NCBI GenBank assembly: GCA_013378335.1
Contig: CP040556.1
Coordinates: 1,550,001-1,614,000, forward strand
Direction: 5' to 3'
Source of the DNA: Streptococcus sanguinis
Lineage (GTDB): Bacteria; Bacillota; Bacilli; Lactobacillales; Streptococcaceae
Length of the DNA: 64,000 nucleotides
The translations under genes and the position numbers were made by a program. How positions within the stretch are numbered: the first letter of the stretch is position 1; every line of letters starts with the position of its first letter. The notes under the pieces are model-generated. The model made no database searches. It was not told the DNA's origin and saw only the letters and a list, made by a program, of their open reading frames with translations. Below, one piece after another: positions 1 to 64,000 of the stretch.

Positions 1-2
1 AA

Positions 3-113
3 AAAGCTCAAAGCTTGGGTAAAAAACAAGAAGAAGTTGTTGAAGAAGAACCAGCTCCAACTGAATTGGAAGTCCTGCAAGAAATCAAAGCTTTGTTGGC
101 TGAGAAAAAATAA
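3..113 (+). CDS. mscL: Large-conductance mechanosensitive channel, C-terminal end (partial)
   Basis: Only the last 36 codons are in the window; the gene begins to the left. The visible peptide is a charged, Lys/Glu-rich stretch (KAQSLGKKQEEVVEEE) followed by a short amphipathic segment ending LLAEKK. This resembles the cytoplasmic C-terminal helix of streptococcal MscL, the pentameric membrane channel that releases solutes on hypo-osmotic shock. The assignment rests on this short tail and on its position next to rpsU, which is familiar from other streptococci. A strong terminator follows at once, so it ends its transcript. The pore region is outside the window, so the call is probable rather than certain. 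Confidence 0.65.
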   Translation, partial: KAQSLGKKQEEVVEEEPAPTELEVLQEIKALLAEKK

Positions 114-121
114 AGAGAATT

Positions 122-139
122 CACTGATGAAAATCAGTG
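122..139. repeat. 18-bp palindrome, copy 1
   Basis: Perfect inverted repeat CACTGAT-gaaa-ATCAGTG lying just after the mscL stop codon. The identical 18 bases recur at 319-336, where a T-tract follows. Here there is no T-tract, so this copy alone should not terminate; it sits directly in front of the larger mscL terminator. Confidence 0.7.
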
Positions 140-141
140 TC

Positions 142-192
142 AGATTGAAGAAAAAGTCCATTTTGGACGATTTTCTTCAATCTTTTTCTTTT
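142..192 (+). terminator. Rho-independent terminator of mscL
   Basis: Long stem pairing AGATTGAAGAAAA with TTTTCTTCAATCT, an inner GTCCA/TGGAC extension, and a trailing TTTTTCTTTT tract on the + strand. It lies 28 bases after the mscL stop. Confidence 0.85.
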
Positions 193-318
193 ACTAGAGA
201 AAATTAAAAACTCTTAAAATTAGCATTAGAACAGCATTCCTAAGAGTTTTCACTATATGATAACTAACCTTGATAAGGGAATTTTTTAATTACCGATAGG
301 GTTTGTCTACGTTCTGTC
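193..318. other. Intergenic stretch without a recognisable gene
   Basis: AT-rich sequence between the mscL terminator and the second palindrome. Both strands have only very short open frames without a ribosome binding site. No promoter, RNA gene or repeat was recognised here. Confidence 0.5.
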
Positions 319-343
319 ACTGATGAAAATCAGTGTTTTTTTC
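319..343 (+). terminator. Palindrome copy 2 with T-tract, terminator-like
   Basis: Same 18-bp CACTGAT-gaaa-ATCAGTG hairpin as at 122-139, here followed by TTTTTTTC. The shape is a rho-independent terminator on the + strand. It could back up the mscL terminator before the convergent rpsU gene. Confidence 0.65.
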
Positions 344-386
344 TTGCCTTATTGCTCATAGTCATCCTCTTCTCTCCAAAGAGCCA

Positions 387-417
387 AAACAAAAAACAGA
401 CCGGAGTCTGCTTTTTT
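387..417 (-). terminator. Terminator of rpsU
   Basis: Hairpin CAGACyCCGGnGTCTG-type stem at 397-410, flanked by A-tracts and T-tracts on the two sides, so it can work in both directions. On the minus strand it lies a few bases after the rpsU stop. Confidence 0.8.
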
Positions 418-423
418 GTTCAA

Positions 424-600
424 TTAGAATTTTTTACGTTTACGAGCTGCTTCTGATTTGCGTTTGCGTTTTACAGAAGGTTTTTCATAGAATTCACGTT
501 TGCGTGTTTCTTGAAGAGTACCAGCTTTAGTAACCGCACGTTTGAAACGACGAAGTGCATCATCAAGTGATTCATTCTTGCGTACTACTGTTTTTGACAT
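424..600 (-). CDS. rpsU: 30S ribosomal protein S21
   Basis: 58-residue basic protein beginning [19 protein letters not shown], the usual bS21 start, with the Arg/Lys-rich tail ending RKRKKF. bS21 binds the 30S platform near the anti-Shine-Dalgarno helix and helps initiation. The open frame extends eight codons further upstream, but the start at 600 gives the family length and has a GGGAG ribosome binding site at suitable distance. A sigma-A-type promoter (635-663) and a terminator on the other side make it monocistronic. Confidence 0.97.
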
Positions 601-634
601 TCTTTTCACTCCCTTCAAGTCCAAAATCTATATA

Positions 635-663
635 ATCATACCACATATAGAAAAGAGTGTCAA
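635..663 (-). promoter_or_regulatory. rpsU promoter
   Basis: On the minus strand: TTGACA (658-663), 17-base spacer, TATGAT (635-640), about 35 bases before the rpsU start. Confidence 0.75.
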
Positions 664-707
664 GTATTTTTCTGTAAGTAAGATGAATTCCTTCTTCTAC
701 CTAGACA

Positions 708-743
708 AAAAAAGACCAGCTGGCATATTGCAGCTGATCTTTA
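708..743 (-). terminator. Terminator of the VTC-DUF4956 operon
   Basis: Minus-strand stem AAAGATCAGCTGC / GCCAGCTGGTCTTT followed by a T-run; just past the stop codon of the DUF4956 gene. Confidence 0.85.
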
Positions 744-748
744 GTGCT

Positions 749-1432
749 TTATAATGTTTTACGCTTCTTAGCGGATTTGGATAGGGAAATGTCCTGAACC
801 TTATCGTAACGCATAAACTGCTGAATGAGATCTCTATCATTTACGTCTGGATTCAAGTCAACAACATAGTCCAGCTTGATAGACTTCTTTTCAGCCGACT
901 TGAGAGAGATCAGTTCGGCTGATTTACAAGCCGTTTCAAAGATAGCATCAAAGAGTACTTCGTAGTCAAAATCAGCTGGAACCTGAACCTGAACATAACG
1001 CCTAGTCTGACTGACTGAAGTAAAGCTCATCTTTTCAAAGAGCATCCAGATGCCTGAAATAGCTAGAGTAAAGAAAATTGCCAATGCTTCAAATCCCATC
1101 CCTGTTGTAATCCCAATAGCCGTCGCCATAAAGATGGCTAGGAGCTCCTTGGAGCCACCAGCGGCCGACCGGAAACGAATCAAACTGAAAGTCCCTGCTA
1201 CGGCGACACTGGTACCCAGATTTCCATTAACCAAGAAGATGATAATGGAAATAATAGCTGGTAAAAGGGAGAGGGTAATGACAAACTCCTTGGTATAGAT
1301 TGTCTGGCGCTTATAGACCTTGGCCAAGATAATTCCCAAAACCACACTGGTAGCTAGTGAAAAAATCAATGCTAAAGGATTAATCTTGACCTCCGTGGAA
1401 GAGTAAATGCTGTTAAATAACTGATCGAGCAT
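749..1432 (-). CDS. DUF4956 family membrane protein
   Basis: 227 residues. The first half holds four hydrophobic segments (about residues 15-40, 47-70, 75-110 and 115-135) with the conserved-looking core FSLIRFRSAAGGSKEL between them. The second half (about 150-227) is soluble and basic at its end. This arrangement fits DUF4956, a family often encoded beside VTC-domain proteins. The biochemical role is not established; a membrane partner or channel for the VTC enzyme is a reasonable guess. The gene follows the VTC gene by 11 bases and shares its promoter and terminator. Confidence 0.8.
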   Translation of the reverse strand: MLDQLFNSIYSSTEVKINPLALIFSLATSVVLGIILAKVYKRQTIYTKEFVITLSLLPAIISIIIFLVNGNLGTSVAVAGTFSLIRFRSAAGGSKELLAIFMATAIGITTGMGFEALAIFFTLAISGIWMLFEKMSFTSVSQTRRYVQVQVPADFDYEVLFDAIFETACKSAELISLKSAEKKSIKLDYVVDLNPDVNDRDLIQQFMRYDKVQDISLSKSAKKRKTL

Positions 1433-1443
1433 AGACTACCCCC

Positions 1444-2175
1444 TTAGGCCTTGACTATTTGAGTCAGCCTTTCTTTATTTTTCAGGTAGGCATTGCCGTA
1501 TTTTGAGAAAGACTGGTCTTCTAGTCCATATTTATTGAGAATATCAGCCAGCCACTGAGGATATTGACCAGGAACCTTGATTTCCATAATCACCTTGTCA
1601 TCTTCCAGCAAGGGCAGTCCATAGCGACCTGAAGCTAAATCTACATCATAATCTCGGTAGCGGATGTTGGAATCAACTGTCACACGTACCTTTTTATCTT
1701 CCAAGCCTCTCATAGAGTAGCGGTCATAGCTAATCACCATTTTAGGCTTCAAGTCTAGATAGCGCTCCTGTAACTGTTCTACTTCTGCCTTGACCCGATC
1801 ATCAGAAATAGTATGGTCTGCCACACCATTCACAATATAGTTAGTCACAGAGAGAGGATTAGAAACCAAACGGTATTTGAAGCCTACTTCATCGCGTTTC
1901 TTCTTGATTTCCAAGAAAACTTGACTATCATCATTCGGCTGCTCAGCATAAGTGCGCATCCGCATCTTTTCGCGACCGCCTTTTCTAGCAATGGAATCCT
2001 GAATCATCTGGAACTCATCATTATCAAAATACACATTGGAAATGGTTGATGTCGCATAATCATCTGCGGTGAGGTGAGGTCTCATATCAGCTTCAAGACG
2101 AGCTAGCATTGCTCGGTCAAGAATATACTTAGTTTCGATTCGTTGGAAGTTTGTTTGGATTTGCTTTTGTTTCAT
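1444..2175 (-). CDS. VTC-domain protein (polyphosphate polymerase-like, CYTH fold)
   Basis: 243 residues. Seen: an N-terminal ETKY element (about 14-17), basic strand motifs KMRMRTY (about 70-76) and EIKKKRD (about 88-94), and a late EIKVPGQYP strand (about 198-206). These are the alternating Lys/Arg and Glu strands of the triphosphate-tunnel fold used by VTC4 to build polyphosphate from ATP. Bacterial VTC proteins are soluble and commonly paired with DUF4956, as here. Start chosen for its AAAGGAG site. The promoter carries three BlaI/CopY-type operators, so the pair is probably controlled by the repressor at 4041-4418. Polyphosphate synthesis is an inference from the fold. Confidence 0.82.
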   Translation of the reverse strand: MKQKQIQTNFQRIETKYILDRAMLARLEADMRPHLTADDYATSTISNVYFDNDEFQMIQDSIARKGGREKMRMRTYAEQPNDDSQVFLEIKKKRDEVGFKYRLVSNPLSVTNYIVNGVADHTISDDRVKAEVEQLQERYLDLKPKMVISYDRYSMRGLEDKKVRVTVDSNIRYRDYDVDLASGRYGLPLLEDDKVIMEIKVPGQYPQWLADILNKYGLEDQSFSKYGNAYLKNKERLTQIVKA

Positions 2176-2193
2176 TTGGATTCTCCTTTAATT

Positions 2194-2205
2194 CTACAAA
2201 TGTAG
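2194..2205. promoter_or_regulatory. BlaI/CopY-type operator, site 1
   Basis: CTACA-aa-TGTAG, a perfect dyad with a two-base centre matching the TACAnnTGTA box recognised by BlaI/MecI/CopY repressors. It lies about 20 bases before the VTC start codon, inside the leader. Confidence 0.7.
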
Positions 2206-2306
2206 TTTGTTCTTTTATAAGAAATAGAGCTTCCGCTCTGCATCCTACAAGCGTCTGGATGAAGTTTGTTTTCTTCTCCTTTCCAAGCAGTATTTTCAAA
2301 AACATT

Positions 2307-2318
2307 CTACAAATGTAG
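2307..2318. promoter_or_regulatory. BlaI/CopY-type operator, site 2
   Basis: Second perfect CTACA-aa-TGTAG dyad, placed about 12 bases downstream of the -10 box of the VTC promoter, where binding would block elongation or open-complex formation. Confidence 0.75.
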
Positions 2319-2329
2319 TTTATAAGTAT

Positions 2330-2358
2330 ATTCTACACTTGTCGTTTATAAATGTCAA
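2330..2358 (-). promoter_or_regulatory. VTC operon promoter with overlapping operator site 3
   Basis: Minus strand: TTGACA (2353-2358), 17-base spacer, TAGAAT (2330-2335). The spacer ends GACAAGTG, so the imperfect operator CGACAAGTGTAG (2333-2344) covers the spacer and the -10. The blaI-like gene has the same arrangement at 4459-4487. Confidence 0.8.
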
Positions 2359-2501
2359 GAAAAAAGATGAATAATCTTTAGTTTATTTTTAAGATTAGGA
2401 AGAAAGCTATCAGATTTAAGCTAAACCGACCTAATAAAAGGTAAACTAATGACCTACTGCTCTTGGAAGATTTCAAAATCCTCCTTCTGAGAAGATAATA
2501 A

Positions 2502-2545
2502 AATTCTACCAGTCTAAGCTTTTATGAAACTTAAACCGGTAGAAT
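2502..2545 (-). terminator. Terminator of the blaI-blaR1-like operon
   Basis: Long stem on the minus strand: ATTCTACCGGTTTAAG paired with CTTAGACTGGTAGAAT, then TTTTATTA. It begins a few bases after the blaR1-like stop codon. Confidence 0.8.
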
Positions 2546-2552
2546 CTTTTAT

Positions 2553-4025
2553 TTAATTGTCATCCTGGTCATTGTCATCATCATCTGGATCATCCGTGTC
2601 TGTCGTATGAGAGGAACTGTTCTGAGACGGAGTTTGAACTGTCGCTGTACTAGCTCCAGTATTCGCTCCGGTAGAGCCCGCTGCTCCCGTATTTCCTGCG
2701 CCTGCAATAGCACTGTTGTCAGCTGGAGTTGATGCAGCCGAGGAGGATGGGCTGACTTCTTTTTCGACCGTTACCGTCTTTTCGACAATGGTATGCTGCT
2801 TGGATTTGACCAGTTTTCCATCCTTAGCATTGACAATTGTTTCATGGGACGTTTGTCCGTGAGAGAAGCGAATCTTGTAAGTATCTTTCTCACGCGCAAT
2901 CTGGAGGTCCTTAATATCCTTTTCAGAAAGCGACAGTTCTTTCAAGACCACTCCTAGAGCCTGACGCTGACTGAGGCCTTGAGACTGTTTTTGAGCAGCC
3001 ACTGATCTGCTTTCTTGCGCAATCGAATTTTCAAGAGCAAAGACTGAACTAGCCAAGAGCAAAAGGAGAGGAACTGCTACTACAAAGGCAGCAGATAGAA
3101 ACTTTTTAGGCAGGCGGTCATCCATAATGCCGACAATCCGCCGCTTGAGATTAAACTTGTCAGAGTAAAAACAAGTCGTCAGAGCAATTGGGGTCTTCTT
3201 ACTGCGGTCTATCATGGTCAAAATCGTTTCACCGTAGAAAGTACGATACTCCGTATCTTTGCTGCTTAGAACATCATGGTCACAGTACATCTCTCCTGCT
3301 TCCTGCATTTCCCGGCAGGCAAAGCGGACAACCGGATTAAACCAGTGCAGACTCTTGGCAAAAATTCCCAAGAGATTGATTAAAACATCTCGGTGTTTGT
3401 AGTGGGTCAGCTCATGCTTGAAAATCAGCTGCAGCTCTTCGTCTGTGTAGTCCAACTCTGGCAGCACGATTAAAATATCTCTGAAACCTAGCAGCATAGG
3501 ACTTTGGGACATAGGATAGTGGAGCAGACGAATCCGACCCTTAACCCCCATCTCCTGCTGAACAGCCTGTAGCAAGGCCATCGCCTCTTCGTCCTGAAAC
3601 TCAGTGCCCCAGCGTTTCAGCATCTTTCTGAAGCGAATGTAGGAATAAGCGTATCTGCCCAAGTTAAAGGCAAAGCCAAGCAACCAGACGACAAAGAGTA
3701 TTTCAAACCAAGGCAGACCTAGGAAAAAGTCCCAGAGATTTGACTGGCTAGCTTTTTCAGCTACCTGAGAAGCTTCTTGAGTTCCACCTGTCTGGGTGAC
3801 ATTGGCTACCGCCTGGACTGCCGGCCCTGTATTCAGCCGAATCAAGCCTGTGCCAAACTGAGGACGGAATGGAAACAGAAAGCTCAGCAATATCAGAAAC
3901 CAAATAAAATACTTCACTCTGACCGAAATCTTAGTCTTAAAGGCCGTAAAAAGCAGACTAAGCAAAAGCGCCAAAATAGATGTCGATAAACTGGTCAGAA
4001 GAAAAGAAAGAAGGAACTGTTTCAT
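2553..4025 (-). CDS. BlaR1/MecR1-like M56 metallopeptidase sensor without a penicillin-binding domain
   Basis: 490 residues. Transmembrane segments at about 5-28, 36-54 and 103-122; the zinc protease motif HELTH at 204-208; a fourth membrane segment at about 307-330. This is the M56 architecture, in which an extracytoplasmic signal activates the intramembrane zinc protease to inactivate the BlaI-type repressor. In place of the beta-lactam-binding sensor, the outer part (about 335-410) looks like a small PepSY-type domain. It is followed by a Ser/Thr/Ala/Gly-rich linker and a strongly acidic tail (TDTDDPDDDDNDQDDN). The ligand is therefore unlikely to be a beta-lactam; cations or envelope stress are possible. 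The gene follows the blaI-like gene by 15 bases. Confidence 0.85.
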   Translation of the reverse strand: MKQFLLSFLLTSLSTSILALLLSLLFTAFKTKISVRVKYFIWFLILLSFLFPFRPQFGTGLIRLNTGPAVQAVANVTQTGGTQEASQVAEKASQSNLWDFFLGLPWFEILFVVWLLGFAFNLGRYAYSYIRFRKMLKRWGTEFQDEEAMALLQAVQQEMGVKGRIRLLHYPMSQSPMLLGFRDILIVLPELDYTDEELQLIFKHELTHYKHRDVLINLLGIFAKSLHWFNPVVRFACREMQEAGEMYCDHDVLSSKDTEYRTFYGETILTMIDRSKKTPIALTTCFYSDKFNLKRRIVGIMDDRLPKKFLSAAFVVAVPLLLLLASSVFALENSIAQESRSVAAQKQSQGLSQRQALGVVLKELSLSEKDIKDLQIAREKDTYKIRFSHGQTSHETIVNAKDGKLVKSKQHTIVEKTVTVEKEVSPSSSAASTPADNSAIAGAGNTGAAGSTGANTGASTATVQTPSQNSSSHTTDTDDPDDDDNDQDDN

Positions 4026-4040
4026 GCTTATCCCTCCATC

Positions 4041-4418
4041 CTACTTTCCTTGGTTGAGCAGACTGCGCAGCTCATCCAATTCATTTTCCGAAAAGGAGTT
4101 AGAAGAAAAGAGTGTTTTGACAAACCCGCCCATAGAACGGCCGCTGTGACGCTTCAAGAAATCCGAAGCCTCAACTTCCAGATACTCATCTTCTGAAATC
4201 AAGGCTGTATACTGCCTTTCACGTCCCTTGCGGACACTTTCTAAAAAGCCCTTTTCAGTCAAGCGAGCCAAAACCGTCAAAAGTGTCTGAGGTTTCCAAT
4301 GATTGTCTGGTCCCAGTTTTTCCATGATACGGGCAGAGGTCGTCGGGGTAGGCAGCTGCCAAATTACTTTTAAAATAGTAAATTCCCCATCTGGCAAACG
4401 TTTAATAGATCTTTTCAT
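4041..4418 (-). CDS. BlaI/MecI/CopY family repressor
   Basis: 125 residues from MKRSIKRLPDGEFTILKVIW. The N-terminal winged helix (about 1-75) has the ILKVIWQLPTPTTSARI and PQTLLTVLARLTEKG elements typical of the family; the C-terminal part (about 80-125) is the dimerisation and cleavage region. These repressors bind TACAnnTGTA dyads and are inactivated by the partner M56 protease, encoded next. A 23-codon upstream extension is possible, but it would run into the promoter and operator at 4459-4487, so the internal start is preferred. Autoregulation is expected. Confidence 0.9.
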   Translation of the reverse strand: MKRSIKRLPDGEFTILKVIWQLPTPTTSARIMEKLGPDNHWKPQTLLTVLARLTEKGFLESVRKGRERQYTALISEDEYLEVEASDFLKRHSGRSMGGFVKTLFSSNSFSENELDELRSLLNQGK

Positions 4419-4458
4419 CGTTCCCACGCGCTTTCTAAATAATGCTATTTCTATCTTT

Positions 4459-4487
4459 ATTCTACACTTGTCTAACAAAAAAGTCAA
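4459..4487 (-). promoter_or_regulatory. blaI-like gene promoter with overlapping operator
   Basis: Minus strand: TTGACT (4482-4487), 17-base spacer, TAGAAT (4459-4464). The spacer ends GACAAGTG, making the half-conserved dyad GACAAGTGTAG over the -10, as in front of the VTC gene. Confidence 0.8.
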
Positions 4488-4499
4488 TCATTATATAAA

Positions 4500-4535
4500 A
4501 AAAGAGTGGGAAATCAATTTTCCTCACTCTATTTA
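4500..4535 (-). terminator. Terminator of the DUF1304 gene
   Basis: Minus-strand stem AGAGTGaGGAAAATT / AATTTCCcACTCT followed by TTTTTTT. The upstream arm overlaps the DUF1304 stop codon. Confidence 0.85.
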
Positions 4536-4889
4536 GAAAAATAAACTAAGTAGGGTCAGCATAGCCAGCCCTCCCTGCTTGAGCAGGATTTTGGGGTCAC
4601 TGGTCATGGCACCGTATGCTGCCACCAAGATGATGTAAACCATAAAAATTCCCAGCCAAACCGGACTAGGCTGTACAAAGGCCGCAATCAGCACTAAAAC
4701 AGCTATCAATCCGTTGTAAACTCCTTGGTTTTTGAAAAGTGTACTGACCGACTGCTGCTCCAACTCCTCTTTCGACATACCGAAAACCCGAGCTGTCGCT
4801 GCAGAAGTCGTCGCAATGGTCTCCAAGTACAGGATATAGAAAAATTCCAAGGCAACCAAGCTTGCCAAAATCAATGTAATAATAGACAT
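4533..4889 (-). CDS. DUF1304 family membrane protein
   Basis: 118 residues with four hydrophobic segments (about 3-22, 58-74, 76-94 and 98-117) and a conserved-looking loop (FGMSKEELEQQ, then LFKNQGVYNG). This matches the DUF1304 family of small four-helix membrane proteins, whose function is unknown. It is a single-gene unit with its own terminator, divergent from the reductase gene that follows. Confidence 0.8.
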   Translation of the reverse strand: MSIITLILASLVALEFFYILYLETIATTSAATARVFGMSKEELEQQSVSTLFKNQGVYNGLIAVLVLIAAFVQPSPVWLGIFMVYIILVAAYGAMTSDPKILLKQGGLAMLTLLSLFF

Positions 4890-5045
4890 TTCGCTCTCCT
4901 AAAATAAATAACGAAAATCAGTATAACACAAACTGACTGGAACTGCGAAAATCTTGCTCAAAAATGGACAATTTGTATAAAAAGTGTGACTAAAAATACT
5001 GAAGAAAAAAAGCGTAGCAGAAATCAGCAATTTCTGACTAGATGT

Positions 5046-5053
5046 GATACAAT
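5046..5053 (+). promoter_or_regulatory. Extended -10 of the reductase gene
   Basis: TGATACAAT, a TGn-extended -10 (TACAAT at 5048-5053), 24 bases before the start codon; no good -35 was seen at the usual distance. Confidence 0.5.
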
Positions 5054-5077
5054 CTTTTTGAAAAATGGAGGTAAATT

Positions 5078-6394
5078 ATGTTAACCTATGATTTAATTGT
5101 CATCGGCTTTGGTAAGGCCGGTAAAACATTGGCAGCCAAAATGGCGGCCCAAGGAAAAAAAGTTGCTTTGATTGAGCGAAGCAAGGCTATGTACGGGGGG
5201 ACCTGTATCAATATCGCCTGCATTCCAACCAAGACCCTCCTTGTCGCAGCTGAAAAAGGCCTAGCTTTCGACCAAGTCATGGCTGAAAAGAATGCTGTAA
5301 CCAGCCGTCTCAACGGGAAGAACTATGCAGCAATCAGTGGCGCTGGAGTCGACATCATCGATGCGGAAGCTCATTTCCTTTCCAATAAAGTCATCGAAAT
5401 CACAGCTGGCGATGAAAAAGAGGAACTGACTGCTGAAACTATTGTCATCAATACTGGTGCTGTTTCCAATGTCCTGCCAATTCCAGGACTGACTGAAACC
5501 GAACATGTCTATGACTCAACTGGCATTCAAAATCTGAAGGAACTTCCTAAACGCTTAGGAATTCTGGGTGGCGGTAACATCGGCCTAGAATTTGCCGGAC
5601 TCTACAACAAAATGGGCAGTCAGGTGACTGTGCTGGATGCTGCTCCTGTCTTTCTCCCTCGAGTAGAGCCTTCGATCGCTGCCCTAGCTAAGCAGTACAT
5701 GGAAGAAGACGGAATCCAGCTCCTGCAAAATGTACAAACCAAGCAGATTAAAAATGATGGTGCTGAAGTTGTCGTTGTGACTGAGAATGGAGAATTCCGC
5801 TTTGATGCCCTGCTCTATGCTACTGGCCGCAAGCCGAATGTTGAGCCACTGCAGTTGGAAAACACTGACATTGAACTGACAGAGCGCGGAGCTATCAAGG
5901 TCAACAAGCATCTGGAAACATCTGTACCCGGCGTTTTTGCAGCGGGCGATGTCAATGGCGGTCTGCAGTTCACTTATATCTCACTGGATGACTTCCGTAT
6001 CCTTTATAGCTATCTGGCTGGCGACGGCAGCTACACACTGGAAGACCGTAAAAACGTCCCTACCAGCATGTTCATCACACCGCCTTTGGCTCAAATCGGA
6101 TTGACTGAAAAGGAAGCCCAAGAGCAAGGACTGCCGATTGCAGTTAAGGAGATTCCAGTCGCAGCAATGCCTCGCGGACATGTCAATGCTGACTTACGCG
6201 GTGCCTTCAAGGCTGTTGTCAATACTGAAACCAAGGAAATCGTCGGAGCGACTATCTTCTCAGCAGGGGCTCAGGAAATTATCAATATCCTGACTGTAGC
6301 CATGGATAATAAGATTCCTTACACCTACTTGAGCAAGCAAATCTTCACCCACCCAACGCTGGCTGAAAACCTCAATGATTTATTTGCTATCTAA
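5078..6394 (+). CDS. har: RclA-like flavoprotein disulfide reductase (probable hypothiocyanous acid reductase)
   Basis: 438 residues, a complete pyridine nucleotide-disulfide oxidoreductase. FAD-binding GFGKAGKTLA at 10-19; redox-active Cys43-x4-Cys48 in GGTCINIACIPTK; NAD(P)-binding GILGGGNIGLEFAG near 165-178; second FAD motif with AAGD near 285; C-terminal FTHPTLAENLND, which supplies the catalytic His-Glu pair of the neighbouring subunit. The family includes dihydrolipoamide and mercuric reductases. The short CINIAC spacing and streptococcal origin point to the RclA/Har group, which in pneumococcus reduces hypothiocyanous acid made by host peroxidases. The absence of pyruvate dehydrogenase genes nearby argues against a lipoamide role. 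Start has a GGAGG site. Confidence 0.8.
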   Translation: MLTYDLIVIGFGKAGKTLAAKMAAQGKKVALIERSKAMYGGTCINIACIPTKTLLVAAEKGLAFDQVMAEKNAVTSRLNGKNYAAISGAGVDIIDAEAHFLSNKVIEITAGDEKEELTAETIVINTGAVSNVLPIPGLTETEHVYDSTGIQNLKELPKRLGILGGGNIGLEFAGLYNKMGSQVTVLDAAPVFLPRVEPSIAALAKQYMEEDGIQLLQNVQTKQIKNDGAEVVVVTENGEFRFDALLYATGRKPNVEPLQLENTDIELTERGAIKVNKHLETSVPGVFAAGDVNGGLQFTYISLDDFRILYSYLAGDGSYTLEDRKNVPTSMFITPPLAQIGLTEKEAQEQGLPIAVKEIPVAAMPRGHVNADLRGAFKAVVNTETKEIVGATIFSAGAQEIINILTVAMDNKIPYTYLSKQIFTHPTLAENLNDLFAI

Positions 6395-6398
6395 TTTT

Positions 6399-6419
6399 AA
6401 GCCCCATCAGGGCTTTTAA
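6399..6419 (+). terminator. Weak terminator after the reductase gene
   Basis: AAGCCC-catca-GGGCTTTT directly after the stop codon; short stem and short T-run. Confidence 0.5.
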
Positions 6420-6460
6420 GATGGCTTCAAAACATTTGCTTACATTTCAATCCCTTTTTG

Positions 6461-6469
6461 TGGTACAAT
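6461..6469 (+). promoter_or_regulatory. Extended -10 of the ferredoxin reductase gene
   Basis: TGGTACAAT: TGn plus TACAAT (6464-6469), about 35 bases before the start codon. Confidence 0.5.
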
Positions 6470-6504
6470 AATGCTAGTTTATTTTAAAAAGATTGAGGAA
6501 GATT

Positions 6505-7473
6505 ATGTCTGAACTGTATGATATTACGATTGTCGGCGGCGGCCCAGTTGGCCTATTCGCAGCTTTTTATGCTCATTTGCGCCAAGCCAAGGTTAAAATC
6601 ATTGATTCCCTGCCTCAGCTGGGCGGTCAGCCGGCCATTCTCTATCCAGAGAAGAAGATTCTGGATGTACCAGGCTTTACCAATCTAAGTGGCGAAGAGT
6701 TGACTCAGCGTCTGATTGAGCAGCTGGAAACTTTCCAGACTGAGATTTGCCTCAACGAAACAGTGCTGGATATCGTTAAATCTGATGATGGCTTCACCAT
6801 CACAACTTCTAAAGCCCAGCATCAGACCAAAACCATTATCATCGCCATGGGAGGTGGTGCTTTCAAACCGAGAGCTTTAGAGCTAGACGATGCTGAAAGC
6901 TACAATAACCTCCACTATCATGTGTCAAACATCAGTCAGTACGCTGGCAAAAAGGTTGTTGTTCTGGGCGGCGGTGACTCGGCTGTTGACTGGGCACTAG
7001 CTTTTGAAAAGATTGCAGAAACCAGCCTGGTTCACCGTCGGGACAACTTCCGGGCTTTGGAGCATAGTGTGGAAGAACTCAAGGCTTCTAGTGTTGAGAT
7101 TAAGACACCATTTGTACCCAGTCGATTGGTCGGCGAAAATGGCCAGATTACCCATTTGGAAATCAGCCAAGTCAAGGGAGAGGAAAGTCAGCTTCTGCCT
7201 CTGGATCATCTCTTTGTCAACTACGGTTTTAAATCCTCTGTCGGCAATCTCAAAGATTGGGGTTTGGAGCTCAACCGTCACAAGATTTTGGTCAACAGCA
7301 AGCAAGAAACTTCCGTGCCGGGTATCTATGCAGCTGGAGACTGCTGCAGCTACGAGGGGAAGATTGACCTGATTGCAACTGGGCTAGGTGAGGCACCTAC
7401 TGCTGTCAACAATGCCATTAGCCATATCTATCCTGAGCAAAAAGTCCAACCCAAACATTCTACAAGCCTATAA
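6505..7473 (+). CDS. Ferredoxin/flavodoxin--NADP+ reductase, thioredoxin-reductase-like type
   Basis: 322 residues. FAD motif GGGPVGLFAAFYA at the N-terminus, LPQLGGQPAILYPEK after it, NADPH-binding VVLGGGDSAVDWAL in the middle, and a final AAGDC motif. There is no CxxC redox pair between the two nucleotide motifs, which separates it from thioredoxin reductase and fits the Bacillus YumC-type FNR. It should pass electrons between NADPH and ferredoxin or flavodoxin. An in-frame TTG four codons upstream exists, but the GAGGAA site fits the ATG at 6505. Confidence 0.88.
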   Translation: MSELYDITIVGGGPVGLFAAFYAHLRQAKVKIIDSLPQLGGQPAILYPEKKILDVPGFTNLSGEELTQRLIEQLETFQTEICLNETVLDIVKSDDGFTITTSKAQHQTKTIIIAMGGGAFKPRALELDDAESYNNLHYHVSNISQYAGKKVVVLGGGDSAVDWALAFEKIAETSLVHRRDNFRALEHSVEELKASSVEIKTPFVPSRLVGENGQITHLEISQVKGEESQLLPLDHLFVNYGFKSSVGNLKDWGLELNRHKILVNSKQETSVPGIYAAGDCCSYEGKIDLIATGLGEAPTAVNNAISHIYPEQKVQPKHSTSL

Positions 7474-7510
7474 AAAACAGCTGCCGAGCTCAAGCTCAGC
7501 AGCTTTTATA
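7470..7510. terminator. Bidirectional terminator between the reductase gene and whiA
   Basis: Stem AACAGCTGCCGAGCT / AGCTCAGCAGCTTTT with A-runs on one side and T-runs on the other, placed between two convergent genes so that it can serve both. Confidence 0.85.
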
Positions 7511-8417
7511 ATTCATCTGCGATTTTATTGATTTTTCTCAAGCGATGATTAACACCGCTCTTAGTCAGTGGCCGGCTCAGACTATCAGCTAGCTGCTGGA
7601 TGGAGTAGTCCGGATGTTGGATACGAAGCTGGGCTACCTCCTGCAGGTCTACAGGTAGACTTTCAATGCCGATATTGTCGCTGATTTTGGCAATATTGTT
7701 GATGGTTTTCATACTGGCTGTGACCGTACGGGCGATGTTAGCTGTCTCCGCATTATTAGCGCGATTGAGGTCATTGCGCGCTTCTCGCATGAGCTTAAGA
7801 GACTCAAACTCAGCCATGGCTTCCATAGCGCCGATGACAATGAGAAAATCCATGATATCCTCAGCCCGCTGCAGATAAGTAACAGCCCCCTTCTTGCGCT
7901 CGATGGTCTTGGCATCCAGCAGAAAACGCCGCATCAAGGCAGCCAAATCCTCAGCATGATCCAGATAAACGGACAGGATTTCCAGCTGATACTTGCCTGA
8001 ATCTGGCTCCCGCATGCTGCCATTTGAGAGAAAGGCTCCCCGGAGGTAGGCCCGACTGGCTTCGTCATCTGACAAAATGGCCTGGTCAATCCCTGCCTCG
8101 ATACCAAAAAAGGAGTCAGCCAAGTGCAGATCAGAAAGGATTTCTTCTACTCTCTGATCCAGAAATACTGTATAAACGCGATTCTTGCGCAGATTGGTCT
8201 TCTGATGGTGGCGGATTTCTGACTTGACCTGATAGAGGTCCGACAGCAACTCATAGAGATGGCGAGCAATCTTGGCATTTTCTGTTGTGACAGACAAGGT
8301 CAAACCACTGCTGGCCAAGCCCAGACTGCCAGACATCTTGATCATGGCTGACAGCTCATTTTTATCTCTGTTTGTCAGACTCAGCAGTTCTTCTTTTACT
8401 TTTACTGTAAAACTCAT
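7506..8417 (-). CDS. whiA: Sporulation/division regulator WhiA
   Basis: 303 residues. N-terminal LAGLIDADG-like region (about 1-190, with the [11 protein letters not shown] strand-turn near 125) and a C-terminal helix-turn-helix (about 225-295, [19 protein letters not shown]). WhiA is a conserved DNA-binding protein of Gram-positives linked to cell division. It is the last gene of the rapZ-yvcK-whiA unit and its start overlaps the yvcK stop by four bases (ATGA). Confidence 0.95.
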
Positions 8418-9391
8418 TTGCGCACCTGTATAATCTGCATCAATTCGTCAACGACCAGCTCACCATCATGGAACGCTCCGCCATTTTCCAAACGCAGAAA
8501 ATTCGAAGAAATAACCCGCGGAACTTGCTCTTGCAACCCTTGAAAATCATGCTCCACCTGTACCAGATATTCGTCAAACTGGTTACTGTCCATGTACTCA
8601 TGAGGGACAGGTTCGATATTGACCAAGACTGTATCTACAAACTTCCTGCCTAAATGACGGTGCAGAACCTGGACGTGATCGCTGTCTGAAAAATGCTCTG
8701 TTTCGCCGCGTTGGGTCATGATATTGCAGACATAGGCCACTTCTGCCTTGGTATCTAGAAGAGCTTGACCAATTTCCTCAATAACGAGATTAGGCAAGAT
8801 TGAGGTAAATAGTGAACCAGGTCCCAGAACCACCATATCACTCTCTAGGATGCTTTCAACCACCTTTTTACTGGCAGCAGGCTTCTTGTCATCATAGGTA
8901 TTGGTCACATAGACCCGCTCAATCATCCCGCTCTTGCTGGTCAGATTGCTTTCACCGACAACTTCTGTCCCATCCATAAAAACAGCGTGCAGGGTCAGCG
9001 GATTGTCGCTGGAAGGGTAGATTTTACCAGTCGTATGGAAAAACTTAGTCAAAAGCTGCATGGCATTATAGGTTGAGCCCTGCATTTCGGAAATACCGGC
9101 AATAATCAGATTGCCCAAGGGATGCCCCGCTAGAACTCCGTCTCCTTCCGCAAAGCGATACTGAAAGACCTTCTCATAGAATTTTGGCATGTCGGACATG
9201 GCTACTAAGACATTTCGCAAATCACCCGGCGGAGTCAGCTGATGGATGTTTTTCCGCAGCTCACCAGAACTGCCACCATCATCAGCCACTGTGACAATAG
9301 CTGTAATCTCTACGTCCTTTTTACGCAGGCTGTCTAAAATCACTGAAATTCCTGTTCCACCGCCGATGACTGTAATTCGTGGCTTTCTCAT
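8414..9391 (-). CDS. yvcK: Gluconeogenesis factor YvcK/CofD-like protein
   Basis: 325 residues with the glycine-rich nucleotide-binding start [35 protein letters not shown] and [11 protein letters not shown] motifs of the CofD/UPF0052 fold. YvcK proteins bind UDP-sugars and help set carbon flux and peptidoglycan precursor supply; in pneumococcus and Bacillus they also affect cell shape. It overlaps rapZ upstream and whiA downstream by four bases each, so translation of the three is coupled. Confidence 0.95.
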
Positions 9392-10278
9392 GAGCGGTTC
9401 ACCGTTTCTTTCCGACGGTTTTTGTCGCGGTGGCTGGCATTAACCGGCCAATTTTTAGCCAAATCATCTGCTAAGCGCTGAGCAAAGGCTACACTGCGGT
9501 GCTGACCACCCGTACAGCCCACAGCAATCGTCAGGATAGACTTTCCTTCCTTCTGATAGCCCGGCAAGATTGGCTCAATCAAGCCTAGCAGGTGCTGGTA
9601 AAATTCTTCTGACTCGGCATGGTTCATGACATAATCAAAGACATCCTTATCCAAACCTGTCTGATTGCGCAGCTCAGGTTTATAGTAGGGATTAGGCAGA
9701 AAGCGCACATCAAAGACCAAGTCTGCATCCAAAGGCAGACCGTATTTGAAACCAAAACTCATGACCTCAATACGGAAACTGTGCATCTCGTCCTGATTTG
9801 AAAATTGCTCAGAGATAGTCTTTCTCAGCTCCCGTGGTGTCAAATCAGTTGTGTCTACAACATTTTGGCTGAGATTCTTCAGAGGGGCTAAGAGTTCGCG
9901 CTCCAGTTTAATCCCATCTAAAATCCGACCATCAGCTGCCAGCGGATGACTGCGACGCGTTTCCTTATAACGAGCCACTAGCTCCTTATCCGCCGCATCT
10001 AGGAAAAGAATCTTGAAATCGATGTTCTCATTTTGCTCTAAATCATCCAAAACATTCTGGATTTGCAAAAAGAAGGAACGGCTGCGCATATCGACAACCA
10101 GAGCTAATTTATCATTGTCCGTGGTCCCTTCGACCAGCTGCAGGAACTTCGGCACCAAAGTTGGCGGCATATTATCAATGGTAAAATAACCTAAGTCTTC
10201 AAAGGACTGGATGGCTACGGTTTTCCCCGCCCCGCTCATTCCAGTCACAATGACAAGCTGAATTTTCTTCTCAGACAT
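9388..10278 (-). CDS. rapZ: RNase adapter / nucleotide-binding protein RapZ (YvcJ)
   Basis: 296 residues. Walker A GMSGAGKT near residue 13-20, the Walker B-like VVDMRSR near 60-66, and the conserved C-terminal domain with [17 protein letters not shown]. In enterobacteria RapZ directs RNase E to the small RNA GlmZ. In Gram-positives YvcJ binds ATP/GTP and the RNA role is not proven. First gene of the overlapping rapZ-yvcK-whiA block, 55 bases after ridA. Confidence 0.95.
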
Positions 10279-10333
10279 TATAATCCTTTCATCAGATAGA
10301 ATCCGTCAAAGAGCTGTTTTCCCCTGCTCTTTT

Positions 10334-10714
10334 TTAGAGAATCTCGGCAATAACCTCAATCTCAATTTTCACATCTTTAGGCAGGCGAGCCACTTCGACT
10401 GCCGAGCGAGCTGGAAATGCTTCTGTAAAAGCAGTCTTGTAAACCTCATTAAAAGCCACAAAATCATTGATGTCGCTCAAGAAGCAAGTAGCCTTGACTA
10501 CGTGGTCAAAGTCTGTTCCTGCAGCTTCTAAAATAGCTGAAACATTTTTCAGTACTTGCTGGGTCTGCTCTTCAATAGTCGTCCCAACGATTTCTCCTGT
10601 TTCAGGAGACAAGGGAATCTGCCCACTCGCAAACAAAAGATTGCCGACAATTTTTCCTTGGACATAAGGTCCAATCGCTGCTGGTGCTTTATCTGTATGA
10701 ATTGTTTTTGCCAT
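10334..10714 (-). CDS. ridA: RidA family enamine/imine deaminase
   Basis: 126 residues from MAKTIHTDKAPAAIGPYVQG. The G-Q-I-P motif (LLFASGQIPLSP), the conserved Arg in FPARSAVEVARLP and the C-terminal EIEVIAEIL strand are all present. RidA hydrolyses reactive 2-aminoacrylate and related enamines made by PLP enzymes. The upstream ATG three codons earlier is less well placed for the GGAGAAG site. Its extended -10 promoter probably also drives rapZ-yvcK-whiA. Confidence 0.93.
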   Translation of the reverse strand: MAKTIHTDKAPAAIGPYVQGKIVGNLLFASGQIPLSPETGEIVGTTIEEQTQQVLKNVSAILEAAGTDFDHVVKATCFLSDINDFVAFNEVYKTAFTEAFPARSAVEVARLPKDVKIEIEVIAEIL

Positions 10715-10743
10715 AATTATCACTTCTCCTACTTATTTTTTTC

Positions 10744-10752
10744 ATTATACCA
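10744..10752 (-). promoter_or_regulatory. ridA-rapZ-yvcK-whiA promoter (extended -10)
   Basis: Minus strand TGGTATAAT; TATAAT is at 10744-10749, 29 bases before the ridA start. A clear -35 was not seen. Confidence 0.6.
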
Positions 10753-10876
10753 TAAAATAGCAAGCAATGGCCACGACAGATTGATAAGCCTTGCCTTTTT
10801 CCATTTTTTCATTGATGGGGCCTTAGAAGCTAAAAGGAAATCTTCTTACCTATCAGAACCCACTTTTTAAGATTTA

Positions 10877-10907
10877 AAAACGCTGAGAAATCTTTCCCAG
10901 CGTTTAT
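10877..10907 (-). terminator. Terminator of the obgE operon
   Basis: Minus-strand stem AAACGCTGGGAAA / TTTCTCAGCGTTT followed by TTTAAAT, 20 bases after the small downstream gene. Confidence 0.85.
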
Positions 10908-10925
10908 GATTCTCAAAATAAAATC

Positions 10926-11087
10926 TTATTCCTCTTCCTCTTTCGCTAATGCTTCTCTTTCCAGACGCAGCTTACGCTTGGGATTGAGTTTATTAAAGAG
11001 CTCTTCTAGCTTTTCTGCATTCCAGACGTCGGCTGCAGAGACAAAATTTCCATTTTCATCGCGGAAGGATATTGGTTTATCACCCAT
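10926..11087 (-). CDS. Small conserved protein downstream of obgE
   Basis: 53 residues beginning MGDKPISFRDENGNFVSAAD, with an AEKLEELFNKLNPKRKL helix and a Glu-rich end. It has a strong CTAAGGAGG site seven bases before the ATG and follows the obgE stop by 11 bases, so it is a real co-transcribed gene. I recall very similar short proteins after obgE in other streptococci, but no function is known to me. The sequence looks soluble and helical, without a signal peptide. Confidence 0.8.
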   Translation of the reverse strand: MGDKPISFRDENGNFVSAADVWNAEKLEELFNKLNPKRKLRLEREALAKEEEE

Positions 11088-11098
11088 TGCAAGCCTCC

Positions 11099-12409
11099 TT
11101 AGTCAACGAATTCAAACTCGAATTTACCGATGCGAACTAGATCCCCATCCTTGGCTCCGCGAGCACGAAGCGCTTCATCAACGCCCATACCACGCAGCTG
11201 ACGGGCAAATTTCATGACTGCCTCATCACGGTCAAAGTTGGTCATATTAAAGAGCTTCTCAAGCTTGTCACCTGACAGCACCCAAGTCGCATCATCATCA
11301 CGAGAAATTTCAAAGGCTGGTGCTTCTTCGTCAAAGCCATAGTAAGCTTCTTCTTCCATTTCAGACTCATCATAGAGCAAGAACTCTGGCGTTTTATCCA
11401 ATAATTCTGCGGTCGCATCTAAGAGCGTCGCAAGTCCCTGCTTGGTCAGACTGGAAATCGGGAAGATTTGCGGTAATTCCGCAAACTCATCATAATTAGC
11501 CGCTAATTTCTCTTTGAATATCTTGAGATTTTCAGCACTATCAGGCATGTCCATCTTGTTAGCGACGATAATCTGCGGACGCTCCATGAGACGAAGGTTG
11601 TAGGATTCCAACTCTTTATTGATAGCTAGATAGTCCTCATAAGGGTCACGTCCCTCACTTGCTGACATATCGATGACATGCAGGATAACCCGTGTCCGCT
11701 CAATATGACGGAGAAACTGGGTTCCCAGTCCAACCCCTTGGCTGGCCCCTTCGATCAAACCTGGTAGATCTGCTACTGCAAAGGACTCTCCAGAATGAGT
11801 ACGAACCATGCCTAAATTTGGCACGATGGTCGTGAAATGATAGGCACCAATCTTTGGCTTAGCTGCTGTGATAACACTGAGCAAAGTGGATTTCCCGACA
11901 GAAGGAAAGCCGACCAGACCAACGTCTGCTAGGACCTTGAGCTCCAGCAGAAGCTCACGCTCTTGACCAGGTTCTCCATTCTCAGAAATCTCTGGAGCAG
12001 GATTTTTAGGCGTCGCAAAGCGGATATTTCCACGACCGCCTCGGCCACCACGCGCTACGATAAATTCTTGACCATTTTCTACCAAGTCCGTCAGCACCTT
12101 GCCAGTCTCAGCATCACGAACCGTCGTCCCCTGCGGCACTCGAACAATCAAGTCCTCAGCGCCACGGCCATGCATGCCCTTGGTCATGCCCTTTTCACCA
12201 GACTGAGCTTTGAAATGGCGATTGTAGCGAAAATCCATCAGGGTACGCAGACCTTCGTCTACGACAAAAACAACATTACCGCCACGACCGCCATCACCGC
12301 CCCAAGGACCGCCATTAGAAACATATTTTTCACGGCGAAAGGCCACCATGCCATCACCACCATTACCAGCCTTGACCTGAATCTTAGCTGTATCTAAAAA
12401 CATACTCAT
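11099..12409 (-). CDS. obgE: GTPase Obg (ObgE/CgtA)
   Basis: 436 residues in three parts: the glycine-rich Obg fold (1-158, [14 protein letters not shown] and GGRGGRGN), the G domain (about 160-335, [22 protein letters not shown]), and a C-terminal OCT domain (about 355-436). The stretch between G domain and OCT is acidic. Essential GTPase acting in late 50S assembly and (p)ppGpp responses. The small genes on either side run in the same direction, but a terminator upstream (12436-12458) separates it from the DUF4044 gene. Confidence 0.97.
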
Positions 12410-12435
12410 TTTATTTTATTCTCTTTTTCTAGTCT

Positions 12436-12458
12436 AAAAAAACGCCCTGAAGCGTTTG
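12436..12458 (-). terminator. Terminator of the DUF4044 gene
   Basis: Minus strand AAACGC-ttcagg-GCGTTT followed by TTTTT. Confidence 0.75.
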
Positions 12459-12460
12459 GA

Positions 12461-12589
12461 TTAAAAGATTGCGCTGAGAGCAGAAGCAAAGATTGCTCCA
12501 ACTGTCACGATGAGCATGATAATCACGACCAGCATCGTCAATTTTTCAAATCCTGTTTTTTTGCGTTGTCCGTTGTCACCAAAAGCCAC
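12461..12589 (-). CDS. DUF4044-type small membrane protein, GTG start
   Basis: 42 residues read from GTG: a short polar head (AFGDNGQRKKTGFEKLT) followed by one transmembrane helix (MLVVIIMLIVTVGAIFA) and a short end. Length, basic head and single helix fit DUF4044, a family of about 40-residue streptococcal and lactococcal proteins. The ATAGGGG site lies eight bases before the GTG. Function unknown; it is too small for routine gene finders and has its own terminator. Confidence 0.78.
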   Translation of the reverse strand: MAFGDNGQRKKTGFEKLTMLVVIIMLIVTVGAIFASALSAIF

Positions 12590-12669
12590 GATAATACCCC
12601 TATCCTTTAAAAATTACTAGGTCTATTCTAACACGATTTCCCCGTTTTTTCAAATGGAAAAGCATGTAA

Positions 12670-12834
12670 AAAGAGTCTGGAACAAAAAGATTTCAATTTT
12701 TAAAAATCTTAATCATTAAGCCCTTCAAATCTATAATTAAATGCGAAAAGCGAACAAATTAGAATTCTGATTGCCAGAAAACTAGTTTTGTTCGCTTTTT
12801 ATATTTGAGGTCGGACTTTTGTCCCAGCCTCTTT
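12670..12834. repeat. Intergenic element with terminal inverted repeats (family copy 1)
   Basis: Ends pair as AAAGAGTCTGGAACAAAA and TTTTGTCCCAGCCTCTTT, 16 of 18 positions complementary. Inside, a second dyad pairs AAAAGCGAACAAA (about 12743) with TTTTGTTCGCTTTTT (about 12786). It encodes nothing. A relative with the same ends is at 37350-37528. The outer arms could fold as a terminator for the adhesin gene on the minus strand. Confidence 0.7.
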
Positions 12835-12839
12835 GAATC

Positions 12840-14537
12840 TTATCTAGTCTTCTTTTGAAGAAAGACATAGCTTCCAAAGCCAACTAAGATTGCCAAACCT
12901 GCAAGTGACAGCCAAAGTGTCGGCTCTTGACCAGTCTTAGGTAGGACTTTCTTAGTGCCTCCTACAGCACCCGGAACATTGGTAGCATTGTTTGAATTGT
13001 TGTTTCCCTTCTCTGTATTATCAGTTCCACCCTTTGGATCGTTGGAACCGTTATTTGGAGTAGTGTTACCATTGTTTGGGTTTGTATTCGGGTTGTTGTT
13101 TGGATTATTATTTGGGTTATTGTTCGGATCATTGTTTGGATTGTTATTCGGGTTGTTGTTGTCAGGGTTAGGTGGCTGAACTGCCTTGCCTGGATCGTTA
13201 CCTCTATAGGTATTTGTAAAGACTGGATCCAAGTCATAATTGACAGAGCCCAAAAGCTCACCATTAACATCTTTTACAGTAACTGTCAGCTGTGCTTCCT
13301 TGTCATCATAGACGTAGTTAGGATCATTTCCTGGGATTTCCTTGATGCTGTAGCGATAAGTACCAGCAGCACTATAGTTCAAGGCCTTGAAGTTAATAGA
13401 TCCGTCTGCTTCATTGGTAACAGTTTGAAGCAAATCACCGTTTTCATCAAAGAGACCAAAGGTAAACTGTCCCTTTTCTAATTCTTTGTTAACAAGCTTT
13501 TTCTGAGCTTTAATCATTACGTCTTTTGCCAACAACCCGCTTCCTTTACCAGAACCGTCTTCCAAACGGACTGACTTAGTAATGCTGCGCTCTGGGAAGC
13601 CTTTTGCTGTCCAAGACAAGGTGTTGTTAACCACATCGCCTACTTGAACACCATCTGGTACGCGAGTAGAGTACTCGATGTACATTGGCCAGTTGTAGTT
13701 ATCACCAAAGTTGATGGTAAAGCCATTGACATCACCATTAGCATTTTGCGAAAGAACCGCCTTGTTAGTGAAGTTATCCAAAACAGGCAGAGTCAGCAAG
13801 TGCGCTTCATTGCGGATACCGCCTTCTACAGGAGCATAACGAACTGCGCGCAGTGTACCTGGTACCAATGTCAGACCATCGCCAAAGTTGTCTGAAATCA
13901 CCATGTTGCGAAGCATGTCCTGTCTTGCATTCAGAATAATGCGCCATTTGACAATCTTTGGATCGCTACTGTCTTGGTAACCATATTTCATTTCATATTC
14001 ACCAGCAGTTCCTTCTACCTTTTCGTATTGGAAAGAAAAATCTGTCTGGCCAAATTTGAAGGAAATCGGCCCTGAATTTTGCACCTTGTCGTTATTAACT
14101 CGTACATTAAAAGTCAGGGACATTTCTTTTTGTTCGGTATAGTTAGTAAAGTAATTACTGAAAGTTACCGTAACCGTTTGAGTTGCTGGATTCGCTTGGG
14201 CTTTTCCGACTACTTCTCCCTTGTGATTGTCAACATCAGATACTTGGAAGTTTAAGGGAGTAATCAGGGTTAATTCCTGTGGCAGTGAGAAAGTGAGGGT
14301 GTCCCCTTCAGCGATAGTTTGAGATGACGGAAATGTGAAACTAGTTGTTACAGACAAAGTTTCATTAGTCATAACCGTTGAGTCATTTGTCAATGGCACA
14401 CCATCTTTGGTAATGCTGGTTTGCTGGGTATAATCTGTTACTTCAGAAGCCTGAGTTCGAGCAGCAAAACCTAAACCTGTAACAATAGCCGTTAACAAGA
14501 TTAAAATTTTAAGAATGATCGTCTTCTTATCTTTCAT
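12840..14537 (-). CDS. LPXTG-anchored surface adhesin with pilin-type isopeptide domain
   Basis: 565 residues. Signal peptide at 1-31 (basic MKDKK, hydrophobic core, cut near TQA-SE). Residues about 35-330 form the large beta-rich adhesive region seen in MSCRAMM-type proteins. About 340-432 resembles the Spy0128-like isopeptide pilin domain (FTFGLFDENGDLL, then YRYSIKEIPG). An Asn/Pro-rich wall-spanning linker of PNNNPNN-type repeats covers about 437-525. The sortase signal LPKTG is at 532-536, followed by a membrane helix and KKTR. No sortase or pilin partner lies nearby, so it is probably a single adhesin anchored by the housekeeping sortase. Ligand unknown. Confidence 0.92.
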   Translation of the reverse strand: MKDKKTIILKILILLTAIVTGLGFAARTQASEVTDYTQQTSITKDGVPLTNDSTVMTNETLSVTTSFTFPSSQTIAEGDTLTFSLPQELTLITPLNFQVSDVDNHKGEVVGKAQANPATQTVTVTFSNYFTNYTEQKEMSLTFNVRVNNDKVQNSGPISFKFGQTDFSFQYEKVEGTAGEYEMKYGYQDSSDPKIVKWRIILNARQDMLRNMVISDNFGDGLTLVPGTLRAVRYAPVEGGIRNEAHLLTLPVLDNFTNKAVLSQNANGDVNGFTINFGDNYNWPMYIEYSTRVPDGVQVGDVVNNTLSWTAKGFPERSITKSVRLEDGSGKGSGLLAKDVMIKAQKKLVNKELEKGQFTFGLFDENGDLLQTVTNEADGSINFKALNYSAAGTYRYSIKEIPGNDPNYVYDDKEAQLTVTVKDVNGELLGSVNYDLDPVFTNTYRGNDPGKAVQPPNPDNNNPNNNPNNDPNNNPNNNPNNNPNTNPNNGNTTPNNGSNDPKGGTDNTEKGNNNSNNATNVPGAVGGTKKVLPKTGQEPTLWLSLAGLAILVGFGSYVFLQKKTR

Positions 14538-14630
14538 TTTATGCTCCTTTCATAGCTTATTATACCAAGAGTATTGCAATTTATCAACATTTTGTATCAA
14601 AGTGTTTAAATATTCACACAAATGTAAAAA

Positions 14631-14656
14631 AACCAAGACATTGTGTCTCAGTTTCT
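14631..14656 (-). terminator. Terminator of cdaA-cdaR-glmM
   Basis: Minus strand AACTGAGACA-caa-TGTCTTGGTT followed by TTTTTT, seven bases past the glmM stop. Confidence 0.85.
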
Positions 14657-14662
14657 TTACAT

Positions 14663-16018
14663 TTATTTGTCTATTCCAATTTCATCTCGAACAACATTGG
14701 CAATGGTATCTACATAATAATTTACTTCTTCGTCAGTTGGTGCTTCAGCCATGACCCTCAGCAGAGGCTCAGTTCCACTCGGACGAACCAAAATCCGGCC
14801 ATTGCCAGCCATTTCGGCTTCCATTCTCTCAATCACCGTCTTGATAGCTGGGACTTCCATCGCCTTATCTTTCATGCTGTTTTCCACACGAATATTGACC
14901 AGTTTCTGCGGATAGATGGTTACTTCAGCGGCCAATTCAGATAGTTTCTTACCTGTTTCCTGCATGACCTTGGTCAATTGCACAGCTGAGAGCTGGCCAT
15001 CACCTGTCGTATTGTAGTTCATGATGATCACATGTCCAGACTGCTCGCCACCAAGATTATAGCCATTCTTGCGCATTTCCTCTACTACATAGCGGTCCCC
15101 AACTGCTGTCACAGCCTTTTGAATACCTTCGCGATCCAAAGCCTTATGGAAGCCGAGGTTTGACATGACGGTCGTAACAATGGTATTCTGCGCCAGCTCA
15201 CCTTTCTCAGACAGGTACTTACCGATGATGTACATAATCTTGTCACCATCTACCAGCTCACCATTTTCATCCACTGCAATCAAGCGGTCGCTATCTCCAT
15301 CAAAGGCCAGACCAATCGCTGCACCAGACTCACGAACAACTTCCTGCAAAGCTTCTGGATGCGTAGAGCCAACATTCAGATTGATATTGAGACCGTCTGG
15401 ATTTTCTCCGATAATGGTCAGCTGCGCACCGAGGTCTGCAAAAATCTGACGGGCACTGGTAGAAGCTGCACCGTTGGCCGTATCTAAGGCTACATGCATT
15501 CCTTCTAGTTCCAAGCCAGTTGAAACCAAGTATTGTTGATACTTGCGCAACCCTTCTGGATAATCCACCAAATCACCCAATCCTTCTGCACTTGGACGTG
15601 GCAAGGTATCTTCTGCTGCGTCCAACAAAGCTTCAATTTCCAACTCACGCTCATCATCCAGCTTATAGCCGTCACCACCAAAGAATTTGATACCATTATC
15701 CAAAGCTGGATTGTGGCTGGCAGAAATCATGACTCCCGCGCTGGCTTTCTCTGACTTAACCAGATAAGCCACACCAGGCGTTGCAATGACACCTAGCTTA
15801 TAAACATGAATCCCAACGGACAAAAGTCCTGCAACCAAGGCGCTTTCCAGCATTTCTCCTGAAATTCGAGTATCACGGCCAACAAAGACCCGAGGAACTT
15901 CACTTTCGTACTGGCTCAGAACATAACCACCAAAGCGGCCGAGTTTAAAGGCCAATTCTGGCGTTAATTCCACATTTGCTTCTCCGCGAACACCATCGGT
16001 TCCAAAGTATTTACCCAT
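14663..16018 (-). CDS. glmM: Phosphoglucosamine mutase GlmM
   Basis: 451 residues from [19 protein letters not shown]. Active-site serine loop [14 protein letters not shown], metal loop FDGDSDR, sugar-binding GGEQSGH and phosphate-binding [12 protein letters not shown] are all present. It converts glucosamine-6-P to glucosamine-1-P for UDP-GlcNAc. An 18-codon upstream extension was rejected because GAAAGGAAAC precedes this ATG and the family starts here. Encoded after cdaA-cdaR; GlmM is known to bind and restrain CdaA in several Firmicutes. Confidence 0.97.
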
Positions 16019-16112
16019 TATAAATAGTTTCCTTTCATAAGACCTGAATGTAAAGGTTTTGGCTGCAAGCAAGGCAGACCGCTTTAATCCAAGTTTATTT
16101 TCAAAATTTTAT

Positions 16113-16868
16113 TTAGTTTTTATTTGATGAGCTCGAATTTGAGCTGCTGTTAGAGGAGGACGAGCCAGAGTTGTCTGCTGTTTTAGTGTTGACACGCATA
16201 GTCGTTTCAAATGGTGTCACCACGCTTGGCATGACATTCCCCTGTCCATCAACAGCCTGCAACGGCGCAGTCCCGCTGTAGTTGCCAGTGATAATGACAT
16301 TGGTCGGTAGAATAGCTACGACATATTCAATCTTAGACAGGGTCTCCTCGTCACTGGTTACTGTAGCTTCCTTGTTTTCCAAGGTCACACCACTGATAGA
16401 CACATTTTCAGCCACCTGACTGTCTGTAATGAGGTATCGGACCTCAACCTTCTTGCTAGCCTTTTTACCAATCTTAACAGAAATCTTCTGGGGAGTGACT
16501 GTAGCAGTCAGACCGCTTGGCAGGTTTTCAACCTTTAGAGGAATTTCCACTGTTCCCTCTGTAGCCTCAGAAAGATCAGCTACAACTCGAAACTTCCGAG
16601 TACTTTCCTGCATTTCACTGGCTAGATTGACACGGTTGGAGCCTGTCAGGGCAACGGAAACTTCAGAAGTAAAGCCGCTGATAAAGTAATTCTCGCTGTC
16701 ATATTTGATGTCAATCGGCACATTGGAAACCGTATTGGTATAAGTTTCAGATGTGACCTGTCGAACTCCAGTATTGTTTTGATAACTGCTAGAGGTTGCA
16801 TAAACAAAAAGCACTAGGGCAAAGAAAAACGAAGAGATGATATAAAGAATTTTTTTACGTTTTTTCAT
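16113..16868 (-). CDS. cdaR: CdaR, YbbR-domain regulator of CdaA
   Basis: 251 residues. One N-terminal membrane helix (about 7-25), then two to three YbbR-type beta repeats outside the membrane, and a Ser/Asn-rich tail. CdaR modulates the diadenylate cyclase CdaA. An in-frame ATG three codons upstream abuts GGGAGG with no spacing. The ATG used here is nine bases from it and overlaps the cdaA stop as ATGA. Confidence 0.93.
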   Translation of the reverse strand: MKKRKKILYIISSFFFALVLFVYATSSSYQNNTGVRQVTSETYTNTVSNVPIDIKYDSENYFISGFTSEVSVALTGSNRVNLASEMQESTRKFRVVADLSEATEGTVEIPLKVENLPSGLTATVTPQKISVKIGKKASKKVEVRYLITDSQVAENVSISGVTLENKEATVTSDEETLSKIEYVVAILPTNVIITGNYSGTAPLQAVDGQGNVMPSVVTPFETTMRVNTKTADNSGSSSSNSSSNSSSSNKN

Positions 16869-17713
16869 TTCTTCCATCCTCCCATGAAGCGTTTTTTCAA
16901 ACCTGCTGTCTTGTCCTGCTCTGATAAGAAGACCTTTCTCAGCTCAGTCTCAAACTCATCCAAAGTCAAATCATGCTTGAAAATTCCATTGTGAGTAGTG
17001 GAAATCCCACCTGTTTCTTCTGAAACGACAAAAGTAAAAGCATCTGATACTTCAGACAGGCCAATAGCTGCGCGGTGCCGGGTCCCAAACTCCTTAGAGA
17101 TGCCGCTGCTTTCTGTCAGAGGCAGGTAGGCACAGGAAGCTGCAATCTTATTGTCTTTTATGATGACAGCTCCATCATGCAATGGCGTATTGGGGATAAA
17201 AATGTTGATTAGCAGCTCTCCGGACACATCTGCATCCAAAGGAATCCCTGTTGCAATGTACTCCTGCAAGGTGCGGGTTCCCTGAATGGCCACCAAAGCC
17301 CCGATTTTCCGCGGACTCATATAGGCAACAGACTTGACAAAGGCCTGAACCATTTTTTCTTCGTTACTGATGGGCGTCGCAGAAAAAATATCCGTTGCAC
17401 GGCCCAGCTTTTCCAATCCTGCCCGAATCTCAGGCGAGAAAATCACCACGGCCGCAATGACCCCGTAAGTGATGACCTGATTAATCAACCAAGAAATGGT
17501 GGTCAAGCCGATGATATTAGCAAAAAACTGTGCCAAGATAAAGAAGAGCACCCCGCGGACCAGAATCATAATCTTCGTACCAGCAATGGCCTTGATTAGA
17601 TAATATAGAATCCATGCGACGATAGCGACGTCAATAATATTAATTACAATCCTCCAAGGGTCAGAAAACAAACTGGCCCAATATTGGAGATTGGTTAGTT
17701 GTTGAAAATTCAT
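16865..17713 (-). CDS. cdaA: Diadenylate cyclase CdaA
   Basis: 282 residues. Three membrane helices in the first 100 residues, then the DAC domain with the DGA motif (PLHDGAVIIKDN) and the RHR motif (GTRHRAAIGLSE). It makes c-di-AMP from two ATP, a messenger controlling potassium and osmolyte transport and wall homeostasis. First gene of the cdaA-cdaR-glmM operon, divergent from murT-gatD. Confidence 0.96.
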   Translation of the reverse strand: MNFQQLTNLQYWASLFSDPWRIVINIIDVAIVAWILYYLIKAIAGTKIMILVRGVLFFILAQFFANIIGLTTISWLINQVITYGVIAAVVIFSPEIRAGLEKLGRATDIFSATPISNEEKMVQAFVKSVAYMSPRKIGALVAIQGTRTLQEYIATGIPLDADVSGELLINIFIPNTPLHDGAVIIKDNKIAASCAYLPLTESSGISKEFGTRHRAAIGLSEVSDAFTFVVSEETGGISTTHNGIFKHDLTLDEFETELRKVFLSEQDKTAGLKKRFMGGWKK

Positions 17714-17944
17714 ACTTAGACTTCCTACTCCTCTACAAGCAAAATCAAACAGCTATAGCAACAAATCGAACTTATTAAATCTAGTACAGCCTGATTTTAT
17801 CTTGTAATTAGAGTTCACTCAATTAACTTCTCTCTTTTTATTTTACAGTGGGTCTTAATGCATAAAGACTTACCAACCCATTATATCACGTTTGTCAATA
17901 TTTTTCTGTAACCTTCTTTACTTTTTTATGATAAAATATTTCTT
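17714..17944. promoter_or_regulatory. Divergent promoter region cdaA / murT
   Basis: 231 bases between two envelope operons. On the minus strand TGATATAAT (extended -10 at about 17881-17889) is the likely cdaA promoter, giving a leader of about 165 bases. On the + strand the extended -10 TGATAAAAT (17929-17937) ends seven bases before the murT ATG. Nothing else was recognised in the long cdaA leader. Confidence 0.6.
17929..17944 (+). promoter_or_regulatory. Predicted leaderless promoter of murT-gatD
   Basis: TGATAAAAT with TAAAAT at 17932-17937, then seven bases, then ATG. Transcription starting about seven bases after the -10 would begin at the ATG. No Shine-Dalgarno sequence precedes the start. 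Confidence 0.65.
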
Positions 17945-19288
17945 ATGAAGATAAATACAGCATTGGGCCTCTTGGCAGGCAAGTCCTCCCACTTTGTTCT
18001 CAGCAAAATGGGGCGTGGATCGACCCTGCCGGGGAAAGTTGCCCTGACATTTGATAAAAACATTTTACAGAACCTAGCAAAGAACTATGAGGTCGTGGTT
18101 ATTACCGGAACCAATGGTAAAACTCTGACTACAGCTCTGACAGTGGGTATTCTCAAGGAAGCCTTTGGAGAAGTGGTGACCAATCCCAGCGGTGCCAACA
18201 TGATTACGGGGATTACGACAACCTTCCTGACTGCTAAAAAAAGCAAATCTGGCAAACATATCGCTGTGCTGGAAATAGATGAAGCCAGCCTATCTCGGAT
18301 TTGTGATTATATCAAGCCTAGTCTCTTCGTCTTTACCAATATTTTCCGCGACCAGATGGACCGCTATGGTGAGATCTACACGACCTACCAGATGATTCTG
18401 GATGCTGCAGCTAAAGTGCCTGAAGCAACTGTACTGATGAATGGTGACAGCCCCCTCTTTAACTCAGTCAGCCTGAAGAATCCTGTTCGCTACTATGGAT
18501 TTGATACCGAAAAAGGCCAGGCTCAGCTGGCTCACTATAATACAGAAGGCATCCTCTGTCCTAAGTGCGAGCATATCCTCAAGTATGAGCTCAACACCTA
18601 TGCCAATCTGGGGGCTTATATCTGTGAGGACTGCGGCTTCAAGCGGCCTAAACTGGATTACAGCCTGACCGCTCTCAAAACACTTGAGCATAACCGCTCT
18701 GCCTTTACCATTGATGGACAAGACTATCAAATCAATATCGGCGGTCTCTACAATATCTATAACGCTCTAGCAGCAGTGTCAGTAGCTCAGTTCTTTGGTG
18801 TCGAGCCGGCTACTATCAAGGCTGGCTTTGACAAGAGCCGAGCTGTCTTTGGCCGTCAGGAAACTTTCAAAATCGGCGATAAGGAATGTACCTTAGTTTT
18901 GATTAAAAATCCTGTTGGGGCGACCCAAGCTTTAGATATGATTGGACTTGCACCCTTTGACTTTAGTTTGTCCGTCCTGCTCAATGCCAACTATGCGGAC
19001 GGCATTGATACCAGCTGGATCTGGGATGCTGATTTTGAGAAGATTTTAGAGATGGAGATTCCTCATGTCATTGCAGGCGGTGTGCGCCACTCTGAGATTG
19101 CTCGTCGACTGCGGGTAACCGGCTATCCAGCAGATCAAATTACTGAAGTCAAAGATTTAGAAGCAGTATTTAAGGCCATTGAACAGCAAGAAACCAAGCA
19201 TGCCTATATCTTAGCAACTTATACTGCTATGCTGGAATTCCGCGAGCTACTGGCAGAACGACAAGTGGTCAGAAAGGAGATGAACTAA
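17945..19288 (+). CDS. murT: Lipid II isoglutaminyl synthase, MurT subunit
   Basis: 447 residues, Mur-ligase fold. P-loop [13 protein letters not shown] near 57-69, then a four-Cys zinc ribbon inserted in the central domain (CPKC and CEDC, about 205-233), and a C-terminal DUF1727-type domain. With GatD it amidates the D-Glu of lipid II to D-isoGln, needed for cross-linking. The stop TAA shares its last base with the gatD ATG. There is no ribosome binding site; see the leaderless promoter. Confidence 0.96.
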
Positions 19289-20073
19289 TGGTTTACAGAT
19301 CCCTCACTTCTCCTGAAAACCAGGACTATCGCTATGATGTAAAGATTGCCCACCTCTATGGCAATCTCATGAATACCTACGGCGACAACGGCAATGTTCT
19401 CATGCTCAAGTATGTGGCTGAAAAGCTAGGCGCTAGAGTTGAAGTCAATATCGTCTCTCTAGAAGATGACTTTGACAAGGACAGCTACGACATCGTCTTC
19501 TTTGGCGGAGGTCAAGACTATGAGCAAACGATCGTGGCTCGTGACCTGCCAGCTAAAAAAGAAGCTTTGGAAAGCTTTATCAATGAAAATGGTGTTGTAC
19601 TAGCTATCTGCGGTGGCTTCCAACTCTTAGGACAATACTATATCGAAGCTTCTGGCCGACGAATCGAAGGCCTGGGCATCATGGGCCACTATACCCTCAA
19701 CCAGACCAAAAACCGCTATATCGGCGACATCAAGATTCATAACGAAGAATTTGACGAGACCTACTACGGTTTTGAAAATCACCAAGGACGGACTTTCCTC
19801 TCTGAGGATGAAAAACCTCTGGGCAAAGTCGTCTATGGAAATGGCAACAACCAAGAAGACGGCAATGAAGGCGTCCACTATAAGAATGTCTTTGGCTCCT
19901 ACTTTCACGGCCCCATCTTGTCCCGCAATGCCAACTTGGCCTACCGTCTGGTGACCACTGCTCTGAAAAACAAGTATGGCTCTGATATTAAACTGGCTGC
20001 TTATGAAGATATCCTTGCCCAAGAAATCCCAGAAGAATACGGAGATATCAAAAGCAAGGCTGAGTTTAAATAG
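19288..20073 (+). CDS. gatD: Lipid II isoglutaminyl synthase, GatD glutaminase subunit
   Basis: 261 residues, CobB/CobQ-type class I glutamine amidotransferase. Nucleophile Cys in [13 protein letters not shown], and the catalytic His in [13 protein letters not shown]. It releases ammonia from glutamine for MurT. Start overlaps murT by one base, so the two are translationally coupled, matching their 1:1 complex. Confidence 0.96.
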
Positions 20074-20091
20074 ATAAACAGGAGAATCACT

Positions 20092-20349
20092 TTGAAAGAA
20101 AAATTACACTATATCCTGCTTTTAATTACCATTCTATTGGTTGCCAGTATTTCCTTGGCCAATATGCAGAGCGTCAATGTTAGCTTTATCCTATTTAGCT
20201 TCAAACTTCCCTTAATCATATTGATTTTGGTCTCAGTGCTCCTAGGCTCTGTCACGACCTTTCTCATCAGCATGTTAAAAAACTTCTCGCTGAAAAAAGA
20301 GCTTAAGAAAACCAAAGAAGCACTTAAAAATTCCCATACAGAAAACTAG
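20092..20349 (+). CDS. LapA-domain (DUF1049) small membrane protein, TTG start
   Basis: 85 residues with two transmembrane helices (about 5-23 and 38-62) and a charged, probably coiled C-terminus (KKELKKTKEALKN). This is the LapA/DUF1049 plan. The TTG start is chosen because AGGAG lies seven bases upstream and no ATG fits. It follows gatD by 18 bases and ends at a terminator, so it is the third gene of that operon. Its role in streptococci is not known. Confidence 0.82.
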   Translation: MKEKLHYILLLITILLVASISLANMQSVNVSFILFSFKLPLIILILVSVLLGSVTTFLISMLKNFSLKKELKKTKEALKNSHTEN

Positions 20350-20382
20350 GTTGGAAATTATTCCAGCCTAGTTTTTTTGCTT
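20344..20382 (+). terminator. Terminator of murT-gatD-lapA
   Basis: AACTAGGTTGGAA / TTCCAGCCTAGTT stem followed by TTTTTTT; the upstream arm overlaps the stop codon. Confidence 0.9.
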
Positions 20383-20454
20383 TTTGAACAATAGAAATCG
20401 CTGCTTCCCATTATAACCAATAAACCTTCAGACCATCTTTTTTCGCCTTATCCA

Positions 20455-21021
20455 TTACTCCTTCTTGCTTGTAGAATCATCTTTATCACAGGTGAAATAG
20501 CCTACAATCTTGAAAAAATAGTCTGTAATGACTTCTGGCTGCTCTGGCTCTTCCTCTTGCAGCCAGTTCCAAATAGCATTACTGTAGCCTCCGATGAGAA
20601 AGTGTATCCTAAAAAGCTGCATATCCATCTGCTCCTTAAAGAAAGGCTCAAGCACTGCTGGGGAATGAGCATTCCATGCAGAAATAAAGGAGGAAAAAAG
20701 CTGACTCTTAACCAGTCCTCTCAGCTCCTGACGCTTGCTGTACCAAAAACGAAAAAGATAAAGATAGGCTTCATACTGGTTTGGCTTGTTCAGCATATCC
20801 TCTTCTACACGAAAATACTCCTTCATCAGCTCCTGAAGGTAATAGTCCAATAAAGCGCTTTTATTGCGAAAATGGCGATAAAAGGTCCGTCGGGAAGTCT
20901 GCGAAACCTCTATAATATCTGTGACTGAGATTTCTGAGAAATCCTGACTTTGCAGCAAGGTTAAGAGTCCCTGTTTCAGCATTTCTTTCGTTTCCAGCAC
21001 CTGCAATTGCTTGCCGTCCAT
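20455..21021 (-). CDS. TetR/AcrR family transcriptional regulator
   Basis: 188 residues. N-terminal helix-turn-helix (about 10-60) with the ISVTDIIEVSQTSRRTFYRHF recognition region; the rest is an all-helical ligand domain ending in a Lys/Asp-rich tail. It is divergent from the two serine hydrolase genes, which makes them plausible targets. The spacer holds a 7-3-7 palindrome (21157-21173) that could be an operator. Ligand unknown. Confidence 0.88.
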   Translation of the reverse strand: MDGKQLQVLETKEMLKQGLLTLLQSQDFSEISVTDIIEVSQTSRRTFYRHFRNKSALLDYYLQELMKEYFRVEEDMLNKPNQYEAYLYLFRFWYSKRQELRGLVKSQLFSSFISAWNAHSPAVLEPFFKEQMDMQLFRIHFLIGGYSNAIWNWLQEEEPEQPEVITDYFFKIVGYFTCDKDDSTSKKE

Positions 21022-21156
21022 CTTGTCCTCCTTGAATGGTATACAGAAGCAGCCAAAAAGTATCTCTTGTAGGCTAAAGGCCGTTTTCCCTTGAACTTGG
21101 CTGCTGGCTTGGTTATAATCTTAGTGACAATTTGCTCCTAGTATATCGTATTTTGA

Positions 21157-21173
21157 CTTCGTTTTCAACGAAG
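21157..21173. promoter_or_regulatory. Palindrome between the tetR and serine hydrolase genes
   Basis: CTTCGTT-ttc-AACGAAG, a perfect 7-bp dyad with a three-base centre, 136 bases before the tetR start codon on the far side. It could be a TetR operator or part of the neighbouring repeat. Confidence 0.35.
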
Positions 21174-21193
21174 ACATAACTGAGGAGATTTTA

Positions 21194-21287
21194 ATACTCA
21201 ATGCAAACTAAAGAACAAGCACAGATAGTACCAGAGTACAGCAAGACAGCGGTGATGTGACTTTAAGTTGTTTTTCGAAGGGAATAC
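21194..21287. repeat. RUP-like intergenic repeat
   Basis: Starts ATACTCAATG and ends TTTTTCGAAGGGAATAC, with an interior GTACCAGAGTACAGCAAG. Layout and ends follow the streptococcal RUP element (about 107 bp, outer ends ATACTC...GAGTAT, inner TTTTCGAAG). It is about 94 bp here, so slightly shortened. RUPs are non-autonomous and thought to be moved by IS630-type transposases. Confidence 0.65.
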
Positions 21288-21411
21288 AATAGTTCCGACA
21301 AACCGGATCAGTTCTTCACAAAATTTTCCTTGCTTGAAGGGACTTTCTTCTGTAGAAGACGCTGGGCGATCGTTCCTAGTCTGCTGCTTCTGTTGCTAAA
21401 GATTGATAGAA
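21288..21411. other. Leader of the first serine hydrolase gene
   Basis: About 125 bases between the RUP-like repeat and the ribosome binding site. No hairpin, conserved box or small gene was recognised. Confidence 0.4.
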
Positions 21412-21426
21412 AAGGAGTATCTCATA

Positions 21427-23208
21427 ATGAAAAAATTGACCCTATGCTTTATACTAACTTTCTTAACTCTCAGCCTTATCTACCCAGCTAGAGCGCTAGC
21501 CGAGGAGGAAACAAAGCTACCATCTGGTATCAGTCGCGACCAAATCAGCCAGAAAATCCAAGACTTTGTCAAGGAGCACGAAAAGACCACTGCTGGTATG
21601 GCAGCAGTGGTCTTTGATACCAATGGAACTATCTACCAAGGCAGCTTCGGCTATATGGACAAGAAAAAGGGGATTCCGGCAGACGATGAAAGCGTCTTTG
21701 AATGGGGCTCTGTGACCAAACTGACCATTTGGGTCTCTGTTATGCAGCTCTGGGAGGAGGGCAAGATTGACCTCGAAGAAGATATCCGCACCTATCTGCC
21801 AGAAAGTTTTCTACGCAATCTTCGCTATGAAAAGCCTATCAGCATGTTAGACCTCATGAACCATCAGGCTGGCTTTGATACGATTCCCAATTACTTACAT
21901 GGCGACAAGAATATAGAAGAAATTTTGACTGTTTACCAGCCGATCCAATCTTTCGAGCCAGGTACGGTCACAGCTAACTCAAATTACGGGACAGGCTTGG
22001 CCTCTTATATCGTAGAGCGGATTTCTGGTCAGAGTTTCTCCGATTACGTTCACGAGCATATTTTTGAACCTCTAAAGATGAACAAGACAGCCATTTTACC
22101 AGATTTATCTGACAATGCTTTTGTACAGGCTAAACGCAAGGAAGCAAAGGGATATGATAGCGAAGGCAAGCTCTTGGGAAGCGCTAATTCTGAACTTGGA
22201 CTCTACTCCTCTGGCAGAGCTACGGGAACGCTAGAGGATTTACAAAAGTTTGCTCAAACACTTCTCAAAAAGGAGAACCTTTTCCATCGTCCAGAGACTT
22301 GGACGACACTTTATACTGCTACTTCGACATATCCAGGCTCAGATATAGTACGCAATGCTCACGGCTTCTGGGTAAGCAAGTATAATGTTTCTGTTTTAGG
22401 TCAAGGAGGACATACGTTCGGATTTTCTAGCAATCTTTTGTTGGACCTTGAGTCAGGAGTTGGCATGATTGTCATGACCAATCAATCCATCGAAGAACGC
22501 TATAACCTCTATATGCTGGAATTAGTATTTGGACAGCGAAAAACAGCTAGCAAAGTTACTAAGGAACGATTCAGTCCTGGATATTATCTTTCCTTCAGAA
22601 TTTTTAATAGTTGTCCCTTGTCTATAGCTAAAATCGTACCTCCATTTATTGATCGACTGAATAGTCCGAATGAAGACTTGTTAAAAGATGAATTTTGGAC
22701 TATTAACGATAGCAATAGGCAAACTACGCTATCCTTGACTTCCTCTGACTTTAAGAAGATTTCTGATTCCGAGCTCTTTACAGACTATGCCGTCACAGGC
22801 TTAGGACTCCTTGCTAGCTTTTTTGCTCTAGGAAATCTCTTATGTAGTATTTTTAGAGACATTAGTCATCTAATTTGGCACAAGCAGAAAAAAACTCTGC
22901 CTAGCTCTTGGAAGGTTTGGAACTACCTGACTTCTCTAGGCATCATGGCTGTTCCACTTCAACTCCTATTGGTTTTCCAAGCAGTTTTAAAAAATGATTT
23001 TAGCGGCGTTAGCTCTTGGCGCTATATGGTCTTTGCTATCTTAGGACTCCTACTGACCCTTGCTGTTCTGCTGTCCATTTTCAAAAAATCATCAGAGAAA
23101 CTCAATCGAGGTCATGTCTGTCTGACAGTTCTGACTAGCCTATCTGCCCTAGCTATGATAGCTAATATTCTATATTGGTCTCTCTATCAGTGGTGGGTTT
23201 TCCAATAG
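21427..23208 (+). CDS. Secreted serine hydrolase (class C beta-lactamase-like fold) with membrane tail, copy 1
   Basis: 593 residues. Signal peptide 1-25; catalytic SxxK Ser95-Val-Thr-Lys98 in EWGSVTKL; a Tyr motif in ANSNYGTG; then three to four membrane helices in the last 170 residues. The fold is shared by D-Ala-D-Ala carboxypeptidases, esterases and class C lactamases. At the HxG position it reads GQGG where its neighbour has GHGG, so activity may differ. The C-terminal helices should tether the enzyme to the membrane facing the wall. The start at 21427 has AAAGGAG; an eight-codon upstream extension lacks a site. Substrate unknown. Confidence 0.88.
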   Translation: MKKLTLCFILTFLTLSLIYPARALAEEETKLPSGISRDQISQKIQDFVKEHEKTTAGMAAVVFDTNGTIYQGSFGYMDKKKGIPADDESVFEWGSVTKLTIWVSVMQLWEEGKIDLEEDIRTYLPESFLRNLRYEKPISMLDLMNHQAGFDTIPNYLHGDKNIEEILTVYQPIQSFEPGTVTANSNYGTGLASYIVERISGQSFSDYVHEHIFEPLKMNKTAILPDLSDNAFVQAKRKEAKGYDSEGKLLGSANSELGLYSSGRATGTLEDLQKFAQTLLKKENLFHRPETWTTLYTATSTYPGSDIVRNAHGFWVSKYNVSVLGQGGHTFGFSSNLLLDLESGVGMIVMTNQSIEERYNLYMLELVFGQRKTASKVTKERFSPGYYLSFRIFNSCPLSIAKIVPPFIDRLNSPNEDLLKDEFWTINDSNRQTTLSLTSSDFKKISDSELFTDYAVTGLGLLASFFALGNLLCSIFRDISHLIWHKQKKTLPSSWKVWNYLTSLGIMAVPLQLLLVFQAVLKNDFSGVSSWRYMVFAILGLLLTLAVLLSIFKKSSEKLNRGHVCLTVLTSLSALAMIANILYWSLYQWWVFQ

Positions 23209-23243
23209 TTTACACTAAATTCTAACTAGATCAACACCAAATT

Positions 23244-23305
23244 TCTGTACTTCAGTATTGCCTACAGCTAGCTTCCCTGTTTACTCTTTGAATTTCATTG
23301 AGTAT
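23244..23305. repeat. Truncated RUP-like repeat
   Basis: CTGTACTTCAG...GCTAGCTTCC...ACTCTTTGAATTTCATTGAGTAT: matches the distal half of the RUP element, in the opposite orientation to the copy at 21194. The other half is missing. Confidence 0.6.
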
Positions 23306-23351
23306 TAGAAAATGACCAATTATTATCTACGTAGAACAGAAAGGAATTTTT

Positions 23352-23426
23352 ATGAAAAAATCAAAACTCCTAATTATTTTAATCATCCTAGTCCTCGGCC
23401 TTTTGATCTATTGCTGCAATAGCTAA
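23352..23426 (+). CDS. 24-residue hydrophobic peptide ORF
   Basis: Reads MKKSKLLIILIILVLGLL then IYCCNS and stop. A basic head, one long hydrophobic helix and a short polar end with two cysteines. A GAAAGGAA site lies five to seven bases before the ATG. It sits between the two serine hydrolase genes. It could be a membrane micro-protein, a lipoprotein-like or pheromone-like precursor, or a chance frame. No Rgg gene is adjacent, which weakens a SHP pheromone reading. Confidence 0.45.
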   Translation: MKKSKLLIILIILVLGLLIYCCNS

Positions 23427-23456
23427 ATCTGAAACATGTCAAAAAGGAGTATGAAT

Positions 23457-25238
23457 ATGATGACAAAACGAATGTTTTTATGGCTTCTGGCTATTCTCAG
23501 CCTGATAATTTTCCAACCTGTCACTGCATTAGCTGATGAATCACAAAAGCTGCCATCAGGCATAGAGCGCAGCCAAATTGGGCAGAAAATCCAAGACTTT
23601 GTCAAGGAGCATGAAAAAACAACAGCCGGTATGACAACGGCAGTCTTTGACAAGAACGGTACGATTTACCATGCCAACTTTGGATATACGGACAAAGAAG
23701 AAGGCATCAAAGTGGATGACAAAAGCGTCTTTGAATGGGGTTCTGTGACCAAGTTGACTGTTTGGATCTCAGTCATGCAACTCTGGGAAGAGGGCAAGAT
23801 AGACCTAGAAACTGACATAAAAACCTATCTGCCAAAGGACTTTCTCAAGACTCTTCGCTACGACAAGCCTATTTCCATGCTGGATCTGATGAATCATCAA
23901 GCTGGCTTTGAAGAGTCTGGTGCGGCCATGAACTACCATAACATCAGCATGGAAGAATTCCTAGCAACTAAGCAGCCTGCCCAAATCTTTGAACCTGGCA
24001 CAAAGACCGCCTATTCAAACTACAGCATGGCCTTGACCGCTTATATCGTGGAGCAGGTTTCCGGTCAGAGCTTCTCAGACTATGTCCATAAGCATATTTT
24101 CCAGCCACTGGACATGAATAAGACGGCTATCCTACCAGGCTTTACATATAATGATTATGTGCGCGAAAAGCGGAAGGAAGACAAAGGCTACAGTGCAGAA
24201 GGACAGTCTCTTGGAGCATCCAACTTCTACATGGACATCTATCCAGCAGGTCAGGCCGCCGGTACTATGGCAGATTTCCAAAAATTTGCTCAAGCCCTTC
24301 TGAGTCAGGACAAGCTATTTAAGCGGAAGGAAACATGGACAACTCTTTACACAGCTAGCTCCACCTATCCTGGCACGGATATCCCGCTCAACATGCATGG
24401 CTTCTGGGTCCAAGAGTACGGCACGACCCTTGTAGGCCATGGAGGGAATACCGATGCCTTCTCCTCCAATATCCTGCTTGACTTGAAAAACGGCATTGGT
24501 TATGCCGTCATGACCAATCAATCCCAAGAGCAAATCTATAATAGCGAGATGCCCCAGCTGATTTTCGGAGACAAGAAAAAGACTGACAAAACAGCCTTTA
24601 AAAATTTTCAGCCTGGCTTTTACCGCAAAGCCCGCTACTTTGAGACTGGGCCGATATCCATTACCAGAGGATTTTTATACACCAGCTACGCCCCTAAAGA
24701 CGCAGACAATCCTCTCCTCACTCAAGGATATGCAGTTCTTAGCCATGCGAATAACCAAGAGACTATCACAAATGCCTACGGAGATAGCTACAAGATTGCG
24801 GACATTGTGATCTACAAAGACTATGCCATGTACGCCTTATTCTTTGTCGGGCTGGTCTATGCTCTTATCAGTCTTGTCATCAGCGGAGTGGCAGACCTGA
24901 TTCGTTTGATCAGAAAGACACCTGCCAAGGCTCCAGTAGATTTAAAAATCTGGAATTATCTGACCTCGCTTACTATTCTCGCCGTTGGATTCAATTCTTA
25001 TCTCATCTTTACTGTTATGACTGTCAGCAAGACTGGTATCATGCAACCTTGGCGCTATATGGTTTTTGCGGGACTGGGTCTGCTATTGGCAGGCTGTGTC
25101 ATCTATCCACTTTTGACCAAGGCCAAGTCCCAGCTCAGCCGCAGTGGCAAGATTCTGACCGTTATGACCAGCCTATCCGCCTTGGCTACCGTAGCCAATA
25201 TCCTCTACTGGTCCCTCTATCAATGGTGGGTGGTCTAA
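23457..25238 (+). CDS. Secreted serine hydrolase (class C beta-lactamase-like fold) with membrane tail, copy 2
   Basis: 593 residues, same length and plan as the gene before it: signal peptide, SxxK in EWGSVTKL, Tyr motif in AYSNYSMA, GHGG motif (LVGHGGNTDAFSS), then about 170 residues with membrane helices. Long identical stretches (KIQDFVKEHEKTTAGM, EWGSVTKLT, SLYQWW) show a tandem duplication followed by divergence. It keeps the canonical GHGG motif, so it is the better candidate for an active enzyme. Start at 23457 is eight bases from AAAGGAG; ATGs at 23436, 23451 and 23460 fit less well or equally. Substrate unknown. Confidence 0.88.
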   Translation: MMTKRMFLWLLAILSLIIFQPVTALADESQKLPSGIERSQIGQKIQDFVKEHEKTTAGMTTAVFDKNGTIYHANFGYTDKEEGIKVDDKSVFEWGSVTKLTVWISVMQLWEEGKIDLETDIKTYLPKDFLKTLRYDKPISMLDLMNHQAGFEESGAAMNYHNISMEEFLATKQPAQIFEPGTKTAYSNYSMALTAYIVEQVSGQSFSDYVHKHIFQPLDMNKTAILPGFTYNDYVREKRKEDKGYSAEGQSLGASNFYMDIYPAGQAAGTMADFQKFAQALLSQDKLFKRKETWTTLYTASSTYPGTDIPLNMHGFWVQEYGTTLVGHGGNTDAFSSNILLDLKNGIGYAVMTNQSQEQIYNSEMPQLIFGDKKKTDKTAFKNFQPGFYRKARYFETGPISITRGFLYTSYAPKDADNPLLTQGYAVLSHANNQETITNAYGDSYKIADIVIYKDYAMYALFFVGLVYALISLVISGVADLIRLIRKTPAKAPVDLKIWNYLTSLTILAVGFNSYLIFTVMTVSKTGIMQPWRYMVFAGLGLLLAGCVIYPLLTKAKSQLSRSGKILTVMTSLSALATVANILYWSLYQWWVV

Positions 25239-25294
25239 GAATGAATGGAAAAAATTTAAAAAATAGCTCTGCCCTCCAAGAAAGGAAATGACAA

Positions 25295-26332
25295 ATGGCT
25301 CTAACAAATTTTCAAGAAAACCTAGCAAGATACGCCAAGATTTTGGTGGCCAATGGCATCAATGTCCAGCCGGGCCAAACCGTCCTCCTAAATATTGATG
25401 TCGAACAGGCTGAATTGGCCCGCTTGATTGTCAAAGAAGCCTATGCCCTGGGCGCCCAGGAAATCATCGTCCAATGGACGGATGAAGCAGTCCAGCACCA
25501 GCAGCTCCTGCACACTTGGATAGAGCGTTTGGAAAGTGTGCCAAACTACAAGCTGGCCGAAATGGACTACTTCTTGCAGCAAAAGGTCAGCTATCTCCAT
25601 ATCCTGTCCTCCAATCCTGACGCTCTCAATCCCAGCAGATCGACTGGCAAAATTTGTTCAGGCAACTGCCAAGAGCTCTCAGCATTTGATGGCCGCCGCC
25701 CAGTCCAAGAAAATCTGCTGGACGCTGCAGCCGGCCAAGCCTGGGCTGAGAAGGTATTTCCCAAGGCCAAGGATGCGACAGAAGCAAAAGACCTGCTTTG
25801 GGATCAGATTTTCAAGGCATGCAAGGTTTACGAGGAAGATCCAACAGCCTCCTGGCTTGCCCACAGGGAGAAATTAACAACCAAAGCCCAACTCCTCAAC
25901 CAAGCCTAGTTTGCTGCCCTGCATTATCGGGCACCAGGAACGGACCTGACCCTCAGCATGCCTCAGAATCACCGCTGGGATTTTGTCGGAGGCGCGACCG
26001 AAAAGGGAGACTACTGCATCGCCAATATGCCGACCGAGGAGATCTATTCGGCACCTGATTTTCGCCGTGTAGACGGCTATGTGACCAGCACCAAGCCCCT
26101 CAGCTACATGGGGCAGATGATTGAAGGCATGAAGCTGACCTTTAAAGACGGACAGATCATCGAGATTCATGCAGACAAGGGCCGGCAGTTGCTCAAAGAA
26201 GTGATTGCGCAAGATGACGGAGCCCAGTATCTGGGGGAAGTTGCTCTCGTCCCAGACCAAAGCCCCATCTCCCAGTCTGGTCTGACCTTCTTCAACACCC
26301 TTTTTGACGAAAATGCCTCCTGCCATCTGGCC
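25295..26332 (+). pseudogene. pepS: Aminopeptidase PepS/AmpS (M29 family), decayed
   Basis: The N-terminus (MALTNFQENLARYAKILV) and later blocks (AAAGQAWAEKVFPKAKD, CIANMPTEEIYSAPDFRR, TSTKPLSYMGQMIEG) are PepS. The reading frame is lost near 25635, where homology continues as IPADRLAKFVQATAKSSQH in the next frame, and returns near 25725. An in-frame TAG at 25907-25909 follows NQA, where CAG would be expected. Homology ends after ENASCHLA at 26332, so roughly the last 65-70 codons, including C-terminal metal-ligand sequence, are gone. Several independent lesions make a true pseudogene much likelier than a read error. Confidence 0.88.
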
Positions 26333-26448
26333 ACCTGTTGTACCAAGAGAAAAGCTGAGATTTTTGGGCTCTATAATATCTGTAGTTGGTAAATCCGACA
26401 CAGAGGTTATAGGGCTTTTTGAATGTATACAAAAAGTCCCATACGACC

Positions 26449-26454
26449 TATAAT
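26449..26454 (+). promoter_or_regulatory. Transposase -10 box
   Basis: TATAAT 33 bases before the transposase start, with a weak -35 (TATACA) 17 bases upstream, inside the left end of the IS. Confidence 0.45.
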
Positions 26455-26487
26455 GAAAAGCGCAAACAACTCATTAGAAAGACTCAT

Positions 26488-27744
26488 ATGGAACACATCA
26501 AGAATACCACAGAATTGCTGGGAATGAAAGACTTAAATATCAAAATTACCTTCATCTTGCAGCACCAGACCCATCTTGAAATTCGGGCTAGACTGGATTA
26601 TGCAGCTCCTTCCTGCCCTCACTGCGGCGGTAAGATGATTAAGTACGGTTTTCAGAGGTCCTCTAAAATCCCACTCTTGGATGCACAAGGGTTTCCAACT
26701 CTGCTCCGTCTCAAGAAGCGGCGATTTCAGTGTAAATCTTGTCATCGGGTGACCGTAGCTGAGACACCCATCGTAGACAAGAACCACCAGATTTCACACC
26801 TGGTCTGGAAGAAGCTCACCCAGCTCTTGACCGAAAATCGAGCCAATACCGATATTGCCAGAACCCTCCACATCTCCGTCTCAACCGTCCAGAGAAAGCT
26901 GGCTCAGTTCACTTTCAAAGAGGATTACACCAAACTTCCCGAGGTCATCTCCTGGGATGAATTTTCTAGGAACAAAGGCAAATTAGCCTTCATTGCACAG
27001 GATTTCGAGACCAGGAAAATCATCGCCCTCCTCGAAAACAATCGCCAGAATACCATCAAAAATTATTTCTACCGCTACCCGAGAAAGGTCAGAGAACAGG
27101 TCAAAGTCGTGACCGTGGACATGTCTGGCACTTACATTCCAATCATCAAGCAACTATTTCCTAAGGCCAGAATTGTGTTGGATAGGTTTCACATCGTCCA
27201 ACATCTTGGCAAAGCCATGATGACCACTCGAATCGCTATCATGAAGACCTTTGACAAGAAATCTCTGCCTTATCGTGCGCTGAAAAACCACTGGCGACTA
27301 TTTCAGAGAGAAAGCAGAAAACTGTCTCGTCATCGCTTTTATTCCAAGACCTTTAGGCAGACCCTAAAGCCTAAGGAAATCGTGGACAAGACACTTCAAT
27401 TCTCAGAAGAACTCCGTTATTACTACGATCTCTACCAGCTCTTGCTCTTCCATTTCCAAGAGAAACGTACTACAGAATTTTTTGAAATCATCGAAGACAA
27501 CATGAATCTTGTCAATTCGACCTTCAAAAGAGTTTTTGAGAGCTTCCTAAAACTCAAACCTTACATCACAAATGCACTCCAGTTCGACTATTCCAACGCC
27601 AAGCTCGAGGCTACCAACAAGCTCATCAAGGATATCAAACGAGCGGCCTTCGGCTTTCGCAATTTTAAGAACTTTAGAACTAAAATCCTCCTCGCTTTGA
27701 ACATACAAAAAGAGAGAACCAATTTGGTCCTCTCTCGGATTTAA
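26488..27744 (+). CDS. ISL3-family transposase
   Basis: 418 residues from MEHIKNTTELLGMKD. N-terminal zinc-finger-like pairs CPHCGGK and CKSCHR (about 40-45 and 77-82), a helix-turn-helix (NTDIARTLHISVSTVQRKL), then the DDE domain with SWDEFS, VTVDMSGTY and the late LEATNKLIKDIKRAAFGFRN glutamate region. Very like the IS1167 transposase. A start 23 codons upstream is possible but would fall in the promoter. Frame intact, so probably active. Confidence 0.94.
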   Translation: MEHIKNTTELLGMKDLNIKITFILQHQTHLEIRARLDYAAPSCPHCGGKMIKYGFQRSSKIPLLDAQGFPTLLRLKKRRFQCKSCHRVTVAETPIVDKNHQISHLVWKKLTQLLTENRANTDIARTLHISVSTVQRKLAQFTFKEDYTKLPEVISWDEFSRNKGKLAFIAQDFETRKIIALLENNRQNTIKNYFYRYPRKVREQVKVVTVDMSGTYIPIIKQLFPKARIVLDRFHIVQHLGKAMMTTRIAIMKTFDKKSLPYRALKNHWRLFQRESRKLSRHRFYSKTFRQTLKPKEIVDKTLQFSEELRYYYDLYQLLLFHFQEKRTTEFFEIIEDNMNLVNSTFKRVFESFLKLKPYITNALQFDYSNAKLEATNKLIKDIKRAAFGFRNFKNFRTKILLALNIQKERTNLVLSRI

Positions 27745-27821
27745 ACTTTCTACCAACTACAGTTGACAAAGAGCCGATTTTTGTCTCAGCTTTTTCTATA
27801 CTATATATTAGGCGCGAAAAT

Positions 27822-29471
27822 TTAATTAGTAAATTCTTTTAACCAAGCAGCTGCGATTTTCTGATTACTATTCTCGCTAAGTACATTTACATGATGCAAA
27901 TTTATACTTTTATTAAATTGTATAAACTCTTGAATAGTTGCTAAAATAGCGGCATGAATGAGCAAAATATAATTGCCCAGAGCGGAATCTACTGCAAAAT
28001 TAGTAGGTATACCTTGATTCAAAATATAAAAATAGTTATCATCGCTCTCATATTTCGTAATAGAACTGCTTTCCAATAACTTTTTATATTCTTCACTAAG
28101 ATAATTTAAATTAAATTCATCATCACTAGATGTCGCTGATACAATATAACTACCGTCTTTTACAGCTCGGAAATCCAATATATCTAAACTTTTTGAACCT
28201 GTTGCACAAAATATTAAATCAATATTTGAAAAATCTTTTTCAAGCAATACATCACAACCATCTCTAATAGCTTGAATAGCACGAATGCTATTTTTCTCAA
28301 TCACTATCGGTTTTATACCAAGCTCACGTAATTTTGTACAGATTCCATAACCTATCCTACCATATCCAATACAAGCAACTTTCATATATTGAATTAATAA
28401 GTTTTTTTGATGAAGTATATAGTCTGCTCCAAATACAATATCCGCCCCTACTAGATAATCTTCATTCTTTTTCAATGGATTTCTTGCTACTGAAAAAACT
28501 GGATATTTAACATCATTAATTACTTTGTTATATTTTTGAATACCATTCTCTGTGTCCTCAACTATACATACAATAGGAAGATTATTTTTTTGTGAAATAT
28601 TCGCGAAATAACCACCAATATCTATTAAAATTGTTTTACCACTAATATTGCAAAATTTTTCATCAAAATCATCATTCCGAGAGGCAACCTTTAACTTAAT
28701 ATCAGATTCTTCTAGTTCTTTCCATACTTTTTGATTAATTGAATTTGGCTTTGCACATATTAGCAACCTTGAACCAAATATTTTTTTCAAGGTTTTTATA
28801 AAAGGAATACTGCTTGGAATAATATGTTGTATTGCTACACACGAAATATCTGCAAATATATTTTTTGACACAATCTTTGATAAAAATCGTTCTTGAGAGC
28901 TTAATTCTAAATTTTCAATTTTTTTAGCAATATTTTTATACCCTGGCATATTTTTGAAGCTCTCCCATTCAACCCACTCATATAAATTAGATTCATTTTT
29001 ATCTATTGTTACTTCCATTTCATTTTCACTAAAAAATAGATATTGTAAATCATAATGATAATGAGCTTTCTCTCTTTTATGCTTATTTTCAGGGATTTTA
29101 TGAATAGAGATATTAAATGGTATCATATCATCTAATGGTTCTGCCCTCTTATAATCTAACACTTCAGATGTTAGCCCTGTTTCCTCAAACAACTCCCTTC
29201 TTGCAGTCAACAATGGATTTAAATCTTCTTCCTCAATATGTCCTCCAGGTTGAAGATATTTTTTCAACACTTTATGATGTACCATCAGTATTTTATGATT
29301 TTTCCTAGAAACTACAAATGCCGATGCTGTAAAATGTCCCACGAAATTTTTTCTGTTAATTAGTTCTTTTTCTTTTTTTTCATTAAGCTGAACTAAAATA
29401 CTATTCAAGCTATTTCGTTCTTGAAAATTATTTAATTGATATCCTTCAACGATAGTTTGATAAATTCCCAT
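27822..29471 (-). CDS. Nudix hydrolase / S-adenosylhomocysteine hydrolase-like fusion
   Basis: 549 residues. N-terminal Nudix domain (about 43-170) with box GGHIEEEDLNPLL...RRELFEETGL at 76-100, one residue longer than the classic spacing. The rest (about 205-549) resembles SAH hydrolase: ILIDIGGYFANI (281-292), VEDTENG (304-310), PLKKNED (332-338), and NAD-binding GYGRIGYG (369-376). Compared from memory with SAHH, the substrate Lys and Asp are kept (K334, D338), but the two catalytic His positions and both Asn appear replaced. It may act on a different substrate. It is 22 bases behind the NRPS-like gene, in the AT-rich island. The fusion is unusual; function unknown. Confidence 0.8.
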   Translation of the reverse strand: MGIYQTIVEGYQLNNFQERNSLNSILVQLNEKKEKELINRKNFVGHFTASAFVVSRKNHKILMVHHKVLKKYLQPGGHIEEEDLNPLLTARRELFEETGLTSEVLDYKRAEPLDDMIPFNISIHKIPENKHKREKAHYHYDLQYLFFSENEMEVTIDKNESNLYEWVEWESFKNMPGYKNIAKKIENLELSSQERFLSKIVSKNIFADISCVAIQHIIPSSIPFIKTLKKIFGSRLLICAKPNSINQKVWKELEESDIKLKVASRNDDFDEKFCNISGKTILIDIGGYFANISQKNNLPIVCIVEDTENGIQKYNKVINDVKYPVFSVARNPLKKNEDYLVGADIVFGADYILHQKNLLIQYMKVACIGYGRIGYGICTKLRELGIKPIVIEKNSIRAIQAIRDGCDVLLEKDFSNIDLIFCATGSKSLDILDFRAVKDGSYIVSATSSDDEFNLNYLSEEYKKLLESSSITKYESDDNYFYILNQGIPTNFAVDSALGNYILLIHAAILATIQEFIQFNKSINLHHVNVLSENSNQKIAAAWLKEFTN

Positions 29472-29493
29472 CTACATCCACATCCTTCCTTTT

Positions 29494-32370
29494 TTACAAA
29501 ATTTCATTAGAAACTGTTGCAACTATTTTTTCATTATTTCTTTCTATTTCATAGCTATTATTTTTAAATATGCTTGAACAAATTACCGAATAAGTTTTTC
29601 CTTTATGGGAAAAAATATTTATGAAATTTTTTTCAAACTTATTAGCCAATATTTGTTTTACCAAGTCATCAATTTTCAAAGCCTCACCAATATAATTTAT
29701 TGAAAGAGATAAATTGTTAATCCGATTTTTTATCAGTTGTCCTACCGAATCTCCCCTTCGTAAAGCCATCTCACTAAAATCTATACCTTGACCATATAGA
29801 TTTAATTGGTTTTGGAAATTTAACTTAAAATCTTGATAGTTTTCATTCAATTTAACTTCAAAAGGGATTTTTTTATGTATATCTCCTATCAAACTTTCAG
29901 CATCAAAATTTATGAATTGCCTGAAATCATACGATAAACCGCCGGATATACTTAAAATATTATAATCTAATAATATGCACCTACAAAGAGCATAGACTGT
30001 ATATAAATATACATCATCTTTTGAATCATCCATATTTACTGGCAATTCAAAAATTTGTAATCCCTGTTTTAAAACTGAGAAATTAAGATTATCTTTCACT
30101 GCTGGGAGTTTATTTAATACATCTGATGGTAATTCTGTATATAGGAAACTCTTTTTATATTGATCAAACTTATACAGTGAACTTTCTTTAACCGAGCTAA
30201 TATTATTCTTATGTTCATAAGCTTGATAAATAATATTTTCAAGCATGTTCAGAGATGAGGAATCAATTGAATGATAAGGAAAATAAAAACGTACTATTTT
30301 ATCATAAGTTGATACAGCAATTATTGGAATGGGGATGCATGTCTTTGAATCTAATATTTCTTGCAATATAAGATTGTTTGGAAATCTATTCAGTATAAAG
30401 ATATTTGGAATGTATCTTTCTTTTTCTATCAATCTGAATTCTATTCCACTATCAACTTTTTTTATTATCATTCTAAAAATATCAATTTTATCACTCAAAA
30501 TTTTTAATAAAGATTTTATCCTCAATAATTCTTCACAATCAATACTTTTTAAGCTTATGTCAAAATAAACCGTTCGGAATTGTTTGTTATTGTACAAACG
30601 ATATTGGGTTGGAGTAGCATCTACTATTCCATCAGCATACTTTAGAAGATACGAATCAGATAAATTATATTCAATATTCACTAAGTCTCTATTATCAGAA
30701 TTGATATTATTAGTATGCTTATTGTCAGGATTTCCTTTCATTTTATCTTTCACATATTCTATCGTGGTTTCTATACTCTTCAACTTATATATGTCTGATT
30801 CTCTCACCTTAATATTAAACGTATCCTCAATTTCTAAATAGAATTTTACCGACTCTAGGGAATCTAAATCCAAAACCTCTACACATCCAAATTGAGATAA
30901 AATTTCTAGAATTGACTTTCTAATCACATCTTCGTCTAAAAATCTCTCATTGTAATAATATTTATCTAACATTTTAGTTACATCTAGTTTTCTATTTTGA
31001 GTTAAATAGAATTTGTCAACCTTAACTACAATGGGGTTCAGATAGCTAGGTAAATTCTTTAAAATTCTATCTTTTTCTTCATTTTGTGCCACATAAAAAA
31101 TATATATTTTTTTCTTATAAAATACAACTCTGGAAGAATCTACAGAAGTTACTTTATCAACAAGAGACTTTATTTCATCCAGTTCTACTCTTATTCCATT
31201 CACCTGTACTTGATTATCTATACGAGAACTAAAAACTAAATTTTCACCTTGAAAATACACATAATCCCCTGTATGATAATATCTTTCGCCGTTTATTTTT
31301 GTGAATTTCTTTGAATTCAAATCAGGCTGTAATAAATAACCGTCCGTTACTCCCTGACCACCAATCCATAATTCACCTTGTTGATTTTTTAAATCACTTC
31401 TATTTGGTACTACTCTTATCGTTGCACCTGGGATAGGTTTCCCAATTGGAACAACATTATATTGCTTATTTTTTAATTCATAATAAGTAGTGTATATTGT
31501 TGTTTCTGATGGCCCATAAAAATTAAATACCCTACATCCCTTAGAAATAGTAGGTCTTAATTTATTAGCTAATGTACCAGGAAACACTTCTCCGGCTAAA
31601 CAGAGGACTTGAAGATTATCAAAAATAGTTGATTCATTAGTATCAATAATTGTCTCTGCAAACGACGGGGACAATGATAAATGAGAAATTTTCTCATCAT
31701 TTAAAATTTTCGAGATATTAATAATACTGTTAATATCAGCTTCAAAACAAACCAATGTCCCACCAGTAAATACTGGAGCTAAAATTTCCGTTAACGAGAC
31801 ATCAAAAGTATAGGGAGTTGTGAATAAAAATTTTGATTCTGATGTAAAATCTACAATATTATAAAATTCATTCAATAGCCAACTAATATTGTCTTCGGTT
31901 AAAAACACTTTTTTAGGTGTACCAGTTGTACCAGAGGTACATATGATATATGATATCTTATTTTCTAAATTAATAGTAAAATTATCATCATCAATATACT
32001 CATCATCATTTTCTGGCAATATAAGAAAATCTACATCTTTCAAATAATAATCTTGATTTTTATCAGATATTACAGTATCAAAATCTACATCCATAATACG
32101 ATCCAATGATTTATTGATAGATAAACTGTTTGTTATTGGAAGAGGAATTTTACCTGCTTTGATTATTCCTAAAACAATTGGCAAAACATATATAACTTCT
32201 TCTATATAAAATGGTACAATCTCTTTATCAGTTAAATTCAACAAACTCTTTGCTAAATAATTTGATAAAAGATTAATATCTTTAAAAGTGAAACGACGAC
32301 TCTTAGAAATTAGTACATCCTTTAACGGATTTTTTTTAAAATTATCATTAAACATTTTTAAAATAGACAT
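29494..32370 (-). CDS. Single-module NRPS-like protein: adenylation, carrier, condensation/epimerisation-like
   Basis: 958 residues. Adenylation domain (about 1-470): A3 TSGTTGTPK 145-153, A4 FDVS 189-192 (the Asp that grips the alpha-amine), A5 NFYGPSETT 283-291, A7 YHTGD 365-369, A8 RIDNQVQVNG 383-392, A10 NRKLD with Lys461. Carrier domain (about 480-545) with phosphopantetheine Ser504 in LDSLES. The last 390 residues look like a condensation/epimerisation fold (ATPTQYRLY near 586, FPYHSID near 697-703, SINYIGEAL late), with a degenerate HHxxxDG motif. No thioesterase is present. Probably loads an amino acid; product unknown. AAAGGAG precedes the start. Confidence 0.85.
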   Translation of the reverse strand: MSILKMFNDNFKKNPLKDVLISKSRRFTFKDINLLSNYLAKSLLNLTDKEIVPFYIEEVIYVLPIVLGIIKAGKIPLPITNSLSINKSLDRIMDVDFDTVISDKNQDYYLKDVDFLILPENDDEYIDDDNFTINLENKISYIICTSGTTGTPKKVFLTEDNISWLLNEFYNIVDFTSESKFLFTTPYTFDVSLTEILAPVFTGGTLVCFEADINSIINISKILNDEKISHLSLSPSFAETIIDTNESTIFDNLQVLCLAGEVFPGTLANKLRPTISKGCRVFNFYGPSETTIYTTYYELKNKQYNVVPIGKPIPGATIRVVPNRSDLKNQQGELWIGGQGVTDGYLLQPDLNSKKFTKINGERYYHTGDYVYFQGENLVFSSRIDNQVQVNGIRVELDEIKSLVDKVTSVDSSRVVFYKKKIYIFYVAQNEEKDRILKNLPSYLNPIVVKVDKFYLTQNRKLDVTKMLDKYYYNERFLDEDVIRKSILEILSQFGCVEVLDLDSLESVKFYLEIEDTFNIKVRESDIYKLKSIETTIEYVKDKMKGNPDNKHTNNINSDNRDLVNIEYNLSDSYLLKYADGIVDATPTQYRLYNNKQFRTVYFDISLKSIDCEELLRIKSLLKILSDKIDIFRMIIKKVDSGIEFRLIEKERYIPNIFILNRFPNNLILQEILDSKTCIPIPIIAVSTYDKIVRFYFPYHSIDSSSLNMLENIIYQAYEHKNNISSVKESSLYKFDQYKKSFLYTELPSDVLNKLPAVKDNLNFSVLKQGLQIFELPVNMDDSKDDVYLYTVYALCRCILLDYNILSISGGLSYDFRQFINFDAESLIGDIHKKIPFEVKLNENYQDFKLNFQNQLNLYGQGIDFSEMALRRGDSVGQLIKNRINNLSLSINYIGEALKIDDLVKQILANKFEKNFINIFSHKGKTYSVICSSIFKNNSYEIERNNEKIVATVSNEIL

Positions 32371-32392
32371 ACAGCACTCCTTTAAAAATTAG

Positions 32393-32455
32393 CTAAAAAT
32401 ACAACTCACAAACATTGCTGCTGATTGTAGGAAGTTCATTTATTTTCACAGACAT
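32393..32455 (-). CDS. Possible 20-residue peptide ORF upstream of the NRPS-like gene
   Basis: Reads MSVKINELPTISSNVCELYF and stop, ending 22 bases before the NRPS-like start. No convincing ribosome binding site. It may be a leader peptide, a precursor, or chance. Confidence 0.2.
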   Translation of the reverse strand: MSVKINELPTISSNVCELYF

Positions 32456-32548
32456 TAATTTTAATCTACAATTCTGTATTATCTCATTAAATATTTTCCT
32501 ATCAAGTCAGCGAAATCATTAAAATAAGAAATTGTCTTTTCTCTTAGC

Positions 32549-32568
32549 TGAAACCTTTTAGTTTCAGA
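32549..32568. promoter_or_regulatory. Stem-loop between the MFS and NRPS-like genes
   Basis: CTGAAAC-taaaag-GTTTCAG, a 7-bp perfect stem (minus-strand reading) with no T-tract after it. Possibly an operator or a processing/attenuation hairpin in the 225-base gap. Confidence 0.4.
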
Positions 32569-32595
32569 CTAATGTACTTGTTCTAAAACCAACCG

Positions 32596-33777
32596 TTATC
32601 TTTCTATTCGCTGAAACAAGGTGAAAAATAAGAGCGAAATAATCACAATACCTAAACCAATCAAAAGAAATGAAGAAAAATTAATACTAGGAAATAAAGT
32701 CATGAAGAAGGTAGCAATAGGCATAAGAAGAATAGATAATGTATAAATTGTAGAAAAAACTCGTCCCAAATATTGTTGAGCGACTTTAGTCTGAACCTGA
32801 CTAAAAAAATGAATATTAAATATTGTCATAAAAAGCTCACAAATAAAATTACCGAAGTATGCTATCCAATTAGGTAGAGGTAAAAAAAATTGGTTACCTA
32901 TCACTGCTACCCCAAAACCCGTTAACAATAGGGAGAAAAGCAAACGATCTGTACTAGCAGTCACTCTAGTAGCTATTATAGCACCAACAATGGAGCCTAT
33001 AGCTCCCAAGCTAAGAATTGTAGCATATGCACCATTTTGTCCAAATAGCTTATCAGTAAAAGGTAATAGATAATTAAGAGCCGCAAAGAAAAAATTAACA
33101 GTCGAGGCTAATAGTAATAGAAAAAAAATCTCTTTCTGCTTACGAATATAAACAAAACCATCCACTATATCATGTAAGACTGTCCTCATAGTTAGTCTTT
33201 CTTTCTGAACAGTCGATGGTTCATGATTCGGCAGAAAATAAACTACAATAAATGACAGAAAAAAACTGAGAGCATCTAACATTAGTGTTACTCTTAAATT
33301 AGTAAAACGCATTACAATAAAGGATAGCACAGGCGCTGAAACACTGATAACCTGCAGTATTAACTCCAGATAGGAATTATAGGCTACGATGTCTTTCTTA
33401 TCCACTATTTCTGTGATGTAGGATTTATTCGCAGGTCTTGAAAAAGCAAAAGCTACTGCTTGAATGACATTTACAACAATCAATGCCCCTACCATCCATT
33501 GATCATTTGAAATAAAGGAAGTTCCCAAACAAAAAACTGTACAAATAAGATCTGTTGCCATCAGGACTTTCCTACGCGAAAAGCGATCAACAATAGCCCC
33601 TCCAATAGGGTTAAATACAATAGAAGTTACTAAGTCTGATATCTGATAAATCCCTAAAATAGTCTGCCCAATAGTGCTAAGCGAAGCTATCCAAATACTG
33701 TTACCATAATCATAAAGCATATTACCGATTTTATTGATTGCTGCGCGCACAATAAGTCCAATAGCAAATTTATTCAT
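32596..33777 (-). CDS. MFS transporter (MefA/DHA3-like efflux type)
   Basis: 393 residues with about twelve hydrophobic helices. The loop between helices 2 and 3 reads GGAIVDRFSRRKVLMATD, the standard MFS signature. Helices are short and continuous, resembling the 12-helix macrolide-efflux (Mef-like) group. In the island it lies between the Rgg regulator and the NRPS-like gene, all on one strand, so export of the cluster product or self-protection is the likely task. An AAAGGGA site precedes the ATG. AT-rich like the island. Confidence 0.88.
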   Translation of the reverse strand: MNKFAIGLIVRAAINKIGNMLYDYGNSIWIASLSTIGQTILGIYQISDLVTSIVFNPIGGAIVDRFSRRKVLMATDLICTVFCLGTSFISNDQWMVGALIVVNVIQAVAFAFSRPANKSYITEIVDKKDIVAYNSYLELILQVISVSAPVLSFIVMRFTNLRVTLMLDALSFFLSFIVVYFLPNHEPSTVQKERLTMRTVLHDIVDGFVYIRKQKEIFFLLLLASTVNFFFAALNYLLPFTDKLFGQNGAYATILSLGAIGSIVGAIIATRVTASTDRLLFSLLLTGFGVAVIGNQFFLPLPNWIAYFGNFICELFMTIFNIHFFSQVQTKVAQQYLGRVFSTIYTLSILLMPIATFFMTLFPSINFSSFLLIGLGIVIISLLFFTLFQRIER

Positions 33778-33856
33778 GTTAAATCCCTTTTATTTAAAAG
33801 ATTTAATTATTTTAGCATAATTCCTCTAAAAATGTTTTTTTTCCCGTATAAGGGAT

Positions 33857-34723
33857 TCAAGTTCTTCTTACAAATTTATTAAAATGCTCCTTATAGTATT
33901 CTACTTGTTGAGCTGCTCCAACAACTTCAAAAACCTGAATAGCATCACACATTTTGTTTATACCTACTTGTTTATCCCCTTCTATATAAAGTTTAAATCC
34001 CTTTATGTATACGAAAATAGTCTTTTCATAAATAGCCGTTGGATCTTCCAAAAATATTTTAACTTGATCCTCAAAATAAGTAGCCTTATTCAAATCACCG
34101 TGTTCCAAACAATGTAACCAAAAATTGAGTAGTAAAAGCCTCACTAAATTTCTTTGTCTACCAATTTGCATGAAAAGACATTTATTTTTCAACACTTCTT
34201 TTGCCATACGATAGACATAGTCAACTTCATAAAAAGTGTAAAGATTACCAAAAAGAATCAGCTCATACATGGTCCAGTCCTCTACCTGAAAAAGATAATC
34301 AGCCACCTTGTCCAAATCTGCCTGCTCCATGCTAAAACGGCTATCCCGCTGGCAGATCAACCCCTGCAGCAGGATCCAATTCAGCTCATAATAAAGCGGA
34401 CTGCTGTCCTCTTTGGCCTTTTCCAACTGCTTTGCCTGCAGTTTTTGAAATCCCTCAATATCCTTTGAATAATAGAGGGGAATAATCTGGCTCATCATGG
34501 CTATATGATCGTTCAACTGGAAATTCCGAGCCTTATCCATAAAATTTTCAAAGGTCACGTGAATATTATCCAGCAGGTCCAAAAATTTTGATAAGGTCAT
34601 ATCCGACTCGCCCAGCTCAAAACGCGATAGCTGAGAGGTCGAACAAACCTCTCCTGCCGCTTCCTTTAGGGAGTAGTGGCCATTCAGCCGAAAATCCCGA
34701 AAAACAGGTCCTAAATTGTCCAT
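33857..34723 (-). CDS. Rgg/GadR/MutR family regulator, mosaic composition
   Basis: 288 residues. N-terminal XRE-type helix-turn-helix (about 5-62, SLKEAAGEVCSTSQLSRFE), then an all-helical TPR-like domain typical of Rgg proteins, which bind short hydrophobic peptides. The 5' part (34250-34723) has the base composition of the core genome; the 3' part (33857 to about 34230) is as AT-rich as the island. The gene therefore seems to be a hybrid whose DNA-binding half is native and whose peptide-sensing half arrived with the cluster. It starts five bases after the DUF6483 stop. Likely target: the MFS-NRPS-Nudix genes downstream. No obvious SHP pheromone gene was found next to it. Confidence 0.87.
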   Translation of the reverse strand: MDNLGPVFRDFRLNGHYSLKEAAGEVCSTSQLSRFELGESDMTLSKFLDLLDNIHVTFENFMDKARNFQLNDHIAMMSQIIPLYYSKDIEGFQKLQAKQLEKAKEDSSPLYYELNWILLQGLICQRDSRFSMEQADLDKVADYLFQVEDWTMYELILFGNLYTFYEVDYVYRMAKEVLKNKCLFMQIGRQRNLVRLLLLNFWLHCLEHGDLNKATYFEDQVKIFLEDPTAIYEKTIFVYIKGFKLYIEGDKQVGINKMCDAIQVFEVVGAAQQVEYYKEHFNKFVRRT

Positions 34724-34727
34724 ATGC

Positions 34728-35083
34728 TCACCACTTAAACTCTTTCAGTTGTTTTTCTAGCTCCTGCAAATAAGCCTCATCAAAGCCGTGACGTTCCTTG
34801 ACCGGTTCATCCAAGCGGGCCAGATAGAGCAGGAAATGATCGACCAACATCTCATATTGAGGAAAGGGCAGCCGTTTCATCTGGTCCTGGACAAAGTCAA
34901 TGGCCTCCGCAAAGCGCTCGCTTTCCAGCAATTCCTGAAAATAGCGGACGCCATCGACCTGCCGGCCCTCCTCGTCCTCAAACTGGCCCAGGTCCAAGTC
35001 CTGAACCTGCAGATGCAGGGCCGAACCAATCATATTGGCCGCTCCTTTGATCTGCCGCATAACCAATCGTTTTCTGATGACAT
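34728..35083 (-). pseudogene. DUF6483 family protein with 5' frameshift
   Basis: From the ATG at 35083, which has a proper AAGGAG site, the reading is MSSENDWL and then leaves frame. From 35060 the next frame reads MRQIKGAANMIGSALHLQ to the stop at 34728 (about 110 residues, helical, Leu/Glu-rich). One extra A near 35061 would join them into a single protein of DUF6483 type, whose usual start contains an END-W-x-MRQI pattern. Either a real single-base deletion, a read error, or translation from an internal start without a good site. Family function unknown. Confidence 0.65.
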
Positions 35084-35227
35084 GGGCAACTCCTTCTACT
35101 AAGCTGGTGAACAGACAGCTAACTTTTCAAATATTTCAGCTCAAACTTGGCTGTTTTGCCTGAATGTTCGGGAATGATTTTCTGATAAGAAGATTCAAGC
35201 CTGAAACTTCTCGGCAGAAAAAATAAA

Positions 35228-35352
35228 GTTCGGCTTTCACTCTTGAAAGAGCTCGTCCGAAAATCGGACAAGGCAATTCAGCTCTGAAAGAGATTTTCCG
35301 AAAATCGGACGGGTTGTTTTGGCTTTGAAAGGAATGTTTCCGTATGTAAGAC
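35228..35352. repeat. Degenerate 41-42 bp tandem repeat, about three units
   Basis: Each unit carries a CTTTGAAAGAG-like segment and then TTCCGAAAATCGGAC: ends at 35269, 35310 and 35352 (last unit diverged to TTTCCGTATGTAAGAC). Two units contain the dyad GTCCGA/TCGGAC. Lies between the DUF6483 gene and the ABC-F gene end; no coding frame. Confidence 0.6.
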
Positions 35353-35379
35353 GAAATCTTTTGAGCTGAGGGCAGTATC

Positions 35380-37274
35380 CTACACCTTCTCCGCCAGTTC
35401 TTCCCATTCTAGCATGGCTTTTTCTTGGACAGCGGTCAGCTGGTCGATTTGCTGCTGGCTCTCCATGAGTGCGCCAGCGTCATTGGTTGCCTGCATGGCT
35501 TCCTGAAGCTGACTAATCTGGCTATCCAAGTCCTCAATTTGCGCTTCCAGTTGTTCTAGGCGACGGGCAAGTCGGCGCTGTTCTTTCTGGTTTCCTTTTG
35601 AAGCTGATAGTCATTGGCAGGTGCTGGCTTGTCAGGACTGGCCTGCTCCGTCTCCTCTCGCAAGGCTTCCTGCTCTGCCTTTTTCTCTAGATAGTAGTCA
35701 TAATCACCCAGATACAGGGTGGAGCCTGTCTCAGATAGCTCGATGATCTGGGTGGCCACGCGATTGATAAAGTAACGGTCATGGCTGACAAAGAGCAGAG
35801 TGCCGTCAAAGTCAATCAGGGCATTTTCCAGGACTTCCTTGCTGTCAATATCCAGGTGGTTGGTCGGCTCGTCTAGGATGAGGAAGTTGTTGTTTTCCAT
35901 AGACAGCTTGGCTAGAAGCAGCCGCGCCCGCTCTCCTCCCGACAGCATGCCAACAGACTTCTTGACATCGTCTCCCGAGAAGAGGAAAGCGCCTAAGCGA
36001 TTGCGAATTTCGACCTCTGGCGTCATCTTGAAGTCATTCCATAGCTCGTCAAGTACTGTATTGCTGGCAGTCAGTTTGCTCTGGGTCTGGTCATAGTAGC
36101 CCACTTCCACGTTAGCTCCCAGCTGCTCCTTGCCTCTGATGAAGGGCACTTGCCCGATTAGTGATTTAATCAAGGTCGTCTTTCCAATCCCATTTGGTCC
36201 GACAATAGCTACCGCATTAAACTTGCGAATATCTAGGTTAATCGGCTCCGACAGGACTTCCTGTCCGAAGCCAATAGCTGCATCTTCCAAGGTCAGCACA
36301 ACATTGCCTGAAACCTTATCGGCTTTGAAGGTCATATTAGCCGATCGACTGCCGGTCTCTGGTCTGTCCAAACGCGCCATCTTTTCCAGCTGCTTTCGGC
36401 GAGACTGAGCCCGCTTGGTAGTGGAGGCCCGAACTAGATTACGATTGACAAAGTCCTCCAGCGCAGCAATTTCTTTCTGCTGCTTTTCATAGTTCTTGGC
36501 TTCAGTGGCCAGCTTCTGCTCCTTTTGGACCACAAAGCTTGTGTAATTGCCCACATAGCGGTCCAAGGAATGCTTGGTCAAATCCAGCGTGATGGTCGCA
36601 ACCTTGTCTAGGAAATAGCGGTCGTGGCTGACGATAATCAGGGCACCGCTGTAGTTAATCAAGTAAGTCTCCAGCCAGGCAATGGTCTCGATATCCAAAT
36701 GGTTGGTCGGCTCATCCAGGACCAGCAATTCTGGCTTTTCCAAAAGCATCCTAGCCAAAGCAAGACGAGTATTCTGCCCGCCTGAAAGCTCAGAAATCTT
36801 CATCTGCCACATGGACTGGTCAAACTTGAAACCATTCAAAATCGCTCGAATATCGGCCTCGTAGGTAAAACCACCCTTCTGGCGAAAGTTCTCTGACAGC
36901 TGATCGTACTGAGTCATGATAGCCGTCAGGTCTTCCCCAGACAATTCTCCCATTTGCAGCTCCATCTGTCGCAAGCGCTTCTCTTGCTGACGCAGACTAT
37001 CAAAGACCTGCAGCATCTCGTCGTAGATAGTATTCTCCGACTCAAAGCGGCTGTCCTGTGCCAGATAGGACAGGGAAAGATCTCGTTTTTTATTGATCTG
37101 ACCAGAAGTAGACTCTTCCTCGCCCACCAAAATCTTGAGCAGGGTTGATTTCCCAGCTCCATTTTTACCGACGAGAGCAATCCGGTCTCCCTCATTCACT
37201 TGCAGGTTAATATTGTCAAAAAGAAGCTCCCCTGCAAAAGAGCGCTCGATCTTGCTTGCTTGTAAAATAATCAT
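35380..37274 (-). pseudogene. ABC-F family ATPase (Uup/YdiF-like) with C-terminal frameshift
   Basis: Two ABC domains without membrane segments: Walker A GKNGAGKST and GPNGIGKTT, signatures LSGGQ and LSGGE, Walker B LLVLDEPTNHLD and FLILDEPTNHLD. ABC-F proteins act on the ribosome. The frame ends at 35556 after DYQLQKETRKNSADLPVA. With one extra A near 35591-35593 it would go on as QKEQRRLARRLEQLE and a coiled coil to 35380, the normal C-terminal domain of Uup-like members (about 635 residues in all). So the ribosome-binding core is complete but the coiled coil is lost. Start at 37274 lacks a Shine-Dalgarno site and looks leaderless. Confidence 0.8.
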
Positions 37275-37289
37275 AAGACCATTATAGCA
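37275..37289 (-). promoter_or_regulatory. Predicted leaderless promoter of the ABC-F gene
   Basis: Minus strand TGCTATAAT with TATAAT at 37281-37286, six bases from the ATG. Extended -10, no clear -35, no ribosome binding site. Confidence 0.65.
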
Positions 37290-37349
37290 GATTTCCAGAA
37301 GCACAGCTATCAGAATTCAAGAGAAAGCGAACTCAGCTCCCCAAAAGAA

Positions 37350-37528
37350 AAAGAGAGTGGGACAGAAATCGGTAATTCGTTAGAATTCGATTTCGTCGTC
37401 CCACCTCCGCACAGTTGAGTAGGGCTGTAAAAGCTGATGAAATCAGCGTAGTAGAGCCCACTCAACCACTGCGTCTTGCTCGACAATCCAAAGACAATTG
37501 AGAGGCTAGGACTTTTGTCCCAGCCTCT
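37350..37528. repeat. Intergenic element with terminal inverted repeats (family copy 2)
   Basis: Ends pair as AGAGAGTGGGACAGAA and CTTTTGTCCCAGCCTCT, related to those at 12670-12834. Inside are nested dyads around GGGACGACGAAATC and GTTGAGTAGGGC / GCCCACTCAAC. The right end overlaps the stop codon of the next gene, for which it may serve as terminator. Such elements are common between genes in oral streptococci. Confidence 0.65.
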
Positions 37529-37892
37529 ACATAAAACTATTGAGAATAGATTGATTCTGCAAAATCAGATAAATTCCCAGCAGAATCAGAACCGCAAAGA
37601 CAACAAATTTAATCATTCCCTTAATCAGACGAATAACCAGAAGGATAATCATAGACCCGACTAGCCACATAAAGGCGGAATTGTGAAAAAATCCCTGAAC
37701 TGCTTCAATATTCTGGCCGAAAAAGACCTGAATGGGCGCCGGAACATGATTTTCCCAAGCCGCTGTCACTCCTAGCTGGTTGGCAATCTCATTGCCGCTT
37801 TTCCATAGCCAGACAAAGATTCCTGAGTTAAAAACAAAGAGAAAAACTTGCTCTGGAAAGTGTCGAATCAAGTAAAAAATAGATTTTAACAT
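37527..37892 (-). CDS. Conserved-type membrane protein of unknown function
   Basis: 121 residues. Hydrophobic N-terminal segment (about 3-30) and two helices near the C-terminus (about 72-88 and 90-110), with a Trp-containing outer loop between. I do not recognise a family. It follows the matrixin-type protease gene by four bases, so it is probably co-transcribed and could anchor or assist it. Confidence 0.75.
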   Translation of the reverse strand: MLKSIFYLIRHFPEQVFLFVFNSGIFVWLWKSGNEIANQLGVTAAWENHVPAPIQVFFGQNIEAVQGFFHNSAFMWLVGSMIILLVIRLIKGMIKFVVFAVLILLGIYLILQNQSILNSFM

Positions 37893-37896
37893 AGGC

Positions 37897-38616
37897 TTAC
37901 GATTGATACAAGTCTTTTACAGCCTGGATATCTGTCGGCTGGATACTGTAAAATGAGCCTGCTGACTGCATCACTGATTCCTCCTCATTATGGTCTAATC
38001 CGATAGCATGGCCCAATTCGTGCGCTGCTGTATTGACAATCCGCTCATGAGAATAGGCATAGCGACTGTCCAGCAGGTAGTAACTATTAAGGCGAACCGT
38101 GACATGGGTAAACCGCTTGGTTAGGAGATTGGTCTGCGACTCAGCTTCACCAGCTGCACTGATGTTGCCATCGTTCATCTCCGTCGCAACAATGTCCGCC
38201 TTGTCTTTATCATTGATGATTTGAAAGGTGAAGGCACCTGTTTGATTCCAAGAATCAATGGCCTCCCTATAGGCTGAACGGAAGGTTTCATTATTTGTAT
38301 CGATATAAATCGTGGCGCTTGGCTGATCCCAACGAGCCCCTGTTGTTGCATGCTCATCTGTCAGCTGATCTGTTTGCGTCTCCTCACTGCTGTGAAGCCC
38401 CGTGGAAATGCCTTGGTGATTTAAAAATTGATCCACTCTGCCAACAGCAGTCTGAACAGCCTGCGTCAGTCCCTCTGTACCCGGTTCTGTCGAAGTGGTA
38501 AAATAGAAAATTCCGACAATAACCATAAAGCTCAGGACAAAGGACCAGGCAAGTCCCCAAACCACGCGCCAAATCAGACGCATGAGGAACCGGATGCTTT
38601 TAAAAATAAGTCCCAT
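37897..38616 (-). CDS. Membrane-anchored matrixin-type zinc metalloprotease
   Basis: 239 residues from MGLIFKSIRFLMRLIW. One membrane helix (about 15-38), a linker, then a catalytic domain with HELGHAIGLDH, the HExxHxxGxxH zinc motif of metzincins, and a later ESVMQSAGSF stretch corresponding to the Met-turn. The protease should face the outside. Start chosen for AAAGGAGG seven bases upstream; 15 codons further upstream lack a site. Substrate unknown. Confidence 0.9.
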   Translation of the reverse strand: MGLIFKSIRFLMRLIWRVVWGLAWSFVLSFMVIVGIFYFTTSTEPGTEGLTQAVQTAVGRVDQFLNHQGISTGLHSSEETQTDQLTDEHATTGARWDQPSATIYIDTNNETFRSAYREAIDSWNQTGAFTFQIINDKDKADIVATEMNDGNISAAGEAESQTNLLTKRFTHVTVRLNSYYLLDSRYAYSHERIVNTAAHELGHAIGLDHNEEESVMQSAGSFYSIQPTDIQAVKDLYQS

Positions 38617-38669
38617 CGCAACCTCCTTTACTAGATTGTAAGAGAACGTTGATTTTACCACCGCTTTCT

Positions 38670-38705
38670 TAAAGAAGACTGAAAAGTCCGTCTTCTTCTT
38701 ATCTA
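38670..38705 (-). terminator. Terminator-like hairpin after endA
   Basis: AAGAAGAC / GTCTTCTT stem with a ten-base loop; weak T-tract on the minus strand, so it may be inefficient. Confidence 0.45.
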
Positions 38706-38760
38706 TTAGTATAAAAGAAAATGACTACAAATCTGCAACCATTTCTTTTCATACTATTGA

Positions 38761-38789
38761 ATACTCTTTGCAAATCCATTTTTGAGTAT
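38761..38789. repeat. Internally deleted RUP-like remnant
   Basis: ATACTCTTTGCAAATC followed directly by TTTTTGAGTAT: the two outer ends of a RUP-type element with almost all of the interior missing. Confidence 0.35.
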
Positions 38790-38793
38790 AAAA

Positions 38794-39654
38794 TTAAGAA
38801 CCCGTGTCCAGACTGACCCTGCCACTATTATAGTCCAGGCGAATCCCTTTTTGCACATTCGGGATAAAGACATTAAATTCCAGACTGCCATCGCTGGACT
38901 TGGCCTCTAAATGTGACCCAACCGGCACTAAATCTGTCTCCGTGGCATAAATCAAGGTTACCCGGTAGCGCACCCGCTTGTTCTTATCCAAAGCCTTCCG
39001 GATCTTTGTCTCATAGTAATTCTGCCCTGTCGAATCCGTTTCATTGGCTTGGTTGGACCAAGCCGTCTGCACGGCGATATTGGCAGGATTGCTGGTAGAG
39101 GCATCAAAGCCCTTCAAACCACCGATCAGCGAATAGGCCAAGAGATGTCCTCGGTCCACAGCATGATTGTACTCACCAGGGAGGTTCTTGAGTTGATGCC
39201 AGCCTGCCGGTACCCATGAGGTGTTGGCATTTCCAGTTTCTTCCCGTTTTTTGTACTGGCGGGTAGACTTGGATAAAAAGGCATTCGCCACTGTCGGAAG
39301 GGTTTGCCCTTGTACAAGCTTGGTCTTATTGTCAGCATAGGGTTTACTAGAAATCCCCGCATCCAAGTCCGTCTTATTCCCATTCACGATAAAGGCACCA
39401 GCTCCGTTCCATTCAATGCTGCCTTTGAGCTGAGCTCGGACAGCATCCGTCAGAACGCTCTCAGCCAGTTCCCGACTAGGAGTGCCCTGATCTTGGACTT
39501 GCCCAACCCTGATTTCTGAATTTGGACTCTGAAGTGGCTGCTGACCATCCTGTCCCCAGAAATAGCCAGCCAGAGCTAAAATCAAGGCCAGAGTCAGCCC
39601 AGCCCAGCCTTGCAGCCTCTTAGAATTCCTTTTCTGACTAGTCTTTCTTTTCAT
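38794..39654 (-). CDS. endA: Membrane-bound DNA/RNA non-specific endonuclease EndA
   Basis: 286 residues. Basic N-terminus, one membrane helix (about 16-33), then the nuclease domain with the DRGH motif ([12 protein letters not shown]) and the metal-binding Asn region ([17 protein letters not shown]). In pneumococcus EndA degrades one DNA strand during transformation and digests neutrophil traps. The neighbours epuA and murA are the same as in pneumococcus. Confidence 0.94.
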
Positions 39655-39712
39655 CTTCTTTCTTTCAACTTAGCAAACTGGATTCATTTCAGCCAGTCTT
39701 TTCAACTAGGAG

Positions 39713-39895
39713 CTAGTTTCCAGTAAACTTCCCGATTAATTCTTGCCAGGTTTCTGGTGACCAGATAGAGCCCTTACCGTTTCCGATAACATTATAACCA
39801 ATCATCAAAGCCACGAAAAAGAGAATCACAGCTACCAAAAGAACCAGTAAAACAAGGCCAATCTGCCGGCCTAAATATTTAAGATTTTCACTCAT
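39713..39895 (-). CDS. epuA: EpuA-type small membrane protein
   Basis: 60 residues: short polar head, one long hydrophobic helix (about 12-34), then a soluble tail ending ELIGKFTGN. This is the streptococcal EpuA family, often labelled as an RNA polymerase beta-subunit-like protein because of its Pfam name; real function unclear. It overlaps the murA stop by eight bases and precedes endA. Confidence 0.88.
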
Positions 39896-41167
39896 CGTCT
39901 TCTTCCTTTACACGCTTCACTTTGGCTCCCAAGGCTGCCAATTTCTCATGGAATTTATAGTAGCCTCGGTCTAAGTGTACCAGCTTGCTGACCTTAGTCT
40001 CGCCTTCAGCAATCAAGCCCATCAAAATCAAAGTCGCACTGGCCCGAAGGTCTGTTGACATGACTTCAGCTCCCTGAAGACTGCCACCACCCCAGATGCG
40101 AGCTGTGTCACGCATGATATCAGAGTGCAGCCCCATCCGACGCATTTCCTCCAGATGCTGGAAGCGATTCTCAAAGACAGTCTCAATCATCGTAGACTCG
40201 CCCTTGGCCATAGCCATCAGCGCCGTAAACTGAGCCTGCATGTCGGTAGGGAAGCCCGGATAAGGAAGAGTCTTGACCGAAACGGGTCTCAGCTTCGAAA
40301 CATCGGAACGAATCCGAATCCCTTCATCTTCCTCTGTCACTTCCACTCCCATTTCCTGCATTTTGGAAAGCAGGGGACGGTTGTGCTCCCAAATGGCATC
40401 CTCAATCAGCAAATCACCGCTGGTCATAGCTGCAGCAACCATAAAAGTTCCTGCTTCGATACGATCTTGAACCACATTATGCTTGGCCCCGCGCAGCTGA
40501 TCCACTCCAACAATGGTCAAAGTTTCGGTACCTGCCCCTCTGACCTTGGCTCCCATTTTATTTAAAAAGAGAGCTAGGTCAACAATTTCAGGCTCCCGAG
40601 CAGCATTTTCAATCACTGTTGTGCCTTGAGCCAGCGTTGCAGCCATCATGATGTTTTGCGTTGCTCCCACACTGGGAAAGTCCATGTAAATGTAGGCCCC
40701 TTGAGCCGATCTGCCTTCGCTTCGATATAACCCGCTGTCTGGGTAATCTGAGCTCCCATGGCTTCTAAGCCCTTCAAGTGCAAGTCAATAGGCCGACTGC
40801 CGATCGTACAGCCGCCTGGCATGGAAACCTTAGCATGACCATTACGAGCCAGAACTGGCCCCAAAACAACGATAGACGCCCGCATTTTGCTGACGTATTT
40901 ATATGGCGCCTCCTCTGACAGAGGTTGAGTGGCGTCCACAACAACTGTATTTTCTTCCTGATTAAAATCCACCTGAGTGTTTAAACCGCGGACCACATTG
41001 TTCATGGTAAAGACATCAGACAAGACCGGAACATTTTTCAAAACAGACTGGCCCTCGCTGGCCAATACTGTCGCTGCTAAAAGAGGCAGCACCGCATTTT
41101 TTGCTCCTTCAATCTTGACCTTTCCGACCAAGCGATTATCTCCACCTTGAATAATAATTTTTTCCAT
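39888..41167 (-). pseudogene. murA: UDP-N-acetylglucosamine 1-carboxyvinyltransferase (MurA/MurZ paralogue), frameshifted
   Basis: The first part (41167 down to about 40700) reads [20 protein letters not shown] through the catalytic Cys loop [14 protein letters not shown] to DRLKG. It then goes out of frame at a run of four Cs on the + strand (40697-40700, GGGG on the coding strand). The rest, from [20 protein letters not shown] to 39888, is intact in the next frame. One extra G restores [16 protein letters not shown] and a normal protein of about 425 residues. Streptococci carry two MurA paralogues, so loss of one is survivable, but a base-call error in the G-run is equally possible. Confidence 0.8.
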
Positions 41168-41204
41168 ACCGATTCCTTACTCTAAATTTTTAAAATCATC
41201 CATA

Positions 41205-41213
41205 CTATCATAC
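41205..41213 (-). promoter_or_regulatory. murA extended -10
   Basis: Minus strand TGGTATGAT about 38 bases before the murA start; no clear -35. Confidence 0.45.
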
Positions 41214-41234
41214 CATAAAATCAAAAATATGACC

Positions 41235-41465
41235 TTATAAAGTACCGTTAAAAATCGCCCGGCTCATATCGTAAATACCAATGAAGAAAAGGCTGACTAA
41301 ATAGCCCAAGGCAATGCTAAACAAGAGAATCAAAAAGCGAATCTTCATCGCATTATCGGCATTAACCTTGAAAAATCTCTCCCACTCAACAACCGTTGAC
41401 AGCAGATGAAAAGCAAAGAAAATAAAGAGCAAATGACTGCATAATTTAAAAATAACTTCTACCAT
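41235..41465 (-). CDS. DUF1146 family membrane protein
   Basis: 76 residues, two transmembrane helices (about 5-25 and 44-66) with a WERFFK loop between. Size, position after the ATP synthase operon and the YwzB-like plan fit DUF1146. Function unknown. No ribosome binding site; the -10 box lies seven bases from the ATG, so the transcript is predicted leaderless. Confidence 0.85.
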   Translation of the reverse strand: MVEVIFKLCSHLLFIFFAFHLLSTVVEWERFFKVNADNAMKIRFLILLFSIALGYLVSLFFIGIYDMSRAIFNGTL

Positions 41466-41481
41466 AACTTTTATTATACCA
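41466..41481 (-). promoter_or_regulatory. Predicted leaderless promoter of the DUF1146 gene
   Basis: Minus strand TGGTATAAT with TATAAT at 41473-41478, then AAAAGTT, then ATG. Extended -10 without a clear -35. Confidence 0.65.
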
Positions 41482-41532
41482 CAAGACTCCAGTCAGAGAC
41501 GAACTAAACAGTCCTGCCCTCTTTCTTTGGAA

Positions 41533-41564
41533 AAGAAAACTGAGACATTCCTGCCTCAGTTTTG
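41533..41564 (-). terminator. Terminator of the ATP synthase operon
   Basis: AAAACTGAG-gcaggaatgt-CTCAGTTTT stem followed by CTTTTC on the minus strand, about 80 bases after atpC. Confidence 0.8.
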
Positions 41565-41642
41565 CGTATTCAGTTTGTATTCATGAAACCAAGTCTCGTC
41601 AGATGAAAGATGACTTCCATCAATCCAGGCAAGAATAGCTTC

Positions 41643-42062
41643 TTAGATTCTTGTTCCAACATTGATTCGGTTGATTGCCCGCTGCAGGGCAATCTTAGCC
41701 CGGCGTTCTTGGTCAATCAAGTGCTTATCATGGGCTTCTTCGATTTCTTGCTCAGCCCGACGCTTAGCCCGCTCAGCCCGACTAATGTCGATATCACGCG
41801 CACGCTCAGCTGAGTCCGCCACAATGGTAATGACATTGTCTGCAATTTCAATGATTCCGCCGTTGACCGCAATCCAGTCGATATGCTTGTCATCATCAAC
41901 CCGGCGCACCTTAACCTGATCCACTTCTAAAACAGCGATGGTATTGATATGGCGGGGCAGAATCCCCAGCTCACCATCAATGGTCTTTACGGAAACAAAT
42001 GCAGCATGGTGATCATAAATAAGACCATCCGGTGTCACGATTTGTACTGTCATTTGAGCCAT
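41643..42062 (-). CDS. atpC: ATP synthase F1 epsilon subunit
   Basis: 139 residues from [14 protein letters not shown]-terminal beta-sandwich (about 1-85, with [10 protein letters not shown]) and C-terminal helical hairpin ([20 protein letters not shown]). It couples rotation and restrains ATP hydrolysis. Start is the second of two adjacent ATGs, five bases from GAGGTGA. Last gene of the operon. Confidence 0.95.
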
Positions 42063-42072
42063 CATTCACCTC

Positions 42073-43500
<1,428 letters not shown>

Positions 43501-43517
43501 CTAATTCATTTGTGGCC

Positions 43518-44399
43518 TTATTCCAGGGCACTTGCACCCGCCACGATTTCAGTAATTTCCTGCGTAATGGCAGCCTGCCGAGCGCGGTTGTACTGAATAG
43601 TCAAATCACTGATGACCTTTTTAGCATTGTCTGTCGCTGTCTGCATAGCAGTCATACCGGCAGCATTCTCAGCTGTTTTGGCATCAATAATGGCACCGTA
43701 AATCATGCTCTCTGCAAACTGGGGCAACAGTTGATCCAAGATAGAATCCCGACTGGATTCCAGTTCCAGATTCAGAGTATAATCTTCATCAGCTTCATTG
43801 GGGTCCAAGTCAATGATTGGCAGCATCTGCTCCACCCGCATCTGACTGGTCAGACTGTTGACATGGTGGTTATAGCAGACATAGAGCTCATCAAAGAGCT
43901 CATTCTGATACATTTCAATGGTCTTGCTAATGATTTTACGAACCTCATCAAAGCTAGGCTGATCTGCTAGACCACGCAGTTCATAAACCGGCTGAATGCC
44001 CCGAGCTCGGAAGAAATCAGCACCGACACTTCCGATACAGATGACTTCAAAGTCCTCTCCAGTCGGATGGTACTCAGCTTTCAGCTCCATCAAAGCCTTG
44101 AGAATGGTCGCATTGTAGCCGCCAACCAACCCGCGGTCAGAAGTAATGACAATATAGGCTGATTTCTTGACTGGCCGACTGATTAACATTGAGTGATGAC
44201 GGGCATTTTCTGCCTCGTGGCCATGCAGCATATCCGTAACTAACTTACGCACTTTCTGGGCATAGACCTGAAAGTTCTTAGCTGCTTCCTCAGATTTTCC
44301 CAGCTTTGCAGCAGAAACCATCTGCATGGCATTGGTGATTTGACTGGTGTTTTTCGTGGATGCAATTTTATTTTTAATATCATTTAATGAAACTGCCAT
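43518..44399 (-). CDS. atpG: ATP synthase F1 gamma subunit
   Basis: 293 residues. N-terminal helix [20 protein letters not shown] and the C-terminal helix ending [13 protein letters not shown] that form the rotor stalk coiled coil; [13 protein letters not shown] in the middle. Complete and between atpA and atpD as usual. Confidence 0.97.
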
Positions 44400-44414
44400 C
44401 TGACACCTCGATTC

Positions 44415-45923
<1,509 letters not shown>

Positions 45924-45935
45924 TCACACCACTTT

Positions 45936-46472
45936 CTATTTCAATTTTTCTTTAACGACTTGCAATTGACGTTTTATGCTTGCATCAATTGTTTTGTTAT
46001 TGGCAGAGATGACAAAGCCGCCAATCAAGCTGCTGTCCAATTCTTCCTTGAGCGAGCGGACCTTTAGACCCATCTTCTGCTCAATAATCGGCCGAATCTT
46101 CTCCTTTTGACTGGCTGTCAAAGGCTGAACAGAGTGCAGCGTCACCTCAAATTCATTGCTGATCTTTTCAAGCTGGTGCTGACTCTCCAGCACAATCTCA
46201 TAAAAGAGGTCCTCGCGATGATTGAGAATGATGATTTCAATCAGGTTATCAAGCAATTGCGAACCTGAGTTTTGAAAGAGGCGCAGGCTCTTCTCTTTCT
46301 CATGGTCACTGACGCCGATATGTGACAAAAAGTCAGCAAGGCCGGTCTCCGCGAAAACAGCCTTAATCTGACTCAGTTTTTCAAAAACATCTTCTTGCTG
46401 ACCTTTTTCAAAGACCGTCTGAACAAAAGGCAAAGCATATTTCTCAATGATTGCATATTGCTTCTTATCCAT
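45936..46472 (-). CDS. atpH: ATP synthase F1 delta subunit
   Basis: 178 residues, helical N-terminal domain and beta-containing C-terminal domain (SSLIGGFVISANNKTIDAS). Connects F1 to the peripheral stalk. Its start overlaps the atpF stop by one base. Confidence 0.96.
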   Translation of the reverse strand: MDKKQYAIIEKYALPFVQTVFEKGQQEDVFEKLSQIKAVFAETGLADFLSHIGVSDHEKEKSLRLFQNSGSQLLDNLIEIIILNHREDLFYEIVLESQHQLEKISNEFEVTLHSVQPLTASQKEKIRPIIEQKMGLKVRSLKEELDSSLIGGFVISANNKTIDASIKRQLQVVKEKLK

Positions 46473-46966
46473 CAGGCATCTCCTAACTGTTTGATATAGC
46501 GGTCAATGAGCTCGCTTTGAGCTTCCTTATCCAGCTCCTGGCTCAAAATCTTACTAGCCAAAGTCACTGTCAAGTCAGCCACTTCTCCTTTGATGCTACT
46601 CATAGCCTCTGCCTTGTTTTGGGCAATTTCCTGATTCGCTTTAACCTTCAGACGTCCTGCTTCTTCTGCTGCATTAGCTAGGATTCCAGCCTTGTTCTTC
46701 TCAGCTGTCTCCTTAGCTGTCTCAACAATAGCAACTGCTTCCGCACGACTTCCTGCCAGAGCTTCCTCGCGCTTTTGCGCCAAGTCTTCTGCCTTCTTAC
46801 GAGCAGCTTCTGCACCATCAATATCATCTGAAATCTTTTGAGCACGCTGATCTAAAATCCCAATAATATTGCCCCAGGCAAACTTCTTAATGAGAAATAC
46901 TAAAAGAAGAAAGGAGCCGGCAATCAAGATAAAGTTGCCAATAATTTCACCTACGGTTATGTTCAT
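46472..46966 (-). CDS. atpF: ATP synthase Fo b subunit
   Basis: 164 residues. One N-terminal membrane helix (about 8-27), then a long Ala/Glu/Lys-rich coiled coil ([20 protein letters not shown]). Peripheral stalk. Confidence 0.97.
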
Positions 46967-46984
46967 CTTATCTATCCTTTCTTT

Positions 46985-47701
46985 TTATTCTACCTCACCA
47001 TTAATCTTTTTACCAAGATACATAGATGTTAGCATGGTAAAAACATAGGCTTGGATACAGGAAATGAAGATGGAAAAACCAGTCCAAACCATGTTCATAA
47101 TAAAGGCAATTGGATACCAATACGCTGCTTGATGTGCCCAAGTCAAGAGCAAACCAGCCAATACTTCACCTGCAAAAATATTCCCATAAATCCGCAAGGC
47201 TAGCGAAGCAAAATTGGTAAATTCTTCCAAGATATTCATGGGTGTCATGATACCTGGAGTCACAAAACCTTTTAGATATCCTTTTATCCCTTGACGTCGG
47301 ACTCCTTCCACATGACAGAAAATCGTCACTAAAAGAGAGAAGGCTAGGTCAAAAGCGAGATTGGCTGTCGGCGATGTCCAGAGATTGAAACCATTGGTTG
47401 TCTGAACCTTAGCCATCAATCCCAAGTTATTCGCCACAGCCACGAAAAGAAAGAGGGAGAATAGAAAAAGCGAGTAATTCTTCATATAATGCTCGCCAAC
47501 GTTTCCCTTGGTAAAATCAATGACAAAATCATAGATATATTCCAAAGCATTCTGCTTTCTTGACGGCTTAATCGTCATCTTTCGACTTGCCCAATAAACA
47601 AGTCCAAAAGTTACAAACACCGTCAGCAGAGTCATGGCCAGCAGGGTCAAATCAAAGGTCACAGGACCGACATTGATAGTTGGATTGATACTTTCTTCCA
47701 A
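46985..47701 (-). CDS. atpB: ATP synthase Fo a subunit
   Basis: 238 residues, five to six membrane helices. The conserved Arg of the proton path is in [18 protein letters not shown]. 18 bases before atpF and 35 after atpE. Confidence 0.97.
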
Positions 47702-47736
47702 CAGATGACACCCCCTTTTCTAAAGAGAATCCTTTC

Positions 47737-47937
47737 TTATTTGATAACAAAGGCCATAGCCAGCGTTACAAAGAAAGTACCTTCGACAAAGGCAATTCCC
47801 AAGATTAGGAGGCTTCTCAATTGACCGATCATTTCTGGCTGACGAGACGCTGCCTTAAATAAATTACTCATAATCAAACCTTCAGCAATTGATACGCCAA
47901 AGCAGGCAAAACAAAGTCCTAAATATGTTAAATTCAT
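47737..47937 (-). CDS. atpE: ATP synthase Fo c subunit
   Basis: 66 residues, two helices with a polar loop (SRQPEM). The proton-carrying Glu sits in [11 protein letters not shown] in helix 2. The short streptococcal form. First gene of the operon, with AAGGAGAAG before the ATG. Confidence 0.96.
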
Positions 47938-47973
47938 GATGACTTCTCCTTAATATTTTTAAATTACTTCCTT

Positions 47974-48002
47974 AGTTTACTCCTAAAATATCGAATAGTC
48001 AA
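47974..48002 (-). promoter_or_regulatory. ATP synthase operon promoter
   Basis: Minus strand TTGACT (47997-48002), 17-base spacer, TAAACT (47974-47979), about 37 bases before atpE. Confidence 0.7.
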
Positions 48003-48014
48003 TCTTTTACACAC

Positions 48015-48029
48015 TTGTAAGCGTTTTTT
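48015..48029. promoter_or_regulatory. Near-consensus CcpA (cre) site upstream of atpE
   Basis: TTGTAAGCGTTTTTT, one mismatch (the late C) from the WTGNAANCGNWNNCW pattern, centred about 20 bases upstream of the -35. That position is more compatible with activation or with no effect than with simple blocking. Confidence 0.4.
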
Positions 48030-48157
48030 GTTTTTTTCTTTTGTTATATAAAATTTTTTACTGAAAGCAATTGAATAACTATCAACATACAAACTATTCT
48101 GCTATATAAATAAGAAGAAACTGTCTAGAATTTTACTTATTTTCTATATTTTTAAAA

Positions 48158-48187
48158 GAAAAAAGAGCAAAGTGATTATTTGCTCTT
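48158..48187 (-). terminator. Terminator of manA
   Basis: AAGAGCAAA / TTTGCTCTT stem with a seven-base loop, followed by TTTTCTTTT on the minus strand. Confidence 0.85.
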
Positions 48188-48200
48188 GATTTTTCTACGA

Positions 48201-49142
48201 TTATGGATGGCTGACAATCAGCTGCAAATCTCCAGACAAGGTCCATTCTGTGACATTGCTAGGCAGGATGAAATGCTCCCCTTTTTCGAGCGGGTAGACA
48301 GCTCCATCAACTTCTAGCTCACCAACACCTTCCAAGACACTGACCAAGCTATAGTCTGCTGTCTTTTTAAAATTGACTGAACCGGCGATATCCCACTTGT
48401 AAACAGCAAAGAAGTCATTGGCCACCAAAAGAGTAGAAGTCAAACTATCTGCCTGAATGGTAACAGGACGGCTATTAGCTGGCTCACCAATAGTCAAAAC
48501 ATCAATAGACTGCTCTAAATGCAGCTCACGAAGATTGCCAGCATCGTCCTTGCGATCAAAGTCATAGACACGGTAAGTCGTGTCACTGGACTGCTGAGTT
48601 TCTAAAATCAGGATCCCTGATCCAATGGCATGCATGGTGCCACTTGGCACATAGAAGAAATCGCCAGCTTTTACTGGAATTTTAGTCAGGAGACGGTCCC
48701 AGTCCTTGCTCTCAATCTGCTGGCGCAGCTCTTCCTTGCTCTTGGCATTGTGGCCATAAATAATCTCTGCTCCTTCGTCTGCAGCAATGACATACCAGCA
48801 TTCAGTCTTACCAAGCTCCCCTTCGTGCTCCAGTCCATAGGCATCATCAGGATGGACCTGAACACTGAGCCAGTCATTGGCATCTAAAATCTTGGTCAAA
48901 AGCGGAAAGACTGGCTCTGAGCGATTGCCAAAGAGCTCACGGTGCTCAGCATAGAGCGCATCTAGCTTCTGACCAGCAAAGCGACCGTTCCTAACAGTTG
49001 ACACACCATTAGGGTGAGCCGAGATAGCCCAGTACTCGCCAACATGGTCGCTAGGAATCTCATAGCCAAAGACATCGCGCAGCTTGGTGCCGCCCCAAAT
49101 CTTCTCCTGCATCACAGACTGTAGAAATAATGGTTCTGACAT
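48201..49142 (-). CDS. manA: Mannose-6-phosphate isomerase
   Basis: 313 residues, type I cupin isomerase. Zinc ligands in VQVHPDD and LGKTECWYV, and the catalytic region VPSGTMHAIGSG with ILETQQSSDTTYRVYDF. Converts mannose-6-P to fructose-6-P, so links mannose uptake to glycolysis. Stands alone with its own terminator. Confidence 0.95.
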   Translation of the reverse strand: MSEPLFLQSVMQEKIWGGTKLRDVFGYEIPSDHVGEYWAISAHPNGVSTVRNGRFAGQKLDALYAEHRELFGNRSEPVFPLLTKILDANDWLSVQVHPDDAYGLEHEGELGKTECWYVIAADEGAEIIYGHNAKSKEELRQQIESKDWDRLLTKIPVKAGDFFYVPSGTMHAIGSGILILETQQSSDTTYRVYDFDRKDDAGNLRELHLEQSIDVLTIGEPANSRPVTIQADSLTSTLLVANDFFAVYKWDIAGSVNFKKTADYSLVSVLEGVGELEVDGAVYPLEKGEHFILPSNVTEWTLSGDLQLIVSHP

Positions 49143-49267
49143 AGTATTCTCCTTAAATATTTTTCACATCCAGCAAGGAATAACCCTTGGTATCGAAATG
49201 GTTGTTGCTGCTTCTATTATAATATAGCTGGAGGTTCTTTGTCTACTCTCTGGCGAAAACAGGTCCT

Positions 49268-49768
49268 TTATAATAAAAAGAGTAAAGCTCCCCAGAAAAT
49301 GCCGCAAAGATAGCCGACCAGCACATCCTTTGGATAGTGCACTCCGCCAATCACGCGCACTAAGGCCAGCCCTGCCGAAAGCAAGAGGCAAATAAGCCCC
49401 GGCAACCAGAAAAAGTAGAGTAGGCACATGGAAATCACTGTCGCCGAAAAGACATGGCGGCTGGGCATGGACTTGCCTGATGTATCCTTGGCCAACAAGG
49501 GCTGAATTGGCCATTTTTCGTAAGGGCGTGCTTGATTCAGCTGTTTACGAATAGCTGACAACAGACCAAATCCGATAGCTGGCAGGAAGAAAAAAGTAAG
49601 CAGCCCTTTCCAGCCTTCCGTCAGAAAAGCACTGATTAGAACGAGACCATAAACAATAGGTATGAACAGGGTCATTCCCCTATTGAAGTAAACCAGCCCT
49701 TTCAGCCACTGAGGGCGACTGCGAAAGGGAGCTGTTAATTGTTGATAAAAAATTGTGTAGTCTTTCAT
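49268..49768 (-). CDS. PAP2-family membrane phosphatase
   Basis: 166 residues with four to five helices. The three phosphatase motifs are present: KQLNQARP, SMPSRHVF and RVIGGVHYPKD. Such proteins dephosphorylate lipid phosphates, for instance undecaprenyl pyrophosphate or phosphatidyl phosphates; the substrate cannot be read from the sequence. Lies between manA and glgP on the same strand with gaps of over 120 bases on both sides. Confidence 0.9.
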   Translation of the reverse strand: MKDYTIFYQQLTAPFRSRPQWLKGLVYFNRGMTLFIPIVYGLVLISAFLTEGWKGLLTFFFLPAIGFGLLSAIRKQLNQARPYEKWPIQPLLAKDTSGKSMPSRHVFSATVISMCLLYFFWLPGLICLLLSAGLALVRVIGGVHYPKDVLVGYLCGIFWGALLFLL

Positions 49769-49855
49769 GCTTGCTTACCCTGCTTTTCTAAAAGTTGGAC
49801 TCTCATACTTTCTCTACTATAGCATATTTTGCAACAAGATGATAGATGGATAGCA

Positions 49856-49888
49856 AAAGAGACTGAGAGCCAAGCCCCAATCTCTTAT
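49856..49888 (-). terminator. Possible terminator after glgP
   Basis: AAGAGA / TCTCTT outer stem with a GC-rich interior and TTTTGC afterwards on the minus strand; modest. Confidence 0.45.
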
Positions 49889-49909
49889 TTTCATTTCATC
49901 TGAAGCCTT

Positions 49910-52306
49910 TTATTTCTCTAAGTTCCAGATTTCCTTGGCATATTGCTCAATGGTATCATCTGAGGTAAACTTGTCGGATGTAGCGATATTAATCAAGCTC
50001 ATGCGGGCCCATTTTTCTTTGTCACGATAGAGATCATCAATCTTCTCTTGAGCTTCTACATAGGCATGGAAGTCTTCCAAGAGGAAGTATTCATCATTGT
50101 GGGTGATGAGGGCTTCGTAGATTTCAGATCCTTCTTCACGGACGTTTGGAATAGTTCCGTTGACAAAGGTATCGACCACTCGGCGAATGTCTGGATTGCT
50201 CTCATAGACACCGCGTGAGTAATAATCATGGCGGGCATAGTGCTCGTAAACTTGGTCCTTGTCCATCCCGAAGATGACAATGTTGTCGTCACCGACCTCG
50301 TCCTTGATTTCGATATTGGCTCCGTCCAGAGTGGCTAGGGTAATGGCACCTGTCATCATGAACTTCATGTTGGAAGTACCAGAAGCTTCCTTAGAAGCCA
50401 GAGAAATCTGCTCAGATACATCTGCCGCTGGAATGATGAGCTCAGCCAGGCTGACCCGGTAGTTTTCTAGGAAAACAACCTTAAGTTTTCCTTGCAGACT
50501 TTCATCCTTGTTGACTAGATTGGCTACTTCATTAATCAGCTTGATAACCGACTTGGCAAAGTGGTAGCCTGGAGCAGCCTTGGCACCGAAAATAAAGACG
50601 CGTGGTACCATATCCTTGTCTGGATTGTCCTTGAGGTCCCAGTAAAGCTTGATGATATGAAGAAGGTTGAGCAGCTGACGCTTGTAGGCATGGAGGCGTT
50701 TCACCTGGACATCAAAGATGGCTTCTGTAGAGACTTCTACTCCTGTTGATTCCTTGATGAAGTCAGCCAGACGAGCCTTGGCTTCTTGCTTCACTCGATA
50801 GAAATCACCCAGCACTTGCTGATAATCCTTGAATTCCAAGAGCTTGCGCAGCTCATGGATATCACTTCTCCAGCCCTGACCAATCAGCTTATCAATCTCA
50901 GCTGACAGAGGCTGGTCCGCAATTTGCAGCCAGCGGCGCTGGATAATCCCGTTGGTCTTGTTGTTAAACTTCTCTGGGTAAATGCTATAGAAATCACGCA
51001 AGGTGTCTTCTTTGAGCAATTCGGTGTGAAGTTTAGCAACACCATTGATTGAATGGCCACCGATGATAGCCAAGTGGGCCATGTGGATTTGATTGTCCTT
51101 GACAACCCGAGTGTTTTCGATGACTTGCGGATCAAGGCCACGCCCAGCCATTTCTGCTACATAGCGATTGTCAATCTCTAGGATAATCTGATAAACCCGC
51201 GGCAGGACATTCTTAAAGAGCTCTGCATCCCATTTTTCTAAAGCTTCAGACAGAATGGTGTGGTTAGTATAGCTCATGGTTTTAACTGTAGCATTCCAAG
51301 CATCTGCCCATTCCAAATCGTACTCATCCATCAAGAGACGCATAAACTCAGCAGGTGCAACCGCTGGGTGGGTATCGTTGATGTGGACAGAGACCTTTTC
51401 ATGAATATCCTTGAGCGGGCGACCTTGCTTGAGGTAGGATTTGATAATGGTCTGCAGACCTGCACTGGTCATGAAGTATTCCTGGATCAAGCGCAGCTCT
51501 TTCCCTTCGTAGCTAGAGTCGTCTGGATAGAGAATGGCAGTGATATCCTGTACCCGGCGGCGCGCCTCAATGGTCGGATAGTCCAGTTCATGCTCCTCTG
51601 GAATTTCAACATCCCAAAGCCGGAGATTGTTGACATTGTCATTGCCAAAGCCAATCTGTGGCACATCGTAAGGAACGGCCCGCAGGATTTTGGAATTCTC
51701 ATAAAGAGGCACAATCCGACCCTTTTCATTGGCATGGAGGGAAACATTTCCGAAGATTTTAACATCAACAATATCATGGTCCTTACGTGTTTCCCAGACA
51801 TTGCCCAGACTGCCAAACCAAGCATCAGGAATTTCTACCTGATAGCCATCTACGATGCGTTGCTTAAAGAGTCCATAGCGATAGCGAATCCCATTTCCAA
51901 AGCCAGGATAGCCAGTTGTTGCCAGCGAGTCCATGAAAGCTGCTGCCAAGCGGCCCAGACCGCCATTCCCCAAGGCCATGTCATACTCAGCATTCTTCAC
52001 ATCCTCAAAGTCAACGCCCAAATCAGCAAAGCCTTCCTTGACGGTATCGAGGATACCCAAGTTGAGCAGATTGGTTTCCAGCATACGTCCTGGTAAGAAC
52101 TCGATAGAAAAGTAATAAGCTGTCTTTTGCTGCTGCTCAATCAGCTGATTGCGGCGCTCCAGCCATAGAGGAGTGATATATTTGCGGACAGTGCTGGCCA
52201 AAGCCTGAAAAAGCTCCACTGAAGTCGCATCAGCAACCTTAATCAGCTGTCTTTCATGTAGAATATCCTTAAAATCTCGAATAAAACGTTCTTTTGTCAG
52301 TTCCAT
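49910..52306 (-). CDS. glgP: Glycogen/maltodextrin phosphorylase
   Basis: 798 residues, GT35 family. GNGGLGRLAACF-type start motif (ALGNGGLGRLAAAFMDSL) and the PLP-lysine region EASGTSNMKFMMTGAI. Releases glucose-1-P from glycogen ends. Last gene of glgBCDAP, separated from glgA by about 215 bases containing a stem-loop. Confidence 0.97.
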   Translation of the reverse strand: MELTKERFIRDFKDILHERQLIKVADATSVELFQALASTVRKYITPLWLERRNQLIEQQQKTAYYFSIEFLPGRMLETNLLNLGILDTVKEGFADLGVDFEDVKNAEYDMALGNGGLGRLAAAFMDSLATTGYPGFGNGIRYRYGLFKQRIVDGYQVEIPDAWFGSLGNVWETRKDHDIVDVKIFGNVSLHANEKGRIVPLYENSKILRAVPYDVPQIGFGNDNVNNLRLWDVEIPEEHELDYPTIEARRRVQDITAILYPDDSSYEGKELRLIQEYFMTSAGLQTIIKSYLKQGRPLKDIHEKVSVHINDTHPAVAPAEFMRLLMDEYDLEWADAWNATVKTMSYTNHTILSEALEKWDAELFKNVLPRVYQIILEIDNRYVAEMAGRGLDPQVIENTRVVKDNQIHMAHLAIIGGHSINGVAKLHTELLKEDTLRDFYSIYPEKFNNKTNGIIQRRWLQIADQPLSAEIDKLIGQGWRSDIHELRKLLEFKDYQQVLGDFYRVKQEAKARLADFIKESTGVEVSTEAIFDVQVKRLHAYKRQLLNLLHIIKLYWDLKDNPDKDMVPRVFIFGAKAAPGYHFAKSVIKLINEVANLVNKDESLQGKLKVVFLENYRVSLAELIIPAADVSEQISLASKEASGTSNMKFMMTGAITLATLDGANIEIKDEVGDDNIVIFGMDKDQVYEHYARHDYYSRGVYESNPDIRRVVDTFVNGTIPNVREEGSEIYEALITHNDEYFLLEDFHAYVEAQEKIDDLYRDKEKWARMSLINIATSDKFTSDDTIEQYAKEIWNLEK

Positions 52307-52456
52307 GGTGGGTGGTTATCTCCCTTTCTTGATAGCGGGAAACAGTTTTTAAACGCAGGAATACTTTTTTTCAATCAAGATAGGAAGCACTCGCTTCAGC
52401 CACAAGCTGAAAACAGGGCTCCAATACAGTATGATAATATATAAAAATGTAATTCT

Positions 52457-52498
52457 CACGGAAATCCTCCCTTGTCCATCGGGCAAGAGAGGATTTTC
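52457..52498. other. Stem-loop between glgA and glgP
   Basis: AAATCCTCCCTTGTCC / GGGCAAGAGAGGATTT forms a near-perfect 16-bp stem. The + strand side is followed by TTCTTAT; the minus (coding) side lacks a T-run. It may set the glgP:glgA ratio by processing or partial termination. Confidence 0.55.
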
Positions 52499-52521
52499 TT
52501 ATACTGATTCCAAAGTAAATG

Positions 52522-53952
52522 TTACAGCAGTGATTGATATAAATCACTGTAAGCTTGGCTAGCTGTATCCCAAGAGAAGTCTCTCTCCATGGCCTGCTCT
52601 TGCAGAGATTTCCAAGCTTCCTTGTCTTCGGCATAAAGCTTGAGTGCCTCCTTGAAGGTCCAAGTCAGCCAGTAGCCAGAAAAGTTATTAAAGCTAAAGC
52701 CAGTTCCCTTTCCTGTATAGGCATTGTAAGGCTCTACGGTATCACGCAGACCGCCCACTTCATGCACCAAAGGCAAGGTTCCATAGCGCATAGCCATCAT
52801 TTGTGACAGGCCACAAGGCTCGAAGCGGCTTGGCATGAGGAAAATATCGCTGGCAGCGTAAATCTCCTGAGCCAAGGTCACATCAAAGAGGATGTTGGCT
52901 GAAAGCTTATCAGGATAGGCATGACCAAACCAAGCAAAAGCCTGTTCAAAAGCTGGATCCCCTGTTCCCAAGAGGATAATCTGCACATCTTCCTGCAGGA
53001 GATTGTGCAGCTCTTCCACTACCAAGTCAAAGCCTTTCTGACGCGTCAGGCGGGAAACAATCCCAACAACGGGTACATCATCACGCACAGGTAGACCAAC
53101 TCGCTCTTGCAAAGCCCGCTTATTTTCTAGTTTACCAGATAAGTCAGATTTGTCAAAGTGATGAGCTAAGAGCGGATCCGTTTCTGGATTATAGATATCC
53201 GTATCAATACCGTTGACAATTCCGACCAGCTTACCGGACTCCATCCGCAGGATTTGATCCAAATTACAGCCAAATTCTGGTGTCCGGATTTCACCTGCAT
53301 AGCTTGGTGATACAGTCGTCACTCGGTCCGCATAGAGAATACCAGCTTTCATCCAGTTGAGACAGTCATTCCAACGCAGGGTTCCATCTGCATAGCGCTC
53401 ATAACCTACTCCAAATAGTTCCCAAAGCATACTGTCAGGGAATTGACCTTGGAACTCCAGATTATGGATGGTCAAGACAGTCTTGATATTCTGATATGCT
53501 TGAATCCAATGGTATTTTTCCTTAACCAAGAAAGGAATCATAGCTGTATGATAATCGTGAACATGCAGAACATCCGGAATGAAATCAATCCGCTCCATCA
53601 GCTCTACAGCTGCTAACTGGAAGTAAGCAAAACGCTCACCATCATCAAAATCCCCGTAAACATGGCCACGGAAGAAATAATGCTGATTGTCAATAAAATA
53701 GAAGGACACACCGTTCAAGACCAGTCGCTTGACCCCAACATACTGACGGCGCCAGCCAACACTGACTTCAAAGTAGAAAAGGTCTTCCACTTGGTCGCCA
53801 AATTTGGCATGGGTCATGTCATAGTAAGGCAGAATGACACCAACTTCATGGCCAGCCTTGACCAGTGATTTGGGGAGAGCGCCGATAACGTCTCCCAAAC
53901 CACCTGTCTTAGAAAATGGGGCTCCTTCTGCTGCTGCAAATAAAATCTTCAT
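52522..53952 (-). CDS. glgA: Glycogen synthase (ADP-glucose)
   Basis: 476 residues, GT5. ADP-binding [16 protein letters not shown] at the N-terminus; [13 protein letters not shown] and [20 protein letters not shown] in the C-terminal half. Elongates alpha-1,4-glucan. Starts with a four-base overlap on the glgD stop (ATGA). Confidence 0.97.
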
Positions 53953-55088
53953 CGAATCATGTCCTCTGTAACTTTTTGGCCCTTCTTGACTACGATTGGG
54001 TCTTCTGCTGTTCCGCGAATCACCACTCCTTCGGCAATTTCAACACCCTTGTCCACAATCGCGTACTCAACAGTTGCATTTTCTCCAACTTTCACTCGAG
54101 GGAAGAGAACACTGGATTTAACACTGCTTCCAGTCTTAATCTTGGTATTCCGCGAAATCACAGAATTGATGACTTCACCTTCTACAATGCTTCCTGACGC
54201 AAATTGGGAGCGAGCGACTTTCGAAGACTCAGAATAGTAAGTTGGCTCTTCATTCTTAACCTTGGTGTAAATCTTTTGGTTAGGACTGAAAAGAGAGTAG
54301 AATTTCTGGCTTTCAAGCATATCGATGTTGGATTGGTAGTAGGTCTCTACAGAATAGATATTCGCCAGATAGCCTGTATATTCGTAGGCAAATGCCCCTT
54401 CCTGAGTTGCTAAATCACGCAGGACATAGCGCAGTTTTTGCGGATGCTCTTTCTTAGCTTCTTCTTCCAGTTTTTCAATCAGCCATGGAGTATCTACCAC
54501 AAAGATGTCTGTAGACATATTGAAGAGCTCGGCATCTTCTCGTCCATCAAAGAGTTTATGCCCTCTGACATGGTCCGTTTCGTCAATATCTAGGACAGCA
54601 TTCACATCCGAAATATTTTCCTTATGCAATTTCTTGTAGACAACTGTGATTGGCTGTTCTGTTGTATTGTGCAAATGGAAAACTTGATTGAGGTCAATAT
54701 TAACCAAGACATCGCAGTTAAGAGCGACCGTTTGGTTGGAACCAGAACGTTTGAGGTAGGTCAAAAGCTGCTTATAGTATTCCTCACCGACTGTAGAGCT
54801 TTCTACACGGGTATTGTAGATTCCCAAGTAATAGTGGCTGAGCAAGGTAGACAGCCCCCACTCACGACCAGAACGAATATGGTCAAAGACAGAGCTGATA
54901 TTGTCCTGCTGGAAGATACCAAAGACACTGCGGATACCAGCATTGGCAAGACTTGAAAGCGGGAAGTCAATCAAGCGGTATTTCCCACCGAATGGCAAGC
55001 TGGCTACTGGACGATGATCTGTCAAAGTTGACATATCATGGAAGCCGACTGTGTTTCCTAAAATTGCTGAGTATTTATCAATCTTCAT
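53949..55088 (-). CDS. glgD: Glucose-1-phosphate adenylyltransferase, GlgD subunit
   Basis: 379 residues from [16 protein letters not shown]. Nucleotidyltransferase-like N-terminal domain without the intact GGxGxRL loop of GlgC ([15 protein letters not shown] is kept), and a left-handed beta-helix at the C-terminus. In Firmicutes GlgD is a poorly active partner that boosts GlgC. A 20-codon extension upstream would lie wholly in glgC and lacks a site. Overlaps glgC by 11 bases. Confidence 0.94.
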
Positions 55089-56220
55089 CTTTTGGTACCC
55101 CCACTTTCTCGTTGTATCCGACAACATATACTTCCTCTGTACCATCAATCTCTACACCATCAGAGATGATAGCACCTTCGCCGATAATGGCCCGCTTAAT
55201 CTTAGCGTCTTTGCCAATAACAGCTCCACTCATGATGACAGAGTCTTCAATGACTGCGCCCTTTTTAACCTGAGCACCAGTAGAAAGGATAGAGTGTTTC
55301 ACTGTACCTTCAACAAAACATCCATCAACGACCAGCGAATCTTCTACATGGGAATTTTCACTGATGAAGTTTGGCGGAGAAATCAAGTTGCGAGAATAAA
55401 TCTTCCAGCGACGATTGCGGCTGTCCAGAGCATTTTCTGGGCTAATGTATTCCATGTTGGCTTCCCAGAGAGACTCTACTGTACCAACGTCTTTCCAATA
55501 GCCTTCAAAATCATAAGCATAAACGCTTTCGCCAGATTCAAGGTAGTTAGGGATAACATTCTTACCAAAGTCAGACATATCCACATTGCTCTTTTCAGCA
55601 GCTACCAGCATATTGCGCAGACGCTGCCAGTCAAAGATATAAATCCCCATCGAAGCCTTGGTTGATTTAGGATTTTCAGGTTTTTCTTCAAATTCAACAA
55701 TCCGATTATTAGCATCTGTATTCATGATACCAAAACGGCTGGCTTCTTTGAGAGGCACATCCAGAACGGCTACTGTCAAGCTGGCATTGTTGTCCTTGTG
55801 AGACTGAAGCATGTCATCATAGTCCATCTTGTAGATATGGTCCCCAGACAAAATCAGGACATATTCAGGATTGATGCTGTCGATATAGTCAATATTTTGA
55901 TAAATCGCATGGCTAGTACCTTCAAACCAACGATTTCCTTCGCTCGCAGAATAAGGCTGAAGAATGGACACGCCTGAGTTAATACCATCGAGCCCCCAGC
56001 TAGAGCCATTTCCGATATGACTGTTCAGAGCTAGTGGTTGGTATTGAGTAATGACACCGACATTATGAATACCAGAGTTGGCACAGTTAGACAAGGCGAA
56101 GTCAATAATACGATAGCGACCGCCAAACTGTACCGCTGGTTTTGCGATACTCTGTGTGAGCTTTCCAAGACGAGTTCCTTGCCCGCCGGCAAGAATCAAA
56201 GCTAGCATTTCATTCTTCAT
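55078..56220 (-). CDS. glgC: Glucose-1-phosphate adenylyltransferase, catalytic GlgC subunit
   Basis: 380 residues. Catalytic [30 protein letters not shown] and [10 protein letters not shown] motifs; C-terminal hexapeptide beta-helix ([20 protein letters not shown]). Makes ADP-glucose. Six bases after glgB. Confidence 0.97.
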
Positions 56221-56226
56221 AGACTA

Positions 56227-58137
56227 CTACTCCTTTGTGGAATCTTTTTTAACATTTTTGCGAGCAATCCGACGCTTGATCTTCCAGATGCTGGCTCCAA
56301 GAGCTGGCAGCGTAAAGGTCAAGGTCTGTGGATAATCTTTCCAAAGTCCTTCTTGAGACTGAACTGTTTCGTTATGTTCCTTCCAAACACCTCCCCATTC
56401 TTCTAATTCAGTGTTCCATACTTCTTCATAAATGGCTTCCACTGGAACACCAATGGTAAAGTTCTTCCGCTCTACCGGCGCCATATTGAATACACAAACT
56501 AACATATCTCCTTTTTCCGTCTTACGGATAAAGGAGAGGACACTTTGATCAGTATTATCTGCATCTATAATTTCGATGCCATCATAGCTCAGATCAATTT
56601 CCCAAAGCGGACGATTGTCTTTATAGAAGGCATTGAGTGCAGCAGTAAAGCCCTGCATTTTCTTGTTCATCTGATCGTCCAGATTAGACCATTCTAGCTG
56701 CTCTTCTGACTTCCATTCTAGGAACTGACCAAATTCTGAACCCATAAAGAGCAGTTTCTTGCCCGGATGACAGATCTGATAGGTCAGCAAGTTGCGGAGC
56801 CCTGCAAATTGATTGTAACGGTCACCCCACATCTTGTGCATGAGACTCTTCTTACCGTGAACCACTTCATCGTGAGAGAATGGTAGGAGAAAGTTTTCAG
56901 AGAAAGCGTACATAAAGCTAAAGGTCACCAGATTAAAATCGTACTTACGATAAATCGGATCTTCCTCGTAGAAGCGAAGGATATCATTCATCCAGCCCAT
57001 ATTCCACTTGTAGTCAAATCCAAGGCCACCCAGCTCTCTCATACCAGTAATCTTGGTCTCTGAGGAGCTTTCCTCTGCAATCATCATGACATCAGGATGG
57101 GCTAGCTTAATCACCGTATTGAGGCGCTGCAGGAAGTAATAGCCTTCATAGTTGCGGTTGCCGCCATCTTTATTTGGCTGCCATGGACCGCTGTCATAGT
57201 CTAGATAAAGCATATTGCTGACAGCATCAACCCGAATCCCATCCAGATGATAAAAATCAATCCAGAATTTAATGCTGGAAATCAAGAAAGACTGAACCTG
57301 ATTCTTGCCCAAATCAAAGTTGAGAGCACCCCAGCCATAGTTATGAGCCCGGTCGTGATCCTGATACTCGAAAGTCGGTGTCCCATCATAGTAGGCCAGA
57401 GCATCATCATTAATAGTGAAATGACCTGGCACCCAGTCCACAATGACACCGATATTGTTTAAGTGGCATTCTTCGACAAAGTCCTGAAATTCCTCAGGTG
57501 TGCCATAGGTATGCTCAAAGGCAAAGTAGCCCATAAGCTGATAGCCCCAGCTAAGTCCTAGCGGATGAGCCATAAGCGGCATGAATTCCACATGCGTGTA
57601 GTTCATCTCTACCAGATAAGGAATCAAGTCTTCTTTTAACTGGGCAAAGCTATAAGGACTGCCGTCTTCATTGCGTTTCCACGAGCCGGCATGAACTTCA
57701 TAGATATTGACTGGCCGAGAGAAGAAGCCCCAGCGCTTCCGGCGTGCCAACCAAAGACCGTCTTTCCACTTCTTCTCAGGAATAGTACGAATAACTGCTC
57801 CCGTGCCTGGACGCTCTTCCAGATAGATAGCCAGCGGATCAATTTTCAAAATTTCCTGACCACTGCTGCGCTTGATATTGTACTTGTAAATATCTCCTTC
57901 CTTAGGTAGCTCTGTGAAGACTTCCCAAACGCCCGCTTCATTTCGGACCATAGGGATCTGCTCTTCATACCAATTGGTGAAATCTCCAATCAAATGAACA
58001 CTCTGAGCATTAGGCGCCCAAACGCGGAAAGAGTAGCCAGACTTGCCGTCCACTTCATCCTGATGCGCCCCTAGATAATGCTGTAAATGAAAGTTTTCAC
58101 CTGTTGTAAAGGTTCTTAATGCTTCATTTTTATCCAT
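56227..58137 (-). CDS. glgB: 1,4-alpha-glucan branching enzyme
   Basis: 636 residues. N-terminal CBM48 domain ([20 protein letters not shown]), GH13 catalytic barrel with [11 protein letters not shown] (nucleophile Asp), MMIAEESS (acid/base Glu) and [12 protein letters not shown], then a beta C-terminal domain. First gene of glgBCDAP; the promoter is overlapped downstream by a consensus cre site. Confidence 0.97.
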
Positions 58138-58152
58138 GCAATCACCTTTCTA

Positions 58153-58167
58153 TTTGTAAGCGTTTTC
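58153..58167. promoter_or_regulatory. Consensus CcpA (cre) site at the glgB promoter
   Basis: TTGTAAGCGTTTTCT fits WTGNAANCGNWNNCW at every position. It starts about ten bases downstream of the -10 box, in the transcribed leader, a classic repressing position. Confidence 0.75.
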
Positions 58168-58176
58168 TATAATACT

Positions 58177-58205
58177 ATTCTACATTATTTTTATCTCTTT
58201 TTCAA
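58177..58205 (-). promoter_or_regulatory. glgBCDAP promoter
   Basis: Minus strand TTGAAA (58200-58205), 17-base spacer, TAGAAT (58177-58182). Confidence 0.75.
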
Positions 58206-58495
58206 GTAAATTTCAAATATCCTTACGGAAAATTACCAGAACCGAACATTAGCCGAAATTAGGAATAAATAAGATAGAAACTACCGCATTTTGTGCCTAT
58301 CAATATCTTTTCATTCCTTTTTCGCTAAATATAGGAGCTATCCAAGACAAGCGGAGGATGAAAATTTTCATAAAGATATAGACCAATATGTAAATTTACA
58401 TTTTATAATAATAAGCAGTTAAAATCATAAATATTTGGTTCTTTTTCAAATAGTTCGATAATCTTGTTAAATTTACAAGTTCATCAAGGTAAGAA
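58206..58495. other. Intergenic stretch upstream of glgB
   Basis: About 290 AT-rich bases between the glg promoter and the gapN terminator. No gene, repeat or RNA was recognised on either strand. Confidence 0.5.
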
Positions 58496-58522
58496 AAAAG
58501 GCCGCACAAAGCCGCCTTTCTC
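58496..58522 (-). terminator. Terminator of gapN
   Basis: Minus strand AAAGGCGGC-tttgt-GCGGCCTTT with one mismatch, then TTTCTT. Confidence 0.8.
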
Positions 58523-58523
58523 A

Positions 58524-59948
58524 TTATTTCACATCAAACACGATGGATTTCACTTGTGTCATGGCTTCGATACTGTAACGAATCCCTTGAACTCCGGCTC
58601 CAGATCCCTTAAGACCAAGGAATGGGAAGTTATCTGGACCACGCTGGGTCTTATTATTGATGTGTACAGTACCCACTTCCAGTTTTTCAGCGATTTCAAA
58701 TGCTTTCGGGAAATCATTTGTAAAGACTGAAGATTGAAGACCAAATTCTGACTGGTTACAGATCTGGATAGCCTCTTCAACGGAAGTTACACGAATAATC
58801 GGAAGAACAGGACCAAATGGCTCTTCCCAAGCTAATTTCATATCCAGTGTCACATGGTCAAACAAGGCAGGCCAGATGAGATTTGCTTCACGTTTGATTT
58901 CTGTCAAGGCTGATGCTCCTTTTTCTTGAGCATCTTCAATCAAGCCCCAGATGAAATCTGCTGATGCATGATCAATGACTGGTGTGATATCCGCATTATC
59001 AAAGGGATCACCAACCGTCAGTTTCTCTACCTCTGCCTTAATCAGCGACGCTAATTTATCTGCTACGCTCTCCATAACAATGACACGTTTAATAGCCGTA
59101 CAGCGCTGGCCGGAATAACTGTATGCCCCACCAACAATCTGCTTAGCTGCATGCTCCAAGTCAGCATCTTCTAGCACGACTGCAGCATCCTTACCACCCA
59201 ATTCAAGCATAATTGGACGCATACCAGCTAGCTTGCCGATGCGTTCACCGATTGGAGTGGAGCCAGTAAAGTTAATGTAGTTTACCTCCTTATGCTCAAT
59301 GATGTAGTCTCCGATTTCTGAACCGCGGCCTGTGATGGTATTGAAAACACCAGCAGGCAGACCTGCCTCAGCAAAAGCCTGAGCCAAGAGCAAACCAGAG
59401 ATTGAACCTTGAGTAGGTGGCTTAAACATCACGACATTTCCGCCGATAAGGGCAGGAGCAATTTTCGAAGCTGACAGATTAACTGGATAGTTGAATGGCG
59501 CAATAGCCAAGACAACCCCCACAGGCTCACGGCGGACCACAGCTAGTTTTTTCTTGCTGGCAGCTTCAAAGCCACCACCTTCCATCACCTGACCGTGGAT
59601 ACGAATCCCCTCTTCAGCTGCGTAGCGAATCAAGTCTGCTGTCCGGACTACCTCTCCGACTGCCGCTTTAATCCCCTTGGCAACTTCTTTAGCAAGGATT
59701 TCGCCAATCTTCTCCTGATCACGCTCCAAAATATCCGCAACCTTGTGCAAATAAGCTGCACGTTCAACTGCTGAAAGAGCTCTCCAAGCTGGCAAAGCTG
59801 CACGAGCGCTCGCCATAGCATAGTCTACCTCTGCCTGAGTCATGGCAGGAACTGTTCCTAAAGTTTCATTGTTGATAGGAGATGAGATGGTAATTTCATT
59901 TTCAGAAACTTTCCACTCTCCATTTATATAGTTTTTATATTGTGTCAC
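58524..59948 (-). CDS. gapN: NADP-dependent non-phosphorylating glyceraldehyde-3-phosphate dehydrogenase
   Basis: 474 residues, aldehyde dehydrogenase fold. Catalytic Glu in MLELGGKDAA and Cys in YSGQRCTAIKRV; the whole sequence follows streptococcal GapN. It oxidises glyceraldehyde-3-P to 3-phosphoglycerate and makes NADPH, standing in for the missing oxidative pentose phosphate pathway. GTG start, with GGAGGGG six bases before it. Confidence 0.96.
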   Translation of the reverse strand: MTQYKNYINGEWKVSENEITISSPINNETLGTVPAMTQAEVDYAMASARAALPAWRALSAVERAAYLHKVADILERDQEKIGEILAKEVAKGIKAAVGEVVRTADLIRYAAEEGIRIHGQVMEGGGFEAASKKKLAVVRREPVGVVLAIAPFNYPVNLSASKIAPALIGGNVVMFKPPTQGSISGLLLAQAFAEAGLPAGVFNTITGRGSEIGDYIIEHKEVNYINFTGSTPIGERIGKLAGMRPIMLELGGKDAAVVLEDADLEHAAKQIVGGAYSYSGQRCTAIKRVIVMESVADKLASLIKAEVEKLTVGDPFDNADITPVIDHASADFIWGLIEDAQEKGASALTEIKREANLIWPALFDHVTLDMKLAWEEPFGPVLPIIRVTSVEEAIQICNQSEFGLQSSVFTNDFPKAFEIAEKLEVGTVHINNKTQRGPDNFPFLGLKGSGAGVQGIRYSIEAMTQVKSIVFDVK

Positions 59949-59977
59949 GTGTCCCCTCCAAAATTTTATTAAATATT

Positions 59978-60005
59978 ATTTTACCAAATTTTCTGAAAAT
60001 TTCAA
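59978..60005 (-). promoter_or_regulatory. gapN promoter
   Basis: Minus strand TTGAAA (60000-60005), 16-base spacer, TAAAAT (59978-59983). Confidence 0.65.
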
Positions 60006-60138
60006 CTAAAATCCGTAAATTTAAGGAATTTTTTCACAAATTAAATAGATAATCTTAGTTCGTTCATATTCTACTTGCTTATTTGCTATTTTTTTCTTCT
60101 GTTTCCACTTTTTGCTCCCTCTTACTATGAGGCCACAA

Positions 60139-60168
60139 CAAAAAAGACCAGGAAATCTTTCCTGATCT
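60139..60168 (-). terminator. Terminator of ptsHI
   Basis: AGATCAGGAAA / TTTCCTGGTCT stem then TTTTTT on the minus strand, 18 bases after ptsI. Confidence 0.88.
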
Positions 60169-60185
60169 AATCTTAATTTTTCAGA

Positions 60186-61919
60186 TTAATCGAAGTCCAG
60201 ATACTCTTTTTCAAGTTCAAGAACTTCTTCCATCGTTGCGCATTCAGTCAGTGCACGCTGAGCCAGTTCTTGCATCTTCTTCGTATCCAGCTTCTTCATG
60301 AGGCTACGAGTCCGAAGGACAGAAGTCGCGCTCATAGAGAATTCATCCAAGCCCATACCTACGAGCAATGGCACCGCTGTTTGGTCGCCGGCCATTTCTC
60401 CACACATACCTGCCCACTTGCCTTCAGCATGAGCTGCCTTGATAACATTGTTGATCAAGCGAAGGATAGATGGGTTGTAAGGTTGATAGAGGTAAGAGAC
60501 TTGCTCATTCATCCGGTCAGCTGCCATAGTGTACTGGATCAAGTCGTTGGTACCAATTGAGAAGAAATCTACTTCCTTGGCAAATTGATCCGCCAGCATA
60601 GCTGCTGCTGGAATTTCAATCATGATACCCACTTGGATATTATCCGCTACTGCAACACCTTCAGCCTGCAATTTAGCTTTTTCTTCGTCATAAACCGCTT
60701 TAGCTTTACGGAATTCTGTCAGAAGAGCTACCATTGGGAACATGATGCGCAATTGTCCATGTACAGAAGCACGCAAGAGAGCGCGGATTTGTGTACGGAA
60801 CATAGCATCGCCAGTTTCAGAGATAGAGATACGCAAAGCACGGAAACCAAGGAATGGATTCATTTCATGTGGCATATCGAAGTAAGGAAGCTCCTTATCT
60901 CCACCGATGTCCATTGTACGAACAACCACTGGTTTTCCATTCATGCCTTCAAGCACAGCCTTGTATGCTTCATACTGTTCATCTTCTGTTGGGAAGTCTT
61001 GAGAATCCATATAAAGGAACTCAGTCCGATAAAGACCAACTGCTTCTGCACCGTTAGCATTGACACCTTCAACGTCTTTCGGCGTACCGATATTGGCAGC
61101 CAATTCGAAGTGCTTGCCATCTGCAGTCACAGTCTGAGCGTCTTTAAGCAATTCCCATTCAGCTTTTTGCTTAGCATAGGCCTCACCAGCTGCTTTGAAT
61201 GCTGCGATTTGATCTTCAGTTGGGTTGATAATCACTTCACCAGTGATACCGTTAGCTGCAATCACATCGCCGTCTTTTACAAGCTCAGTAATGTTATTAG
61301 TTCCCAATACTGCTGCGATTTCAAGCGTACGCGCCATGATAGCAGAGTGGCTTGTCCGGCCGCCGATATTGGTTACAAAAGCTTTAACGAATTTCTTATC
61401 CAGCTGTGCCGTATCAGAAGGAGTCAAGTCATGAGCAATCACAACTGATTCTTCATTGATAGACGCTGGGTTTGGCAATTTCTTGCCCAAAAGGTTAGCA
61501 AGAACACGTTTGGTCACGTCGCGGATATCTGCCGCACGCTCTTGCATATATGGATTGTCGTCCATATTTTCAAAGAGAGTGATAAACATGTCCGTTACTT
61601 CTTTCAGACCAGCTTCTGCATTGGTCTTTTTCGCACGGATTGTTTCTTTGATTTGCCCAACCATTTCAGGGTCAGCCAGTACCATTAAGTGAGCGTCAAA
61701 TACCTGAGCGGCTTCCTCACCAAGGCTATCTACTGCTTTCTCACGGATAACAGAAAGCTCGTTCTGTGAAGCTTCAAGAGCTGCATCCAAACGAGCCTCT
61801 TCTGCATTCGTATCTTCGACTGAAACAGTCTCAAATGATAAATCCGGTTGAACTAATAGATATGCCTTAGCAACGGCAACACCGTCAGATGCTGCAATTC
61901 CTTTAAGCATTTCTGTCAT
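60186..61919 (-). CDS. ptsI: Phosphoenolpyruvate-protein phosphotransferase (Enzyme I)
   Basis: 577 residues from [13 protein letters not shown]. Phospho-His in [18 protein letters not shown]-binding [12 protein letters not shown] and active Cys in [13 protein letters not shown]. Passes phosphate from PEP to HPr. A longer frame reaches 61985, but the ATG at 61919 is one base after the ptsH stop and gives the family start. Confidence 0.97.
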
Positions 61920-61920
61920 A

Positions 61921-62184
61921 TTAAGCCAATCCTTCTTTTTCCATTGTTTCAGAGATTGCAGCGATAGCATCGTCTGCATCTGCACCTTCAGCTGAGATAA
62001 CTACGTCTGCACCTTGACCTACACCAAGACTCATAACACCCATAATTGATTTCAGATTTACTGATTTACCTTTGTATTCAAGCGTGATATCTGAAGCGAA
62101 TTTGCTAGCAGTTTGAACCAACAAAGTTGCTGGACGTGCGTGAATACCTGTTTCTGCTACAATGTGGAAATCTTTAGAAGCCAT
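61921..62184 (-). CDS. ptsH: Phosphocarrier protein HPr
   Basis: 87 residues. His15 in [13 protein letters not shown] takes phosphate from Enzyme I; Ser46 in [10 protein letters not shown] is the HPr-kinase site that makes it the CcpA co-effector. It thus feeds the cre sites seen at glgB and perhaps atpE. AAAGGAGAG precedes the ATG. Confidence 0.98.
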
Positions 62185-62245
62185 AGTTAGACTCTCCTTT
62201 TAAATAATTCTTTTTGAGTTATTGTGATAACCCTTACAAGTTGAT

Positions 62246-62274
62246 ATTATATCACCTTTTGAAATCTTTTTCAA
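62246..62274 (-). promoter_or_regulatory. ptsHI promoter
   Basis: Minus strand TTGAAA (62269-62274), 17-base spacer, TATAAT (62246-62251): near-consensus. Confidence 0.82.
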
Positions 62275-62640
62275 GAATTTTATTGCCCGCTTACAAAATA
62301 TTTCTTAGGAAATGAAAGCACTCCTTATTATATTGAAGGTGGAATTTCAAAGCTAAAGCCCCCATCTTTCAGCTTTTATTCAAAAATTTCTTCCAGCCAG
62401 TTTTCAGTCATAAATTTCTTATTTTTATAGTAGTTAATTTCCATAAAACAAGAATATAAAATTCTCCCTCCACTCCTCCTAGTGATTCCCTAAATTCTGT
62501 AACACAAGATATTGGATTTTCGTTTTTGGAGGAAAAGCTACCAGTCATTTGTCTAAAGTTTTAAGACTTGTTTAAGCATTGCCGCATCAGCATTTTGCTC
62601 CCTTTCTGCAATTTTTCACTTCTTTTCATTCTTTATATAA
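62275..62640. other. Intergenic stretch between ptsH and nrdH
   Basis: About 365 AT-rich bases upstream of both divergent promoters. Open frames here are short, lack ribosome binding sites and resemble no protein. Nothing else recognised. Confidence 0.5.
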
Positions 62641-62656
62641 ACACTATATATTGTAT
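62641..62656. promoter_or_regulatory. NrdR box 1
   Basis: ACACTATATATTGTAT, close to the NrdR consensus acaCwAtATaTwGwgt. Confidence 0.65.
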
Positions 62657-62682
62657 TGTAATCTATCCTATAACAAAATATC

Positions 62683-62698
62683 ACACAATATTTAGTTC
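62683..62698. promoter_or_regulatory. NrdR box 2
   Basis: ACACAATATTTAGTTC, a weaker NrdR-type box starting exactly 42 bases (four helical turns) after the first and just upstream of the -35. Confidence 0.55.
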
Positions 62699-62704
62699 AA
62701 AACT

Positions 62705-62733
62705 ATTGACATTCTATTTGCTTTTAGATATAC
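62705..62733 (+). promoter_or_regulatory. nrdH promoter
   Basis: TTGACA (62705-62710), 17-base spacer, TATACT (62728-62733), 50 bases before nrdH. Confidence 0.8.
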
Positions 62734-62783
62734 TAGGTTCGTATTTATTTTAAAGAAAAAAAGAAAGTTTAGAGGAATCTTTA

Positions 62784-63002
62784 ATGGTAACTATTTACTC
62801 AAAAAACAACTGCGTTCAGTGCAAAATGACCAAGCGCTTTTTAGATACTAATCATGTAGAATACCGCGAAATCAATTTGGACGAGCAGCCAGAATTTATT
62901 GACCATGTCAAAGATCTTGGTTTCAATGCTGCTCCTGTGATTCAGACAGCAACTGAGGCATTTTCTGGTTTCCAACCTGGTAAATTGAAAAAACTGTCTT
63001 AA
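62784..63002 (+). CDS. nrdH: Glutaredoxin-like protein NrdH
   Basis: 72 residues, thioredoxin fold with the redox pair CVQC near residue 11-14 and the C-terminal GFQPGKLKKL typical of NrdH. Reduces the class Ib ribonucleotide reductase. GAGGAA precedes the ATG; upstream are NrdR boxes. Confidence 0.96.
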   Translation: MVTIYSKNNCVQCKMTKRFLDTNHVEYREINLDEQPEFIDHVKDLGFNAAPVIQTATEAFSGFQPGKLKKLS

Positions 63003-63075
63003 TGTAGTTTATTTTGAGGGCAGCGCGCCTTGATCGGGAGATAAACTAAAAGACATATTATCAGGGCAAACTGCA

Positions 63076-63106
63076 GCTCCTATGCTCATAGGAGCCGTTT
63101 CTTTTG
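63076..63106 (+). terminator. Hairpin between nrdH and nrdE
   Basis: GCTCCTAT-gctc-ATAGGAGC, perfect 8-bp stem, followed by CGTTTCTTTT. A terminator-like structure inside the operon that could lower nrdE relative to nrdH. Confidence 0.65.
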
Positions 63107-63162
63107 TAAGGTGGAACTTTTTCCGCTAGCTAATTATCTTATTTATATAGAAAAGGGAAAAC

Positions 63163-64000
63163 ATGGGACTCAAACATTTAGAGGATGTGACATACTTCCG
63201 ACTCAACAACGAAATCAACCGTCCGATTAACGGACAGATTATGCTCCATAAGGACAAAGAAGCTCTGGAGGCTTTCTTTAAGGAAAATGTTGAGCCGAAC
63301 ACCAAGCAATTTTCTTCTATTACAGAAAAGATTGAATATTTAATAGAAGAAAACTATTTGGAAAAGGAATTTATCCAGCTCTACTCTCCTGAATACATCG
63401 AGGAGCTGACTGCTTTTATTCATGCTCAAGATTTCAAGTTTAAATCTTTCATGGCTGCTTATAAGTTCTACAACCAGTATGCATTGAAGACCAATGATGG
63501 TGAATACTATCTGGAAAGCATGGAAGATAGGGTACTCTTCAACGCCCTCTACTTTGCCAACGGAGATGAAGCCATTGCCAAGGATATTGCTAATGAAATT
63601 ATCCACCAGCGCTACCAGCCAGCTACACCAAGCTTTCTTAACGCTGGTCGGGCTCGTCGGGGCGAATTGGTGTCCTGCTTCCTCATCCAAGTAACAGATG
63701 ATATGAACTCAATCGGCCGCTCCATCAACTCTGCCCTGCAATTGTCTCGTATCGGAGGCGGGGTCGGTATTTCCCTCAGCAATCTGCGGGAAGCTGGAGC
63801 ACCTATCAAGGGTTATGAAGGAGCTGCGTCTGGCGTTGTGCCTGTTATGAAACTCTTTGAGGACAGCTTCTCTTACTCTAACCAGCTGGGGCAACGTCAA
63901 GGGGCTGGGGTTGTCTACCTCAACGTCTTCCACCCAGATATCATCGCCTTCCTTTCTACTAAGAAAGAAAATGCTGACGAAAAAGTTCGGGTTAAAACCC
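63163..64000 (+). CDS. nrdE: Ribonucleotide reductase class Ib alpha subunit, N-terminal part
   Basis: First 279 codons; the gene runs off the window. Begins MGLKHLEDVTYFRLNNEINR; contains PATPSFLNAGRARRGELVSC, where the Cys is one of the active-site pair, then IGGGVGISLSNLREAGAPIKG and LGQRQGAGVVYLNVFHPDI, all NrdE. Reduces ribonucleoside diphosphates with NrdF and NrdH. The ATG follows GAAAAGGGAAA. Confidence 0.96.
   Translation, partial: MGLKHLEDVTYFRLNNEINRPINGQIMLHKDKEALEAFFKENVEPNTKQFSSITEKIEYLIEENYLEKEFIQLYSPEYIEELTAFIHAQDFKFKSFMAAYKFYNQYALKTNDGEYYLESMEDRVLFNALYFANGDEAIAKDIANEIIHQRYQPATPSFLNAGRARRGELVSCFLIQVTDDMNSIGRSINSALQLSRIGGGVGISLSNLREAGAPIKGYEGAASGVVPVMKLFEDSFSYSNQLGQRQGAGVVYLNVFHPDIIAFLSTKKENADEKVRVKT

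Follow-up and report, generated by a model that had tools for sequence, protein, structure and literature searches.

The question raised by the window, a 64,000-nucleotide stretch of Streptococcus sanguinis contig CP040556.1, is whether a block visibly poorer in G+C than its flanks holds a foreign natural-product cluster and, if so, what that cluster makes. A sequence-only reading had placed there, at 26333..34250, an AT-rich island of four genes on one strand, coding for an NRPS-like protein, a Nudix/SAHH-like enzyme, an MFS pump and an Rgg regulator. The features relevant for this question are as follows.

25295..26333, plus strand: broken pepS-like M29 aminopeptidase gene (ORFs, Pfam PF02073)
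26367..27775, plus strand: ISL3-family insertion sequence (transposase 26419-27744, inverted repeats, target duplication)
27822..29471, minus strand: fusion of a Nudix hydrolase (residues 48-179) and an SAHH-fold NAD-binding domain (191-549), 549 aa
29494..32370, minus strand: one-module A-T-C synthetase, 958 aa (A domain ~1-470, carrier Ser504, C/E-fold ~557-958)
32596..33777, minus strand: DHA3-type MFS exporter, 393 aa (profile matches, comparison with G242)
33857..34723, minus strand: mosaic Rgg regulator, 288 aa (PF21259, comparison with G242)

The four genes are intact minus-strand open reading frames (288, 393, 958 and 549 aa), and the two 60-base samples on which the low G+C had been noticed proved exact, with 15 G/C at 31981 and 34 at 35881. 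G+C content was 29.2% in 27784-34280 (6.5 kb) compared to 44.6% in 1-20380 plus 34281-64000, and sliding windows of the same length as the block placed outside it never fell below 41.5% (mean 44.7, sd 1.4). Similarly, all 45 of the 1-kb sliding windows with less than 30% G+C lay inside 27701-33200. The block does not behave as ordinary core sequence in its distribution either, a Nudix plus SAHH match being present in 4 of 295 Streptococcaceae genomes, the window's own included. Taken together, composition and distribution support a foreign origin of 27784-34280 by horizontal acquisition, as had been suggested.

The extent of the island required revision at both ends. On the left, the proposed start coincides with the end of the pepS-like homology (PF02073), which stops at about profile position 345 of 406, near 26333, but the leftmost 1.4 kb is occupied by the plus-strand ISL3 element. 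The pepS-like gene, which is split over two frames (25295-25909 and 25958-26392), forms the left border of the AT-rich unit. The ISL3 element, with a transposase gene of G+C 0.437, is bounded by 25-nt terminal inverted repeats (26367-26391 and 27751-27775, 80% complementary) and by a perfect 8-bp target duplication, GATTTTTG, at 26359-26366 and 27776-27783; it is a later insertion, placed in a terminator-like hairpin that follows the 549-aa gene. On the right, low G+C extends over roughly three and a half genes out of four, since the edge cuts through rgg.

This gene is a mosaic of a resident DNA-binding half and a foreign C-terminal half, with the junction near 34280. Residues 1-145 are resident-like (82.8% identity to G242) while residues 146-288 are foreign-like (50.7%), and GC3 is 0.47-0.63 in codons 1-150 and 0.17-0.33 in codons 151-270. 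Its assignment as an Rgg regulator held (PF21259 in the C-terminal domain, 146.6 bits, cut-off 27), as did that of the DHA3-type exporter by profile match. The latter is 70% identical to the resident MFS protein of G242, with a gene G+C of 0.339 versus 0.436. Furthermore, Rgg and MFS genes stand at the same locus and in the same order in seven relatives without the enzymes (60-71% identical proteins), so only part of the gene set is the island's own: the two enzymes remain in it, but Rgg and MFS belong to a resident pair. The mosaic rgg shows clearly how recombination within the regulator gene itself has tied an incoming cluster to a resident regulator site. Among the 39 listed ORFs of at least 20 aa overlapping 32300-35600, none was, by eye, a convincing short hydrophobic peptide gene for the putative quorum control of the sequence-only reading, and a promoter scan was uninformative (45 matches versus 38 ± 6.8 in shuffles).

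The 958-aa protein is, as proposed, an intact one-module NRPS of A-T-C order. Its A domain (PF00501, 156.1 bits, cut-off 29.9) and carrier (PF00550, 21.0 bits, cut-off 20.8) were recognized, and the amino-acid Asp (D190), the A10 Lys (K461) and the carrier serine (S504) are all present. The best-scoring solved relative was the second A domain of LgrA, and the specificity code, read at what we take to be the motif positions, is DVTSCAFIYK. The genome has one candidate ACPS-family phosphopantetheinyl transferase, which may prime the carrier. In the condensation domain, for which PF00668 was not among the matches listed at E 0.01, HHxxxDG is replaced by PYHSIDS, with Tyr at the position of the catalytic His. 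This Tyr was found in all four intact synthetases seen beside Nudix-SAHH genes, whereas the His is kept in all five seen beside other enzymes. Across 48 readable rows, the query among them, Tyr occupies the position in 12, and neighbouring genes were seen for a minority of these 12. The pattern suggests that the condensation site and the partner enzyme may change together, but it may also reflect one clade.

With regard to the 549-aa protein, both halves were recognized by profile: the Nudix domain by PF00293 (44.6 bits, cut-off 21.1) and the SAHH-fold domain by AdoHcyase_NAD of Pfam (43.1 bits, cut-off 27), the latter with an NAD-binding Rossmann domain in profiles and predicted model alike. 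The Nudix box (RE..EE..G) and the NAD motif are intact; across 22 rows, R92, E93, E96, T98 and G99 are nearly invariant and E97 is invariant. Of the SAHH active-site residues, H55, E156, K186 and D190 correspond to H216, D306 (Asp for Glu), K334 and D338. D131 and H301, however, correspond to I285 and S448, and the H353 region with the adenine pocket is absent. The first site is Ile (Val in L108) and the second Ser across 11 aligned rows of what we call the DIGGYF family, rows that are partly non-independent (L107 and L168 are almost identical). Elsewhere, members of this family neighbour Nudix, HD nucleotidase, PyrE-like, cytidylyltransferase and MFS genes, and nucleotide enzymes also stand beside them in bacteria and on plasmids where no NRPS was seen adjoining. 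These neighbours point to a nucleotide-derived substrate of the SAHH-like domain. Together with the kept ribose-binding residues, they make a nucleotide-type partner more likely than the activated amino acid on which the sequence-only reading had this enzyme act.

The two enzymes do co-occur elsewhere: the synthetase adjoins Nudix-SAHH in all four Streptococcaceae genomes mentioned above, and the pair stands side by side, in the same tight order, in four genomes other than the window's, Butyrivibrio hungatei among them. In S. cuniculi neither gene is whole, the NRPS gene lying in at least four pieces and the Nudix-SAHH gene being cut, and in L015 parts of both NRPS and SAHH are lost. Full-length fusions were also found in stretches examined that held no NRPS, in Saccharibacteria (L006, 55% identical), Moranbacteria, Bacteroidetes and Planctomycetota, so the pairing is not an obligate one. 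In the Moranbacteria L011 and L013 the fusion lies beside genes that read as glyS-like from their sequence. As for origin, a first tree had counted three changes, as if the Streptococcus copies had arrived separately, but this count was invalid because rows P0002 and P0004 are near-copies of Streptococcus proteins. Once these rows were excluded, a grouping of the three Streptococcus proteins was not rejected (AU p 0.174), and the tree does not show separate arrivals; the Butyrivibrio protein clusters with the three as a supported group of four (95/97), at similar identities throughout (66-67%). A phage origin was rejected, the 549-aa protein having no match in 50,697 phage records at E 1e-15, as was an anti-phage function, neither window enzyme having a PADLOC match at E 0.001; an L. 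plantarum relative gave only weak E1-E2 matches in PADLOC. None of the titles listed in literature searches described this gene set.

For the class of substrate, the sequence of the steps, the transfer of the acyl group, export and regulation, we infer the following scheme. The A domain would activate one amino acid and load it onto carrier Ser504, while the SAHH-fold domain, with bound NAD, would oxidise a nucleotide or nucleoside at its sugar, which it may also rearrange further, and the fused Nudix domain would remove a nucleoside-diphosphate or pyrophosphate part. The aminoacyl thioester would then leave to this partner via the modified condensation domain, the neighbouring DHA3 pump would export the product, and the mosaic Rgg would couple the promoter of the site to a foreign sensing domain. 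That the imported two-enzyme unit makes and exports such a small aminoacyl product, with its second building block from a nucleotide, is our tentative preference, to which we grant not quite an even chance. Against it speak the possible single-clade origin of the Tyr/His contrast, the separability of the two enzymes, and the loss of D131 and H301, which leaves the SAHH-like reaction undefined. Moreover, the unit has no base-supplying, aminotransferase, phosphatase or glycosyl-transfer gene, and such substrates must therefore come from the cell. If the proposal is right, Streptococcus has a new type of metabolite whose route is small, takes two enzymes and can be tested. It is possible, if rather doubtful, that Lactobacillales and other Firmicutes make a new class of metabolites, aminoacyl-nucleosides or aminoacyl-ketosugars, built by a one-module synthetase with a Tyr-type condensation domain and by a third functional class of SAHH-fold enzyme. 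The DIGGYF enzymes, which come as fusions with Nudix or HD phosphohydrolases or linked to them, would then act in a number of nucleoside clusters not yet described, among them some on plasmids of L. plantarum and S. epidermidis and others in Streptomyces.

Alternatively, the activated amino acid, or its dipeptide or amide, could itself be the product of the cluster, with Nudix-SAHH as a redox/phosphohydrolase tailoring enzyme on it or on an unrelated sugar phosphate. A-T-C relatives stand beside an ATP-grasp amino-acid ligase (L110), beside Gfo/Idh and 2-hydroxyacid dehydrogenases plus GNAT (L111), and beside two radical SAM proteins plus a pyrophosphatase (L167), so the module needs no nucleotide partner. 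Since, however, the SAHH-like family keeps both its nucleotide-enzyme neighbours where no NRPS was seen adjoining and the ribose-binding Lys, Asp and acid, we regard this as somewhat unlikely. Distinctly less probable is a nucleotide-sanitising or cofactor-repair passenger beside an NRPS and pump that make a simple amino-acid derivative: it would account for the NRPS-free fusions in L006, L011 and L013, but not for a tight gene order with the synthetase conserved in five genomes or for the matching Tyr/His difference. A decayed or silent relic, kept by chance and without product, would fit the broken S. cuniculi copy, the losses in L015 and the insertion in the hairpin of the window unit; with four open genes and an intact carrier Ser, A-domain Lys, Nudix box and NAD motif, it appears very improbable. 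Finally, that the protein is a true SAH hydrolase in the service of methylation chemistry is scarcely credible despite the fold and the AdoHcyase_NAD match, given the loss of D131, H301 and the H353 region with the adenine pocket, NCBIfam adenosylhomocysteinase scores far below cut-off (83.9 versus 275 and 66.3 versus 497.6 bits) and the lack of a methyltransferase profile match among the unit's genes.

Compared to the resident Rgg-MFS locus, the window has the enzymes, a mosaic rgg and an AT-rich MFS gene. The synthetase shares the order of A domain, carrier and C-fold with A-T-C/E modules of LgrA and GrsA/TycA (851 residues aligned to LgrA, 6mg0, at an rmsd of 25.1 owing to domain shifts), and a DltA-like A domain and short carrier with DltA; it differs from all of these in PYHSIDS for HHxxxDG and in an IGDxH signature of its own. 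Apart from its replaced residues (Ile for D131, Ser for H301) and lost adenine pocket, the DIGGYF-family domain differs from AhcY/SAHH in being fused or linked to Nudix. If this view is right, a widespread SAHH-fold family with an altered active site is defined, and many genes annotated 'S-adenosyl-L-homocysteine hydrolase' are probably misnamed.

In the puromycin/cystocin systems, as described in PMC11641026, an NAD-dependent dehydrogenase acting on a nucleotide, a Nudix hydrolase and a phosphatase are combined with amino-acid coupling by Pur6, in clusters in which no adenylation domain was detected. The window unit differs from these in having an A-T-C synthetase and no aminotransferase, and the profile matches of its four genes included no family of the Pur6 (coupling), Pur10 (dehydrogenase) or Pur4 (aminotransferase) type. 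Its logic appears to resemble that of puromycin, without evidence of homology. The other comparison is with AgmF, the SAHH-like NAD-dependent dehydratase of angustmycin A, which according to PMC8599513 requires H56, D129, K184, D188 and H299. Unlike AgmF, the 549-aa protein appears to have the equivalents of D129 and H299 replaced, to judge from SAHH numbering. The likeness lies in the recruitment of an SAHH-family enzyme to act on a nucleoside in the making of a natural product, and in its phosphatase and phosphoribosyltransferase-type partners.

The AT-rich block marked in the sequence-only reading was real and sharp-edged, with a G+C content of 29.2% in 27784-34280 versus 44.6% in 1-20380 and 34281-64000 pooled; elsewhere in the window outside the block, every 6.5-kb stretch had at least 41.5% G+C. 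The claimed gene content was also recovered, since rgg, MFS, NRPS-like and Nudix-SAHH genes follow one another in this order, and their products showed Pfam matches above curated cut-offs:

288-aa protein, minus strand: Rgg_C
393-aa protein, minus strand: MFS_1
958-aa protein, minus strand: AMP-binding and PP-binding (the latter barely over its cut-off, 21.0 vs 20.8)
549-aa protein, minus strand: NUDIX and AdoHcyase_NAD

A foreign origin of this block is argued for by its composition, by a mosaic rgg and by the corresponding loci of relatives. In seven relatives (G242, G621, G204, G093, G042, G065 and G623), an rgg and an MFS gene lie near the same ABC-F gene, their products being 60–67% (Rgg) and 61–71% (MFS) identical to those of the window. 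Neither the Nudix-SAHH nor the synthetase gene was present in the compared stretches of these seven relatives. In G242, where nine out of ten other matched flanking proteins were at least 96.5% identical to those of the window, the stretch matching window positions 20100-20380 (96%) runs directly into the MFS gene; the window is therefore about 12.2 kb longer between 20380 and 32596. With regard to the regulator, the window Rgg was 82.8% identical to that of G242 over residues 1–145 and only 50.7% over residues 146–288, compared with 73.8% and 83.1% for the same two parts between the G242 and G093 proteins, and the GC3 of the window rgg falls at the same point as the identity break. On sequence grounds, this gene is a mosaic of a resident-like DNA-binding half and a foreign-like C-terminal half. 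The identity break and the GC3 drop therefore indicate that the incoming DNA probably brought rgg and MFS alleles of its own, with one junction inside the regulator gene. Such a mosaic Rgg would bring a foreign signal to bear on the local promoter. In G621 (L154, 11546-13328), two similar AT-rich ORFs (GC 0.31–0.33) with an N-terminus in common are placed between rgg and the ABC-F gene, which may make the right side of this locus a further site of insertion.

The island had been delimited as 26333..34250, which held for the AT-rich block but not for the leftmost 1.4 kb, an ISL3 element whose terminal inverted repeats are 25 nt long and whose 8-bp duplication is perfect. Given that this element sits inside a hairpin with a T run 3' of the Nudix-SAHH gene, its insertion probably postdated the arrival of the cluster. 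On the left side of the element lies a broken pepS, which ends near 26333 (Pfam). An Rfam match to Srn266 ('Streptococcus RNA 266'; 26367-26475, minus strand; 77.6 bits, cut-off 63) falls exactly on the left ISL3 terminus, so what is catalogued as an sRNA family may in fact represent the end of an IS. A second insert with normal G+C, comprising three genes and the broken pepS, lies left of the AT-rich unit (20381-26333); it was missing from the same place in G242, and 64–69% similar pieces were found elsewhere in relatives.

Co-occurrence of the two enzymes, queried previously, was found in four of 295 Streptococcaceae genomes and in Butyrivibrio hungatei (L004), counts here including the window's own genome. 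The 549-aa query had matches in 31 of the 295, and both Nudix and SAHH parts were matched in only G000, G274, S. sciuri (G250) and S. cuniculi (G135), the remaining matches being essentially single-domain. The synthetase lies directly upstream of Nudix-SAHH in all four, each with an MFS gene in the neighbourhood; in S. cuniculi the copy is broken. With the synthetase C domain as query, matches were obtained in 6/295 Streptococcaceae genomes, 5/284 of the genus Streptococcus and 3/395 in an order-wide sample. Among the best 80 of 473 confirmed loci in genome_contigs, a synthetase-family ORF was directly upstream in three, which fit the B. hungatei, S. sciuri (L005) and S. cuniculi (L008) loci as read. 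No synthetase stood beside the match in the stretches around L006 (Saccharibacteria), L007, L015, L016 and L023, several of which have the Nudix part only. In a tree built without unlabelled near-copies of Streptococcus proteins, the Butyrivibrio and three Streptococcus proteins formed one supported set of four, within which a single Streptococcus clade was not rejected (AU p 0.174); judged from these sequences, the Nudix-SAHH family is common to distant Firmicutes. No description of this gene set was found in a search of an open-access paper collection, largely at the level of listed titles.

The predicted structure of the 958-aa synthetase was A-T-C (mean pLDDT 86.5, pTM 0.57); 851 residues aligned with LgrA (6mg0), with the domains shifted, and the core residues D190, K461 and S504 were retained. 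At the histidine position of the HxxxD condensation motif, occupied by Tyr699 in the window protein, Tyr was found in 12 and His in 36 of 48 readable rows, query included (50 aligned, two unreadable). Among nine intact synthetases with known neighbours, all four beside Nudix-SAHH carried PYHSID, versus SHxxxD in all five beside other enzymes. The window synthetase has the specificity code DVTSCAFIYK; DVTSCALIYK is the code of the three remaining Nudix-SAHH-linked synthetases and also of L112. The neighbours of the five His-type synthetases were as follows:

L111: histidine phosphatase and Gfo/Idh
L112: histidine phosphatase and dehydrogenase-like protein
L109: kinase and glycosyltransferase
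L110: ATP-grasp amino-acid ligase
L167: two radical SAM proteins (one B12-binding) and pyrophosphatase, with the A-T-C synthetase and MFS, on a conjugative Enterococcus plasmid (NZ_CP040462.1, 4829-12196)

As differing enzymes stand beside related synthetases, one core A-T-C module seems to be combined with varying partners. The window MFS was 61–71% identical to resident MFS versus 27–37% to those of six other NRPS loci, and the MFS of L110 gave no match to it; this suggests, at the level of sequence, that the combination of NRPS and DHA3-type pump recurs with different pump lineages. The Rgg proteins beside the S. sciuri, S. cuniculi and G251 loci were 27–29% identical to that of the window, a level also found among many other Rgg genes.

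Many partner genes of the SAHH-like (DIGGYF) family were nucleotide enzymes in a raw neighbour listing with no chance baseline. SAHH-like and Nudix were mostly two adjacent genes in the Streptomyces loci inspected, and a second SAHH/Nudix-family ORF was directly downstream in 48 of the best 80 of 473 loci. A recurrent Streptomyces run in 11 loci (L042, L052, L053, L055, L057, L064, L065, L070, L072, L073 and L078) comprised, alongside SAHH-like and Nudix, a thymidylate-synthase homologue, carbamoyltransferase, glycosyltransferase-like protein, APH-type kinase, histidine phosphatase and epimerase, as well as a cytidylyltransferase in 10 of the 11 (families assigned by profiles of one representative each). 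The two L. plantarum plasmids inspected carried an MFS-HD-SAHH operon, and of 53 listed plasmid records, 47 give the name of an HD-type or phosphohydrolase gene at the match. S. sciuri carries an HD_3/YfbR-like 5'-deoxynucleotidase gene, split into two ORFs, between SAHH and MFS, and L015 has a HIT gene. The S. epidermidis plasmid pHD40-5_1 (L171, CP052964.1; 5348-14500) shows, around SAHH-like, what looks like a nucleoside-type cluster in the order LOG-type (presumably; Pfam match Lysine_decarbox), ParB-N, HpaB, Nudix, aminopeptidase P, PLP enzyme, PyrE, HD, SAHH-like and MFS.

The best-supported product is a putative exported aminoacyl compound with a nucleotide-derived partner. The puromycin pathway (PMC11641026) follows a logic similar to this proposed route. 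According to PMC8599513, AgmF is an SAHH-family enzyme working on a nucleoside.
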